In this document: positions 1-64,000 of the stretch, in pieces
Layout of the letters: every line of letters starts with the position of its first letter
How positions within the stretch are numbered: position 1 is the first letter of the stretch
Source: Tremella fuciformis
Taxonomy: Eukaryota; Basidiomycota; Tremellomycetes; Tremellales; Tremellaceae
DNA length: 64,000 nt
Assembly: GCA_032768795.1 (NCBI GenBank)
Contig: CP136497.1
Coordinates: 1,490,501-1,554,500 of the forward strand
Reading direction: 5' to 3'
The notes under the pieces: generated by a model
Told to the model about the DNA's origin: nothing
The model's database searches: none
What the model saw: the letters and a program-made list of their open reading frames with translations, nothing else
Position numbers and translations under genes: made by a program

Positions 1-2
1 AG

Positions 3-752
3 AGATCACCAACGCCGCTCTCCTGCGACAACCAGGGGTCCATCAGACTCGCAGGACAGCCTACTACTCACTCTCGAACCAAACATATCGACATAAAGCA
101 TCATTTGATTCGGGAACTTGTTGACACAGGCAAAGTCAGCCTGCGGTACGTCAGCTCTGCAGACCAGAAGGCAGACATCCTCACCAAGTCGCTCCCCGCC
201 GCCGCCCACGCGCGCCATTTTGAAGCTCTGGGTCTGGGCCGTCCGCCTGCCGGCGCGGAGCGCGCTCTTGTCCACCTAGCGGCTGCATTCAGCGATCTAG
301 AAGGCTTCGGCGGTAGCGGAAAGATGTTGAATGACAAAGTCAGTCGCGCTCCAAATCGTCTGCCACACCACGTGGTCAAGCCAAAACGCCGAAATGCCGC
401 TAGTCAAACCCATCAGCTCGCACATCAGCAACGCTTCGCTGCATGCGCACGGGGAGTGAGAGACTGTATGCATGCAGGGGGAGCCAGAGGATCCCAAAGA
501 GGATCAGGGCTACCGGCAGACACCAAGATCATCGATTTTGGGTCGGTATTGATGGAGAACGGCCGGACGCCTTCCCATCAGCCTGAAGGAAGTGTTGGTC
601 TGGACCGTGCGACGCTCGCGACGCGCGGTCTCGGGCCTCTATCGTCCTGGAGCGAAGATCAACAGGCTTGGGGATGCCCGGTAGGTCCTTGGCACAACCG
701 CCAGACCTGTTGCGGCCACCTGCAGCCTGCAGACTTCGAGGGGGAGTGTTGA
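3..752 (+). CDS. Ty1/copia pol, RNase H C-terminus (partial)
   Basis: Frame 3 from base 3 encodes the end of a copia RNase H. Visible motifs are CDNQGSIRLA, HSRTKHIDIKHH and the copia hallmark ADILTKSLP (about 171-206). In this family RNase H degrades the RNA strand of the RNA:DNA hybrid during reverse transcription. Homology ends near base 270 (EALGL). The frame then stays open by chance through the 3' region and stops inside the LTR at 750-752, so the last 160 residues are probably not a conserved domain. The 5' end is cut by the window edge, and no intact element can be inferred. Confidence 0.8.
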   Translation, partial: RSPTPLSCDNQGSIRLAGQPTTHSRTKHIDIKHHLIRELVDTGKVSLRYVSSADQKADILTKSLPAAAHARHFEALGLGRPPAGAERALVHLAAAFSDLEGFGGSGKMLNDKVSRAPNRLPHHVVKPKRRNAASQTHQLAHQQRFAACARGVRDCMHAGGARGSQRGSGLPADTKIIDFGSVLMENGRTPSHQPEGSVGLDRATLATRGLGPLSSWSEDQQAWGCPVGPWHNRQTCCGHLQPADFEGEC

Positions 753-910
753 ACAATAGGCCCCGAGGACCCCGAGGACGCCTCATAGGGTCAGAATTGC
801 CTCTTGCGGCCAAATGAGTAACCTTATGTAGATGGCTTGGGCAGAGCGACAGCTCATAAGTAGAGAACTGCAGAGATGGACGAATGCATAGCTCTCATCA
901 TTGTGTAACA
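747..910 (+). repeat. 3' LTR of the copia element
   Basis: The segment starts TGTTGAACA directly after the polypurine tract and ends TTGTGTAACA, giving imperfect TG...CA terminal repeats about 164 bp apart. The right end is chosen from this terminal symmetry alone, because the partner LTR is not in the window. Confidence 0.6.
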
Positions 911-1159
911 GATCTGAGCCTCCGGAAGCTCGGGTGATACTCCGGCGGGTATAACATGGGTAATAGCGGGGCCCTGTATCGACTCCCGGTCTGGGCGACG
1001 TCGATGTCGGTACGCAGCCCCATTGGGGCGCCTCACGCGGGGTCCGACAATCATCTGGGAACGTCGTCGCATTGTGGGTGTATATAGAGGCGCTGACCAG
1101 GTGTCGGGATGGACCGACTCACCTGTTCTGACCGACCGCCCCTTGATACGGCCAGCACA

Positions 1160-3423
1160 ATGAGCCAAGAAAGTATCTCTAAAGCCCGTAAGACCATCAT
1201 TCCCCACCTCTGTCAAGGCGACTTACGTCAAAGCAGTACCCGTCGACCACGTCGAGAACTCTTCAAAGGACGTCGTCAATATGGGCACCGAGAACGAGAC
1301 CTATCACGTTTCCGACCCCGCAATCCATACCGAGGACGATGAACCCGTTGGCATTTACCCCTGGCTGGTAGTCGCGTCATGCTGTGTCGGTTTGTGGTCG
1401 ATCACCTTGTCCGTGCATCCTACGGATAGTGGTGCGAAGCTGACCGTGCTAAAGCTCGCTGGCTTCTCCCGGCACCTGGCTGACCGAAGTCGAGGCCAGC
1501 ATTGGCGGAACGAAGATCGGCAATTGGCTCCCGTTTGTCGCCCAGGTCGTTCAAGGTGTCATTGCTCCGCCCCTCAACTTGGCTAGTGACCTGGTCGGTC
1601 GACGCTGGATCATTGTGGCGAGTCTCGTTCTGGGGGCAGCGGGCTCGATTGTCACCGCCCGGGCACAGACGATGCCAGTCAGTTGTATGTCGTCACATAT
1701 TGCAGAGCTGATCGTGAGATCGCCATCGGTGGTCTGGCCTTGGCCGGATGCGCATTCGTTGCTCAGTCTCTGCTGTGAGCACCACTCAGGGCGGTTACAA
1801 CTGGACTGAATTCTGATCTATAAGATACGTGATCGCCTCTGAAGTAGTGCCTCATCGCCTGAGAGCGGCATCGCAAGGATTCCTCAACTCAATGGGCACG
1901 GGTGTGGGCGGGACAATGGCCACCACACTCGCCGGTATCTTCGTCGCTCGAAATGTTGGCAATCACGGCGGCTGGCGATGGGTGTTCTATTTTCAGGCTA
2001 TCCTCTTGTCAGTGATGGTCCACCCATGATCCCACGGTCGAAACTGACGTTTCCAGTGTGTTCTCCGCCACTCTCTTCGGATTGGTCTATCGCCCGCCGC
2101 CTACCCCGAACCCGGAGAACAAGACTGTCTGGGAACGCCTGAAGCGTATCGACGTCATAGGATCGATTCTTCTTGCTCTGTCCGTCACTCCGCTGTGCAT
2201 GGGTCTCATATGGGGTGAGGATCAGAACTGCCTCGCCTCAATCTCGCTGACTCGAGAAGGTGGCAATGCGTACAAGTGGAAGAGTTCGCCGGTCCTCGTG
2301 CCGCTTCTCATCGGCGTTTTGTTCTTCTTCGTCCTGTTCGTCCACCAGAGGTACTACCGAAAAGACGGTCTGTTCCACCATCAGCTGTTCCAACACGGCC
2401 GAAACTTCCTCCTCACTGTCGCTCTTATTTTCGTCGAGGGCGTCGTCTTCATCCCATTCCTCACGTACTACCCGTTCTCCACTGCCGTCATGTGGGAACA
2501 CCGACCGCTCCTGCAGGGCGTCAGGACAGCACCGCTCTTCATTGCCTACATCATCGGCAGCCCCTTTTGGGGATGGCTTGTGACCAGGACAAAACAGACC
2601 AGAATCCCCCTCATGTTGGTCTGTTACCTCGTTAGACGATGCAAGCTAACCTAGGCAGCATCGGATACTCTCTCTTCATTGCAGCGTGCATTGGCCTGGC
2701 TACAACCACTCCGGGAAGCTCACGAGTCGCCGTGTTTTACTGTTGCTTGATTGGTTTAGGAGTCTCGGTACCGTCCGTCATCCCTAGCTCCTATCAAGGC
2801 CGTTGCTCACCCCCTACAGTCTGGTCGTCCTTGTTGTCTTGTGTCACTTTGCTATCCCAATCGAGCTTCTCGGCCTGGGCAGCTCACTGTTGCTGTTGTC
2901 AAGATGTCTCGGAGGTGTCTTCGGGGCGGTCATCACCTCCGTGAGCCTCGAGTTGCGGCTCGCAAGTTGGGGTGTCCTCGACTGACTGATCAGGCCATCT
3001 TCAACTCGAAGATCGGCAATGCCATTCCGGCCTATATTGCAAAGTACGCCATCGCAGCCGGCGCCTCGCCGGATCTTGTCCCCGAAATCATCCCTGCAAT
3101 CGCAAACAACAATGCGACCGCTATCGAGGGCATGGCTGGGATCACTCCGGCCATCCTCGAGGCTGCTGGCTCGGGTCTTCTTCACGCTTATGCGCACTCC
3201 TTCCACTATGTTTGGTACACTATCTTGCCGTTCTGCATCTTGAGTGTCGTTTGTGAGTCTCTCCTTTACCGCCCGTCGTGGCTCTGAGTGCTAAATCGCA
3301 GTGTGTTTCTTCATTGCCGACATCAGCCATTTGATGAACAAGACCATCGACCGGCCCCTCGGCCACCATCGCTTTGGTCATTCTCATGGTCATGCCGAGC
3401 AGGAAAAGACGATTCAAGCTTGA
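1160..3423 (+). CDS. MFS transporter, TRI12/trichothecene-efflux-pump-like
   Basis: Multi-exon integral membrane transporter of the fungal TRI12-like MFS family, predicted to export or import a small organic compound at the plasma membrane. The first exon gives MSQESISKA and joins over a short intron (donor near 1188) to a hydrophilic N-tail (NMGTENETYHV) and TM1 (IYPWLVVASCCVGLW). Later exons show GTWLTEVEASIGG, ASDLVGRRWII, SEVVPHRLRAASQG, WRWVFYFQ and LLQGVRTAPLF, all typical of this family. The C-tail is His-rich (GHHRFGHSHGH). At least six introns are implied, and exon ends are approximate. A TATA-like element (tgtatataga) lies about 80 bp upstream of the start. A paralogue lies at 49067-51234, beyond the MULE. 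Substrate is unknown; export of an aromatic compound or intermediate is inferred only from the neighbours. Confidence 0.8.
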
Positions 3424-3673
3424 CCCGGCTCGTGTATTTTTGAGGCGCGCGATGATGGGTGATGAAACTATAGGGCACGATAGTCGATTCCGGGGGAGCA
3501 CGCGGCCCAGCTGAGACTTCTTAATCGTGATGCATTGATAGATTCGGACCCGTTTTCCTGTATCACCAGTCTCGTTTCTCCAGCAGCACAACCCATTTCG
3601 GAGACGGAAGGCAGGTCAAACGCTCACTGAGGTTCCTCGGACCGATGTCGGCGCTGATGCGAGTGAAAAGCTC

Positions 3674-4201
3674 TCAAGCTGCAACCTTGGGCGCATACGC
3701 TTGAACCTCGATCTCGACCGCCATGCGCTCCGCTCCGAGCCGTGTCACGGCCACGCACGTCCAAGTGGCCTTGTGGTCCGGCATGTACTTCTTGAAGTTG
3801 TACACCATGCGGGCCTGCACCTCATCGGAGAGGGAGATGTGGTACGAGTTGACGCGGAATACCTGAATTATCAGCCGCTATAGCGCATTAGAACAAAGGT
3901 CACTCACGTCTCCCCATCCGCTCGACCCGGCACCTTTGAGCTGCACCTCGACATTGTGAAAGGCTCGGTCGATCTGCTCAGTGATGTCGAATGGGATCTC
4001 GAACTTGTCGACACTCCAGCCTCCTGCTTGTCTCAGACCAGCGCATCATGGCGAGGAGACTAGACAAATGGCGCCAAGCTGACCTTGACCAGAGAGGTGC
4101 AAGACGTCACCAACACGAATCACTTGGGTGTAGTTGTAGTTGTCACGGTTGTGCTCCGCCGAGCCGCCTGTGCACCATGTTTCAAGTTGCTTGGCCGACA
4201 T
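3674..4201 (-). CDS. RidA/YjgF/UK114-family protein
   Basis: Three exons (4201-4084, 4023-3908, 3862-3674) encode a 140-residue protein, close to the usual RidA length. The introns are 60 and 45 nt. Family features are VGDVLHLSGQG near the N-terminus, DRAFHNVEVQLKGAGSSG in the middle and VAVTRLGAERMAVEIEVQA at the end. Classical RidA proteins hydrolyse reactive enamine/imine intermediates and act as trimers. In the family an Arg (Arg105 of E. coli RidA) binds the substrate carboxylate; the matching position here (KATWTCVAV) is Trp. This is therefore a divergent member whose deaminase activity should not be assumed. Bacterial 2-aminomuconate deaminases also belong to this family, which is notable next to a ring-cleavage cluster, but that role is speculative. 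Confidence 0.85.
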
Positions 4202-4697
4202 GTCAGCTACCGTTCGCTCTAGTCAAGCTGTGCTGTCTCGAGGTGGGAGGAGCTGGAAGAAGTGCCCTTTGCTCGCTAGCTCTTTTCATATGTGAGAGAG
4301 CGGGGAGAGTGCCTTTCGGAGATGCGATTTCCTAGCGGCTCGTCCAGGTTCTGGGACTAATTCGGAAATGTATCTTCCGAGTGCAATTCCAGCACGCCCA
4401 TCCGTGTCTATACTACCTCTTCATTTCTGGCTGTAAACCGGCCTCCACGCTTCGAGGGGGACGACCTCAGCCAATCAATCTGAAGCTTGTTTCCGAGAGC
4501 TCTCAGCTCCCAGCTCAGGACCCCGCGTAGCCCGGAGCGCGCCAAGATGTCACAAGCGTGTTTATTGGGACGTGGCTTATCCGCTCGGACTCGCGAGAAC
4601 CTCCGAGCATGCGACCGTCGCACGGGCATATATAGACTATGCGAGGTGCGTTGACCCGTCCTTGATCAGTATCATTGTGCAATCCGCATATCTTTCA

Positions 4698-5309
4698 ATG
4701 TCACCAATCGCCACCGATGGGTCGTCCACCACGACGGCAATTTTGAAACCGGTCACCAATGGCGATAGTCAAGTGCAACATGGACCCTTCATACCGAGCA
4801 AGATGGAAGAGGTGGACACCTGGACATTCATCGTCTTCACCCGTCGTAAACCCGGTATCAGCAAAGAGGAATTTGCAGCGCACTATGCCAACGTGAGACT
4901 CCTGTCATAGTCTATCTCTCTGGACACTCGCAAGCGGCAGCTAATACATGCTCGTATAGATTCACCCGACGTACTCGCTCCAAATGCCCGGCTTGATATC
5001 ATACAGGCAATGCCTCTTGCATGATACTCCAGGCCCTACCGGGACTTTCCCCATCCAAGCCGATTTCGACGCCTTCAGCGAGTACACTTTTACGTCGGAG
5101 GCGCAGTGGAGCAAAGGCTGTTTGCAGCCGGAGGGCCTGCGACTACTGGCCGATTCGGACGAGTTCATGTGGGCCTGACAAGTCTCCGATAGGCTTGACT
5201 GTTGCTGACATGCAACAGTGATGACGAGTTCCAGCTTAGCTATACAGTCAGAGGCCGTGCGGTGTACAGTGCGGAGGATGTTCGTGCAGCTACTGAAGGT
5301 ATCGCATAG
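4698..5309 (+). CDS. EthD-domain protein
   Basis: Three exons (4698-4892, 4960-5168, 5219-5309) with clean GT-AG introns give 164 residues. The start is the first ATG (MSPIATDG) after a TATA-like box (catatatag, about 4628). After a 35-residue linker comes an EthD/Dabb-like ferredoxin fold: WTFIVFTRRKPGISKEEFAAHYAN, joined over intron 1 to IHPTYSLQMPGLISYRQ. The stretch EEFxxHYxxxHPxY...PGL is characteristic. EthD proteins are small and dimeric, and often accompany ring-modifying enzymes or cyclases in degradation or biosynthetic clusters, usually without a proven reaction. It lies head-to-head with the RidA gene (starts 496 bp apart), suggesting shared regulation. Confidence 0.8.
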
Positions 5310-5415
5310 GGTTTTGGGTATCGACTGCCAGTGTTTGATGGGCAGCGACGATCGGTTTCCCCGACTCGTCGACGGCGACATGCATCGATGCTCTGATCTA
5401 CTTGTACCTTAGAGG

Positions 5416-7382
5416 TCAATGTACTGCAACGTCTCCGCTAGCCGTCTCAGACTCGTCGGGCTGCCGGTAGAACACCGCAAACAGGATGGCGAAGAGGGCG
5501 ATCCAGCCAACGACAAGCCACCAGGATAGCTGGACATTGGCAAAGTTGGTGACGGATCCGGGATGAACAGTCCATAGACCGGCTTGGATGGATATGCCCG
5601 TGGCCGCCCCCAGCTGCAACATGACTTGAAGTAGGGCTCCAGCTACTCCGGCTTGGTCCGGTGGGACAGTCGTCATGAGACCCACACTGTGCCCTCAGTA
5701 AAGCCCTGTCAAGAATGAGCAAGGGACTCACTGGCCAAACGTGAAGATACCGTGTCCTGCGGCTCCACCCACCAACAGAGCTGGCAGGATATATCTAAAG
5801 TAGTCGGATCCCACCTGATCGCCCGAGTAGATCAGGAGAATGTAGCTCCCGATCATGCAGGCGCAGCAGAAGAGATATGGTATCCGAGGGTAGTTGCTGA
5901 TCTTCGGGAAGACTCTTCTTGGGTCAACTCTCAGCGCCGATGGCACGAACGGGCAGCTCACATCAGGAAGACGGCGCACGTTGCGGCTGCGGCGCCTTGT
6001 GGCATTACCCGTAGTGCCGCAATGATCGGCTTCTCCCCATGGACACGCGTATAGATCTCAGGCAGCGGTACGTAGTTGAGCGTGAAGTAGGCGTAGGGGA
6101 GCAGGCTGAGGATCGTCCAGAGAAGCACGTTCTTGTGTGACCAGAGCGATCTTGGAATCAGGACGTATTCCTGGTTCCCCACTGCTTGGTAGACGAAGAA
6201 TCCGATCAGCAGAGCCAGGCCAAGCAAGAAGGGGACGAAGAAGCCGGCTCTGACAAATCCGTAGCTGGCGCCGAGTGTTAAGCCCAAGATGATGAGAAGC
6301 GTGGCTACGAGCATTCTGTGCGAAGAGTGAGCCTGGAACGGCCCGGACAAGCACGGACTTACGTGCCTCCGCCCGCCAGATCCATCCGTCGCAGCCTTCG
6401 ATCAACGTCCTGCAGTGGCATCCTGGGGATCAAGAAGAGCGCTGCGGACGAGGCGATGATGCTGTTTGTCAGGTCTAGGCTCCTGATCTCTTAAAGACAC
6501 TCACATGATGGTCGCCGAGGTACGAAAGTACCATCGCCACGCTGTCATCTGGCCTACCCCGGGAATAAGTTCGAAGACTCCGCCCAGCATCAGGCCAAGG
6601 GCATTCGACAGCGAAGCGATGATACCGATGACGGTGAATCCAAACCGTGCTTCGTCACGATTGAAGAACTTGGTTATGAGACGATAGGAAGCGGGGACAA
6701 GCGCCGACCCGCAGACACCGCTCAATGCTCGAAAGACAAAGAAGACATAGGGGTTGGGGAGGAATGAGATGATGAGGTTGCAAGCTCCGAAGCCCATGAA
6801 CCCGTAGATGAAGACGGGTCGCGGCGAGAAGATATCGCACGCCCGGCCCCAGAGGAGCAGGAACGAAGCGAAGGTGACCTGAAACGCGGTCTGGGGTCAA
6901 CTATACACATTCGATGTATCTTCCTCGCCCGTCAGAACTCACAATGATCCAACTTTGCTGCTGTGTGTTGAGGCGCAAGTCTGTGGCGACGGGGCCGACG
7001 AGGATGAAGAATACGGAGAAGCCGAGAACTGGAGGCGGATCAGTGTTCGACCACATGGGCTCAGGCAAGGCTCACCGTCTAGGGAGATACCGAGTGAGAA
7101 GATGAAGAGCAAAACTTTCTTGCGGCCCTGTGTGAGGGGCTTCCCGTAGTAGGCCTGATGGAGGGGACACTCCGCTGTCCGCTCGAGATCGAAAGCCCCT
7201 GCATCCTTGTCCTTCAGACAGCCGGACGCTGCGAGCGATGACTTGTTGGACAGATTGTCGGGTCCGAGCGGATCCTGCACATTGGGCTGTGATAGAGTTG
7301 GTGCGCCGGCGTCGCCAAGGTGCCCTCTCGCTACATCACTTTTGCTGAGCTCGTTGGTCGCTTGAGGAAGGTTATCCTCCAT
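5416..7382 (-). CDS. MFS transporter, DHA2 (14-TM drug:H+ antiporter)-like
   Basis: Minus-strand MFS permease of about five to six exons. A long hydrophilic N-tail (MEDNLPQATNELSKSDVARG...) precedes TM1 (KKVLLFIFSLGISLDG). Later exons contain GFSVFFILVGPVATDLRLN, FRALSGVCGSALVPASYRLITKFFNRDEARFGFTV, LMLGGVFELI, and a central block WSHKNVLLWTILSLLPYAYFTLNYVPLPEIY. The C-terminal exon has PPDQAGVAGALLQVMLQLGAATGIS, which matches 14-TM Atr1-type antiporters. Exon boundaries are approximate. It is convergent with the EthD gene (stop codons about 110 bp apart). The substrate cannot be told from sequence. Confidence 0.8.
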
Positions 7383-8370
7383 GATTGTGATGCTGTCACG
7401 TTGCCGTCAGATAAGGCCTGAGCCCTTCTCTCAGTCTTGGCAACCATTTGTAGTCGCACATCGCCACAGGTTCTGCCGATACACGCGTGCATGCCGGCCG
7501 ACATGTTGACTCAGCTGTCTGTATCCCCGCCAAGAGTGAGAAAGCAGCACGAACATGGTCGAGCTCAAGAGCGAAGTATGGGACGACCATGTCGGACGGG
7601 TAAACTCCGAGCCCGCGTCGCCGCTTCTGGCCTGTGATTGCTCAGCCAGGTCAGACCGTTCCTGTGCAGCTTTGTAACGCTGATTGCTCAGCGCAGTGTT
7701 AGCAGTGGACCAGTCGCATCATGCAGCTGACAGACTGCACGATATCTGACTCAGGCAGCCGCAAGCTTGACCCGCTCGGAACGTCATTGTTACTCTATCT
7801 CCTGAGTCATCAATGGCACGATTCGCTGAAATCCCGCTTCACAAGCTGATCTGATTCTCCGAAATACGAACATCCTGGACGCCGGGCCGCTACTTCTTGG
7901 TACGATCTGAAAATTCTTATTTGGCCTGCATACGGGATATTGGGCTTTGCCGTGTTCATTGTGGAACATCTGGTCTTCGCAGTGGATACATACGGTCCGC
8001 CAAGGGTAGCTGACCACCCGAGCCCTGCTGTAGCGACAGAAGCGCCGCGAGAAAGCGATCAATTACTCAATGAACCGACCAAGACGCAGGTGGTGGGCGA
8101 CTCGCTCGCCGCTCGGTGCAAGGGTACGAGACTGCTCGGACCGAGGCGCATTTCTGGACTGCAGATCGTACAGTCGTCACAAGTCCCTGGTCGGCTCAGC
8201 CCCTCCCTCGTCATCTCAGATCGCTTGCTCATCTCCAAGGCGTGTAGACTCGGTCGAGATCGGCGCCTTCGCTTGACTGACGATACAACCAGGACTTGGC
8301 ATTAACCCGTCTAGCAAGCACTACTGTAATCCTGCGTCGGTCCAAGATCATGCCGTAAATGCTACAAATA
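7383..8370. other. Intergenic, no gene recognised
   Basis: About 990 bp between the DHA2-like MFS start and the pogo transposon. No reading frame here has family motifs or a plausible exon structure. It presumably holds the MFS promoter. The sequence tgggacga near 7577 is only a partial match to the TGTGGGAC word discussed for other promoters. Confidence 0.5.
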
Positions 8371-8413
8371 ACGTCGGTCACGTGGAAAAGGGCCACACCC
8401 AAATAGTTGCCAC
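8371..8413 (+). repeat. Left terminal inverted repeat of the pogo-like element
   Basis: Begins ACGTCGGTCACGTGGAAAAG and runs to GTTGCCAC. It pairs with 10193-10235 with one mismatch (gTTGCC against aTTGCC). It abuts the TA target dinucleotide at 8369-8370. Confidence 0.9.
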
Positions 8414-8468
8414 GTGGACGCGTCGTCATTCATCTCTGACATGACGCGTTGTTGACATTACTCTTTCT

Positions 8469-10133
8469 ATGGATCGCTCTATCTCAAGCATGCGGGCTTC
8501 CAAAGCTACCATCCAGGCTGCAGTCGATGCTTACTGGTCTAGGCTACTTGCAGAGCCCGACAATCCTCCCTCAATGCGCGTCATTGCTGCAGAATTTGGC
8601 ATCAACCACCAGACCCTATCCAAACGCGTCTCGGCTGGCGTTTCCGACCACAACACCGCTGCAGAGCCCCTTCAAGCCCTCACACCGCGTGAGGAGACAG
8701 CCCTGGTCGATCACATGCGACGTATGACCAATTTGGGCCATCCTATCACACCAAAAGAGGCCAAAACCATTGCCAGTCAGCTCCGACAGACCAGGCTGCT
8801 CCTTGACCCGACTTGCCGACCGGATTCTATCGAGCCCCTTGGCATCAACTGGATCCAACGCTTCAAATCTCGACACCCAGAGGTCCGCACGACCACCACG
8901 CGAAGGATCGATGCTGCCCGCTTCAATGGGGCCAATGTGGAGAACATGACAGCCTGGTTCAATGAGGTCCGCGAGCTGCGAGAGTTGAACAACTACGAAC
9001 CGCAAAATATCTACAACATGGACGAAACTGGCTACGGGCTTGGTCTCACGGCCTCTCGACAGGTCCTTGCGGTCATGGACAAGGCCGATACCGTCTCGTT
9101 ATTGCCCAAGACCGGCAACAAGGCCTGGCAGAAGGAGCAGGGCTCGAGAGAGTGGGTAACCACCATCGAATGCGTCTCGGCCGCAGGCAAGGCCTTACCG
9201 CCACTTGTCATCTTCAAGGGCAAGGCAGGCGTGAGCTCGGGGTGGATGCCAGAGAACCCAAGGGTCGATATCAGCGCTTGGGCTTGGTCTGCAAGCGAGT
9301 CAGGCTGGACAAATGATGCGACAGCCCTCAAATGGCTCGACTTGATCTTCCTTCCGAATGCAGCAATCGACACACCCAATCAGCGTCGACTGCTCATCGT
9401 CGACGGTCATGGCAGCCATGTGCGAGCCACGTTTATCGGGATCTGTCTTGCCAACGACATCGACCTCATGATCTTACCTTCGCACACCTCAAACATCTCG
9501 CAGCCTCTGGATGTTGGAGTATTCAAGCCTCTGAAAGCCGCCATGGCCTCTGCGATCGCTCGCTACTCGCGCTGGCACTCCCCGACAATATCGAAGAGTG
9601 TCTGGGCCGGACTGCTCGCCGAGGCTCGTCAAGAAGCCCTGACCGAGCGGAACATCAAGTCTGGGTGGCGAAATACTGGTCTTGAGCCGTTCAACCCTCA
9701 GAAGCTCTTGCAGGACGTCTGCACACCTCAAAGAGCACCTCGTCCGTCTCATCTGCTGCTTAGCCAGCCATTGGGCTCACTTTCAAGCGAGAACCGAGCT
9801 TTTATGAGCCTTTATGGCTCGGATCTATCAACACCGGTCAAAAATCACTTCGACAAGCTTGTCGAGACATCCGAGGTTGCGCACGCCCGCTACACCCTTG
9901 CAGAGCGAGAGAATACCGAGCTGCACGCTGCCTTGGACCGACCCAAGGCCAAGCGCAAGATCGTGAGCGTTTCTACATTGGGAACCTTCACCCTCACCAC
10001 GACCGAGGTTTATGAGAGAGTGGCGAAGATGGACGAAGAAAGGGCGGCAAAGAAGCGAGCTAAGGCTTCCAACGCTGTTGGGGCTGGTCAAGGGGGTCCG
10101 TCTCGTGCTCCAGCTACAGTCATACGCATGTAA
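8469..10133 (+). CDS. pogo/Fot1-like transposase (CENP-B type HTH + DDE)
   Basis: Single-exon protein of 554 residues. Residues 10-55 look like a Psq/pogo helix-turn-helix (MRVIAAEFGINHQTLSKRV). About 70-140 is a CENP-B/Tc5-type DNA-binding domain (LTPREETALVDHMRRM ... LGINWIQRFKSRHP). About 178-400 is a DDE_1 catalytic core. The three acidic residues are visible: D185 (NMDETGYG), D312 (IVDGHGSH) and D348 (QPLDVGVFKPLK). The last two are separated by 35 residues, as in pogo-type enzymes. It would bind the 43-bp terminal repeats in the nucleus and cut and paste the element at TA. No stop or frameshift is seen, unlike most old copies. The C-terminal tail is basic (AKKRAKASN). Confidence 0.93.
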   Translation: MDRSISSMRASKATIQAAVDAYWSRLLAEPDNPPSMRVIAAEFGINHQTLSKRVSAGVSDHNTAAEPLQALTPREETALVDHMRRMTNLGHPITPKEAKTIASQLRQTRLLLDPTCRPDSIEPLGINWIQRFKSRHPEVRTTTTRRIDAARFNGANVENMTAWFNEVRELRELNNYEPQNIYNMDETGYGLGLTASRQVLAVMDKADTVSLLPKTGNKAWQKEQGSREWVTTIECVSAAGKALPPLVIFKGKAGVSSGWMPENPRVDISAWAWSASESGWTNDATALKWLDLIFLPNAAIDTPNQRRLLIVDGHGSHVRATFIGICLANDIDLMILPSHTSNISQPLDVGVFKPLKAAMASAIARYSRWHSPTISKSVWAGLLAEARQEALTERNIKSGWRNTGLEPFNPQKLLQDVCTPQRAPRPSHLLLSQPLGSLSSENRAFMSLYGSDLSTPVKNHFDKLVETSEVAHARYTLAERENTELHAALDRPKAKRKIVSVSTLGTFTLTTTEVYERVAKMDEERAAKKRAKASNAVGAGQGGPSRAPATVIRM

Positions 10134-10192
10134 CTCAAGAACTGCATGCACAAGAGCAGTTCTTGACACCATGATGATACCTTCGGTGCTCG

Positions 10193-10235
10193 GTGGCAAT
10201 TATTTGGGTGTGGCCCTTTTCCACGTGACCGACGT
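10193..10235 (-). repeat. Right terminal inverted repeat of the pogo-like element
   Basis: Reverse complement of 8371-8413 with one mismatch. It ends ...CACGTGACCGACGT and is followed by the duplicated TA at 10236-10237. Confidence 0.9.
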
Positions 10236-10391
10236 TACGCCGTATCTTCGGAGTACTCGCCTCGAGATAGTGGAGGTGGAGGATGTGGAGGACGTCAATG
10301 CGGGAAGGTATATACATGGGTCTAGACGGGGAGGGTGCCCGCGCTCCCAGACCTACCGCCTCACTCGCCCAGGTCCGCACTTTGTACGACA

Positions 10392-11985
10392 ATGGGGGCC
10401 TTCAACGACATGCAGTCTCTGCCTCCGGCGCCCCCAACGGCGCTTGGTCGACTGAGAATCCTCTCGAGGACAGCTGGTGTTCGCAGCTCGCCTCTGATAT
10501 TCGGCGGCATCTCGTGCGGTACGCGGGCTCCATAGATCAGGTGTCATTTGAGTCTTTCTGACATTTAGGGACGGAATGGGAAGACTACGCGCCCTCTGCA
10601 GACAAGGAGAAATCGTTTCAACTCCTCGACGATTTCCTCGCTGCGGGAGGGACGACCATCGACACTGCAAACGGCTATCAGGTAAGCGAGCGCATAGCTT
10701 GGAGTTGCGGTCCGCTCATGATCAGAGTGAGCAGTCGGAGAAGTGGATAGGGGAATGGATGGCATCTCGAGGTGTACGAGACCAAATGGTCATTGCGACA
10801 AAATACACAACCGAGTAAATCTCATAGCTTCCTATGGCCTTTGTCTGATCGAGTACAGCTTCACCAGCCACGCAATAGGTAAAAATGAATCTGCAAACCT
10901 GGCTGGTAATCATAGGAAGTCCCTGCATGTCTCGCTTCGCCGTTCCCTCGAGAAGCTGCAAACGGACTATGTGAGCCCGGTTCATCCGCTGTGACACTGC
11001 GTACTGACTTGAAAGATCGACCTCTTCTACGTGCACTGGGTATGGCCAAACCGGTTTTGTAGTATGAAGCACGAGCTGATGAGCAGTGGGACTGGAGCAC
11101 GTCTATCTCAGAGGTCATGGACGCTCTCGATGTCGAAGTCAAAGCGGGACGAGTGCTGTACCTCGGCGCCTCTGACATGCCTGCTTGGGTCATCTCGGCA
11201 TGCAACGAATACGCCTCGTAAGTGCGCAGGGCGCTTGACATGGCCATAGATCTCATCTCACTCGACAGTGCTCGGGGCAAGACCCCATTCTCGGTGCTAC
11301 AGACGCAATGGAACGTCACCCAGTGCGTCTATGTCCTTCTGAAGAGTGAGATCACGGCTCACTGCAGACGCGACATTGAGCGGGACTTGCTCCCTATGGC
11401 GAGGATGTACGGGATGGCCATTGTCCCATGGTCCGCGCTCGGATCTGGCAAGCTGAAGAATGCGCAGGCGGTACGCCTCCCTGCGCGGCGGACGATAAGG
11501 TGCTCACTACAGCTTGAGAAAGCGATTCAAGATGGTGCTCTGAAAGAATCTTCCATGGAGGTCAAGTACTCGCGAGCCCTGCTCGGCATCGCCAAGAAGC
11601 GCGGATTGGACTCTTTCGCCCCCATCGCGTTGTCCTATCTGTTCACCAAGTACCGCAGGACATTCCCGATCATCGGCTTCCAAACGCGAGATGTCAGTTA
11701 GAGCCTCCAAGGATGACCGTGTTGATCATCAGCAATTGCACGACAACATCCGCGCTTTAAACATTACCCTCACCGAGGAGGAGATGACTGAACTCGAGAG
11801 TCAGCTCCACATTTCCAACGCCATTTTCAATGCTGACGCCAGACCTGGAACCGCTCGATCTGGGTTTCCCGGGAAACATGATCGGGCAAGACCCTCGTTT
11901 GAATGGCGGTCGACCTGGGGGAAATGTAGCAATGCAGCTCGGCACGATTGACTGGCCAGCGGATCGCACCGTATGGGGGAGGTGA
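10392..11985 (+). CDS. Aldo/keto reductase, aryl-alcohol dehydrogenase / norsolorinic acid reductase type
   Basis: About eight exons encode an NADPH-dependent aldo/keto reductase of the fungal AAD family. In order: [21 protein letters not shown] (Asp and Tyr of the catalytic tetrad), MVIATKY (Lys), IDLFYVHW (His), [56 protein letters not shown] and [10 protein letters not shown]. The final exons join over two short introns beginning GTCAGT and GTCAGC and end [14 protein letters not shown]...RTVWGR. This fixes the stop at 11983-11985 rather than in the frame that is open further upstream. These enzymes reduce aryl aldehydes or ketones in the cytosol. A TATA-like tatatac lies near 10310. Exact exon ends in the middle are approximate. 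Confidence 0.85.
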
Positions 11986-12481
11986 AGTGGCACATGTATG
12001 TATCAATGTTGAAAGGGGTTGCCATGTAACGCGACCGTTGCGTCAAGATATGTGTAGCTCATGAACGAGGACGAGGACGCTTTGACAGAGCGGCGCGTCG
12101 TCGGCGCTGCGTTGCTGTTATATGCTGGGGTTGCTGATGGGTGAAACAACAACGCTAAGCGAGCACTGCTGGAATGTCTCGGCGATCCGGCATGTATTGC
12201 ATCATCGCCGCCAGGCTCGTCACCGCCAGGGGCGAGAGCACAGCTTTGCAGGGGTCAGTTGCAAGTAGCTCAGGAGACTAACTTTAGGGTCTCTTTACTT
12301 CTCCGTGTCCGCCGTAACCGCCGTCTCCGTTCGGTCCCCAACTCGACTCCGCTCTCCCCTCGTAGGCCTTGGCACCGCCGGTAGCGACAAACCAGTCTCA
12401 CGAGGATATAAGTCTGTCTGCGTTCGGACTCTGTTGAGGGCCTCTCTCACCTACACTCTCAGCCGTCACTACGTCTCGAAG

Positions 12482-13598
12482 ATGGCCTTGCACGGGGAAG
12501 GAATCGCCGGCGTCATCTTTCTCACCCTACACCGGCAACCTCTCCCTCCTCCTCTTCGGTTTCTTCACCCGCCGCATCCACTGGAAGTCGGTCTACTCGT
12601 TCCTCCTCTTCCACGTCGTCCTGCGACTCGGGGCGCAGAGCACCGCCATAGCCATCGGGACCCAGGACTCGCTCAACGTCGGCCTCCTGATCGCCTTCTT
12701 CGTCCTGGGTGCAGAGGGCTACTTCTCCCTAGTGCTGTGCACATACCGGTTCACCATCCACCACCATCAGTACGCCTACCCCATCTCTGGCAGCTGGCTC
12801 GAGGGCAAGCCCCACAAGACCAAGGGAGGCAAGCAGGATCCATGGTACAAGCGTTTCAGGAGGGCCATGACGGCGAAGGATGCGGATGGGAAGAGCGACC
12901 CTTGGGTTATGACCATCATACATTGGTCTCTGATCGGCGTGAGTTACACCCTCCCGCTCCACACACATGCGCGGACAGACGCTGACACACAGGCCAACGT
13001 CATCATCATCGTTGGCGGGACGAGGGTCACGGCCGACGATATCGGTGACGCGGATTACTGGAAGCAGCTGCACACCGCTCAAGGGCTTCGAGCCGCCGGA
13101 CAGGCCATCTTCCTCCTCATCAACCTCCTGCTCGCCTGCTTCCTCTATCTCTCCATCAAGCAGGACCGGAATCCCGACGGCACCATCCCAGCAGGGCTGA
13201 CCCGCTTTTTCCGGGTGGACGTCGACCACGGGGCAGCCGATGCGAGAGAACGCGGAGGGGCGTATTCACCCACGACCATCAGCCCCGTGCTTCGCATCCT
13301 GATCATCGCGTGGCCGCCCTTGATCATTCGCGGTGTATTCGGCCTCCTTCAGGCCCTCGTTCCCGCCGTCAACTACTCGCACCCTTCGGCTTACCGCGGT
13401 ACGACCACTGGCAGCGGGTTCGAGTTCACTGTGCTGTTCTCGGCGATGGAGAGCGTCTTTGCGGTCCTTCCAGAGTGGACGGCATGCTGCTTGCTTTGTT
13501 GCACGCTTTTGACAGCGGAGGGTAATCTCAAGATACGGGAAAAGCGGGAGGGAGAGATGGTATTGAGCCGGCAGGGGTCGACGGCTGTCGCGGCTTGA
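12482..13598 (+). CDS. Fungal multi-pass membrane protein of unknown function (apparent frameshift near the N-terminus)
   Basis: About 350 residues with roughly seven hydrophobic segments: YTGNLSLLLFGFF, SVYSFLLFHVVLRLG, NVGLLIAFFVLGAEGYFSLVL, VMTIIHWSLIG, AIFLLINLLLACFLYLSI, RILIIAWPPLIIRGVFGL and FAVLPEWTACCLLCC. One intron (donor near 12938, acceptor near 12992) interrupts it, joining SLIG to ANVIIIVGGTR. The layout resembles uncharacterised 7-TM proteins of basidiomycetes; I do not recognise a named family. The only good ATG (12482, MALHGEGIAG) is one base out of frame with the rest. The frame works if one T of the run at about 12517-12521 is absent (VIF then SPYTGN). This is either a sequencing error or a young inactivating mutation. 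Confidence 0.65.
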
Positions 13599-13739
13599 GT
13601 GTATATAAAGAGGCCATGTACCGCATGGCGTTTTGCCAGGACGTCCTGATCGACCCCTGGAGACAATGATTAGTAAACCAGTTAGGGACAAATTGAGGCT
13701 AATGCCGTCTAATGCTCGGGGCGCCGGGGGGTTTAAGAG

Positions 13740-13770
13740 GTCCCACATCGCTTGTTACGGCCGTCCCACA
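13740..13770. promoter_or_regulatory. Two GTCCCACA words upstream of the amidohydrolase gene
   Basis: GTCCCACA occurs at 13740-13747 and 13763-13770, 100-130 bp before the amidohydrolase ATG. The same word recurs in other promoters of this block. It is a candidate site for the linked two-finger C2H2 regulator; the assignment is inference. Confidence 0.45.
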
Positions 13771-13869
13771 CCTCGACATGATGGGGCGACGTTGCTCGCG
13801 TTACATTACTGGCTGCTGGCTACTCTTACACTGTAGTCGGAGTAACGTGTACGACAAGCAACTAGCACA

Positions 13870-15055
13870 ATGTCCAAGATTGACGTCCACGGCCACATCG
13901 TACCTCCAGTCTTCCGCGAGGCGCTTGAAGCCGCAGGTGGCGATCCTGCCGGATGGCATATCCCGTACGTCCTGCACCACCCTCCTCTGCGTGGAGCTGA
14001 GAGCAGCTCTTGGACACCACAGGAGGCAATAGCCGCTCAGGACAAGCTCGACGTCAGGACCAGTGTTCTTTCCGTCACGTCTCCCGGCAAGTCACGGTGT
14101 TGACGAAGCAAGCAGCTAAGCTGACCGAGATGCAGGCTGTTTGTTCTTGGACAAGGAGGGAAACCGCAAGTTGGCGCGTCAATGCAATGACTACGCGGCC
14201 CAAGTGAGAAAAGAGAACCCGGGACGATTCGGATTCCTCGTCAACATCCCCAACCCTCGACAAGACATGCAGGGATGCCTAGACGAGCTTGCACGGGGCC
14301 TCGACGAGCTCGACGCCGATGGCGTGTGCCTCCTCACGCAGTACGACGGCCACTACCTCGGCCACCCGGAGTGAGCCTTGCCTTTCGCTACTTGACAGGC
14401 ACTGATGGACTAGCTTTCGACCTCTATGGCAAGAACTGCATCGACGGAAGACCACCGTCCTCATTCACCCCACCCCTCCGGAGGGGTATCAACCGATGCC
14501 TGCGCAAAAGTACTGCCCTTGTCCCCTATTCGAGTTCCCTCATGAGACCACGCGGACGGTGAGCTGTGACTACGGCCCTTTTCGGGCACTGACGATGCCC
14601 AGGTGTCCGATCTGGTCATGTCCGGCACGCGCACCGAATGTTCCGACGTCAACATCATCTTATGCCATGGGGGGTCAGTGCACCACGCAGAATGGAATTG
14701 AATGGTGCTGACGGTCTATAGGGGGACGATCCCAATTCTCGCTCATCGAATCGCCCTGCTGAGCGCTGCGCCGGCGCTCAAGAATCCTCTCTCCTCGGAG
14801 GAGATCATACGCCTCTTCCAGACATTCTACTACGACACCGCTCTGAGCGGCGTGGGCTCGGCTTTCGACGCGGTCGTTGGATTCGTCCCGGAGAAGCACC
14901 TTGTCATTGGTAGCGATCACCCGTATGCCGTCCCCAAAGCCATGCTGGACTTTGCGAGGGCCGTCGAAGCTCGCTCATGGTCTGAAGAACACAGACGTTT
15001 GTTGTACACCGACAATGCCCGGGATTTGTTCCCCAGACTGCTGGGGAAGAACTGA
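13870..15055 (+). CDS. ACMSD-type amidohydrolase (aromatic/muconate decarboxylase family)
   Basis: Multi-exon member of the amidohydrolase_2 family, which includes aminocarboxymuconate-semialdehyde decarboxylase and gamma-resorcylate or 2,3-dihydroxybenzoate decarboxylases. Metal ligands are visible: DVHGHIVP at the N-terminus (HxH), LIHPTPPEGYQP (His), IILCHGGG (His) and GSDHPY (Asp near the C-terminus). Exon 1 begins MSKIDVHGHI at the first ATG. Further exons give FLDKEGNRKLARQCNDYAAQ, NIPNPRQDMQGCLDEL, and the end RLLYTDNARDLFPRLLGKN. Four to five introns are implied. It would remove CO2 from an aromatic acid or a ring-cleavage product in the cytosol. It faces the FAH gene tail-to-tail, 122 bp apart. 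Confidence 0.85.
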
Positions 15056-15177
15056 GACCACAGGAGTACAGTACAGCAACATGCATTTCATCGTGCCGCT
15101 CAAGCGATTCTTTCCCGGCATAATACTGTTAAGCAGTCGCTTGTACAGATCGAGGCACCAATGCATTTGTACATGCT

Positions 15178-16210
15178 TCAAATATAGTTGAAGGTGTTGA
15201 CGAGCGAGCCAATCCCCTCAAACGTGATGGTCATCGTCTCGCCGTGCTTGATGATCCCTTTCGGGCTGCGGAACCATCCAATACCGCTCGGAGTCCCCAT
15301 CAGGATGATCGTTCCCTTCTCCAGCGTGGTCCCCTGGCTCAAAAATGCTACAGTCTTGGCGCATTTGAAAATCATGTCCCTTGAATTTTGTCAGACTCTT
15401 TTCAGAAGCGCGAAAAGAGACGCATACGAGGTGTTGTCTTCTTGAACAGTCTCACCGGACAGAACGCCCTTAAAGTTCAGCCGGTCTGGGTCAAGGTGCC
15501 CTGTCCGGACGAGCGCCGGGCCAATCGGGCATGACTGGTCAAAGCCTTTGCCGAAGCACCTGCAAGCGTGTCAACAATGAGTCGAGTCAACACCGAGAGG
15601 ACCAGAGGACACACCATTGCTGGTTTGCCAGTTGCAGCTTCCGCACCGACACATCGTTAGCGCAAGTGAAGCCGAGTACATAATCCATCGCATCGTCTTC
15701 CGAGACATCAAGCGCGTCTTTGCCGATGACTAGTGCAAGCTCCGTCTCGTAATCGAGCTGATCGTCCTGTGCGGCTTTGGCAACGGCAATCTCCCCCGGG
15801 CCCGCGAGCGCCGTGCGCGGCTTGATGAAGAGGATTGGCTCTTTGGGGATTGGAAAGTTGCTCTCGTTTGCATGACCTGGGCGTGAGCGGCTTTCAAGAG
15901 TGCGGCAGATGTACGTACCGAAATAGTTCAATCCGAGACATCGGATCAGACTGCAGTCTTCACGTCCGATAGGTGAGAGCAGCTTGAGCGTCAGCGAGTC
16001 TCGCGAGACCACCACATCGCCCACCTTCTCTGCAGTGTCTTCCTCACTGGACACTGTGCCAGTGAAGGCATCCCCGTTAATCACGTTGACTTTGACCGAT
16101 TGGCCGCTGGCCACTGCGGCACCGACGTCTTGGGCAAGGTCTACCGGCTGCCCGAGGCGGATCTTGCCATCCTTGCCGACGTACCGCACGAGCTTACTCC
16201 ACTTGGACAT
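15178..16210 (-). CDS. Fumarylacetoacetate hydrolase (FAH)-family protein
   Basis: Four exons encode about 290 residues. The N-terminal part (MSKWSKLVRYVGKDGKI) is followed by the FAH catalytic fold: LGLNYF, PILFIKPRTALAGPG, DYETELALVIG (the ExE metal-binding pair), YVLGFTCANDVSVRKLQ, FDQSCPIGPALV and the end MGTPSGIGWF. FAH enzymes hydrolyse or decarboxylate diketo acids such as fumarylpyruvate or meta-cleavage products, using Mg2+. Placed between a decarboxylase and an extradiol dioxygenase, it probably acts on the ring-cleavage product. An alternative Met lies upstream in the same frame, but 16210 fits the family start. Three copies or near-copies of TGTGGGACC lie 115-145 bp upstream. Confidence 0.87.
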
Positions 16211-16325
16211 ACTTTTGGCGAAATTTGAGTGACTCGTACAGATGTGTATTGAACGCAAATACTCGGCCTGGCTTCGAGGGCCATATCTGCCCCTGGACAG
16301 CGCCCACAACTCCCAAGCGGTATGA

Positions 16326-16353
16326 TGTGGGACCGTGTGGGACCTGGTCCCAT
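16326..16353. promoter_or_regulatory. TGTGGGACC repeat cluster upstream of the FAH gene
   Basis: TGTGGGACC at 16326-16334 and again at 16336-16344, followed by the inverted form GGTCCCAT near 16346. They lie 115-145 bp upstream of the FAH ATG. This is the densest group of the shared cluster word and a candidate operator. Confidence 0.5.
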
Positions 16354-16510
16354 CCCCACATGAAGCTCGCTAAACAACAATAGCCGGTATGTGCAGAATG
16401 CGGCGGAGCCCCTGGGCGCGAAGAGAGAACGAATGCATCAGAGCGCGACGAGGCGCAGTACAGATCATCACATGCCCCTACAAATTCACCGGGCTTCCAA
16501 CGGAGAGAGC

Positions 16511-17725
16511 TCAATCCAAGAATCCCTCGGCTACGCATTGTCAGCTTGGCTGGAATGAGAGATGCAGCCTGCTTACGGACTGCCGGACCCCAGATAGCGA
16601 GCGCTTCGTCTGATGCGGGCAAGAAACCGGTCTCCTGCTCACAGTTGACGAGATCGCCTATGCCACCGTCAGCTGTGTTCAATGTACGTATTCAGAACGT
16701 ACCGTCCGTGTAGTGCTCCACCATGAATCCATCAGGCATGTACCAATAATCGAAGACCTGTGATCCGAGGATATGGCGCCCAAGACCCCATGATGGCTTG
16801 TAGCCTTTACTGATCAGCCACTGCCGAGTCAGCTCATGATGTCTCAAGCCACACGCTCAACCCACGTCGTGTCCAATAGCTTGGATGTCCTGATCGTGGA
16901 CCTCGAAAGAACAGTGATGAGGCCCTTGACGCTTATTCTGAGAGAAGAAGAAGGTGTGGTGGTCCACAAACTCCTCTTCCCTGTCGATATGCATGAACCC
17001 CGCGACTTTGGTCCCATCAGGAGCGACCAGGATGTCAGATGCTTTCAGGTTGAAGTATTTGGTGTAGAAGTCGTATGTCGTTTGAAAGTCGCTGACCAGA
17101 CTGGACTCTGAGCTGGGAAACGATCTCGCCACCGGGCTCACCATCCAAAGTGCCCCAGCTTGAAAACGGGGCATGGTCTCTGCTCGAATCTATATCAGGT
17201 TAGCTGTGCCCGTCGATGAACCTGGAGAAAGAACCTGCGGAACTCCCCCTTGCGCGGCTTCGTCAATGGGTAGTTGACAGGTGCAACCTCGTCCTCATGC
17301 TCGATCGACTTTTCCTCAAGACCCCATACGAGGTTGCACGGGATCCCGTCTGGGTCGGGAAAGGTAACAAGCAGTCCGCCCGCCGGGCCAGCGCTCTGCT
17401 GCTTGGTCGCTCCAGGGATGAGCTGGGATGCCCGGTCAAGGTCTTCGCGCGTCTCGACCAGGAATGTCCCGCCGAGGAACTCGCTGCTGGACCCCTAGGA
17501 TGAGACCAAGCACGGACGACATGCATCGTAGCTTACCTGCTCGGCGACGAATAGAAACGGCTCCGGACCCTCGCCCGCAAAGTACAGCTTGCCCCCCTCG
17601 TTGTGGACTACGTGCAGCCCGAAGTCCTCTAGGAATTGTCGCGCTGTTGCTAGGTCGGCATGGCGATATCGCATGTGCGACAGTCGCTTGATGCGGATGG
17701 GGGCTGAGCTCTTTTCGACGGCCAT
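16511..17725 (-). CDS. Two-domain VOC extradiol ring-cleavage dioxygenase
   Basis: Intron-rich gene for a type I extradiol dioxygenase, which splits a catechol ring next to the hydroxyls using Fe(II) or Mn(II) and O2. Domain 1 is non-catalytic: RLSHMRYRHADLATARQFLEDFG ... GTFLVETREDLDRA ... FPDPDGIPCNLVWG. Domain 2 carries the metal ligands: His in KLGHFG (split by an intron that starts GTGAGC), His in GPHHCSFEVHD, and Glu in FMVEHYTDGD. A last short exon gives WGPAVPEGFLD and the stop at 16511-16513, a typical end for the family. All three ligands are present, so it should be active. It is divergent from the FAD hydroxylase (243 bp between starts), which would supply its diol substrate. VOC extradiol enzymes are common in bacteria; the introns here show a long fungal residence. 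Confidence 0.87.
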
Positions 17726-17968
17726 GGCGATCAGTCAACGAGGTGAATTGTCTGCTAACCTGCAAAGGCAGGTCCCGGCGGCGTATATACCGTCCACATA
17801 GTTACGAATACACCGAGGTCCCCACATTTGGTCCCACATCACCCAAGTGCGGCCCTGTGGCCTACCCGATCTTCAGCCATGCGCAAGTGCTATGTAGGGC
17901 GAGGAGCATGCTTGGCCAAGGTCAATTGGTATCTCCGCATCACACCTCCCATACTAGGATCGCTCAAC
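17726..17968. promoter_or_regulatory. Shared divergent promoter of the extradiol dioxygenase and FAD hydroxylase
   Basis: 243 bp between two divergent start codons. It contains a TATA-like gtatatac (about 17783) and GTCCCACA at 17831-17838, plus a near-copy ggtccccaca at 17818-17827. Both genes act on consecutive steps, so co-regulation is expected. Confidence 0.55.
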
Positions 17969-19889
17969 ATGGCCTTGCAAAGCTGCGACGTGCTCATTGT
18001 CGGGGCCGGTCCTGTCGGCCTCCTGCTGGCCCTGCTCCTTCAACAGCACCACATCGACGTGGTCGTCGTGGAGAGACAAAAGAGCATCTATCCGCTCCCA
18101 CGCGCCGTCGCCTTCGACCATGAGTCGCGTCGACTGTTCGGCCTTGCTGGACTGAGGGAGGAGCTCGACGCGATCCTGGAGAATGTCATTGGCGTAGGCG
18201 GCGAGCACGGCACCAACTTTGTCTGGCGGGACGCCGAGCTGAAATGTAGGCGAAGGGGTATACGGGGTGGGTGCTGACCATAAGTGATTGCGGACTTGTT
18301 CACGGAAGCTCCAACCAGCTCGGGTTATCCATTCTGGATGGCTTTCAACCAGCCCTCCGTGGAGCGGCTTTTGGAGAAGGAAGCTCTAGCCCGTGGAGTC
18401 AGAATGATCAAAGGCTTCGGTATGGCTCGCGAATCCTTGTACCGCTCTCCACTTATCAAAAAGCACTTTGCGACCTCACGCAGAGCAAGGACTCTGTTGT
18501 GGGAAAGTTCGAACAGGTGATCGGAAAGGAAATGAGCCCCTCCCACACGAATGGCCATGCCAACGGGCACCAGACCAATGGGCACCTCAACAACGGGAAC
18601 AGTTCCAATGGAGGGACCACCCTCAGCATTGCGGCGCGCTACGTGGTCGGTTGTGACGGAGCAAACTCGACTGTACGACGGCTTGGAGGGTTCACCACGA
18701 CTGATCTCAATTTTGAGAATGACTGGCTAGTGTTGGATCTCGTGAGACCTCCAATGCAAACATCGTACTAGCGCTGACTACACAGATGCTGCGAGACGGG
18801 TATATCCCGCCCATTGTGCGAAAGCTAGGCTCTGCGCAGATCTGTGACCCCAATCGTCCAACGACGGTCGTCTTCGGAGGAGAGGGTCGAAAGAGGTTCG
18901 AGTTTATGCGACTCCCAACCGAGAGCAAAGACGAGCTCTTGGAGGTTACGAAGATCTGGGAGCTGCTGGAGCCTTGGGGATTCAACGAAGTTCGTTTGGC
19001 ACATGAGGACGATCCCTCCTGACCCCAGGGTAATTGCAGCTTGGAGCGTAAAGTCATCTATACCTTCAAGGCTCGATGGGCGAACGAGTTTTACAAAGGA
19101 CGAGTCATACTGGCGGGCGACGCACTCCATCTCATGCCGCCATTCATCGGCCAAGGTCTCAATTCCGGTTTTCGAGATGTCGGAGCGTTGGCATGGAGAC
19201 TGCCGTTGATTCTCTCCGGTGTAGCGGACCCGTCGAAAGTCCTGCAGTCGTATCAGGTCGAGAGACTCGACCACATAAAGAAGCTCACCGTGAGTAATCG
19301 AGCCGCTGTATCTGACGAACGCTGACATGTAGACGCACTGTATCGCCCTTGGCCAGATCATTTGTGAGACAGATGCCGAAAAGGCCCGACAAATGCACGC
19401 CGATGTGCGGGGCAAGCGTTGGTCACTTTCAGTCTTCCTTTCAGCAGTGGCGCTGACATTTCTAAAGCTCCAAACAAGATATATGATCCACCTCTGGGCC
19501 GACCGGGAATCATGACCGATCAAAAAGAATCCGGGCACCTCTCCCTCCAACGGCACCTCAAGGTCGACTCCTCATCGGAGCCTAGGTGGTTTGACGATGT
19601 ACACGGTTACGGGTGGCGGCTGCTCAGCTTCGACACAGATATTGAGTCGAGCCTCTCGCCATCCTCCAAGACCTTCTTCTCGCTGCAGCTCGGCGGCGTC
19701 TGCGTCAACGTGCCTCAGCACGCAGACTTATCGGGCGAGTATCGCCAGTGGTTCGAGGAGCTGGGCGCAGATCACGTCGTACTAGTCCGACCTGACTTTT
19801 ATGTCTTTGGACATGTGCACCGGTCTCAACTGGACTATCTGCTGGACGACTTGCGCTCGAGGTTGGGAGTCAAGGAGATGAACGCGTGA
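17969..19889 (+). CDS. FAD-dependent aromatic hydroxylase (MhpA/PheA/TfdB-like)
   Basis: About six exons encode a class A flavoprotein monooxygenase that hydroxylates a phenolic ring with NAD(P)H and O2. The Rossmann FAD motif is at the N-terminus (CDVLIVGAGPVGLLLALLLQ, then VVVVERQ). The DG motif is GCDGANSTVRRL, and the second FAD motif is GRVILAGDALHLMPPFIGQGLNSGFRDV. The C-terminus holds the thioredoxin-like dimerisation fold ending VLVRPDFYVFGHV. A low-complexity Asn-Gly-His stretch (about 18540-18620) interrupts the middle. Introns such as the GTAGGC-starting one near 18245 and the GTATGG-starting one near 18420 are required to keep frame. Its closest functional analogues are 3-(3-hydroxyphenyl)propionate hydroxylases, but the substrate cannot be fixed from sequence. 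Confidence 0.87.
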
Positions 19890-20047
19890 ATATGTACTTG
19901 AGCTTTCCTACATTGCGATGTCTGTTGCATGGTCACGTGATGACTCGGGCGTCCCACTCGGTGACCCATCGCATGCATGCGGGGAACCTCTTTGCTTCTC
20001 CTCCCTACCCCACCACCTTGCAACTCCCCAAAGTCCGAGGACAGGAC

Positions 20048-22724
20048 ATGCCTCCAGCCCCGAAAACATGCTCGGAGTGTGGTCGGTCATTCACCAAAGC
20101 TGCCCATCTCATACGGCACGTCCGGAGTCATCAGTTCAGCAAGCCCTTTGCTTGCTCGACATGCGGGAAGACATTTGCGAGGACGGATGCTCTACAGCGG
20201 CATGAGAGAACGCTTCATCCTACCCAGCAAAATAATGGACTGCATTCCAGCGATTTGGTAGACGTTTCAATGGGCGACATCTCACCACAAGCGAGTACCA
20301 CACTCAACGTCGACAATGCGCACGACCACGAGCAACCTTCTTTTCTGCATCCCGACCTATACGATCTCCCTTCTATACTACCTCAGTCGGAGCAGCAGAC
20401 AGGAGTCACTATGCCTGTACCGACAGAACCTCCTCCGCCTCCGTTGCTGGAAGGGATGGATATTGTGAATCTTCTGGAAGACTGGCTTAATCACGGAGAA
20501 GGGCATCCGTCTGCCGAGAATGCTCTCACACTTCTATTCGCGGATTCTAGCCAATCAGGCGCATCGAGTAGTCTACCGTATAACCAGTTCATCTCTGCGG
20601 ATCCGACCGGCATAGACTGGCCATCTTCACTGGATTTCACGAGCTTCCAACCGCCCGAGCAACGATACGCGCAGCCAACAGCCCATGACCGTACCAGCAC
20701 AGCTGGTAACACCCTTCCTCGATTACCCATAAACTCGGCCTCGCAATTTTCAATCCCTGCCACACCCTCACAATCTGTTGGCACTGGTACTCACCTATCC
20801 AAACATACCGTCCCTCCGAGAGCAGGTCTGTCTGCGGACACATGGGAGTCTGGCATCTCTCAATCACGAGGTCCCGGCACGCCCCGACCTGAGCGGTCGT
20901 ACCCATCCCGGATTACGTCGCCCGAGCAGGTCGTCGTGGAGCTGCAAGTGGACGTGGAAGCTGAGGTCAGCATCACCTAGCGAGCTCCAGAGGGCAGGCT
21001 GATCAGGGAGACCCCAAATAGTAGTCAGCGTGACTCGGTCATCCCGTCTATGACCTTCCTCGATTCTTGTCTGCATCTCTACTTTCGCGACTTTCACCCA
21101 TGCTTCCCCATCATACATCGTCCTTCTTTCCGGCGCGATCGAACACCCCCTTTATTGCTTCTCAGCATGTGCAGCATTGGCTGCATGTTTGTCGGCACTC
21201 GGTCTGCACGGGAGACCGGAGTTTGGATCTACCATCGCCTGCACTATATCATCGTTTTCACCGTGGGTTTTCTTCCAGGTACCGGCCGTAGCTCAGGCAC
21301 CTAGAGAGACACGAAAATGGCCAATGAGGCCACAAGGGTTGCTGTGACACTGAGCGCTTTGCTCGGCCAGTGTTTCAGCTTCCTATACGGGCAGCCCAAG
21401 CAGATGCTCACTGCCGAGGCTTTCCACGGAACTCTTTGTACTATGGCCAGGCGCAGTGGTTTGCTCAAGGCGGCTGCACAGGACAATCCTATCAGTTCGC
21501 AGGATGTTGCATCGCTCGACGACCAGGGGCTGCAGCAGGCGTGGAGGGAGTGGAGCCGGTATGAAATGCTCAGACGGTGTGTTGGCAGTGCTCCCCCTTC
21601 GCTCGTACTCATACCTTAGCGCCAGCTACGGCTTGACCATACACGCGACTGAAGTGACGATCTACAGTGGCCTCCCGAATCTGGTGCCAACACGACTGCC
21701 AGATGGAGCCACCGGCTTCGGAGATGCTCTTTTCGAAGCGGAAGATGCCTTCGCATGGCGCAACCTCTTGGCCCTCTCGGCTGCAAACATACTTTCGCCA
21801 ACGACATCCTCCGAACGATGTTCCGATGTATTCCTGCCCACGGTCCTGCTCGCGCAAAGAATCGTTAACGTCCACACGCTTCGGCTCATCGACAAAGCCG
21901 CTTCGACTCCGGAAACCCCCGGTCTGACCGACTTTTACGACGACATGCTGGAGCTAGCAGAGCATCAAGAGATTCTCGCAGGGTCGGATCCCAAACGGCC
22001 ACGAAGACTTGAACTTCGGGCGCTGTGGCATTATACATGTGTGGTACGGCTGGCTCCACTGGATCTGATCGAGGAAGCGGCAGGTCGGGGCGGGACAAAA
22101 GGGCCCATATCCGAACTACAGGCGTGGATAGATTCGCCATCAGCTCGGCTTGCCGTCCTTCATTGCGGACACATATTACATCGGGCGGCAGACTTGAGTG
22201 ACCTTGCTTTCTTGCTTCCACGGTGAGCCGGTAGCGCCGAAACGCAGCTCAAATCCAGTGCGATCTTCCACGCTGCTCTCCTCTTATTCTGCTACTTCAC
22301 ATACGCCAAGTCACCTTCAGAAATTACCGAGCCCGTGGACGTCGTCCAGGTTTGCGACTGGAGGAGCCTCGCAGCTCTTTGCGAGCAGGCTGGGGGGACC
22401 GCTCAGAGCGTCGAGGGAGCAAGACTTGCCGCGGAAGCTCTGGGAACGCCTTACGAGCGCTTCCTCACTCATGGGATGAGTGTGATACAAATCAAAGGCT
22501 TCACCACTGGAAGGGAGACGCAAATGAACCTCGTCAGGTCAGAAGAATTCATATTTCTCAACCCACCCCCGACTGATCGACAGTCTGCGGTCGACCGCAC
22601 ATCGAATCTTACGCCGGTGCACACCGTGGGGGATTGGGGATACGCTGGCCGAGATTCTGTCAAACGTCTCGTTTTGAAGCGACCACATTTGCAGAGAATC
22701 AAGCCGATTGACCCATGGCCGTAA
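20048..22724 (+). CDS. C2H2 zinc-finger / Fungal_trans transcription factor
   Basis: Predicted pathway regulator. Two tandem C2H2 fingers near the N-terminus: CSECGRSFTKAAHLIRHVRSH (C-x2-C-x12-H-x3-H) and CSTCGKTFARTDALQRHERTLH (C-x2-C-x12-H-x4-H). A long Ser/Pro-rich linker follows, then a fungal-specific transcription factor domain beginning FLDSCLHLYFRDFHPCFPIIHRPSFRRD and continuing through LLLSMCSIGCMFVGT. The chosen start, MPPAPKTC, places the fingers at the extreme N-terminus; in-frame Met codons at 19892, 19940 and 19973 are possible. Several introns lie downstream, and the 3' exons are approximate. It starts about 160 bp after the FAD hydroxylase stop, on the same strand. A two-finger protein should read a short G-rich site, and TGTGGGAC in the neighbouring promoters is a natural candidate. 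Confidence 0.8.
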
Positions 22725-22814
22725 AGCCTGCAAGCGAGACCGCCATCGGGCCGGCTGCGGCGATGCCATTAGGGCGACGTGTCTTGACACGTGAATCAGC
22801 CGGTGGCTTTGTAA

Positions 22815-22825
22815 GCCTTTTGTGG
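22815..22825. repeat. Left target-site duplication of the MULE (GCCTTTTGTGG)
   Basis: The 11-bp sequence GCCTTTTGTGG lies immediately outside the left terminal inverted repeat and is repeated directly at 48872-48882, immediately outside the right one. Mutator-like elements make 8-11 bp duplications. Confidence 0.85.
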
Positions 22826-22948
22826 GCCAATTGTATTATTCCGGCAATTTCTCCCATTTATCCCGCAACTTCTTTCAGTGGGGCTCCTCATGTCCCCCTC
22901 AACTTCCTACAATAGACCTTCGATCGCATACATCTAGCCCGCAACTCT
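22826..22948 (+). repeat. Left terminal inverted repeat of the MULE
   Basis: Pairs with 48751-48871. The best conserved blocks read CCGGCAATTT, CCATTTATCCCGCAACTTC, TTTCAGTGGGGCTCCTCAT and ATCGCATACATCTAGCCCGC. Divergence is mostly in the segment around 22898-22920. Contains one GATCGC. Confidence 0.9.
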
Positions 22949-23381
22949 CTCAAATCTTCAACCCGTGCATTGCCGACATCAGATTGGGAGCCTGAATGCA
23001 CCGTGATCATACTCGCTTTGAGCTGGAGCTCAATCGCTGCTCACAGTCCTGATCGCAATCCAGAAAGGATGTTGATCGCTGAGGTGGTAACAGATGATTC
23101 CAATGACTCTGCGATTCGTTGTCGATCCAGCTCACCTTTGTCGAATACATCGCTACAGCACACTGATGCATGCTCCCGGAGATCTTGAAGCTCTTCTCTG
23201 CTCGACAAAGTCAGATTTGGACGCGTAGATGGTCAATCAACTGTTTACCTCTGATCGCTGTAAACACCTTTGAGGTGTCCGTGCCCTGATTCCCACGCGA
23301 TTTCGCTTGACTTTGTATTCTCACTTTCTCATCCTCTCAGATAGCCTCGTCTCTATCTTCACTAATCTCGCCAAGATCGGG

Positions 23382-25672
23382 ATGCCGCCGCGACAACGAG
23401 CAACATCGCAGCCACCAGCGTCGCTGGTGGCGACGCATCATGTACCCAGTACGCTGAGCGGCCGAAATGCGAAAGCCTGGCAGGCGGGTGATCAGCCTCT
23501 CGACCCCATATGGCGGGACGACGCGTCATTGCAGGCATTCGTTGAGAAGCACGGCGCAGTACAGGATCTAAGCCATGTTCTCGACCACTATTTCCCGAAC
23601 GCGGCTCGCGATCTTGGACTCATCCCGTACAGACCAGCTGAGAACGAATGGTGGTCTCAAGCGGCTTCGCGGGGGCCACAGTGCTACACCGATCAGGATC
23701 CAGCTAAGAAGCTGGCCAAAGATTGCTGCAAGGGACGTCTACCTGCATTTGGCTACCAGTGAGTCCGCTCGCAATCAATCTACCATCTAAGCAGCGTGTT
23801 CGGGTGTGTGAATCAATTGTTCGCGGGTGAATCGCCAAGCGATCGCATTCCGGTGGCCAAAGCAGTGCGATCGCACAAGACATAGATCTATGTCTTGTGC
23901 GATCGCACTGTTTTGGCCGCCAGAATGCGATCACTTGGCGATTCGCCCGCGAACACTTGATTTCACAACCCATTGTGAAGAACTTAGTTGACGCGCAGGC
24001 CGCTCGACGACGAATACGCGTTCGCACCTTGGCATTGCGCAAAAGCCGAAACCGCCGGCAAACCAGTCGTGTGCGTCGGATGGGATCCAGCCACGCTCAA
24101 AGCCATATCCTGCCAGTACTGCATCTCCACTACGAAGGGCGGATGCGGTTTCTTAGGATATCAGCTCAAACGGGCTATACAACGGCGTCAAGCGCAGGAG
24201 GCGGCACATGATGAGCTCGAGCCGAGCAACTCCGGCGATCGCGAGTCCGATACGGATCGCTCATCTGAACGTACGGATCGCGAGCAGTCCGAGGGTGAAC
24301 CGGAGATGTCCGCGGATGAAGACGATCGCACTCGCAATCGCAACAAGGCGCCACCCTCATCAGCGCACAAGACTCCGATCGCTAAGGGTCGACACTCAAT
24401 GCCCAAGACTCCGACTCCTGCGCATCGGAAGGAGATCGCCCGAGGATCGCTAGCGAGCCAGACAAGTCCCGCCAAAAAGAGAAAAATAGGCTCGTCTACG
24501 GCTCCAAAGCTGTCCGATCGCGCTTTGGGAAAGCGCAAAGCTGTCTCTCCCCCTCGTTCGCAAGAGGTATGTTCATTCTCTAGGAGATCGCAGTGTTTTG
24601 AGCCTGATCGCTTACGCACAGACGGACACCGAACGTGATGTTACGGAAGAGCAGCAATTTGATCTCCCGCAATTGCAGCCTGTAAGTCCGATCGAAGTGA
24701 TTTGCCGCGATCGCTAACTTTCAGCCTTTTGAGCTGGCTCCGGGGGACCAGAATCTGCTGTCCGAGCCAGGACCTAGTGCGATCGCTTTCAACGTGGATG
24801 AATCGCACACGGTCGCGCCAGCCGAGCAGCGATTTGAGCGACCGGTCGCCGAATGGACAAATGAGGACATCCTCGCGTATCGGAAGAAAGCGATGAACAC
24901 GATCGACGAGTTCTTGCGCGAGCTGCCCTCTCAACCTGACGCGTCTTTCACCCGGATGCCAAGCGAAGAGCTGGACACTGAGATTCAATGGCTCATGGGG
25001 CCGTCCGATCAGCCCGGCTCAGCAGGTCCTGCGATCGCAACGGGACCTGCCAAAGAAGGGGCGATCACAGCGGTTAGATTCAGGGAGCCGGTGATCGCAA
25101 ACCGAACATCGTCTGCCGGCCCGATCGCGGGACCCGCAAGCACCGATCGCGCTCAGAAAGAGACCGATCGCACCGATTCTGCCCTAGTCGCGACTCTGCC
25201 TCGCACAACTCATGTCGACCCTGCTCCGTTCGCTGGTCTTCCTGGCGCAGAACAGTTCATCAAATGGCAGGAAGAAATGGGAGACTCGATCGCTGCTACA
25301 TCGACTTCCTTGTTTCACGCCTACACGGATATAGCCAACTTGCGAACTCATCTCGAGGAAAAGATGCGGATCGCTGTCACTCAGTGGAGGAGTACTGCAC
25401 AAGGGCTCGAGCGATCGCGGGCGATCACACTTCAGCTTGGTGCTCGACTTAAAGAGAACGAGCGTCAATTGTCTGGTCTAGATGGACAGATCGTGGCTCT
25501 TCGAATCGAGCTCCAGCGCAAGGATCATGAGATATCCACATTGCAGTACAAGGCCAAATTTCACGAAACCGAGCTGGCCAGAGCGATCGAAGCCAAAGAG
25601 GTCGCTGAGGGTCGTCACACGGTCTTAGTGAAGGAGCGCGATCGCGCGAGCAAGAGAGCAGACGATGCGGAG
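23382..25672 (+). CDS. MULE cargo gene, 5' part: disordered/coiled-coil protein (interrupted by an LTR element)
   Basis: Starts MPPRQRATSQPPAS. Exon 1 (to 23758) is joined over a 240-nt palindrome-bearing intron (23759-23998) to QPLDDEYAFAPW. A short Cys-rich patch follows (CVGWDPATLKAISCQYC ... GGCGF), possibly metal-binding. Then comes a long basic, Ser/Pro/Thr-rich region with a nuclear-localisation-like PAKKRKIG, two small introns (24569-24621 and 24681-24723), and a coiled coil (SLFHAYTDIANLRTHLEEKM to KERDRASKRADDAE). The coding sequence stops abruptly at 25672, where a gypsy element entered. The missing end lies at 33739-34059 and is in frame. I do not recognise the family. As the MULE's second gene it may be a DNA-binding or assembly partner of the transposase; this is inference. 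Confidence 0.7.
23809..23965. repeat. 157-bp near-perfect palindrome inside an intron
   Basis: The two arms mirror each other about 23886/23887 (centre CATAGATCTATG). They contain GATCGC words in mirrored pairs and a few mismatches. It would fold into one long hairpin in the pre-mRNA. It makes up most of a 240-nt intron in a gene whose other introns are 40-55 nt. Confidence 0.9.
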
Positions 25673-26107
25673 TGTCACGACGGCCACGCCCTCGACGACC
25701 TACGCACGTGACCAACACCTCTCACGTGAGCGACACGTGACCTACCTCGGGCTGGAGAACCTCGACGAGGGAGTAGACGTTGAATGAACGCGCGACGGCG
25801 GGAAGCAGGCGCAGAGTCATATAGGATGCCCCGGGCGCCCGTCGTAGTTCTTCAGCACTCTCTGATTGAGTCTCATGGATCACCATTGACGATCTCACTC
25901 TCTCCGTGGCACGCAGCGTGGCTGAGTCGCACTCACGCTGTATCCTCGACGACCTTGTTACCTCGACGACCTTGTAACCTCGACGAGGATCCAACCTCGA
26001 CGAGGATCCTACCTCGACATCCTCGTTTCTACCCCTTTATCCTTTATTCTTGACTCTGATATTGTGCGAGAGGGCCTCTGCCAACGGGAGAGCGCAGCAT
26101 CGTGACA
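25673..26107 (+). repeat. 5' LTR of gypsy element 1
   Basis: 435 bp, starts TGTCACGACGG, ends CATCGTGACA. Apparently identical to 33299-33733. Contains six copies of CTCGACGA, mostly in a run just before the probable transcription start (TTTATCC region). Confidence 0.95.
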
Positions 26108-26269
26108 GTATCAGAGAGTGCTATTACCTCTTCGCACAACCACGCACACCCGGGGCATATGCCCATCGAGACTCGACGTTCGACATCACTCAACCCGAAC
26201 CACGAGCACCAAGCTTTACCACAGTCCCTTCGTCTTCCTCCTGCTAGCCGGTCTAGCACACCCAACAAC

Positions 26270-27238
26270 ATGGCGGATCAGGCTTCCCTCGCTCAGATCC
26301 TGCAACAGCTCGTTGCCATCGAGGCTCGACGAGCCAACTCCCCCGCTCCCTCGACCAACGCATCATCGAGCGAGCCAAAGGCCAACCCGCCCGACACTTT
26401 CGATGGCTCAAAGCCGGAGAAACTCGAAGGATTCCTCATGCAATGTAACATCGTCTTTCGGCTACAGCCTTCGAAGTTCACAGAGGAGTCCAAGGTCATT
26501 TACGCCATCTCCTTTCTCAGAGGATTCGTTCAGGACGCTATCCAACCTCTCGCGTCGGGAGACGAGCTCGACGAGAAGATCAGTAGCTTCCAGAGGCTGT
26601 CGAAATACTTGAGGGACAACTTCGGAGACCCCGACATCAAGGGGACCGCTCAGAGGCGATACTTCGACTTGAAGCAGACCGGATCAGCGGCAGAGTACTT
26701 CGCGAAGCTTAGGGAGTACCTGGCGGTCTTGGGATGGGAAGCCAACGAGCAAGCTAGAGCTAGGGCGCTCGAGGGCCTCTCAGACAATCTTCGAGACGAG
26801 GTTGCTCGGACCACAGTGGAGCTGGAGACCTTCGGAGAGCTTCAGTCCTATGTCATCAAGTTGGACAACAGGCTCAGAGCAAGGGAGGCTGAGAAGAAGG
26901 CAGAGGTCAAGCGGTACGAAGAAGCTCGACGACGACCAGCCCCGACTACCCAGCAGCAAGCTGCTCTCCCTGCCTCGTCGACCTACCGACCTCTCCCGCC
27001 GATCCCGTCGACGCGTCCATCGCCAGCCCCTAGTGGCCCGCCTGGTTTCAGGTCAACGCCTCCTGGAGGTCTCGACCCTGCCGAACGTCAGAGGAGGAAC
27101 GAGCAGCGCCTCTGTTTCCGATGCGGCGGAGTCGGTCATTTCGCCAACGCCTGTGTTCCCGGGCAACGACCTCCCGTTCCTCGAGGCAGCCCTGCACCCG
27201 GCCGACCTATCGTCAAGCAGGAGGACCCAAAAGCTTGA
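26270..27238 (+). CDS. Gag protein of gypsy element 1
   Basis: About 322 residues from MADQASLAQILQQL. Earlier in-frame starts exist, back to just inside the LTR end. The central region has the Ty3-type capsid-like fold (FDGSKPEKLEGFLMQCNIVF ... FGDPDIKGTAQRRYFDLKQ). A CCHC zinc knuckle sits at the C-terminus (CFRCGGVGHFANAC, C-x2-C-x4-H-x4-C). The last codons are C CCA AAA GCT TGA. The heptamer CCCAAAA (27226-27232) is a canonical -1 slippery site, and pol is open in the -1 frame from exactly this point. Gag would form the virus-like particle in the cytoplasm. Confidence 0.88.
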   Translation: MADQASLAQILQQLVAIEARRANSPAPSTNASSSEPKANPPDTFDGSKPEKLEGFLMQCNIVFRLQPSKFTEESKVIYAISFLRGFVQDAIQPLASGDELDEKISSFQRLSKYLRDNFGDPDIKGTAQRRYFDLKQTGSAAEYFAKLREYLAVLGWEANEQARARALEGLSDNLRDEVARTTVELETFGELQSYVIKLDNRLRAREAEKKAEVKRYEEARRRPAPTTQQQAALPASSTYRPLPPIPSTRPSPAPSGPPGFRSTPPGGLDPAERQRRNEQRLCFRCGGVGHFANACVPGQRPPVPRGSPAPGRPIVKQEDPKA

Positions 27239-30200
27239 GGGACGCTGAGAACATACGAGAGGTCCAGCGGCCCCATCAAGACATCCTCTCGGCCACCTCC
27301 CCTCCCCATTCACCTCCCAACCCCCCTGTATCACAATCACCTTTAATCCCGAACCTCGACGAAGAAGCGAAAGATGAGAAGGCACTGGTTGCCACGGACG
27401 GAATAGCTAGTGATAAGGAGGCATGCATTCGTGGTGAGGTTTGCTGTTTAGGCAGAGAGCAGGCTGTCGTGTCAGGAAGCGTCAATCAAGTCGACGGGGT
27501 GAAGGTGCTGCTCGACACCGGGGCCACTGGTAACTTCGTCGACTCTGTGTTCGTTGAACGGCATCACATCCCCTGTTACCCACTCCCTCGACCCCGGCAA
27601 CTCCTCCTCTTTGACGGCAAACCAAGCTCAGCAGGACAAGTAGAAAAGGGAGTGACGGGAACAGTAAAAGTCCTAGGCGGTGAAGGAAAGGAAGAGTTAG
27701 GTGTGACAACATTGGCAGGAGCGGACGTGGTGTTGGGATATGACTGGATGAAGGAGAACGGTGTGATATTGGATGCTGGAAGGAAGAAGGCGACAAGGAA
27801 GAGGACAGGCGGGAAAGAGACGAACCAGGAGAACGGACCACAGAACCTCGACGAGGTCTCTCGACTATCAGGAACATTGGAGACCAAGGCGGAAAGGCGA
27901 CAAGGTAGACGAAGGAGCAGGCGATCGAAGGCGAACAGCATTGAGCTCCCATTCAACCGATGGGAGCAGAACCAGGGAAATACAGTCGAGCTATGCGGCA
28001 CAGTGACCGAGGAGTTGAGCGAGAAGGAGGCATATATCGACGTCCTACCCGACTATGACGAGTACGAACTCAGCCCAGAAGAGGAAGCAGCCGTGCAACA
28101 TCTTGTCCCGGAGCGATATCACGAATACCTCGAGGTCTTCCATCCTCGACGAGGGGTAGAGACGCTTGCTCCAAGTAGAGAATACGACCTACGCATCACG
28201 CTTAAACCTGGAGCCGACCTACGAGTGGCCCCGCTGTATAGCCTGAACCCAGATCAGATGGATGCGCTCGACAAGTTGCTGGATCGAGAGAGAAAGGCTG
28301 GAAGGATTCGACCCTCGAACTCGCCCTATGGGTCACCAAGCTTCTTCGTACCAAAGAAGGCCCAAGGAGAACTGAGAATGGTTGTCGACTATCGCAAGCT
28401 CAACGAGATGACGGTGCCAGACGCGTATCCGCTACCCCTGATATCCCAAGTGACCGACGACCTAGCCAAGTCGAGATACTACACGAAGCTCGACTTGCCG
28501 GGAGCATACCAGCTGCTCCGGATGGCTCCTGGACATGAGAAGTTCACAGCATTCCGTACCCCTCGAGGAATGTTCGAGTCACTGGTGGTGCGAGACGGAC
28601 TTCGGAACGCGCCGAGCGTGTTCCAACACTTCTTGAACGAAGTCCTGCACGAATTCCTGGGAAAAGGGGTCATCATCTACATCGACGACATTCTCATCCA
28701 TGCGGAGAACCTCGAGGAACTTAGGAGATTGACTAAGGCGGTGCTGGAGGCGTTGCGGAAGGCTGGACTGTTTGTGAAGGCGTCTAAGTCGGAGTTCGAG
28801 CAGACTAAGGTGAAGTTCTTGGGCTTCATCATCTCGCACGAGGGCGTCGAGGCTGACAGTGGGTATGTCGAGGGTGTTCGCAATTTCCCTACCCCTCGAA
28901 ACCTACACGAAACTCGACGGTTCCTCGGTCTTGCGAGCTATTACCGACGCTTCGTACCGCAATTCTCCAAGCTCGCTGGGCCTCTCTCGCACCTCACAAG
29001 GAAGGATATCGACTTCCATTGGGGAGATGGACAGCAGTGGGCGTTCGAGGAGATCAAGAGGCGAATGAGCGAAGCACCAGTGATCGCTCACTTCAACCCG
29101 ACGTTCGAGACTATCATCCAGACAGACGCCTCGGTCTACGGATGGGGTTCATCATCTCGCAGGTGAACTCCTCGACAGGACAAGAACACCCTGTTGCAGT
29201 CGAGTCGGGTGCCTTCTCAGGAGCGGAGCTCAACTACACCACCACGGAGAAAGAGTTCCTCGCGATCGTCATGGCCTTCAAGCGGCGTCGGCATCTCCTT
29301 CTGCAGGTTACCTCGACGATCTTGACCGACCATCTCAACCTCACATACTGGATGGAGCCACAGAAACTCAGCCCTCGAGTTGCGAGATGGGTGGATACCC
29401 TAGCTGGCTTCTCATACAAGATCGTCTACCGACCAGGAACCAAGGCAGCCTACCCGGATGCATTATCGAGGAGAGCCGACTATATTCCACAGGGCAAGGA
29501 CGCAGAACCAGAGCTAGTCCAAGCCCTGCCAAGCTTCGACAAGGAGAGTACGGCCACGTCCAGTCTGGGCTACATGTTGCGAGCGCTGGTGGAAGACGAA
29601 GAAGGAGGAGAAGACGAAGAAGGAGGAGAAGACGAAGAAGGAGGAGAAGACGAAGAAGGAGAAGAAGACGAGGAAGGAGAATTGAGGGGATTGTCTCGAG
29701 GAGAATTAAAGGAAGGGCAGGGCGGAGATGAGGACTTGAAGGATACATTGGAGGAGCTTGGGGAGTTAAGAGGGGAGAAGAGGATTACGAAGGAGGAGAA
29801 CCCAAGGGCATGGTCACTGGCAAAAAGACTGGGCCTCGACGAGGCAAGCAAGTTCAAGTTCGACGAGGATGGCCTGCTCAGGATCAACGGGCGACTCTAC
29901 ATCCCGGACATCAAACAGGCAAGAGTAAAGGTCATGCGGGATCACCACGAGGGGCAATTGGCTGGACATCCTGGAGTTGCGAAGATGCTGGAGCTGGTTA
30001 GGAGGGAGTACTGTTGGTTGGGACTAAGACGGGATGTGGAGAAGTATGTGAGAGGGTGTGCAGTGTGTCAGCGGTGCAAACCGGTGCGTCAGCGTCCCCA
30101 TGGACTGTTACACAGCCTGGAGATTGCTGACAGGCCATGGTCCTCGATATCCATGGACTTCATCGAGGAGCTTCCCGCCAGCTCGGGCTTCAACTCGATC

Positions 30201-31235
30201 CTTGTCGTCGTCGACCGGCTCACCAAATGGGCTATCTTCATCCCTACGACAACTCGGCTCAACACGGCAGGCTTGGTCGACCTTGTCCTCGACAATGTGG
30301 TAGCGCAGCATGGGCTACCCACGAGCATCATTTCGGATAGAGGAAGCAAGTTCACCAGCAAGCTTTGGGGTGCAATGTGCAGCACCCTCGGCATCAAGGT
30401 CAGCCTTTCGACGGCCTTCCACCCTCAGACGGATGGGCAGACAGAGAGGACAAATCAAGCCCTCGAACAATACCTGAGGATCTTCTGCGACTACAAGCAG
30501 GACAACTGGGCTACTCTCCTCCAGCGAGCGGCGTTCGCGTACAACAACTCAATGCATTCGGCAATCATGATGACGCCGTTTGAAGCAAATTTCGGCTACG
30601 CCCCAAGGTGGGCAGAATCCATCGTCGTCGATGGAGAGGCTCGAGAGATCCCATCAGTCGTCGAGAAGTTTGCTTCGCTCGAGGAGGTGCACGCGTTGTG
30701 CAAGAAGAACATCGAGCTCGCCAATGAAGCATACGCTAGAGGGTATAATGCCAAGCATCAGGAGGCCCCCGAGATGAAGGTAGGGGACCAAGTGATGCTG
30801 TCGATGGAAAACATACAAACTCGACGACCCTCGAAGAAGCTCGACTTGAAATGGTGTGGACCCTACAGGATCATCGCAAAGGCGGGCAGCGCGTACAAGC
30901 TTGAGCTGCCCGACACAATGAAGGTCAATCCAGTCTTTTCGGTGGACCGACTCAAGGTATTCGAGCCACCGACGCTCCCAGGACAAACATACGATCCGCC
31001 AGGGCCTGTGGAAGTCGACGAGGAAGGGGAATCATTCGAGGTGAAGAGGATCATCGACTCGAGGAAAAGGAGAGGGCGATTGGAGTACAAGGTGGAGTGG
31101 CTCGGGTATGAGGGAACGGATGAGGCGACGACATGGGAACCGGCAGGGAACATTGATGGAGCCTGGGCGAGCATTGAGAAGTTCCACAAGGAGAACCCGG
31201 AGAAACCAGGAGGCCAAGCAGCAACCAGGGCCTAA
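27226..31235 (+). CDS. Pol polyprotein of gypsy element 1 (one-base frameshift)
   Basis: Read by -1 shift from the end of gag. Order: aspartic protease (VLLDTGATGNFVDS); reverse transcriptase (MVVDYRKLNEMTVPDAYPLP, catalytic YIDDILI); RNase H (TDASVYGWG ... TEKEFLAIV); an acidic repeat EDEEGG; integrase zinc finger (HHEGQLAGHPG ... CAVCQRC) and DDE core (MDFIEELPAS, HPQTDGQTERTNQ); and a C-terminal chromodomain (VKRIIDSRKRRGRLEYKVEWLGY...TTWEP). The chromodomain marks it as a chromovirus, a type thought to target particular chromatin. Frame is lost at the start of RNase H near 29141-29150 (gatggggttc), where the sister element reads WGFVIS. One base is missing, so this copy is probably not autonomous unless the base call is wrong. 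Confidence 0.88.
29597..29690 (+). repeat. 18-bp minisatellite inside pol
   Basis: About four to five tandem copies of a unit like GAAGACGAAGAAGGAGGA, coding for repeated EDEEGG in the linker between RNase H and integrase. The sister element has an acidic linker here (EEEEEEVGEE) without the tandem units. Confidence 0.85.
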
Positions 31236-31358
31236 GTGAAGCAGCGACAGAGCATAGGCTGAGAAGCAGTGAGCGGTGAGAGACATACATGCGGCAAGAT
31301 ACAAGAGTCAAGACGGCAAAAGCAAGAAGCAAGAAGTAAGAGACAAGACAAGCTACGG

Positions 31359-32952
31359 TCAAGATGTTCCCTCGAGAAACTCCCCAAGTGTCAACTCGTC
31401 GAAGTTAACACCCAAGTCACCTGCGATGTCTCGCGCCCGTGAGATAAAGTAGGTACGCATCGGTGCTTGAGTCTCTCGGCGAGCGAAGTGACTCAATTGA
31501 AATAACTCTTGCCACCGGCGGTCTGGGGCAGAGGTCGAGGTCATTGGAGCGGGTGGTGGTGGTGTTGGCGGCGGTAGCTGCATCATGGGAGGGGGTGGAG
31601 ACCAGTGAGAAGTCCTTGATGGTCCGGCTTGAGGTACAGGATCGAGTCCGCCATCCCCTAGCCAACCCGTGCCAGCGTCATCCATCGGTTCCGGAGCAGG
31701 GGGAGGGAGCGGGCTCAGCCTACTCGTCGAGGTAGGATGCCCCGAGCGGAGCCTCTTGTGTGACAACGGTGACGAAATGGGCGAGGACGAAGAGCGAGCC
31801 CGACGTTTCTCTCTTCCCTTTCCCTTCCCTTTCTTCCCAGAAGCCTTGACCGTGCCCGCTAGGTCGATGTTGGCGAGGCCAGCAGCCAAGGTCGTCGACG
31901 TGGACCGGGCTGCAGCGAGTCGGCCGGAGCGTCGGGCGCCGGGCGTGACGGGCGAGGGAGACGTGCCGCGGGCGAAGGACACCTGACGGCGCCGTGCCGA
32001 TGACGAGGGGCCAGGAGTTACCGTGCCGAACGAGCAGGCCAGGGTGCCGCACGTTAGGCACTTCACTTTCTTGCCTTCCTCGACGATGCGACACGGGAGG
32101 TCGTCGGTGACACACGCCTCACATCGCTCATCCCCTTCTAGAACCCGGATCGGCCGTGAACCCGCTTGTTGCTGAATGTCAGAGGATACCAAGTAGCTGA
32201 CAATACTCACCCGGGCCCATGTCAGAGATCTGTTGTATCCCCGTTGTCCTCGGTCGGGGTAGTGGGAGCCTACTGATCAGTTTGGGCGAAACTTGCAGAC
32301 TTTACTTACCAAAGAACGAACGGTCCAATGGCTCTGACTCCGGGACCGGCAGTCCCCATCCCTTCTTCACATAGTATGCCTCCTCGGAGGCATTTCGCGG
32401 GTCAAATCGCCGGCTAGGAGAAATCTCCTCCTCGGACAAGCTCGACGATGCCGGAGTGTCGGGCGCTAGCTCGTCCACATCAGCCTCTACATCCAACTCC
32501 TCCTCCCCCTCTTCCTGTGGGACAGCCGCGGCAGGCGCATCGCTGAGTAGCTCCGCAGCTTGTTCGTCGGGCGGTGGGATGGCTCCGACGGCGGGGAGTG
32601 GAACAGCCTCGTCGACTGTTGGGATGTCGGCAGTCGAGGCGGCTTGCGTGGGGGATGGGAAGGGGGTGCCTTCGGGTTGGGCGGTGCCGGCACGAGATGG
32701 GGATGGGTTGGACATCGAGTCGACACTGACAGTCTCAAATCGAGAATCGGTTTCTGTGCAGAGTGTTACTGACCCGTCTGAGTCAGAAGATGCCTCGTCT
32801 ATAGTTGCCGTAGGGGTTGTAGGAGAAGGATAGGACAGCGCGTTGTCTAGAGAACTGCTGTCGAAGAGGATGTAGGGAGATGGAGGGGGCGAGCTTGTGG
32901 TGAAGGTGGATGCGTCGAGTGTTCTTGGTCTCGAGAGGTGTAGCCAGGGCAT
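31359..32952 (-). CDS. Antisense accessory gene of gypsy element 1 (six-cysteine motif)
   Basis: Lies between pol and the 3' LTR on the opposite strand. A long acidic, Pro/Ser-rich N-terminal exon (from MPWLHLSRPR at 32952; PSRRFDPRNASEEAYYVKKGWGL near its end) is spliced over introns at about 32309-32230 and 32211-32174. The next exon holds CEAC-x6-C-x10-C-x2-C-x4-C (GDERCEACVTDDLPC, KCLTCGTLAC). After that come Ser/Pro-rich sequence and a C-terminal helical block (MRTYFISRARDIAGDLGVNF, DELTLGEFLEG). The cysteine spacing resembles, but does not equal, fungal Zn2Cys6 clusters. The same spacing occurs in the antisense gene of element 2. Function unknown; a DNA- or RNA-binding regulator is a reasonable guess. 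Exon 1 may start further upstream. Confidence 0.65.
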
Positions 32953-33298
32953 AAGGCGTGAGTTGAGGTTGATGGTGGGGATGAGAGCGCTGACGCCCTC
33001 TCCCCCCTCTGTTTATGTCGTTTTCGAGCACCCCGCGACATGGCGACGCCCTCGAGCATCACGAGGCTACCTCGACGACGGATTGGCAGTCCTTTCACCG
33101 TTTCCTTGACGACCGCTCGACGACTTGTCGCCAGAGTTTCGCTCCCGGTACAAGCGACGTCATTCGACTGCTATCTCGACTCATGGATCGGCAATGCGGG
33201 TGTGCTCGACGAGGACGAGGACGAGGACGAGGATGAAGGCTGGAGTGGATGGAGATAGCGCGTGTCTCGCAGGAGCTCGACTTCAAAGGTGGGCAGAG

Positions 33299-33733
33299 TG
33301 TCACGACGGCCACGCCCTCGACGACCTACGCACGTGACCAACACCTCTCACGTGAGCGACACGTGACCTACCTCGGGCTGGAGAACCTCGACGAGGGAGT
33401 AGACGTTGAATGAACGCGCGACGGCGGGAAGCAGGCGCAGAGTCATATAGGATGCCCCGGGCGCCCGTCGTAGTTCTTCAGCACTCTCTGATTGAGTCTC
33501 ATGGATCACCATTGACGATCTCACTCTCTCCGTGGCACGCAGCGTGGCTGAGTCGCACTCACGCTGTATCCTCGACGACCTTGTTACCTCGACGACCTTG
33601 TAACCTCGACGAGGATCCAACCTCGACGAGGATCCTACCTCGACATCCTCGTTTCTACCCCTTTATCCTTTATTCTTGACTCTGATATTGTGCGAGAGGG
33701 CCTCTGCCAACGGGAGAGCGCAGCATCGTGACA
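33299..33733 (+). repeat. 3' LTR of gypsy element 1
   Basis: 435 bp, apparently identical to 25673-26107. Followed directly by the target duplicate CGGAG and the resumed MULE cargo gene. Confidence 0.95.
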
Positions 33734-34059
33734 CGGAGATAGCGAAGCAGCAAGTCGACGGGTTACTCGGTCGCGCACGCAACGTGATTGAGATCTTAAA
33801 AGATCGATCGAATCACACCGAGGACGAGAGCATGCTCATGAAAGAGGACAACAAGAAACTTGAAGCGCGACTGAAGGAGACCGAGGCACAGCTTCTTGCT
33901 CTGCATCAAGAACACTCAGAGATTCCTGTCGCTGTTCAGACTGAGCTTGCATCTCTGCGGGCGCGTTGCCAGCACTATGTCGAGAAGTATGAGAGCGGCG
34001 GAGATGAGGTGACTGCTCAGGAGGCTGGGCCCTCCACAGCAGCGGTGCAAATTGTGTAG
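33734..34059 (+). CDS. MULE cargo gene, 3' part: end of the coiled-coil protein
   Basis: After the duplicated CGGAG the frame resumes at 33739 as IAKQQVDGLLGRARNVIEIL. It continues a heptad-rich coiled coil (MKEDNKKLEARLKETEAQLL) to a stop at 34057-34059 (TAAVQIV). Deleting 25673-33738 joins the two halves in phase, which confirms they are one gene split by insertion. No start codon of its own is expected. The 3' flank (34060-34282) has several GATCGC words. Confidence 0.8.
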
Positions 34060-34282
34060 CGCATGTGTCTATCCATGTTTGATTTGGAGCTGTACATATC
34101 GCGATCGCCAACCTGTATACACATAGACTCCGTTCTCGATTCGTTATGTCTAGATCGCATCTGTATATAGTCATGTATCACGCGATCGCTCTGAATAAAT
34201 CATAGATAGGGAGTGCGATCAGGAGTCGAACCAGCCCACTGCTTCACATGGCTCCTACCTATCTACACAGTCTCGCTACTCC

Positions 34283-34894
34283 TCAACAAGCTCTCCATAT
34301 GTCCTGCCTAACCTCGAAGATGCACTCTTTGAGTGTGGCCCGTTCTTGTTCGCCTGACCAGCTCGACCTGCCCTCTGCCCAGAGCACAGCCATGCAGTGC
34401 ACCCAAAGTGCTCTCCTTAGATTGACTCCCTCGGAAGGCGCTAGTCCCAGGCGACGATTCTGCTCTGAATCATCCAGATTTTGTCGACAAGGCTTGAGAC
34501 CTTGAGCTAAACAGACGGCGGCTGTTGCGGCCAGTGGCCCGCAATTGTAGGAATCCTCTTGCTCGAACCAGCCGATCGCTTCGCGCCAAGTCGATGTGTT
34601 AGGGCAGATAATCCAACCTCGATTGGTATCCTCGTCCACCAGACAGCGCTGAAGCTCCCATTCGAGACGTCGATCGAGTTGATCGCGCCAGAGAGAGTAT
34701 AAGTGCGGATGATCCAATGCGCCCCCTTTCCCGTCGTAGAACACCAAGAGGCGTTGCTCGCCAAAGATCGCCAATGTGCAAAAATGCAAGTTCGGCGCCG
34801 CGCTGATAGGAATGAAAGTAACTTTCTTCCTCCAAGCTGCCGTCGGTCCTAGCACTTCCAAGGGGTAGCGATTCTGTGCGATCGCCAGTCGACC
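34283..34894 (-). CDS. Ulp1-like (C48) protease domain: 3' part of the split transposase-protease gene
   Basis: Begins at the gypsy insertion (LAIAQNRYPLEVLG) and ends at a stop at 34283. It is the last domain of the protein that starts at 48503. The Ulp1/SENP catalytic set is visible: His in NLHFCTLAIF (codon 34784-34786), Asp in VFYDGKG (34733-34735), Gln in WFEQEDS (34559-34561) and Cys in SYNCGPLAA (34541-34543). Ulp1 enzymes mature SUMO or remove it from proteins in the nucleus. It is short, about 200 residues, so it is a minimal catalytic core. Ulp1-like domains are known in some other transposons, for example plant Kaonashi-type MULEs; here it follows a second, USP-type protease in the same frame. 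Confidence 0.8.
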   Translation of the reverse strand, partial: GRLAIAQNRYPLEVLGPTAAWRKKVTFIPISAAPNLHFCTLAIFGEQRLLVFYDGKGGALDHPHLYSLWRDQLDRRLEWELQRCLVDEDTNRGWIICPNTSTWREAIGWFEQEDSYNCGPLAATAAVCLAQGLKPCRQNLDDSEQNRRLGLAPSEGVNLRRALWVHCMAVLWAEGRSSWSGEQERATLKECIFEVRQDIWRAC

Positions 34895-35407
34895 TGTCAC
34901 GACGACCGCCGTCTCTGTCCAGGGCCCGGCGGGCACGTACTCCAAACGGTCGGCGTGGGGGTCGTTGACGTCGATAGGTATGAGCGAGTTGGGCGAGGAG
35001 CTCGGCGAGGGACTCGCTGAGCTCGGGGAGGTGAGCGAGGGGCTCGGCGAGGGACTCGCTGAGCTCAAGGAGGTGAACGGGTTGAGCGAGGGGTGCGGCG
35101 AGGGACTCGCTGAACTCGGCGAGCGGGAAGGTGAACTCGACGAGCGCGAGCGAGTTGAGGGAGGTAGACGGGGAACTCGGCGGGGGACTCGGTGTCACTG
35201 GCAAGCCAAGCGACGGGACGGAGCAGGCAGTCTACGTGTCTGCAGAGAACAACAATTGGGAGAAGACTACGGAACGTATCGCGCGCCCAGTCTTCCTAAG
35301 TATCCGTCGTCCCTCGGTGAGCTCGGCGAGTGATGCGTTGAATCAACGAGTCCGAGCTCCGTCTCCCCACGTGGCTTCCATGTGCTCTCCCTACGTCCGT
35401 CGTGACA
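34895..35407 (-). repeat. 3' LTR of gypsy element 2 (element on minus strand)
   Basis: 513 bp. Contains near-tandem units of about 50 bp around CTCGGCGAGGGACTCGCTGA (about 34995-35115) and four exact CTCGGCGAG words. Differs from the partner LTR at three bases within the first 60 bp. Confidence 0.93.
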
Positions 35408-35668
35408 CTCTGCCCAACCTTACGATCGAGCTCCTGCGAGATAGTCGTGGTTGTGGAAGTCGGCGGCGGAGTCGGCGAGGTCGACGAGGGACTCGGCGAG
35501 GGGCTCGGTGAGGGACTCGGCGAGACGGTCAGCGAGGTCCTTTCAGGTACGATGTTGATGCGGCGAGGCGCGCTAGTTGCTGGGCAACCAAACACACGGC
35601 CGAGGACAAGTGGACAGAGGACTCAGCTTTTCCATTCTCCGTTATCTCATCACTCGGCCAGCAACAAC

Positions 35669-37331
35669 ATGGCCCCAACAACACCAGCGGCAACGCGCAA
35701 GGCGAGCGCGGCGAGACGACGAGCCCAGGCGGAGGGGCAGACCAGTGAGTCGGCGCGCGCAGCGCGCCGAGCGAGCGAACTGGTGGCTGACGCGAAGGGT
35801 GGGGCGGGCGGTTCGTCGTGCCGTCGAGGGTAGCCCTGGTTGTGCAGGGCCAGGGGGCGGAGCGAGGGGGGGAAGGGGGGCGAGAGGAGCAGCCGGCGCG
35901 ACGTGAGTGGCCGAGAAGAGGGAGATGCAGAGCTGACGGGAAGGATTCGACGGCACCCAGCGGACTTTCGGTCGCGGGCGCGGCACTCGTCGAGAGCGCT
36001 CGGCAAGCGACGAGCTCGAGATCGAAGAGCTCGGCGAGGAGGAGGTTGCCGGGGAGGTGATGAGGGGAGTGGTGGACGGGGAGGAGGAGGAGGAGGAGGG
36101 GGAGGAGGAGGAGGAGGAGGAGGAGGGCGATGGCGGCAGCTCGCCGCTGACGCAGCTCGAGCAGGAGGACGAGGAGATGGAGGTGGACGGGGGCGGCGCG
36201 GAGAGGCTCGAGCTCGAGCCTGCCCTGCCGGTGGACGAAGGAGAGGGCGAGCGGATGGGGCGGCGCCGGCGTAAGCCACAGCGGCACTATCAAGAAGAGA
36301 TGAGACTGACGGGCAGGAATCGAACGAACCGATAGCGTGTTCGACGCCGAGGCAAGCTGGCGGGCCGGAGCCACCGCCTACCTCAACCCCTTCGACCGAC
36401 CCGACTCGGAGGCCCCAATGTGCGACGTAGTTTACTCCGTCGTGCATGACTTACCCTTGGGCGAGCGCCTACCCACGCCGCCGCGCACACGACCCAGTCG
36501 CCGACCGCAAGGAGAGGCAAGCGGCTCGCGCGGCGAAGTGAGCGAGGTCAGGGAGGTCAGCGGGGCCGACGACGTCGACATGGAGGCGGAGGAGGCGGCT
36601 GAGGCCGCGCTGCAGGCGGCGGCCGAGAGGATGGAGGCCTCCATGGAGGCACTGCAGGCGGCGATGGGCTGGAAGGGCAAGGGGAGGGAGGAGGGGGAGA
36701 GGAGGGGAGAGGGGGAGGGGGCGCGGAGACCGACACCGCGAGCGGCGCCGCGGACGCCTGCGGCGGCCGCGACACCTTCCCGGAGACCGGCAGCGCCTCC
36801 AGCGACCCCGCGACGAGCCGGGCGGCACGAGAATCGGACGCCAGCGAAGATCCTCGTTAGTACCCGTCACAACCAGCGGTAGATACTTATCAGCAGGACC
36901 ACCACAAGGACGCGGTAGACGCCGAGCGGCCGTGTCGTTGGTGTAGACAAGAGGGACGCCGCTGCCTCGTCCCGCCGGGCACAATAGGCCGAAAGTGCTT
37001 CACCTGCACAACCGGCCGCTGTACTCTGAAGGATGGGGAGGCGCCGTCCAGCTCGCCGACCGCCGAGCGGACGCCACTGCGCGGCGACCCCCCGGCGACA
37101 CCTCGGCGCGACGCGCCCGCGACACCTCAGCGGTCTGCGGAACGCCACATCGGTCCAGGCGACTTTGCAGCCGCCCAGGGCCTCGCGGCGCTCGCGCGCA
37201 GCCCGGACAACCCCCGACTGCGTCAGTACGCCGTAAATGAGCTGCGGCGCATGCTTGGGGAGGATCTGAGCGAGTGGGGTCTTGACGACCTCAGCGAGGG
37301 ACCGGCCCCCGGTGGGTCGGGAGGACGATAG
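35669..37331 (+). CDS. Antisense accessory gene of gypsy element 2 (six-cysteine motif)
   Basis: Opposite strand to pol, between pol and the 3' LTR. Probable start MAPTTPAATRKAS (35669). A very acidic Glu-rich stretch lies around 36075-36130 (GAG repeat), followed by RRRRKPQRHYQEE, then a second acidic region (DDVDMEAEEAAEAALQAA) and introns. The last exon, in the frame of 36933, holds CRWCRQEGRRC then KCFTCTTGRC: C-x2-C-x6-C-x10-C-x2-C-x4-C, exactly as in element 1. The end, YAVNELRRMLGEDLSEW then GLDDLSEG, resembles the element 1 C-terminus. The stop is at 37329-37331. Splicing in the middle is uncertain. Function unknown. Confidence 0.6.
36078..36130 (+). repeat. GAG trinucleotide repeat
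   Basis: Nearly pure (GGA/GAG)n run encoding poly-Glu in the antisense gene of element 2. A likely length-variable site. Confidence 0.8.
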
Positions 37332-37422
37332 GAGAGGGGAAGGGGTGTTCATAGTCGTTGATTATAGAGTGCTCTGTGCATCATTTTCGTGAACGCATTA
37401 TTCAGGCAGGAATACGCAGTAT

Positions 37423-40400
37423 TCATACCGCTCGGCGAGCGCCTCGCCGAGGCTTCGGCGCACTTGATGGCTTCTCTGGGTGAGCGGCGTGGAAGTCCGC
37501 GACGAGTTCGGCGGCCGACTCGCTCACATGAGCTAACGGCTCCCAAGTCGCGTGCTCATCCGTGAGCTCAAAGCCCAACCATTCAACGAGGTACTCAAGG
37601 CGTCCACGGCGTATTCGAGAATCCAGGATCGCCGCAACCTCCCAGCTCTCTCCCAGCTCGCTGTCCACTTCCACCGGGTCGGGAGGCTCGTACGACTGAC
37701 CGGGCAAGGTGGGCTGTTGGAAGGGTTTCAGGAGGTTGACGTGGAAGACGTCGTGGCACTTCATGGAGGGAGGGAGAGCGAGGCGATACGTTACCGGGTT
37801 GACCTGCTCGATGATCTCGAACGGTCCACCGAACTTGAGGTCCAGCTTCTTCATCGGTCGCCGAGTCTCGATGTTCTTCAGCGAGAGGAGCACCGAGTCA
37901 CCGATCTTGAAGCTGGGCGGCGACGAGTGCTTAGCATCGTAGTGCCTCGCATAGTCGCGGTTCGCCGCCTCGATGTTAGCCCGGCAGAGCTCATGCAGAT
38001 CACTCAGCTCCGTTGCCTTCCGCAGTCCCAGTCGTTCACCGGCATCCGCACCCTCCTTCTCCGAGTTCTCCGAGTTCACCAAGTCCTCCGTCCACCTCGG
38101 CGAGTACCCAAAGTTTGCTACAAACGGTGACATCTCGATGGCCGAGTGCTTCCAGTTGTTGTACGAGAACGATGCGCACGGCAAAAGCTTAGCCCAATTG
38201 TCTTGCTGATAGGTCGAGAAGACCCGGAGGTACTGCTCGAGAACTTGATTTACCCGCTCAGTTTGCCCATCAGTCTGCGGATGGAAGGCCGTGGACAAGG
38301 ACAGCTTAATACCCAAGGCCTTGCACAGGTTGGCCCACAGCTTACTGGTGAACTTGGAACCTCGGTCAGAGACGATGGATTGCGGGAGCCCGTGTTGACA
38401 GACCACGTGATCAATGATCAACTCGGCGAGTCCCGCCGAGTTGAGCCGAGTGGTCGTCGGAATGAAAATCGCCCACTTCGTTAGTCTGTCAACAACCACC
38501 AGAATCGAGTCAAAACCGTTAGAGACCGGCAGGGGCTCGATAAAGTCCATGGAGATGGATGCCCAGGGCCTCTCAGCTATCTCCAGCGGCTGGAGGAAGC
38601 CGTGAGCCCGGTGACGGTCGGTCTTGGTCCGCTGACATACTGCGCATGCGCGGACGAAGGCCTCCACGTCGCGCCGGAGGCCAAGCCACGCGTAGTCGCG
38701 CTTCACCAACTCGAGAGTCTTCGTAACGCCCGGGTGTCCTGCGAGGATAGCTTCGTGCCGCCTCTTTAGAATCTGCACCCGTTCCGGCCCCGGTTCCACG
38801 TACAGTCGTCCGTCGACTCGCAGCCTTCCCTCGGGGTCACGCTGCAAGAGCGCTTCCCCAGAGAAGCCGAGCCTTCGGCAAAATCCCAACAGGACGGGGT
38901 GAGTCGAGGAGAGAGTAGGCGCGTCAGAGGTTAACTCAGCCAGGACCGGGGACAACTCGGCGACCTCAACGCGTTCCTCGCCGACCTCTTCCTCCTCCTC
39001 CTCCTCGACACCGATCTCGCCGAGTGTTGCTGCACGGAGGAGATGGCGTAGGGAGGACGAGACCGTGGAGGAAGAGTCGGCGGTGGGGAGTGCCTGGATG
39101 AAGTTCTGCGGCTGCTGCATCAATGGCCCTGGGAGATACGCCGAGTCCCGGGAGAGCGCATCGGGAAGTTCGCCCTCCTTACCAGGGCGATACACGATCT
39201 TGTAATCGAACCCAGCTAAGATCTCAACCCATCTAGCCTGGCGAGGGTTCAGCTGCCGCGGTTCCATCCAGTAAGTAAGATTCAAGTGGTCAGTGATGAC
39301 CGTAGAATGAACCTGGGACAACAGATGCCGTTTACGTCGGAAGGCGTGAACGATAGCCAGGAACTCCTTCTCAGTCACCGTGTAGTTCAACTCGGCGCCT
39401 TTGAACGAGCCCGACTCAATGGCCACGGGGTGCTCCTCGTTCGCCGAGTTGACTTGCGAGATGACGAAGCCCCAGCCATAGGCCGATGCGTCAGTCTGCA
39501 CAATCGTCGGCAACTCCGGGTTGAAGAAAGCGAGCACCGGAGCCTGGCTCAGTTTCTCCTTCAGCGCCTGGAACGCCTGTTCCTGCTCCTCATCCCAATG
39601 GAAACCGACCGACGCTTTCGTCAGATGGTGTAGCGGCCCGGCGACTTTAGCGAAGTGGGGAACGAATCGCCGATAATAGCTCGCCATTCCCAGGAAGCGC
39701 CGCACCTCATGGAGATCCTTGGGCCTCGAAGCCTCTTGGACCCCTTGGACGTAGCCCGGATCAGCCGCCACGCCGTCTTTGGAGATCAAGAACCCCAGGA
39801 ACTTCACGGATCTCTGCTCAAACCGGCACTTACTCGCCTTCAGGAACAAAGAGGTTCCTCGCACTCGCTCCAGAACTAGCCGAGTGACTCGGCGAAGCTC
39901 CTCGAGTGTCTTGGCGTGGACGATGATGTCGTCGATGTATACCGTGACCCACTGCCTGAGATCACTGAACAGCTCATTCAGGAAGTGCTGAAAGACGGCC
40001 GGTGCGTTTCGCAGCCCATCACGCACGACCAGCGACTCGTACATGCCAAACGGCGTGCGGAAGGCGGTGAGGCTCTCAAATCCTTCGGCGAGCCTGAGCA
40101 ACTGGTACGCCGAGACCAGGTCAAAGCAGGAGAACCACTCGGAGCCACCAAGGTCAGAGATGACTTGAGAAATCAACGGAACGGGGTAAGCATCAGGAAC
40201 GGTGGCGCTGTTCAGATGTCGGTAATCCACCACCATTCGCCAGTTCACGCCGTCAGTCTTACGCACGCAGAAAGTCGGCGAGCCGTACGGCGAGTTGCTA
40301 GGCCGGATCCGGCCCGCGGCTTCTTCTCGCTCGAGGATTTGCCTCATAGCCTCCTTCTGATCTTGGGCGACCTCATAGAGCGGGGCAAGCTTGAGCGAGC

Positions 40401-41634
40401 TGCCCTCCTTCAGCTCGATCTTCATGTCATAAGCTCGGTGCGGTGCAAGAGTCTCGACGCCCTTCCTGGGGTGGAAGACGTCGAGGAACTCCAGGTACTG
40501 GTCAGGAACGCTGGCGGCAATCAGCTGAATCTCGGCCTCAGAGAGTTCGGCGGGCGGTTCGAAAGAGGGCCATGAGCTGAGCTCATCCAACTGGTCGAAC
40601 CTCAGCGAGCTCGGCGAGTCTGTGGCTACCGCGCACAGTTTCAGCTCTTCAGCCACCGCAACGAATGGCCAGCGGCAGGGAAGAGTCACGGGGATGGAGT
40701 TTGAGCGAGAGAACGCGCGTTTCTTTGTTCCCATCCGCCTCTTTCTAACTCGCCTCTTCCCCGGCTGCTGCTTCCTCAGCGAGGGCTCGGCGCTTGGCGA
40801 CCGTCCTGCTCGATCATCCTTGGTCGACAAGCAGGGGGAAGGCAAGGTGTTGGGCAGCTCAGGATCAACGGACTCGGTAGGGACAGCGGGGCAAGGGGAA
40901 GAGCAGGGCTCAGGATCAACGGGCACAGGGGACTCGGCGGACGCAGCGGATGTAGGGAACTCGATAGACTCGGCGACTTCAGGGGACACGGTGGACTCGG
41001 TGGGTTCAGGGGACACGGTGGAGCTCGGCGGCGGAGAGAGAGAGAGAGATGAAGGGATTGACTCGGCGACATTGGAAGTGGGAACGGGCTCTGCCCAACC
41101 TTGCGAGGGTGCTCCCGTGACAGTTCCCTCGCCGAAGTCGATTACAACTCGGCGAGTTCGCAGCCACGGGTAGCCCAACACTGCATCAGCTCCATTCAAG
41201 CGCGTGAGCTCGAACCTTGCTGTGCCAGCATACTGGCCCACCTCGACTCGCTCGCGAGAGAAGTGAGTCAGCGGGCCATCAGACGACTCTACTCCGTCAA
41301 ACAAGGTGAGTCCGACGGGCTTGTCGTACGCATTGAGGGCAATGCGGTGTCGCTCGGCGAACGACTTGGCGAGGAAGTTAGCGGAGGCTCCTGAATCCAG
41401 GAGGATCTTCGCGGGATGCCCGCTGATGCGACCTGCGACAACAGCGTGCGTGGGGTTGTCTAGGAGCCTCTCAGAGGCTGCCCAACCTTGTGGGGAATCA
41501 GTGTGAGTCACGGGTATACGGGTATCATCGATCTGGGATGAAGGAGAACGGGAACAGTCAGAGATTACGGTCGCGGCGAGTCGATGCGGAAAGGGATGAT
41601 GCTCGCCGAGCTGTTGTCCACCATCCCTCAGGCT
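37423..41634 (-). CDS. Pol polyprotein of gypsy element 2
   Basis: Uninterrupted frame of about 1,400 residues. It is open in the -1 frame from the end of gag, and is read by slippage at CCCAAAA just before the gag stop. Order: aspartic protease (ILLDSGASANFLAKSF); reverse transcriptase (WRMVVDYRHLNSATVPDAYP, VYIDDIIVHA); RNase H (TDASAYGWGFVIS, TEKEFLAIVHAF); acidic linker; integrase zinc finger (HPGVTKTLELV ... CAVCQRTK) and DDE core (MDFIEPLPVS, HPQTDGQTERVNQ); and a chromodomain near the C-terminus (VAAILDSRIRRGRLEYLVEWLGF...ATWEP). It would copy and integrate the element in the nucleus. All catalytic motifs appear intact, in contrast to element 1. Confidence 0.93.
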   Translation of the reverse strand, partial: SLRDGGQQLGEHHPFPHRLAATVISDCSRSPSSQIDDTRIPVTHTDSPQGWAASERLLDNPTHAVVAGRISGHPAKILLDSGASANFLAKSFAERHRIALNAYDKPVGLTLFDGVESSDGPLTHFSRERVEVGQYAGTARFELTRLNGADAVLGYPWLRTRRVVIDFGEGTVTGAPSQGWAEPVPTSNVAESIPSSLSLSPPPSSTVSPEPTESTVSPEVAESIEFPTSAASAESPVPVDPEPCSSPCPAVPTESVDPELPNTLPSPCLSTKDDRAGRSPSAEPSLRKQQPGKRRVRKRRMGTKKRAFSRSNSIPVTLPCRWPFVAVAEELKLCAVATDSPSSLRFDQLDELSSWPSFEPPAELSEAEIQLIAASVPDQYLEFLDVFHPRKGVETLAPHRAYDMKIELKEGSSLKLAPLYEVAQDQKEAMRQILEREEAAGRIRPSNSPYGSPTFCVRKTDGVNWRMVVDYRHLNSATVPDAYPVPLISQVISDLGGSEWFSCFDLVSAYQLLRLAEGFESLTAFRTPFGMYESLVVRDGLRNAPAVFQHFLNELFSDLRQWVTVYIDDIIVHAKTLEELRRVTRLVLERVRGTSLFLKASKCRFEQRSVKFLGFLISKDGVAADPGYVQGVQEASRPKDLHEVRRFLGMASYYRRFVPHFAKVAGPLHHLTKASVGFHWDEEQEQAFQALKEKLSQAPVLAFFNPELPTIVQTDASAYGWGFVISQVNSANEEHPVAIESGSFKGAELNYTVTEKEFLAIVHAFRRKRHLLSQVHSTVITDHLNLTYWMEPRQLNPRQARWVEILAGFDYKIVYRPGKEGELPDALSRDSAYLPGPLMQQPQNFIQALPTADSSSTVSSSLRHLLRAATLGEIGVEEEEEEEVGEERVEVAELSPVLAELTSDAPTLSSTHPVLLGFCRRLGFSGEALLQRDPEGRLRVDGRLYVEPGPERVQILKRRHEAILAGHPGVTKTLELVKRDYAWLGLRRDVEAFVRACAVCQRTKTDRHRAHGFLQPLEIAERPWASISMDFIEPLPVSNGFDSILVVVDRLTKWAIFIPTTTRLNSAGLAELIIDHVVCQHGLPQSIVSDRGSKFTSKLWANLCKALGIKLSLSTAFHPQTDGQTERVNQVLEQYLRVFSTYQQDNWAKLLPCASFSYNNWKHSAIEMSPFVANFGYSPRWTEDLVNSENSEKEGADAGERLGLRKATELSDLHELCRANIEAANRDYARHYDAKHSSPPSFKIGDSVLLSLKNIETRRPMKKLDLKFGGPFEIIEQVNPVTYRLALPPSMKCHDVFHVNLLKPFQQPTLPGQSYEPPDPVEVDSELGESWEVAAILDSRIRRGRLEYLVEWLGFELTDEHATWEPLAHVSESAAELVADFHAAHPEKPSSAPKPRRGARRAV

Positions 41635-42893
41635 TTTGGGGCCTGTCCCTGGGCGGGAATCGGGGGCAGCGGCCTCGGCTTAGCGGTGGGGCAGTTAGCC
41701 AGCTGGTGGCCGGCCTGCCCGCACCGCAAGCAGAGCCCGCTGTGCAAACGGCGCTCCCTCTCGGCCTCCGTCAGAGACCCATCGGGGTTGCGCGTTGACT
41801 TCAGCAAGTCTGACCCAGAAGGGCCCGAACTCGCCGAGGACTCGCCGCGCTGCTCGCTGGGGCGAGCAGGCGGGAGCGACGCGCCCAAGCGCTCAGCCCA
41901 TGGGCGTCGCGCTGGCGCTTCAGCCTTGGCATACTCCGGCTTGTGCTTTTCAGCCTTCGCCGCAGCAGCCTCCTCCAGCTTCCTCTCCTCCTCGCGATGA
42001 CGGAGGCGATTGTCTAGAGGCACAATAAACTCGACGAGCTCGGTCAGCGAGTAGAACTCGCCGCGCTTAGCGATCTCGTCCTTAAGATGAGACTTGAGCC
42101 CATGGATGGCCCAGTCCACAATCGCGACCTGATCAGTGAAACCAGCAACCGCAACAAGCTCCCTGACCTTAGCGAAGTGCTCGGCAGCTGACTTGGTCTG
42201 CCGCAGCGCTCGAAGTTGTCGCTTTGCCGTACCCCGTTTGTCCGGGTCGCCGAAGGCGGACTTGAGGTACCTTTTGAACGCGTCCACCGTTGCGAGCTCG
42301 GCGGGTCGCGGCCGCATACCTACCATCGGCTCGACAGACTGAAGAGCCGGTCCCCGCAGGTACGAGATCATGAACGAAACCATGATCTCCTCCGACTGGT
42401 ACCTGCCCCCATGCAAACTGAACATCAGCTCGCACTGCAACAGGAACCCTTTCAGCTTGGCGGGATTCTCCCCAGAGAAGGTGTCAGGCTCCTTGACCTT
42501 CGGCTCCTTCGGCGCGCCGCTCGCTGAACTCGCCGGGCTGAACGAGGGAGCTCGCCCTCTTGGGCGGAGGAACTCTTCTTCCTCCTGAAGCTCGAGGCGG
42601 GCTTCCTCAAAGGCTTCGCGGCGGATATTCCACCGCTCGAGCTCTTTCAAGAAGAGCGCCATGCTCGCCGCATCACTGATGTCGGCGGGAGGTGTAGGCA
42701 TTGGGCCCAAGCCTCGGCGAGCTCGCCGAGACTCTGACGCCCTGGGAGTGTCAGGCGGGGTAGCCCCGCCTTCTTCCTCCCTAGTCACGGTCACGGCAGG
42801 GGGAATGGGTGGTGCAGGAGGCTCCTCCTCGGGCTCATTGAGCCTGGGGGATCTCCTGGGTAGACGAGAGGATTCAGGTGCGGAAGGAAACAT
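41628..42893 (-). CDS. Gag protein of gypsy element 2
   Basis: 421 residues from MFPSAPESSRLPRRSP. Pro/Glu-rich N-terminus, Ty3-type capsid region (FSGENPAKLKGFLLQCELMF ... FGDPDKRGTAKRQLRAL), and a zinc knuckle CLRCGQAGHQLANC (C-x2-C-x4-H-x4-C) near the end. The last codons are C CCA AAA GCC TGA, matching the slippery gag end of element 1. Confidence 0.9.
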   Translation of the reverse strand: MFPSAPESSRLPRRSPRLNEPEEEPPAPPIPPAVTVTREEEGGATPPDTPRASESRRARRGLGPMPTPPADISDAASMALFLKELERWNIRREAFEEARLELQEEEEFLRPRGRAPSFSPASSASGAPKEPKVKEPDTFSGENPAKLKGFLLQCELMFSLHGGRYQSEEIMVSFMISYLRGPALQSVEPMVGMRPRPAELATVDAFKRYLKSAFGDPDKRGTAKRQLRALRQTKSAAEHFAKVRELVAVAGFTDQVAIVDWAIHGLKSHLKDEIAKRGEFYSLTELVEFIVPLDNRLRHREEERKLEEAAAAKAEKHKPEYAKAEAPARRPWAERLGASLPPARPSEQRGESSASSGPSGSDLLKSTRNPDGSLTEAERERRLHSGLCLRCGQAGHQLANCPTAKPRPLPPIPAQGQAPKA

Positions 42894-43002
42894 GATGAGG
42901 AGGGCTCAGAGAGGGAGAGAGAGGCCTCGACGAGATGAACGAGGAGAAACAGGACTCAGCGGTCTGGGTACGTGTCCGACGGTAGTAGTCTTCTCCCAAT
43001 AC

Positions 43003-43515
43003 TGTCACGACGACCGCCTTCTCTGTCCAGGGCTCGGCGGGCACGTACTCCGAACGGTCGGCGTGGGGGTCGTTGACGTCGATAGGTATGAGCGAGTTGG
43101 GCGAGGAGCTCGGCGAGGGACTCGCTGAGCTCGGGGAGGTGAGCGAGGGGCTCGGCGAGGGACTCGCTGAGCTCAAGGAGGTGAACGGGTTGAGCGAGGG
43201 GTGCGGCGAGGGACTCGCTGAACTCGGCGAGCGGGAAGGTGAACTCGACGAGCGCGAGCGAGTTGAGGGAGGTAGACGGGGAACTCGGCGGGGGACTCGG
43301 TGTCACTGGCAAGCCAAGCGACGGGACGGAGCAGGCAGTCTACGTGTCTGCAGAGAACAACAATTGGGAGAAGACTACGGAACGTATCGCGCGCCCAGTC
43401 TTCCTAAGTATCCGTCGTCCCTCGGTGAGCTCGGCGAGTGATGCGTTGAATCAACGAGTCCGAGCTCCGTCTCCCCACGTGGCTTCCATGTGCTCTCCCT
43501 ACGTCCGTCGTGACA
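43003..43515 (-). repeat. 5' LTR of gypsy element 2 (element on minus strand)
   Basis: 513 bp, TGTCACGACGA...CGTCGTGACA, three differences from 34895-35407. Followed at 43516-43520 by the duplicate CGACC and the resumed transposase gene. Confidence 0.93.
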
Positions 43516-46500
43516 CGACCCATCGGGCGATCGATTAGGTCTGCCATGGCGTGTTCGCCCCGCCACGCAGGGGATCGCAGAGATGCGGAGATCGCTACAT
43601 CGACGCTTTGACACAGATCGCTAATCAGCCAATTGGTCCACCACCTTGTCTGTTCCGAGAAATATCTCATGGTGTCATCTGTGTCCATTCCGAAGGTCCG
43701 TCCGAACGTTGTCATTCCCGCGATCACGTTTCCCGACTTGCGCTGTCGCTCCAATTCGCTTCGACCTACTGCGAACAAATCGAAGGTAACATCGGGCAAG
43801 ACCGGCACAATGGAGACGAGGGGTCGCACGTCTGCCCAAACTATCTTCTGGTAGCGGACCAACGCCTCTGCCTCAAGAGCGTGTTGTTCTTCAAGTTTTA
43901 CGGCTAGCACGGCATAATCAAACTCCACCAGTGGCGGGGCGTTTGTTTTGACCAACACAACCTCGGGCGATTCTGACACTTTGTTGAGGGACCTGGACAC
44001 CGCCTGGGACCGTTGTTTTACCCTCTTCGACCGAGCAGCCGCGCCAGCCATCAGGCTAGGAGATGGCGGTGGGGGTACGACACGTTCGCTGAGGCCTTTT
44101 GGGTGTGAGAGTGCAGTTCTTGCCATAGCTGCTTGTTGCAGGTTTCGATTCGAGATCGCGGCGACTATGGGATTGATCTTGTCCTCTGCTGGCTTGACTG
44201 TTGACAAGGACGAAACCGCGATTCGTGGTACGGCTCGTTCGTAGACAAGGTAAATTGGTAGGAACGGTCCTCTAAAGGCGTCTTGCACGCCACTGAGCCT
44301 GGTCGCTCTATGATCGCTGAGTCTCCACCAATTTCCCTCGTGCCGCAAGATCAGACAATAATGCCCCGCACTCGTGTCCACGCCCGATCGAACAATCACG
44401 TACGATAAACTATATCGTACATTTGAGGTCGCTCCCGAATTCGAGTAGAAGAGTGGAATGTCAACCTCATGTTCGATCGTGAAAGATAGCGATCGCTGAG
44501 CCTCGTCGGTCTCGAAGGCCTTCATTGGATATTGAGGATGAATTGCGAACAGATCGCCAAGCTGCGAATAGGCGATCACGGACTTCAGAAGATCATGGTG
44601 CCCGCAGCTCCCACAAGCCAAGGCAAGTGGCGGGAGGGCGTGTACACCCTCAATGGAGTGGCGCACGAGACCAGTCACACTGCGATCGAACAGTGAATCG
44701 TTCGCCGGGTACGCGGTCTGGCTGATGCCATGAATACTGGTGCAGTCCTGTGATGGCAGATGAGATTCGCATGCCCGACACTGGAAGCGAACTGCAGAAA
44801 CGTGCTCAAATGCCAGCCGATAGCTGTGATCGCCGACCAAGGTATCCATGTGTTGGACTAGTTTTTCGAGAAACTCAACTGGATCGTGTTGGTTTGACGA
44901 GTGGTCATCGATCAGATCGGCATCTGATCATCAGACTTGAGCCGTGACGGCTTCGAATAACTCACTCATGAGACGTTCTTGAAGGCCCATGAGTGTTACA
45001 GCTGCACCGTTCTGGATCGCCTCTCTTGCTTGCAAAATGTACGGGAAAACGGCACCGGCTGGATTTTCCGTCTGAAGAAGTTTTGCGCGATTCGCGGAGT
45101 CCAGGCTATCGAGCGCCGCCAGACGCGACCACATTCCCAGGATACACAGGGCAAAGCAGTCCGTTGATGGATTCAAGAATCCCGTGGGAGGCAATTGTGG
45201 GGTCAATTTTCCCGGTCGCGGAGTCAAGCTTGATCGCTGTGCCTTCTGGTGGGTTGGAAGCTTGTGGGTTCGCGATATGACGTGAGGAGCAGGACCAGAT
45301 ACTCGAGACGCTTCACCGGACCCCTTTTCTGCATGATCGCTCGCCCGAGCGCCAATTCCCCGGGAGACAGATTGGGCCAGGTCTTCCGCCTGGTCGCTGA
45401 TCGCGATCACGGGTTTATGGGGTACCTCAGTTGTTGCAAAGGGCTTGAGCAGCTGAGTCGAAGGTTGATGTCGTCTTGCGATCGGCCCAACAGACCACGA
45501 TCCATCGAGATCGGTCTCAAGCAGTCCATTCTCGGCGTTTGTGTATGTCCAATCAAAGTTGCCCAGAACCTCGTCAATCTCTCGCTTTGTCTCAGCGCCC
45601 AAGACGAACGCAGAGTCATCCCCAGTCCCCTTACCCGCCTGTCCGGCCAATGAGCGCATGTAGCGTTGTATCTTGGCGGAGGAATTGAAGGACTTCTGCT
45701 CGTAGGTGGTAATGTCATTTGCCGTTTCGAATGCGGCCATTGCCCAGAGATGTTCGCAGCGTTTTCCGGTTTGTTCGAATGCAGTGCAAGAGCAAAATTG
45801 TCGGGCATCGCACTCAGAGTTGCCGTTCGCACCTTGGAGGGGTGCTTCCGAGGCGATCCACCATCCGCAGTACTGAATCTCTTTACCCGTATCTCCAGCG
45901 ATCGAGAAGACCGGGTTCGCGCGCCCTCGGTATGCCAATGGAACCTCATTTTGGTCAAGGCGAAGGACGCGATCGGCCTCCCAAGCATTGAATCCGGCGA
46001 ACAGTTGTCGAACAAGCTTCGGATCAGGTCGCGATCGTTCCAGCCAGTTATGTCTATAAAAGGGGAAGTAGATCTGAAGCAAAACCATGATGAGGCGGTC
46101 GATTCTGTAGATCAGTCGCGGCGCACCAGGCTGAAATTTTACGCACGGTTTGTTCATCCTGCACAGCAGGAACACGGCGTCGAACGTCTTGAATAAAGCC
46201 TCCGCATAGTTGTTCGTTGACCACGGCCCGTCTCTGGTGATGTGCCCCGGCATTCCATAGTCCACGGCATGATCCCTCCAGTGATCGCTAAACCACGTTC
46301 GCAGCAAATAGGAGGAGATGAACTCCCAAAAAGCTTCTCCTTGCCGGCCACCGCCCACCACGCCGCGCATATCATTTTCGAAGTCTTTCCAGTATTGGTC
46401 CCATTGCGATCGATAGGGACATCTTTGGAGTCGGCGAATGAGGCGGAGAGCGGTCTCTGTATGGGTGTCGGAGATGGGGGTCGGCCCAAAATGCCCTCGC

Positions 46501-48503
46501 AACACTGCCCTGCAAGACTGCATCAGGTGAAACTGGCAAACTCTGATGCAACAGCCTGGGAATACTGTCAAGATCGCTCGCCGCTCGGCCCCGCTCGCAT
46601 CGATCATGAACATGGCGGGCTTGAAGCCCTCCTGTACAATTGCGCGGCAGTTGTTCATAAGGTCTTCGTGGAACTGCGGAAGGCAAATTGGTTTGCGTTC
46701 GCCGTTTGCGATCGCCTTTGCTAGCTTGACAATTGCCTCCTTCAAGACACGCAGGAATGCCGTGTAATCCTCACCTCTGATCCGAGTATGCACGTTCGCC
46801 GCGACTAGATGGTCAATTGACGTGCTTGACTGTTCGCATAGGACTTGCCTGGGGTCATCCGGTGAGTGTCTCCCAACGTAGACACCATTGTCAATGGAGC
46901 CTTGAGGGAGTTCTTGTTCTTATGCGACGTGTCTAGAAACAGTCCCCGAACCGGGCCGTGAAGGATCGCGGCTTCCAAAGCATGCTGAGGAGCAATGATA
47001 CACGAGAAGTCATCATCGAGGCTCTGAGGCATCGCGGCCCGTCCCTCAATCTCAGCAAATCGCAAGCTGCAAGTAAGCATCAGGTTCATTATGGAGAGAC
47101 TCACTGAATGATATCACTGTGATGGATTTCCTGTAGCATGGCGATCGCGGCAACAGGGTCCGCGTGCAGCCTCTGGCGACGCAATGCGGTGCGAACAGAG
47201 GACTCATACACGCGACTCGAGGCAGGCAGGCGGTGGGGTGCTTCTCGCTGCAGAAACTGCAGATGCTCATCGGCCTCTATCATGTTCGATTGGAACCCTG
47301 AAACTGTCAACTGGTTCGCTTGCCATGAGAAATCAAACGCACGTATTCGCAGCTGAGTCGGCGTTGTTCCGATTTGACTCGCCAGTCGTTGTAGAAGATT
47401 GCGAACGTAACCCGAAACTCGCAGACAGGAGAGTGACCATGGTCTCCGGTGACATGTCGGTAAGGTGATCCGACAAACACCTCTCTGGACGTCTCGTACT
47501 GTCATTCGCACCTTCGATCAGCTGATCGCCCCGTCTTCTTGCTGATCGCTTACCACCAACACCTGCCCGCATTGCTCGTTCGACTCCGCAGTTTGCAATG
47601 GACTCGCAAGACGACGCCTCTTCCTGTGTCGATCCTCCTCATGAGAGGTCCCCACTCTCCGCTCGTCCACTTCATCAGTCGTCACGGGGATCATGCGATT
47701 GAAGAACTGCCTTGCTTTCACATAGGTGACAAACTCCTCAGTTCCGATCGAGCGCGATTGGGCTTTCTCGCCAGGGCAAGCCTCGTCACAGGCTCGCGAA
47801 CACTTGAATATCGACCGCCAGACAAGCCGATCTGGCTCTAATCCTGTGCTATTAGGTATGGAGAGATGGAATCGCCTTGATCGAATGTCTGCCGGAATGT
47901 ATCCAGGAGGATCTATCGGTCGCACCTCGACACAAGCCGAGTATGTTTGCTGATAGATCTCCCAATCGTGTTCCTGCAAGCTTAGGCAATTGTTGACCAT
48001 TATTAGAGCTGATGACCCACGAGAGCGTCGAAGACCTTGGGAAGATCCAAGAGAGCTACTTCCTGCTCGAAATAGGAAGGTGTCTCATGCAGACGATCGT
48101 ACAGGGAGACATGAAGCGCGTGTAGCTTGCGATCGAGCCCGGGGATGTCGACCAGGGGCTGTGTCACATACATGACTCGCTCACAAGCTGGCGCAAGCTT
48201 ATCGATCAGAGCCCGAGTCCTTCTACCAGCTGATCGCGCTGAACATGGTGACCAAGGCGCGTCCGACTGCTGTGTCGCATGCGACCGATAGGAAGGTGGG
48301 ACGCTGGAACCCTCAGAATGCTGGCTCGGAGTGACAGCTGCTGCTACGGGAGGGGTCGCCGGAGGAGGGTCAAAGAGCTCATTGGGCCTCTTTCTTGGCC
48401 CGTTAACATAGGCCTTCCGGGGACGCCCTGGGCCTCGACGAGGTGCTTGTGGCACGACACCGCCTGCGATCGCCAGGGCTATAGGCTTCTTGTCGTGAGT
48501 CAT
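43516..48503 (-). CDS. MULE transposase fused to a USP-type deubiquitinase (5' part of the split gene)
   Basis: Multi-exon gene. Exon 1 (MTHDKKPIALAIAGG) carries an AT-hook-like PRRGPGRPRK. It joins over a 48-nt intron to EHDWEIYQQTYSAC and a Cys-rich patch (KCSRACDEAC). The MULE catalytic core follows: Asp in GLFLDTSHKNKN (46931-46933), Asp in MIDASGAER (46599-46601) with CQFHLMQSC, and Glu in STNNYAEALF (46200-46202). A SWIM zinc finger comes next (FCSCTAFEQTGKRCEHLW). After a linker the same frame enters a USP/UBP domain: Cys box GFLNPSTDCFALC (Cys 45156-45158), a 42-nt intron (44924-44965), QHDPVEFLEKLV, zinc-ribbon pairs CRAC and CGSCG, and the His box SAGHYCLILRHEGNWWRLSD (His 44361-44363, Asp 44313-44315). 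At 43516 a gypsy element interrupts; the frame resumes at 34894 in an Ulp1 domain. Exon ends between 46793 and 47964 are uncertain. The start could lie further upstream. Confidence 0.78.
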
Positions 48504-48750
48504 TATGCGCGAGAGGTGTGAGCATGAACATAACACTGCATCTGTACTTTGTTTGTGTCTATGTCTAGGTTCGCCCTCAATCCTGCTCTGAGTCAAAGTC
48601 AGGGTTCAGCGTTGAATGATAGATGGTGACTCAAGTCGGTGCGATCAGGGTTGAAAATTTTTTGGGGCCAGCGAACAGCCAGATGAGTGCTTCTGACGTA
48701 CTCTGAGAGGACTAGCTGCAGTGCAGAGAGCCAATCGCTGCCATATAACA

Positions 48751-48871
48751 AGAGTTGCGGGCTAGATGTATGCGATCAGGGGACTGATGCACGGACTTGA
48801 GGGGTAAATGAGGAGCCCCACTGAAAGAAGTTGCGGGATAAATGGAGGAAATTGCCGGAAAAATTATACAC
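48751..48871 (-). repeat. Right terminal inverted repeat of the MULE
   Basis: 121 bp, reverse complement of 22826-22948 with scattered mismatches. The outermost bases read GTGTATAATTTTTCCGG on the minus strand. Followed by the duplicate GCCTTTTGTGG. Confidence 0.9.
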
Positions 48872-48882
48872 GCCTTTTGTGG
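48872..48882. repeat. Right target-site duplication of the MULE (GCCTTTTGTGG)
   Basis: Exact 11-bp direct copy of 22815-22825. Confidence 0.85.
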
Positions 48883-49066
48883 CACCACCCCTCCTGGCTG
48901 GCCCCACCCTGGCCCCACATAACTCCACGTCCCACCTCCGCTTCCCGCTTGTAGGCGGCAACGCGGGGAAGCGAGGCTGCTTGCATTGAAATGCATATAG
49001 TCTACGCGTTCCAGTCCCCTGTTTCCTATTGCCAAGATTCTCATTGGCGCAGAAATAAGACTCACG

Positions 49067-51234
49067 ATGGCCAGCAAGGAGCTAGAAAGACCTCTCACTC
49101 CCCTGGAAGGCAACGGCAGCGAAAAAGGAACCACACCGATGCACTTCGAAGATGGTCGAGAGGAAACAGCCGTGGCTCAACACCCAGACAGCAACACGGC
49201 AGGTGATCTGACCTATCTGGATGACGACGAAGAGCCAGAGTTCCATGCTAGGACTTTCATCGCGCTCGCTGCCCTGTTTTTGTTGAACCTCGTCCAGGTC
49301 TTTGCTCTAACTGGGCCGCCAGCCATTGTAAGCTTGGCTCCTCGGTGCGATCACCTGCAAGAGCTGAGACGCGCCTAGCTCGAATACATTGGCGACGACC
49401 TGAATGGAACCGCCAATCAGACATGGGTGCCCAATGCCCTGTCGCTAGTGCAGGCCGTTTTCGGTCCTCTCATTGTGAGTGGAGTGCCCTGTCGATTGGC
49501 CGAAGTAACCCCAGTCCTTCGCATCGGACACCTTCCAAGCACGTAAAGTCATCCTCGTCGGCACGTGCACTGTCTCTTTCGTGGGAGCTGCCATAGCGCC
49601 AAACGCCACTACGATATACCGGGTCATTGGGGCACAGATCATGATCGGCGTCGGGTTCGCGGCGGTTCCACTTGCCTATGCTATCCCCTCGGAGGTGAGC
49701 TGCTTAGCCTACAGGAAGTTCTAGATGCTTATGTGACAGATCCTGCCTCGACGGTGGAGACCAGGTTGGTCAAGCGTGACCAGGTACCAGCACAAACTGA
49801 CAGCTTTACAGTCACGCAGTCCGGGATGAATGTCGCCGCTTCTGTCGGAGCTATCATCAGCCCGATGTAGGTGTTTCTGGTCGATGGAGTCCCCCCTTGC
49901 TAAAGATAAAGCATCGGAGGCGCCCTTACCAGACACAACGCACACACCGGTTGGAGGAATTACTTCTGGATTCAAATGGCGTTGTGGGGACTCACGATTG
50001 CTGGACTCGTGGTTGGCTACCGTCCACCTAAACGCCACACCGAGCTCGACCATCTGGGTATTGCTCAGAAGATCGGCCGTCTTGACCTGCCTGGGATGGC
50101 GTTGGTGGGTCATTTGGGCCGCAAGCTCCACGGAAAGAGTGCTGATAGCAGCTCACAACCGGATTGACTCTCCTTCTGACCGGTCTGAGTCTTGGGGGCA
50201 ATCCATGGGCCTGGCAGAACGTCCGGGTGCTCACCACCCTAATCATCGGCATCGTTATCCTCATAGCCTTCGGAGTATACGAGTGGAAGGGGACTCGGAC
50301 CGGCATCCTTCACCATGAACTATTCGCTCACCGCGCCTTCCCGGTGTGCGTGGCATTGATCTTCATCGAAGCGATCCTCCTATTCACCATCATTGTCTTC
50401 TACCCTGCTTTGTGAGTGCTATGGATCACCGTACCAGGTACGGCTACTTACTCATGCAGAACATCGGCGTTGTTCGAGACGGATCCCCTGTTGGGAGGTC
50501 TGCGTACCACGCCTTTCTGGTTCTGCGCCGGAGGTAGCACTGTTGTCTACGGCTACTGGAGCACCAAGACCCGTAACATTCGTCTCCCTCTTATGGCTGG
50601 ATTCGCCTTGTTCACCGCGGGAATCAGTGAGTCGTCTCTCTTCCCGCCGCCCCTTCTGGTATCAAGCTAACACAGCACAGTCGGAATGGCCACTGTACAG
50701 CCGGACCAGTCCACGCGTGCGGTAGTGTTCGACGGTCTCGCCGGTCTGGGTTTCGGATGCCCGTTGATCCTCATCATTGCGGGTGTCCAGCTGGCGACCC
50801 CTCACCATCTCATCGCCACCGCCACAGCTGTCGTCACCTCCAGTCGCGCTGTTGGCGCGGCCACCTTCACCGCCATCTACGGCGCAGCATTGGGCAGCCG
50901 AACTTCAGTCAAGCTCCCCAGCTACGTCGCAGATGCCGCGATCAAAGGCGGTCTTCCGGCTTCATCCGTCAAAGCCTTTGTCGCGGCAATCTTGACCAAG
51001 GATGTGGCGGCTTTACCCAGCATACCTGGTGTCACCCCGGCAATCATTGCTGGGGGAATCGCCGCCGTTCGCCAAGCTTTGGCGGATAGCTTCCGTGTAA
51101 TCTTCATCATCGCGCCTCCGTTTGGCGTCCTTGCTGTCATTCTGTGCTGGTTCATCGGCGACATGTCGAGCTTGATGACTTACAGAGTGGAAGCTCCTGT
51201 CGAGCAGCTGCGCGCAAGGCGGAGAGCGTTGTAG
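49067..51234 (+). CDS. MFS transporter, TRI12-like, second copy
   Basis: Multi-exon permease. A hydrophilic acidic N-tail (MASKELERPLTPLEG ... YLDDDEEPEFHA) leads into TM1 (RTFIALAALFLLNLVQVFALTGP). Further exons: YIGDDLNGTANQTWVPNAL, VILVGTCTVSFVGAAIAP, YRVIGAQIMIGVGFAAVPLAYAIPSE, WRNYFWIQMALWGL, RLPLMAGFALFTAG, AGVQLATPHHLIATATAVVTSSRAVGAATFTAIYG and a tail ending EQLRARRRAL. It shares with the 1160-3423 gene the extracytoplasmic segment rich in Ala/Gly (GVTPAIIAGGIAAV against GITPAILEAAG), so the two are paralogues. Six or more introns. GTCCCAC-like words sit near 48928, between the MULE end and the start. Substrate unknown. Confidence 0.82.
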
Positions 51235-51436
51235 TCTGGAAGGAAGAAGAGAGGGTTGCATGCATATCCTACGTTATGCCTGAACCAGCCGTAGTCCCCT
51301 TTTCCATTCGGCACTACGTGAAAAATACTGGTCGTTGTGCCTGGCAGCATCTATCGTAGAAGGCGAAGGGCAAATTGAGGCCTCTCTTTCTCACGGTAGG
51401 TTCATGGATGATAAGTCATGCATTGCAATGTTGAGC

Positions 51437-53291
51437 TCAGGCTGAGACATTGGGTCCCACTATGAAAGGCGCATCCGTCTTGGCTCGGATCTCTTCTAAC
51501 GATGATCCGGGCATAACCTCCGTGAGCGTCATGAGACCCTTCTCTCTGTCTATGTCGAAAACAGCCTTGAGACAGATTCAGTATCATGTCCAGACTCTTT
51601 TCGTAGGACACGTACGAGATCCGTGATGACCTGACTGACGCAGCCGGCGCCAGTGAGGGGCAGACTACACTGGGCGACGATTTTCGACTTGCCGTGCTTG
51701 TCGCAGTGATCGGTCACTACCATGATCTTCGTCTGATCCGGTGACGACACGAGATCCATCGCTCCTCCCATGCCTATGGGGATCAGCAGTTACTAGGGGT
51801 CTTTAGACACTCTGCTGACCCTTGACGAGCTTGCCCGGAATGATCCAGTTGGCCAAATCGCCGCTCGAGCTGACTTCCATCGCCTATGGGCATCAGCGGC
51901 TGCAACATTCCGGGAGTAGTACAGACCCCCAGGACCGACACGTCGATGTGTCCGCCTCTGATCATGCCGAACGACTCGACAGAGTCAAATGTCGAAGCCC
52001 CGGGCAATAGTGTCACTGTCCGATCAATTTCAAGAGCAGGATAATTTCGCCCAATCACTCACCTGTCTCTTTCCCGGCATTGATGATGTCCGCATCGACT
52101 TCGTCTTTCGTTGGTAAAGGTCCTGTGCCCAGTATCCCATTCTCGCTTTGCAGCCATATATGACGGCCGGGCGGCAAGAAAGACGGGATGAGAGTCGGCA
52201 TCCCTATTCCCAAGTTGACGTGGAAGCCGTCTTGCAGCTCCATGGCCGCTCTCTTGACTATGCGTTCCCTCTTAGCCTTGCTGCTGCCGCTGCCAAGAGC
52301 AGCATCGTCGGCTGCACCATCATCCGCCCGCAAGGTCAGGAACTCGATTTGGGGCTCGGTGGTGCTTTGGACGATGCGGTCGACGTAGATCCCGGGAAGA
52401 TGAATCTGATTCGGGTCTAGAGCTCCGACTGGTACGATCTCTTCTGCCTGTACGATCAGCTATGCAAACGCACGAAATGATCTCCAGCTCTACCTCAATG
52501 ATCGTGACCTTGGCGGCCCGAGCCATTGCGCTAGAGAAGTTGTTTGCGGTGTATCGAAAGACAGCATTGCCCGCTTCGTCCACCTTCCAAGCTCGGATCA
52601 AGGCGATGTCCCCTTTGATAGCTTCTTCCAACAGGTATTCCTTGCCGCCGAAGGTACGGACCTCTCTCGGAGAAGGGAATTCGGCAGGCTGGCGGGTTAG
52701 CCCCGTGCTAAGAGGTAATCGCCGAGCTTGCCTTTCCTGACTCGTCATGTCGAATGGGCACCGTCGCGAGCTGAACGGGTGTACCATAGCCAGTCGGCGT
52801 GTAGAAACCGGGTATGCCAGCTCCGCCTGCTCGAATCCTCTCGGCCAAAGTGCCTTGCGGCGTAAGCTCGATATCGATCTTGCCTGTAAAGTACAGTTGC
52901 TCCAGTAGCTTGTGCCTTCGGGTCAGCCACCTGCCATGTGGACCCAGGAGGAGGAGCCTCACGTTCCTATATAGCTCATGATGACCTTTGATATCTTGCC
53001 AGAGGGGAGAAGAGTTGTCAAACCGCCTTCACGATTACCGGCGCCGGCATTGTTACTGACTGCAGTCAAATTTCGAACGTCGTCTCGTTTAGCCAAGGCA
53101 TTGATGAGGGTGTTTGGAACACCACACAGACCAAATCCTCCCGCAAGGATCGTGTCGCCAGACTTTATCACCTGGACGGCCTCGGTGACCGACGGATACA
53201 CTTTCGAAAGCCACCGTTTCCCGAATGCTCGCTGTATAGTTGGCAGCCTGACGACGCGGGCAGAGCGGCACACGGTGTCTTTGGTGATCAT
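51437..53291 (-). CDS. 3-oxoacid CoA-transferase (SCOT-type, alpha and beta domains fused)
   Basis: Several exons encode a full-length fused family I CoA-transferase of about 500 residues. The N-terminal 30 residues are basic and Ser/Arg-rich ([18 protein letters not shown]), like a mitochondrial presequence. The alpha half has [63 protein letters not shown] and [23 protein letters not shown]. The beta half has [13 protein letters not shown], the catalytic Glu in [12 protein letters not shown], and GGAMDLVSS. It moves CoA from succinyl-CoA to a 3-oxoacid through a glutamyl-CoA intermediate. It could be the ordinary ketone-body enzyme or a 3-oxoadipate CoA-transferase finishing aromatic breakdown. 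Upstream GTCCCACA at 53434-53441 and the cluster setting favour the second reading, weakly. Confidence 0.88.
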
Positions 53292-53433
53292 GGCTTTTGG
53301 TCAAGCACTGTGTGGACTCTCGAGCGATCCTCGTGTAAGGCAATGTGATGAATGCATGACTTTCAGGTTGCCTCCAAGCTAGCCAACCGAAATTCACCTC
53401 AAGACGCGCCCCGCAATCTCGGTCATCGCACGG

Positions 53434-53441
53434 GTCCCACA
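53434..53441. promoter_or_regulatory. GTCCCACA word upstream of the CoA-transferase gene
   Basis: 143-150 bp before the CoA-transferase ATG, with two TGTGGGTC near-copies at about 53452-53468. Same word as in the promoters on the other side of the MULE. Confidence 0.4.
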
Positions 53442-53585
53442 CTGGGGCGAATGTGGGTCTTGTGGGTCCACCGGCCGACGCATCGGCTCTCCCGGGATAG
53501 CTTCTGGCCGCCTCCGTTACGAAGCATCCGTACGTGACGTGGCCATTCATAATAGTGCTGCATCAAAGCTCTTTAAACTACCGGA

Positions 53586-54344
53586 CTATCCGGTCAACTC
53601 ATTTATGCCGACCCAGGAGAAAACCTCTTTGTTTACGTGGTCGAGACTTTCGGGTCTGTCATCGCCTGGGAGGTCGTGGTTGACGATGGCGCCTCTCGCC
53701 TGCATCGTCCACGCAAGCATGCGATAGCTCGGTCTGAGCGTCTCGAGCTGCGCTATCAGCCATACAAGACCCGAATCGTGGGAGCTGACTGACCGAGTTT
53801 GGGTCAATCGTAAGCTCCACTCCTGGTAAGGCCGGCTTGATGTCGTCCTTGAGGTATACGCAATCCAAGGAGCGTACCTTCCATTTCCCATTCTCTACCG
53901 TTGTAGTGTACAGCATACGAGCATGGCTCTGCACATCCACGAGGACTGCGTGTTTGGCGTCATCTTGGATGGTCGAACGGCTCGTGATGACCGCGCCCAG
54001 TATCACCGCACCTCTGGTCTCGTCTGCGTTGACCCAGACAGCAGGCGGCTGAAGGTCGTGTAGCACTTGGTTACCGGGCAAGGCGGACAAGCGTTTGGAC
54101 CCTTCCACGAACCCTTTGGCATCGCCCTGCAGGTCAGGAAACAGGTCACACCACACCATGGCGCCTCACCTGATACCAGCTGATCCGTATTTGTGCGTGT
54201 GCGCTGTACGACTGTTATCAGGTCAGACCTCAGCAAAGCGATGAGCGAGTGAAAGCGTACAGCTTGCAACAGGTCCCATAGCTTCATGTCCCGGGCAAGA
54301 CGTTCCTTCAGCACCAGTTGTATGTTCTCAATGACCGCTCCCAT
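53586..54344 (-). CDS. SnoaL/NTF2-like domain protein
   Basis: About 190-200 residues from four exons. Starts MGAVIENIQLVLKERLARDM. It continues over two introns through VVQRTRTNTDQL to WCDLFPDLQGDAKGFVEGSKRL, HDLQPPAVWVNADETRGAVI, DVQSHARMLYTTTVENGKWKV and TIDPNS, then a final exon LETLRPSYRMLAW ... VFSWVGINELTG. The alternating strand pattern with W-x-N-x-D and YxxxxxxxxGKWKV fits the SnoaL-like half-barrel fold, which includes dehydratases, isomerases and non-catalytic members. No catalytic role can be assigned. It is divergent from the epimerase gene, with a GGTCCCAC word between them. Confidence 0.7.
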
Positions 54345-54474
54345 TGCTGGGTGAAAGGGTAACGAGAGGCTCCGCAATGCTCTTCAGATTGACTGGCCCC
54401 TTATAAATGCTAGACGACCATCTTTAAGAGGTGGCAGCGCACGCTGCAACACGCCCCACAGCCTCGGGGATCTT

Positions 54475-54482
54475 GGTCCCAC
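54475..54482. promoter_or_regulatory. GGTCCCAC word in the SnoaL/epimerase divergent promoter
   Basis: Seven of eight bases of the shared word GTCCCACA, plus a 5' G. Lies 131-138 bp upstream of the SnoaL-like start and about 250 bp upstream of the epimerase start. Confidence 0.3.
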
Positions 54483-54731
54483 CTGATGAGACCCATTGCA
54501 CAAGCACTTTTTCGCGAATCTACGGTAGACTCTCGGGCGAGCGCGAACTCCAACAGTCCCTCTGACTAAGCCACCTCCTTCACGTGATATCACAGTGCAC
54601 GACGTCATTTCGGACCGATCTCCCTTCGTCTTTGGGTCACAGCAACAGCATTGCCTCTCACCATTCACGCAGCATATCCTCCAGATCCTAGTCGAGAGGG
54701 CGGAAATATCGAGGACCGAATATCTCCCAGC

Positions 54732-55712
54732 ATGAAGCGTATCGTAGTCATCGGAGGCAGCGGCCATGTGGGCTCATACCTTATCCCTCGACTGGTCGAA
54801 CGCGGCTACCATGTCATCAATGTGAGCCGAGGTCTGGCGTCGGCATATCGTCCACATAAGGCATGGGACCATGTGGAACAGCACACTATTGATCGCAAAA
54901 CGTCAGAATCGGATGGCAAGTTCGGCTCGCTCATCTTGGATCTCAAACCGGATATTGTCGTGGACATGATAGCATTCGAGCCCTATAGCGTTACGCATCT
55001 AGTCGAGGCTTTGAAAGGCAAAATCGAACACTACTTGTTCTGCAGCACCATATGGGTCTATGGGCACCTCACGGCTGTGCCATCCACCGAAAGCGACCCG
55101 ACACTCCCCATCGATGACTACGGAAGGAAGAAGAAGGAAATCGAGGCGTACCTCATGGGAATGGCAAGGCGAGAGGGGTTTCCAGCCACGAGTTTTCGCC
55201 CTGGGCACATCGTCGGTGAGGGCTGGGCTCCCGTCAATCCTCAAGGGAACCTCAACTTGGAGGTCTTCGAGAAGATTGCGAGGGGCGAGCAGCTGGCATT
55301 ACCCAATATCGGCCTGGAGATGCTGCATCATGTTCACGCCGACGATGTCGCGTTGTGGGTCATGTGCGCCCTCGACAACCGAGCAGCTACCATTGGGGAG
55401 TGCTTCAACACCGTATCCTCGCAGTCATTGACAATGCGAGGCTACGCGGAAGCCATGTACCGTTACTTTGGCAAGGAACCTCGGTTGTCGTACGCACCGC
55501 TGGAGGAGTGGAAGCGAGGCTTGGCGGAGAACGACGCGCAGACGACGACAAGTCATGTCACTCACAGTCCGTGTGCCTCCATCGAGAAGAGCAGGAAGAG
55601 ATTAGGGTACAGCCCACGTTACACCAGTCTGGAGGGCGTGCAGGAGTCGGTCAGGGCGCTGGTCGCTATGGGAAAACTGTCAATCCCCGATTATCAGGCC
55701 AAGACAATGTGA
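54732..55712 (+). CDS. NAD-dependent epimerase/dehydratase (extended SDR)
   Basis: A single-exon gene of 326 residues from MKRIVVIGGSGHVG, unusual in this intron-rich window. The Rossmann NAD-binding motif GGSGHVGSYLIP is at the N-terminus. The catalytic Ser lies in the FCSTIWVYG segment, and the YxxxK pair is seen in DYGRKKKEIEAYL. The substrate-binding half includes SFRPGHIVGEGWAP and MLHHVHADDVALWVMCAL. Extended SDRs of this type isomerise, dehydrate or reduce sugar nucleotides or small carbonyl compounds. An alternative in-frame start upstream (MPLTIHAAYPP) would add 27 residues not expected in the family. The substrate is unknown. Confidence 0.85.
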   Translation: MKRIVVIGGSGHVGSYLIPRLVERGYHVINVSRGLASAYRPHKAWDHVEQHTIDRKTSESDGKFGSLILDLKPDIVVDMIAFEPYSVTHLVEALKGKIEHYLFCSTIWVYGHLTAVPSTESDPTLPIDDYGRKKKEIEAYLMGMARREGFPATSFRPGHIVGEGWAPVNPQGNLNLEVFEKIARGEQLALPNIGLEMLHHVHADDVALWVMCALDNRAATIGECFNTVSSQSLTMRGYAEAMYRYFGKEPRLSYAPLEEWKRGLAENDAQTTTSHVTHSPCASIEKSRKRLGYSPRYTSLEGVQESVRALVAMGKLSIPDYQAKTM

Positions 55713-56024
55713 ACAGCCGGCGTATGCGATCTGAGCGCTTACTCTTGCTCAACATTATTGTCCCTCTTTAGACCAGGTTAAAAGCATCCTTGTACCGCCA
55801 TATTTCTCACAGGCACAAGGACGAAGCGTCGACATGCAGCGATCAATTTGTTGCGCCAAGGAGGGATCCATTCGCGCCCGACGAGGCCTGTGACGTTTCG
55901 GTGTCATGCACATACCGTCAGGACGTAACGATCGATCGAGACCTCCGCGCACCCCCCAATTCTCATTTATACACTCCCAGCCGCCTTCACCTTCGTATTA
56001 GGCCGCTCAACCGAATTGATATCA
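55713..56024. other. Intergenic, no gene recognised
   Basis: 312 bp between the epimerase stop and the lactonase start, on the same strand. It presumably holds the epimerase 3' end and the lactonase promoter (catttatacac near 55964 is TATA-like). No other structure seen. Confidence 0.4.
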
Positions 56025-57472
56025 ATGATGATACCAGCCCCTCTTACGATAATTGCTCTGGCAGGACTCGCTGCGATAGCGACTGCGAACAACTTGCCTG
56101 CCACAAATCTTTTCAAGGCCCTTCCAAAGGGCTATAACCCCAGCGAATGGGTACATATCGATACAAGGGCCTTTGCATACAACCCCGGCTCCTTCAACCG
56201 GAGTGGTAAGCCGCTTCTTGACAAATTCCTTCACTATGAGCTGCTCACCGCCAGTCTGGTCGGCTGTGTGGGACGGCACTGCGTCGGACCCTACTTTTGC
56301 AATAGCGTGAGTCTTACTAGCTGCACGCCCCGAGGATGTTCGCTAACAAGCAGCTTCCGGAAGATGGCAAGCAGCAAATTCATCGCCTATGACGAGCGCT
56401 TCTTCGATCTGGCCGGACCAAATGCCAGCATCAAGCAGATCGCTGTGTTGCCGCAAATGATCCACGAAGCCCCCAGCTGGATTCCCGAGACGAATCAGCT
56501 CTTATTCACCGAATGGGGACCAATCAATGGCACCACCTTTGCCCAGCATCCTTGGCAGTGGCTGATGGACCTCGACGAGGGCAAAAACTACACTAAATAC
56601 AACGTCACCTTTGACCCACCGGCCCAGAATCTCCATGGCTCAATGTACTTTGACGGCAAGATTTACGGTTGTACCGACGGTGGAAATGGCACCTATGCGA
56701 GTATCATCGAGATCGATCCGATCAAGCGCACGACCAAGTATCTGATGAACAATTGGTATGGACATCCAATGGCCGGGTTCAACGAGATATTTGTCGATCT
56801 CAATGGGAACTTCTGGTGCGCACAACTGTGGTAGGAGTCCGTCCGGGCGTGCTGACTCTGGCAGGGTGTCGGACGCGCAGTCTGCATATGTGAGTGTTGA
56901 GCTCAAATATCGCAGACCCTGCCAGTGTTGGATTTGTGACAACGCAGACCGCGGGGATCACCCCATACGCGCCCGGGAATCCTCTCGGGACCTTTTTCGT
57001 TAACAGAACTAGTCTAGTGGTCAACCCGGTCGGCAATACCGAGCAGAAAGGCAATGGCATCGGTTCTTCTCCGGACGGCAAACACTTCTACGCTCTTGAC
57101 ACTGGTGCTTTTGAGGCTGGGGGCGTGCTCGACCCCCTCGGTCCGCGCACAATGACCAAATACGATATTGTGGAAGGAAACGCGCTTACCAACCCCCGGA
57201 TTCTCGCCACGCCCATTTCGTACAGCTGGGACGGTATTCGAGCCTCTCGAAAGGGCTGGATTGTCGGCGCAGCTTCGGAAGGCGTGGATATTGTTGACCC
57301 CGTCTCTGGCGTCACCATTGGTACCTTTCACGTTGGGACCAATATCACTGCTGTCAATATCGCCTTCAGGCCTGGCGGATACATCTACGTCGTCGGCAAG
57401 GGTGGCGCATGGGAGATCAGAGTCCAAGAGGAGATGGCCTGGGAGGATAGCAGGTATACTGGACAATGGTAG
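56025..57472 (+). CDS. Secreted SMP-30/gluconolactonase-like protein
   Basis: An N-terminal signal peptide is evident (MMIPAPLTIIALAGLAAIATA, probable cleavage after ATA). The mature protein is a beta-propeller of the SMP-30/lactonase type: FIAYDERFFDLAGPNASI, PQMIHEAPSWIPETNQLLFTEWG, NLHGSMYFDGKIYGCTDGGN, GFNEIFVDLNGNFWCA and, after introns, GNGIGSSPDGKHFYALDTG, SYSWDGIRASRKGWIV and AFRPGGYIYVVGKGG. Several Asn-x-Ser/Thr sites agree with secretion. Such enzymes hydrolyse lactones. A possible 57-nt intron (GTGAGT near 56309) keeps frame whether spliced or not. The two introns around 56832-56925 are approximate. Confidence 0.8.
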
Positions 57473-57962
57473 ATAGGAGCGCCCTGTTCATATCGCATGG
57501 GGGTTTGTTTGGAACGATGAGAGTGTATACATTTGGTAGTCCCGCAAATGCCAGGCCTCGCATGTAACTATGCTTATTCAGTTCCATACAGTAACCAGGG
57601 CAGCCGCCTGTCCCGGCACAGGAGGACTCAGCCGGCCGCGTCAGGTCAGTAGAACCCCGCGAGGCGCACTCCATGACAGCTACTTCTTCTCATACATATC
57701 ACACGACCCTGGGAGCGATCCGGTATCAGACGTGTACGAACCCCTTACCTCTAGCCGAGAAAGTTTAAGTGCTCGCTTGTTGGCGTAACAGTCAGCGTGC
57801 TCGCGTCAAAGGTATCGGGAAGAATCAGTCGAGGTAGACTGACGTTGTCCTGGACGCAGGCATCAGAACATCGCTTGAGCAACCGGGAGACTGTCGCTGA
57901 ACGCACGTGTGCAAGGTTGTACAAGTATCATCCGTCAAGAGGCTAGACCGTACAGTACCGCG
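57473..57962. other. Convergent intergenic region
   Basis: 490 bp between two convergent genes, the lactonase and the Dal5-like permease. No coding or RNA feature recognised; it should contain both 3' ends. Confidence 0.4.
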
Positions 57963-59927
57963 TCAAATCATGTATCGGAACGATTTGGCGTTCTCTCTGT
58001 CCGTGAGGTCAGAGAAGGCATCTGCGTGTGACGCCTGCTGGATATTGGCAGTATCGTACGCCTTCTGCCTCTCTCGGTTTCGCCTGACCAGTAAGACCCG
58101 CAGAACGACACACATGATACAGAAGAAGACTGCCTGTGAGCTCTGCTCAAAGCATACTTGTCCCGCGGGGTGCCCACTCACCATACAGCGCAATATGCGC
58201 GGCGAAGGCATTGTGGTAGCGTGGAGCATCGGATGCAACAAACACCTGGGGTCCGATGATCGCGCCCACAGCATAGAAGACAAACATGAGTGTTAACACC
58301 GTGGTCTTTTTCGATTGACCGGCGACGTTGCGGGTCACGATGGACCAGAGCAGATTTCCATTGGCAATGACAAAGTTGGCCAGGTAGAAGGCGATCAGCA
58401 GGCCGGGGGCATTCTTGGTCGTCACGGCGACGCTGTCGAGGACGATCGTGCCGATCATTGCAATCACTGTGGGTAAGAGGTCCGTGAGATATGAACTCAG
58501 ATCGACCTGCTCACGCATGAAGATGATGAGGACGATAATGGTCTGATTGGTTATCCGGGCTAGCCAGGCTGAACCAACAAAGACCAAGATGGACCACCCT
58601 CCCTGAGCGCAGTTGAGCAGCTGAGTCTGGTATGGTGTAAAACCGAGTCCTCGAACGATAATGTTGGCAAAAGTAGAGAGACCGTTGACGATGATGAAAC
58701 TGGATATTTGTAGAAGAAGGTATACCCAGACCACCGGATCCTTGACGGCTGGTTCGTCAGGCCACGAGCTGCAATTGGGAAGAATGGCGGTCGCACCTTC
58801 CCAAAACTGAGGCCATTTGAATTGTCTCTGTTGGACACCTTGCTCGTTGACACGCAGTCGCTCGATGATCAATGTCTTGTCGCGATCTGACCAGAACTTT
58901 GACTCGTCAGTCCGATAAGCGTGCAAGGCTAAGGCGCGTGGCTGACCTTGGCCGTCATCGGGGAGTCGGGCAGGAAGAGAAGGATGGCTATCCCCCAGAG
59001 AAACGTTGTCCCGCCAACGCACAGAAAGAGGGCTTGCCACGAGAAAAGTGGGCCTTCTTTGACGTGTAAAAAGCCGAAGGATAAGAGTCCGGCGACGATG
59101 AGCCTGTATGATCAGTACGATTCGGCCCTGAGGCAACGCACGCTTACTGTACGCCTTGTTGACAGTACCAGTACGATATGATTGTCGGATGTTCCGTCCG
59201 ACGGTAGTACATCACGGTCAAGGTCATCAGGGCGGGCTGTACACCGCTGCGACACCTCAGACATGGAGGTGTATCCGAGGAGGATTGGGCGTACCTTTCG
59301 AACAGACCGAGGAAAAAGCGCACAGCCATGAGGGAGCTGAACGTCGTGCATGCCGCGTGAAGGCAGACGATCCCACCCTGAGCTTTTGAGCACACAGGAG
59401 CGAATTTGACAAGACTGACACACCCAGCACGTCACCAGAGTACCCAGCAGCTTCGCCACCCGGACGCGCTGAATCAACTGATTGACCGGAAACTACCCGT
59501 CAGCACTGGCGCTCAACGCCGATGAGACCTTACCTCGCCAATCAGGATCCCAATGTACAAGATGGTCCCCAATAAAGAGTAATCTTGACCCTTGAGGTTG
59601 GCATCCGTCTGAATACCCATCACCGACGACGACGCCAGAGTTCCCTTGTCCCCTGTCGGTCAGTTATTCTGTAGACCCGGGCGACCAAACGAACCACTGA
59701 CATGTCTGCATGAAATACGTGACAATAAGGAAAGGTAAGATCCGCTTGTCCACCATACGCTTGACCCTCCTGTTGGTCTCCTCGTCGATGACCACGGTGG
59801 GGTCGAGATACTTGGCGGTCTCTGCATCTGCGGTCGTGAGAGCAGGTGGCAACGTGGAATCTGCATTCTCGACATGACTCGCATTACGCTTCTCTGAGAC
59901 TGGGGACTGAGTCTTGAAGAACGGCAT
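57963..59927 (-). CDS. MFS permease, Dal5-like (anion:cation symporter family)
   Basis: Multi-exon permease of the allantoate/vitamin-type ACS family. The N-terminus is MPFFKTQSPVSEKRN, followed by the family's amphipathic segment RVKRMVDKRILPFLIVTYFMQ before TM1. Later exons give the double-bilayer-protein pattern with QAVFFCIMCVVLRVLLVRRNRERQKAYD and the highly typical tail FSDLTDRENAKSFRYMI at the stop. Members import organic anions such as allantoate, nicotinate, tartrate or phthalate-like acids across the plasma membrane. Seven or so introns; exon ends approximate. The likely substrate is a carboxylate, but which one cannot be read from sequence. Confidence 0.85.
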
Positions 59928-60443
59928 GGTGCGTCGATGATTGTCAAGTTAAGGGGCAAGAGATGGATCCCGATGCCAGCCAAGCACAATGTATACAGTC
60001 GATGACGAGGATTTCATCGCTGTAGTACGCAAGTCTCTCCTCGGCCCGGTTTGCCGACCTCCATCGTCGCCGAAGGAGCCGAGAGATGAACCGCTCCCCG
60101 TACATGAGACGCTTGATCAGCCGGAGCGCGACAGGTTGTTAAGCTGCCTCATCTGAGTACTGGTATGAGAGGCATGCAACAAACTGTGTACGACATTCGG
60201 AAAAGCAGTGAAATTCCGGCACTCCGGGGCTTAGACCCGCTGACGGGCAAACTGGGAGGTATCGAATGGGAAGTAGTGAAAGCGTGGATTGTGATGGTGG
60301 GCTCGACATGAAGGTGAGCCACTGAGAATCTCTATGGGAACAACGTGTGGGAGGCAAGCATAATGCCCGAGGGTCAAGAAATGATTAGAGGGTTCGAGCG
60401 TTTACATCCATGCAATCCTCCATGCACGTTCGGCACTAAAGGT
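59928..60443. other. Intergenic, no gene recognised
   Basis: 516 bp between the Dal5-like permease start and the alpha-glucosidase stop. Contains the permease promoter and no recognisable additional gene. Confidence 0.4.
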
Positions 60444-63097
<2,654 letters not shown>

Positions 63098-64000
63098 ATG
63101 GAAACCGAAATCTCGCCGCAGAACGACAAAGTTGTCGAGCAGCCCGTCATGGTCTCCGAGAAAGAGATCCTCGAAGATGCTCGAATCGCCACTTCAAAAG
63201 AACACGGGATGACATTGCGAGAAGGACTTCGGACGTACAAGAAGGCGATCGCATGGAGTGTATTGCTGTCCTCGGCGGTCATCATGGAGGGATATGACAC
63301 CCTTCTGGTTGGTCCGCAAGGTGATCTTGCTGGCTCGAACTGATTTGAAGATTGGGTCTTACCTCGGTTTCGCCTCTTTCAATAACACCTTTGGGAATCA
63401 AGTAGTCGACGGAACACCCTCCATCACGGCGCCGTGGCAGAGTGCTGGTGAGTGAGCTTGAGATAGTAGGAACCGGAGGAGCTCATCTCAGTGACTAATG
63501 GCGCTTACATTGGCGAGATATTGGGTCTCCAGGTCACGGGGTACCTCGTGAATTGGTATGGAAACAAGAAGGTCATGGGCGGCGCGACGGTGCTCATGAT
63601 TGCGTTTGTACGCTCTTACCGCTTCTATTGCTCCTCACTCGTCTGACTGAAGATCTTCATCTCTTTCTTTGGCAAAAGCCTCGCTTCGCAGCTGGTCGGT
63701 CAGATCCTTTGCGGTATCCCATGGGGTGTGAGTGGATTTTCCGCTTCACGGACCGGGGGCTCAGCTCATGATATCTCAGGTCTATCAGACAGTGACCACG
63801 GTGTATGCGTCTGAGGTGCTGCCCGTCAGCCTTCGGGGGTATCTGACCAGGTGATTAGCAACAGCTTTCGATCTCAAACCCATAGGCATCTGGCCGGTGC
63901 TGACCTCTAGCTACGTGAACCTTTGCTGGGTCATTGGCCAATTCATCGCTTCCGGAGTGCTGGTCGGTGTCGAGTCTCGGGTGGATCAGTGGGGTTGGCG
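63098..64000 (+). CDS. MFS sugar permease, alpha-glucoside/maltose type (partial, runs off the window)
   Basis: N-terminal half of a fungal MAL-type sugar:H+ symporter. Starts METEISPQNDKVVEQ; an earlier non-ATG in-frame extension is unlikely. Exon 1 has the typical MTLREGLRTYKKAIAWSVLLSSAVIMEGYDTLLV. Next exons give SYLGFASFNNTFGNQVVDG, NGAYIGEILGLQVTGYLVNWYGNKKVMGG, SLASQLVGQILCGIPWGV, YQTVTTVYASEVLPVSLRGYLTS and YVNLCWVIGQFIASGVLVG. The stretch ASEVLPVSLRGYLT is the sugar-porter family signature. At least five introns so far. Likely takes up the glucoside hydrolysed by the divergent alpha-glucosidase. Confidence 0.87.

Follow-up and report, generated by a model that had tools for sequence, protein, structure and literature searches.

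A Mutator-like element of Tremella fuciformis with candidate USP and CE-clan-like protease domains in its transposase gene

Transposases with single Ulp1, OTU or C19 domains have been published without a settled role for the protease, and the accessible part of one paper already describes both Mutators that bear Ulp1 and a single transposase that bears a C19 domain (PMC2836005). The closest systems are Mutator-like elements (MULEs) with an Ulp1-type protease, namely KAONASHI/KI-MULE and KIU (melon, rice, grapevine) and Mutators of hydra and lancelet (PMC13317346, PMC2836005). Arabidopsis KIU/VANC proteins have been linked to element-specific hypomethylation (PMC13317346). In KI-MULE, the ULP domain is reverse-oriented (PMC2528002) and is one of three coding genes (PMC13317346), whereas in the gene analysed here (gene A) it lies on the same strand and in the same chain as the transposase; some grapevine families also have ULP in the transposase orientation (PMC2528002). 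The accessible text on Ulp1-carrying MULEs mentions no USP, in contrast to gene A, which places both candidate proteases in the transposase chain.

Other mobile elements share part of this arrangement. Ginger1 of hydra and other animals likewise joins a transposase to a C-terminal Ulp1 or OTU domain (in one case Ulp1 plus PHD), but its transposase is of the Gypsy-integrase type and no USP is given in the portion of the source available (PMC2836005). A Trichomonas IS5-like transposase_11 protein (XP_001314237.1) does combine a DNA transposase with a Peptidase C19 (USP) domain; it belongs to another transposase superfamily, and the same portion cites it as a single protein and mentions no Ulp1 (PMC2836005). 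Cryptons and plant CACTA elements also carry a C48/Ulp1-like peptidase but use a tyrosine recombinase or a Tnp2 transposase, with no USP mentioned in the accessible passages (PMC3212892, PMC2528002). Mutyl and MuDR are, likewise, autonomous MULEs with a second ORF (MutB, mudrB), for which the accessible text mentions no protease (PMC6446971); the second gene of our element is convergent and coiled-coil-like.

Searches of the open literature, judged by titles and the opening lines of abstracts, turned up no transposase that joins a USP and an Ulp1-type protease in a single chain. The apparently new part is this pair, since single-protease transposases are known; the novelty asserted by the original prediction must be narrowed to the pair and does not extend to either protease singly (PMC2836005), and its remark that Ulp1-like domains occur in some transposons agrees with the Mutators published in that paper.

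The element and its copies

The window, that is, the whole 64,000-nucleotide stretch of T. fuciformis DNA analysed, holds a MULE interrupted by two nested LTR retrotransposons (Table 1). The element has the terminal inverted repeats and, like two copies of it, a target-site duplication within the 8-11 bp by which MULEs are recognized. Because the target duplications of three near-identical copies at three loci (9, 9 and 10 bp) are each different, the window element is, judged from its sequence, a recently mobile MULE.

Table 1. Features of the MULE in the window, in window coordinates
Feature	Position	Strand	Remarks
Whole MULE element	22826..48873	-	Two nested LTR retrotransposons inside; gene A on minus strand
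Left target-site duplication	22817..22825	.	CTTTTGTGG
Right target-site duplication	48874..48882	.	CTTTTGTGG
Left terminal inverted repeat	22826..22948	+	102/123 positions identical to right one
Right terminal inverted repeat	48751..48873	-	
Gene B, first part of main ORF	24701..25672	+	Convergent; coiled-coil-like protein
Second LTR retrotransposon, within gene B	25673..33733	.	441-bp repeats 99.8% identical; duplication CGGAG
Gene B, remainder past second LTR element	33734..34056	+	
Gene A	34283..48503	-	ATG 48503, stop 34283-34285; AT-hook, MULE DDE, SWIM, USP, CE-clan-like protease; five introns; broken by LTR element 34895-43515
CE-clan-like (Ulp1/SENP-like) protease core	34286..34894	-	His 34784, Asp 34733, Gln 34559, Cys 34541
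LTR retrotransposon, gypsy-like, within gene A	34895..43515	-	5-bp duplication CGACC
USP (C19) domain	44229..45188	-	Approximate ends; split by intron 5
USP catalytic codons	45156-45158 (Cys); 44361-44363 (His); ~44313-44315 (Asp of LSDH)	-	Asp position derived
Intron 5	44924..44965	-	42 nt, phase 1, GTGAGT...TCAG; within USP domain; contains TGATGA
SWIM-type zinc finger	45750..45797	-	FCSCTAFEQTGKRCEH
DDE Glu codon	46200..46202	-	NNYAEA
DDE Asp 2 codon	46599..46601	-	MIDASG
Intron 4	46805..46848	-	44 nt, probable GC-AG (GCAAGT..CTAG); no candidate acceptor by the initial search, form picked out by eye
DDE Asp 1 codon	46931..46933	-	LDTSHK
Intron 3	47067..47104	-	38 nt, GTGAGT..GCAG
Intron 2	47485..47553	-	69 nt, GTAAGC..CCAG
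Intron 1	47974..48020	-	47 nt, GTGGGT..GCAG; 71-nt alternative fits too (two candidate acceptors)
GRPRK motif	48414..48428	-	Taken to be AT-hook-like
Copy L010, uninterrupted (genome coordinates)	C4:1805710-1815065		9356 bp (9.36 kb)

Two natural copies, L010 and L009, are free of the insertion in gene A, and both of its flanks match at 99.9-100%. The L009 copy, like the window copy, is broken by insertion, and at C4:126810-135658 the element matches only piecewise, with a TAG in one piece. The convergent second gene, gene B, is present in all nine element types defined below; its coiled-coil character was judged from composition and repeats, not from coil-prediction software, and is least clear in C4c. 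When gene B of three types (the reference type, C6a and C5e) and the remaining N-terminal and downstream ORFs examined were searched with Pfam, nothing scored above cut-off.

Intron and frame evidence for a single gene

The original prediction had a MULE transposase running into a USP and an Ulp1 protease in one gene with one intron. Its start codon, stop codon and 42-nt phase-1 intron were exactly as we find them, and the MULE Asp/Asp/Glu, SWIM, USP Cys/His and CE His/Asp/Gln/Cys residues could all be read directly in the window. The single intron gave way to a model with five, and the second LTR element lies in the same MULE. The core of the proposed Ulp1 frame stood, while its upstream part (34895-35194) turned out to be LTR sequence and not gene. 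Agreement of codon phase across the gypsy insertion was borne out by L010 and L009, in which a 672-codon open frame runs from the C-terminal half of the USP into the Ulp1-like domain. Once the short intron is removed, L010 is unbroken from MULE to Ulp1-like domain; after splicing it has 1784 codons and no internal stop, the opposite of the break between parts that the original prediction had named as evidence against itself. This complete end-to-end model is available for one of the nine types, and the order of domains is common to all nine.

A different reading would place the domains in separate genes, a transposase followed by a USP-CE gene, which share strand and frame by chance. An in-frame TGATGA does lie between the two ORFs, and several types have USP and CE in different frames. 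However, neither ORF holds a complete USP: in all nine types the Cys box is in the transposase ORF and the His box in the next one (His and Asp in the later frame). Furthermore, in 7/7 types tested (C5e and C1b, the latter partial, were set aside) the USP is interrupted at a homologous site by a phase-1 intron of 42-52 nt, and USP and CE occupy a single stop-free frame in the reference type. The intron solution was unique in six of the seven under a strict rule, fixed after a first look at the intron candidates, which 7-28 of 1000 shuffles also reached. C4c has no solution with the strict donor rule, and its 52-nt intron (donor GTGAAT) admits other acceptors; the introns of C11a and C5d were found only with a widened donor rule, each admitting a second acceptor once longer introns are permitted or every AG is accepted. 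Since the phase-1 intron lies in the same place in all seven, MULE and USP are expected to belong to a single gene, and we consider separate genes very improbable.

From USP to CE, the frame is continuous in three of the nine types; in C2a and C3a a single frame reaches the CE His/Asp. In the remaining types the CE domain is spread over at least two frames or spans an in-frame stop, and these splits are presumably introns.

Assignment of the domains

The HMM searches that the original prediction had proposed for the joined protein gave a mixed outcome, with the UCH profile above its cut-off, MULE and SWIM below theirs and no score for C48; this last outcome is one that the prediction had named as counting against it. 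All three acidic residues of the MULE DDE core are in the window, in motifs that align across the clade. PF10551 (MULE) reached 22.8-25.2 bits on the window/reference copy, below the 27.6 cut-off; among relatives it passed the cut-off at C5:574412 and C11:205340 and, when adjacent pieces are included, at C4:2260013, C5:2128283 and C1:8399437. The SWIM pattern FCSC...KRCEH is read in the window, yet its Pfam score was 15.4-16.8 bits (cut-off 19.6), and the final His is replaced in C2a and C3a. SWIM zinc fingers are frequent, though not universal, in MULEs.

Membership of the gene A domain in the USP family is firm on profile and motif grounds. PF00443 (UCH) scored 29-30 bits (29.1-30.2) on the reference type, 45.9 on C5d and 25.0 on C4c against a cut-off of 23.9, with C2a below it at 20.6; PF13423 scored 34.7 bits on C4c and 31.6 on C11a (cut-off 22.2), and C6a gave no Pfam USP-family match. 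In a genome scan with PF00443, profile positions 1-59 matched inside the transposase ORF of C4c at 24.3 bits, above the cut-off. A profile of the C-terminal half matched USP9X/USP12 in the PDB at 7e-11 to 9e-11, and the Cys, His and Asp/Asn motifs occur in order in 9/9 types. Deubiquitination is the putative activity, although USPL1, a USP-family member, acts on SUMO (PMC8983731). The AlphaFold model of the USP, which contains an artefactual 14-residue intron read-through, is weak, with a mean pLDDT of ~54, and its N-terminal part has no related rows in the alignment. The USP N-terminal fragments, as placed in alignment A2, were misplaced and were left out of A5.

Proteases of the CE clan have the order His-Asp-Gln-Cys with Q-x5-C-G. 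In gene A and its relatives, Q-x5-CGP is found in 9/9 types, and His...Asp was recovered by pattern in 8/9 and by direct reading in the reference type. Pfam C48 (PF02902) matched neither the gene A protein nor any clade locus in a whole-genome scan, the two matches of which both lie in C1:8288984-8289474. A profile of 16 rows, built from fragments of the nine types, had two Ulp-type proteases as best PDB matches at E about 0.4. The CE AlphaFold model is weak (mean pLDDT ~54): Foldseek returned nothing at E 0.001 or better with it, and VIA gave a best Z of 7.1, in the range where the tool warns of a mere common arrangement. Proteases of the Ulp1/SENP type, related ubiquitin-like ones or adenoviral ones fill the top 46 rows of the structural comparison, and in VIA and Foldseek no other family outranked the CE-type rows, a result that is not exclusionary. 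Motif and weak model, rather than Pfam C48, suggest an Ulp1/SENP-like domain. Its substrate may be SUMO, ubiquitin or NEDD8.

The CE clan also includes viral maturation proteases, and one or both proteases of gene A might cleave their own chain, freeing the transposase and its partners. We regard such a polyprotein as unlikely, given that the top structural matches of the CE model are SUMO- and ubiquitin-acting enzymes and that SPIGRR and GRPxxxRPLxPxR, two motifs conserved in the linker, may have another role.

Recurrence, conservation and proposed function

USP and CE matches lie downstream of the transposase on the same strand at 14 of the 16 loci of its clade in a 20-kb test, compared with 0/27 for other MULE matches; the underlying genome searches covered best candidates only, and the 14 include C10:598172, with its proteases ~16 kb off. 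Both sets of catalytic motifs, Cys/His/Asp in the USP and His/Asp/Gln/Cys in the CE domain, are retained in nine element types; near-identical copies (C1:8170k and C4:1812k, both of the reference type, C4b, C5c and C10) do not enter this count as further types.

MULEs are well known to capture gene fragments (PMC13317346 and PMC2528002, in the parts accessible), and broken copies exist here (the window copy, L009 and C4:126810-135658), as would be expected if fragments of a host USP and Ulp1 had been taken up Pack-MULE style and were decaying as passengers. Against this stand the catalytic motifs in 9/9 types despite USP and CE identities of 18-44% among the seven types measured, the fixed order and intron position, and the presence of both proteases at most loci. 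Pooled dN/dS over the protease frames was 0.31 (p 0.0005, from 35 substitutions), which also speaks against decay; the pool left aside C2/C4b ORF A, L010/L009 and L010/window, the last two of which have three substitutions altogether (2 nonsynonymous, 1 synonymous). The C3/C10 ORF B comparison gave 0.58. We consider passive capture very improbable, much like separate genes. MULE, USP and CE distances are correlated (r 0.57, 0.85 and 0.41, reached by 61, 6 and 166 of 5040 permutations) in seven of the nine types, again without C5e and C1b (partial). Because the two-protease arrangement is kept in nine distantly related elements, it is probably used and not accidental.

Use need not mean proteolysis: both folds could be retained as ubiquitin/SUMO-binding modules or scaffolds, in keeping with the high divergence and the variable residue after the USP His (HN in C4c instead of HY). 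Complete Cys/His/Asp and His/Asp/Gln/Cys sets in all nine types would be unneeded for binding alone, and we judge this reading no likelier than the polyprotein.

At the level of sequence, the analysis establishes the chain order, the single-gene structure, both motif sets in nine types, inheritance of the proteases along with the transposase, and recent movement of the element. The explanation we favour, and think probable, is that gene A encodes a single transposase of ~1784 amino acids with two deconjugating cysteine-protease domains (USP and CE-clan), the element being a two-gene autonomous MULE with gene A as its transposase. In the proposed mechanism, a spliced full-length protein would be made from gene A with both protease domains catalytically active, and its N-terminal DNA-binding part would bring them to the element ends. 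The USP would remove ubiquitin from the transposase-DNA complex, nearby chromatin or repair proteins, and the CE domain would act on the same targets, taking off SUMO or a different ubiquitin-like modifier; the transposase might thereby be spared degradation or removal, and the element silencing. That this MULE clade has a DNA-targeted double-deconjugase transposase, not described before, which defeats both degradation of the complex and silencing of the element, is a more tentative proposal that falls somewhat short of probable. The earlier interpretation is, overall, partly supported, with deSUMOylation, self-protection and chromatin editing still putative.

If true, this would be the first known transposase acting on both modifier systems at once, a natural protein predicted to direct both activities to one DNA site, and it would tie mobile-element success directly to the host modifier pathways of silencing and repair. 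Two unrelated deconjugase-type domains kept through deep divergence also make the role of transposase proteases testable.

When P0002 and the USP-CE alignment A6 were each run against the protein collection, no match emerged among the ~8000 candidates scored per search, and this genome is so far the one place where the three-part MULE-USP-CE chain occurs. Viral contigs scanned with A1 yielded eight pattern matches and no relative. Two proteins from other sources, P0003 and P0004, have MULE, SWIM and the USP Cys box in one ORF.

Gene A in interrupted and uninterrupted copies

Gene A, re-read in the window over the whole extent originally predicted, belongs to a MULE whose terminal inverted repeats are identical at 102 of 123 positions and which encloses two LTR retrotransposons. 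The second of these, with 441-bp repeats of 99.8% identity, disrupts the window's gene B, the convergent second gene of the MULE. Continuity of gene A across the gypsy insertion, as had been proposed, can be read from natural copies without removing any insertion: L010 is uninterrupted, and L009 has a whole protease ORF despite its own solo-LTR-like insertion (~0.56 kb, running from TGTCAC to ATGACA) upstream in exon 3, within the N-terminal part of the gene. Aligned pieces of these copies and of the window copy share 99.9-100% identity, so the element moved recently.

Coordinates of the element, its copies and their genes (window positions unless a contig or locus is named)
Feature	Position	Strand	Target duplication	Remark
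Whole MULE	22826-48873		CTTTTGTGG (9 bp)	encloses both LTR elements
Gene A	48503-34283	-		ATG to stop, read in window
LTR retrotransposon in gene A	34895-43515		CGACC (5 bp)	interrupts gene A
Second LTR retrotransposon	25673-33733		CGGAG	inside convergent gene B
L010	C4:1805710-1815065		CGTGCTGAA	9356 bp; same element, uninterrupted
L009	C1:8164434-8174356		GATAGCGTCG	same element
Insertion in L009	L009 7690-8253			exon 3 of gene A
Intron 4 of gene A	L010 7198-7241 (window 46805-46848)			44 nt
Gene B	L010 1786-3075	+
Gene B, remaining eight types	L038, L030, L028, L023, L059, L060, L027, L037

In L010, a transposase ORF of 662 codons is followed by a double in-frame stop and then by a 672-codon ORF that holds the C-terminal half of the USP (C19/UCH) domain and the Ulp1-like (CE) domain. 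Both stops fall within the predicted 42-nt intron (GTGAGT...TGATGATCAG), and removing this and four further introns (47, 69, 38 and 44 nt; the 44-nt intron 4 is probably of GC-AG type) leaves a reading frame of 1784 codons with 0 internal stops. In order, the chain carries an AT-hook-like motif (GRPRK), an N-terminal region in which Cys residues are conserved, MULE D-D-E and SWIM; next come a linker in which SPIGRR-like and GRPxxxRPLxPxR motifs are conserved, USP, a second linker and CE. This end-to-end model was built for one of nine types, the reference type (ref; the window copy, L010 and L009). The proposed three-domain gene is open in L010 once its introns are out, and USP and CE share a single frame in ref; in types C2a and C3a one frame extends from USP to the CE His/Asp.

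Conservation and distribution of the protease domains

The USP is divided in every type (n=9): its Cys box is encoded within the transposase ORF and its His/Asp box by a frame further on. In 7/7 types tested the two halves are connected, at a homologous position, by a phase-1 intron of 42-52 nt, which is the sole solution under a strict rule in six; the seventh, C4c, requires a weaker donor. The rule was fixed after a first look at the data and is met by 7 to 28 of 1000 shuffled junctions. As independent evidence, the first 59 positions of the UCH model score within the C4c transposase ORF in the genome scan (24.3 bits, above cut-off). In P0003 and P0004, proteins from two other sources, a single ORF covers MULE core, SWIM and USP Cys box in that order; that of P0003 terminates near the same intron site. 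A gene break at that site would leave no complete USP. Read in this way, the MULE and USP parts should be one gene, not two.

Searching the genome with two gene A ORFs and scoring the best candidates, we found 16 transposase loci of the clade; at 14 of these, both USP and CE matches follow the transposase on its own strand at a distance of no more than 20 kb. Among other MULEs, 0/27 matches to PF10551 (the MULE Pfam model) had a USP or CE match within 20 kb in any direction, and in six of their ORFs a Pfam scan recognised no protease domain, the domains present being MULE and ZSWIM-type RNase H, in some ORFs together with weak FAR1. Judged from sequence matches, USP plus CE on the transposase is a family trait of the clade, nine distinct types of which (ref, C11a, C6a, C2a, C3a, C5d, C4c, C5e and C1b) were examined in some detail.

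Pairwise identities among seven types are 33-58% for MULE, 20-44% for USP and 18-39% for CE, and the distances for the three domains correlate with each other, as expected if the domains were inherited jointly. The protease frames of recent copies differ by small numbers of changes (17 nonsynonymous, 18 synonymous), with a pooled dN/dS of 0.31 (Fisher p 0.0005, 35 changes in all) and 0.58 in a single comparison.

Several variants were also observed. A broken close relative (G000:C4:126810-135658) has transposase pieces 87-91% identical, one with a TAG, and no USP or CE matches were detected near it. The last SWIM His is gone in C2a and C3a, and seemingly in P0003; the chain is otherwise retained. 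The USP-CE linkers of two types (L011/L028, C4:2253-2258 kb; L035, C5:2132 kb) contain GATA-like zinc-finger motifs, which by eye are repeated in C4c; in C5d, Pfam GATA scores 19.4 bits, under the 26.8 cut-off.

Comparison with known transposases and a proposed mechanism

Transposases bearing one such protease domain (Ulp1, OTU or C19) are already published (PMC2836005), which narrows the originally claimed novelty to the combination: none with both USP and an Ulp1-type domain was found in the full-text literature searched, and the main text of a survey of 1631 MULEs does not contain protease, peptidase, ubiquitin, ULP, USP or SUMO (PMC6446971). Relative to the published one-domain transposases, two protease domains on one transposase would be new.

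Most likely, the gene A protein would work by element-targeted double deconjugation. The DNA-binding N-terminus and transposase core would bring two deconjugases to the element, where removal of ubiquitin would protect the transposase complex from the proteasome and removal of SUMO or a similar modifier would blunt silencing or favour repair. A DNA-repair role has been proposed for single Ulp1 or OTU domains in the Ginger paper (PMC2836005), and the KIU/VANC proteins of Arabidopsis provide an anti-silencing precedent in Ulp1-bearing MULEs, the effect not being assigned to Ulp1 itself (PMC13317346). Since the USP fold may act on SUMO, as in USPL1 (PMC8983731), and the CE model resembles in structure enzymes of the SUMO, NEDD8 and ubiquitin systems as well as viral ones, either domain may act on a modifier other than the one proposed here.

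The convergent gene B

Downstream of gene A, gene B is a convergent stop-to-stop ORF of 237-543 codons in 9/9 types, several of these lengths being clipped by the locus end. E, K, R, Q, L and A make up 43-55% of its composition, and by eye it is coiled-coil-like in most types, most weakly in C4c. MuDR and Mutyl, like the present MULE, have a second ORF (PMC6446971). Two plus-strand ORFs of L010 (359-844 and 1073-1720) may be upstream exons of gene B.
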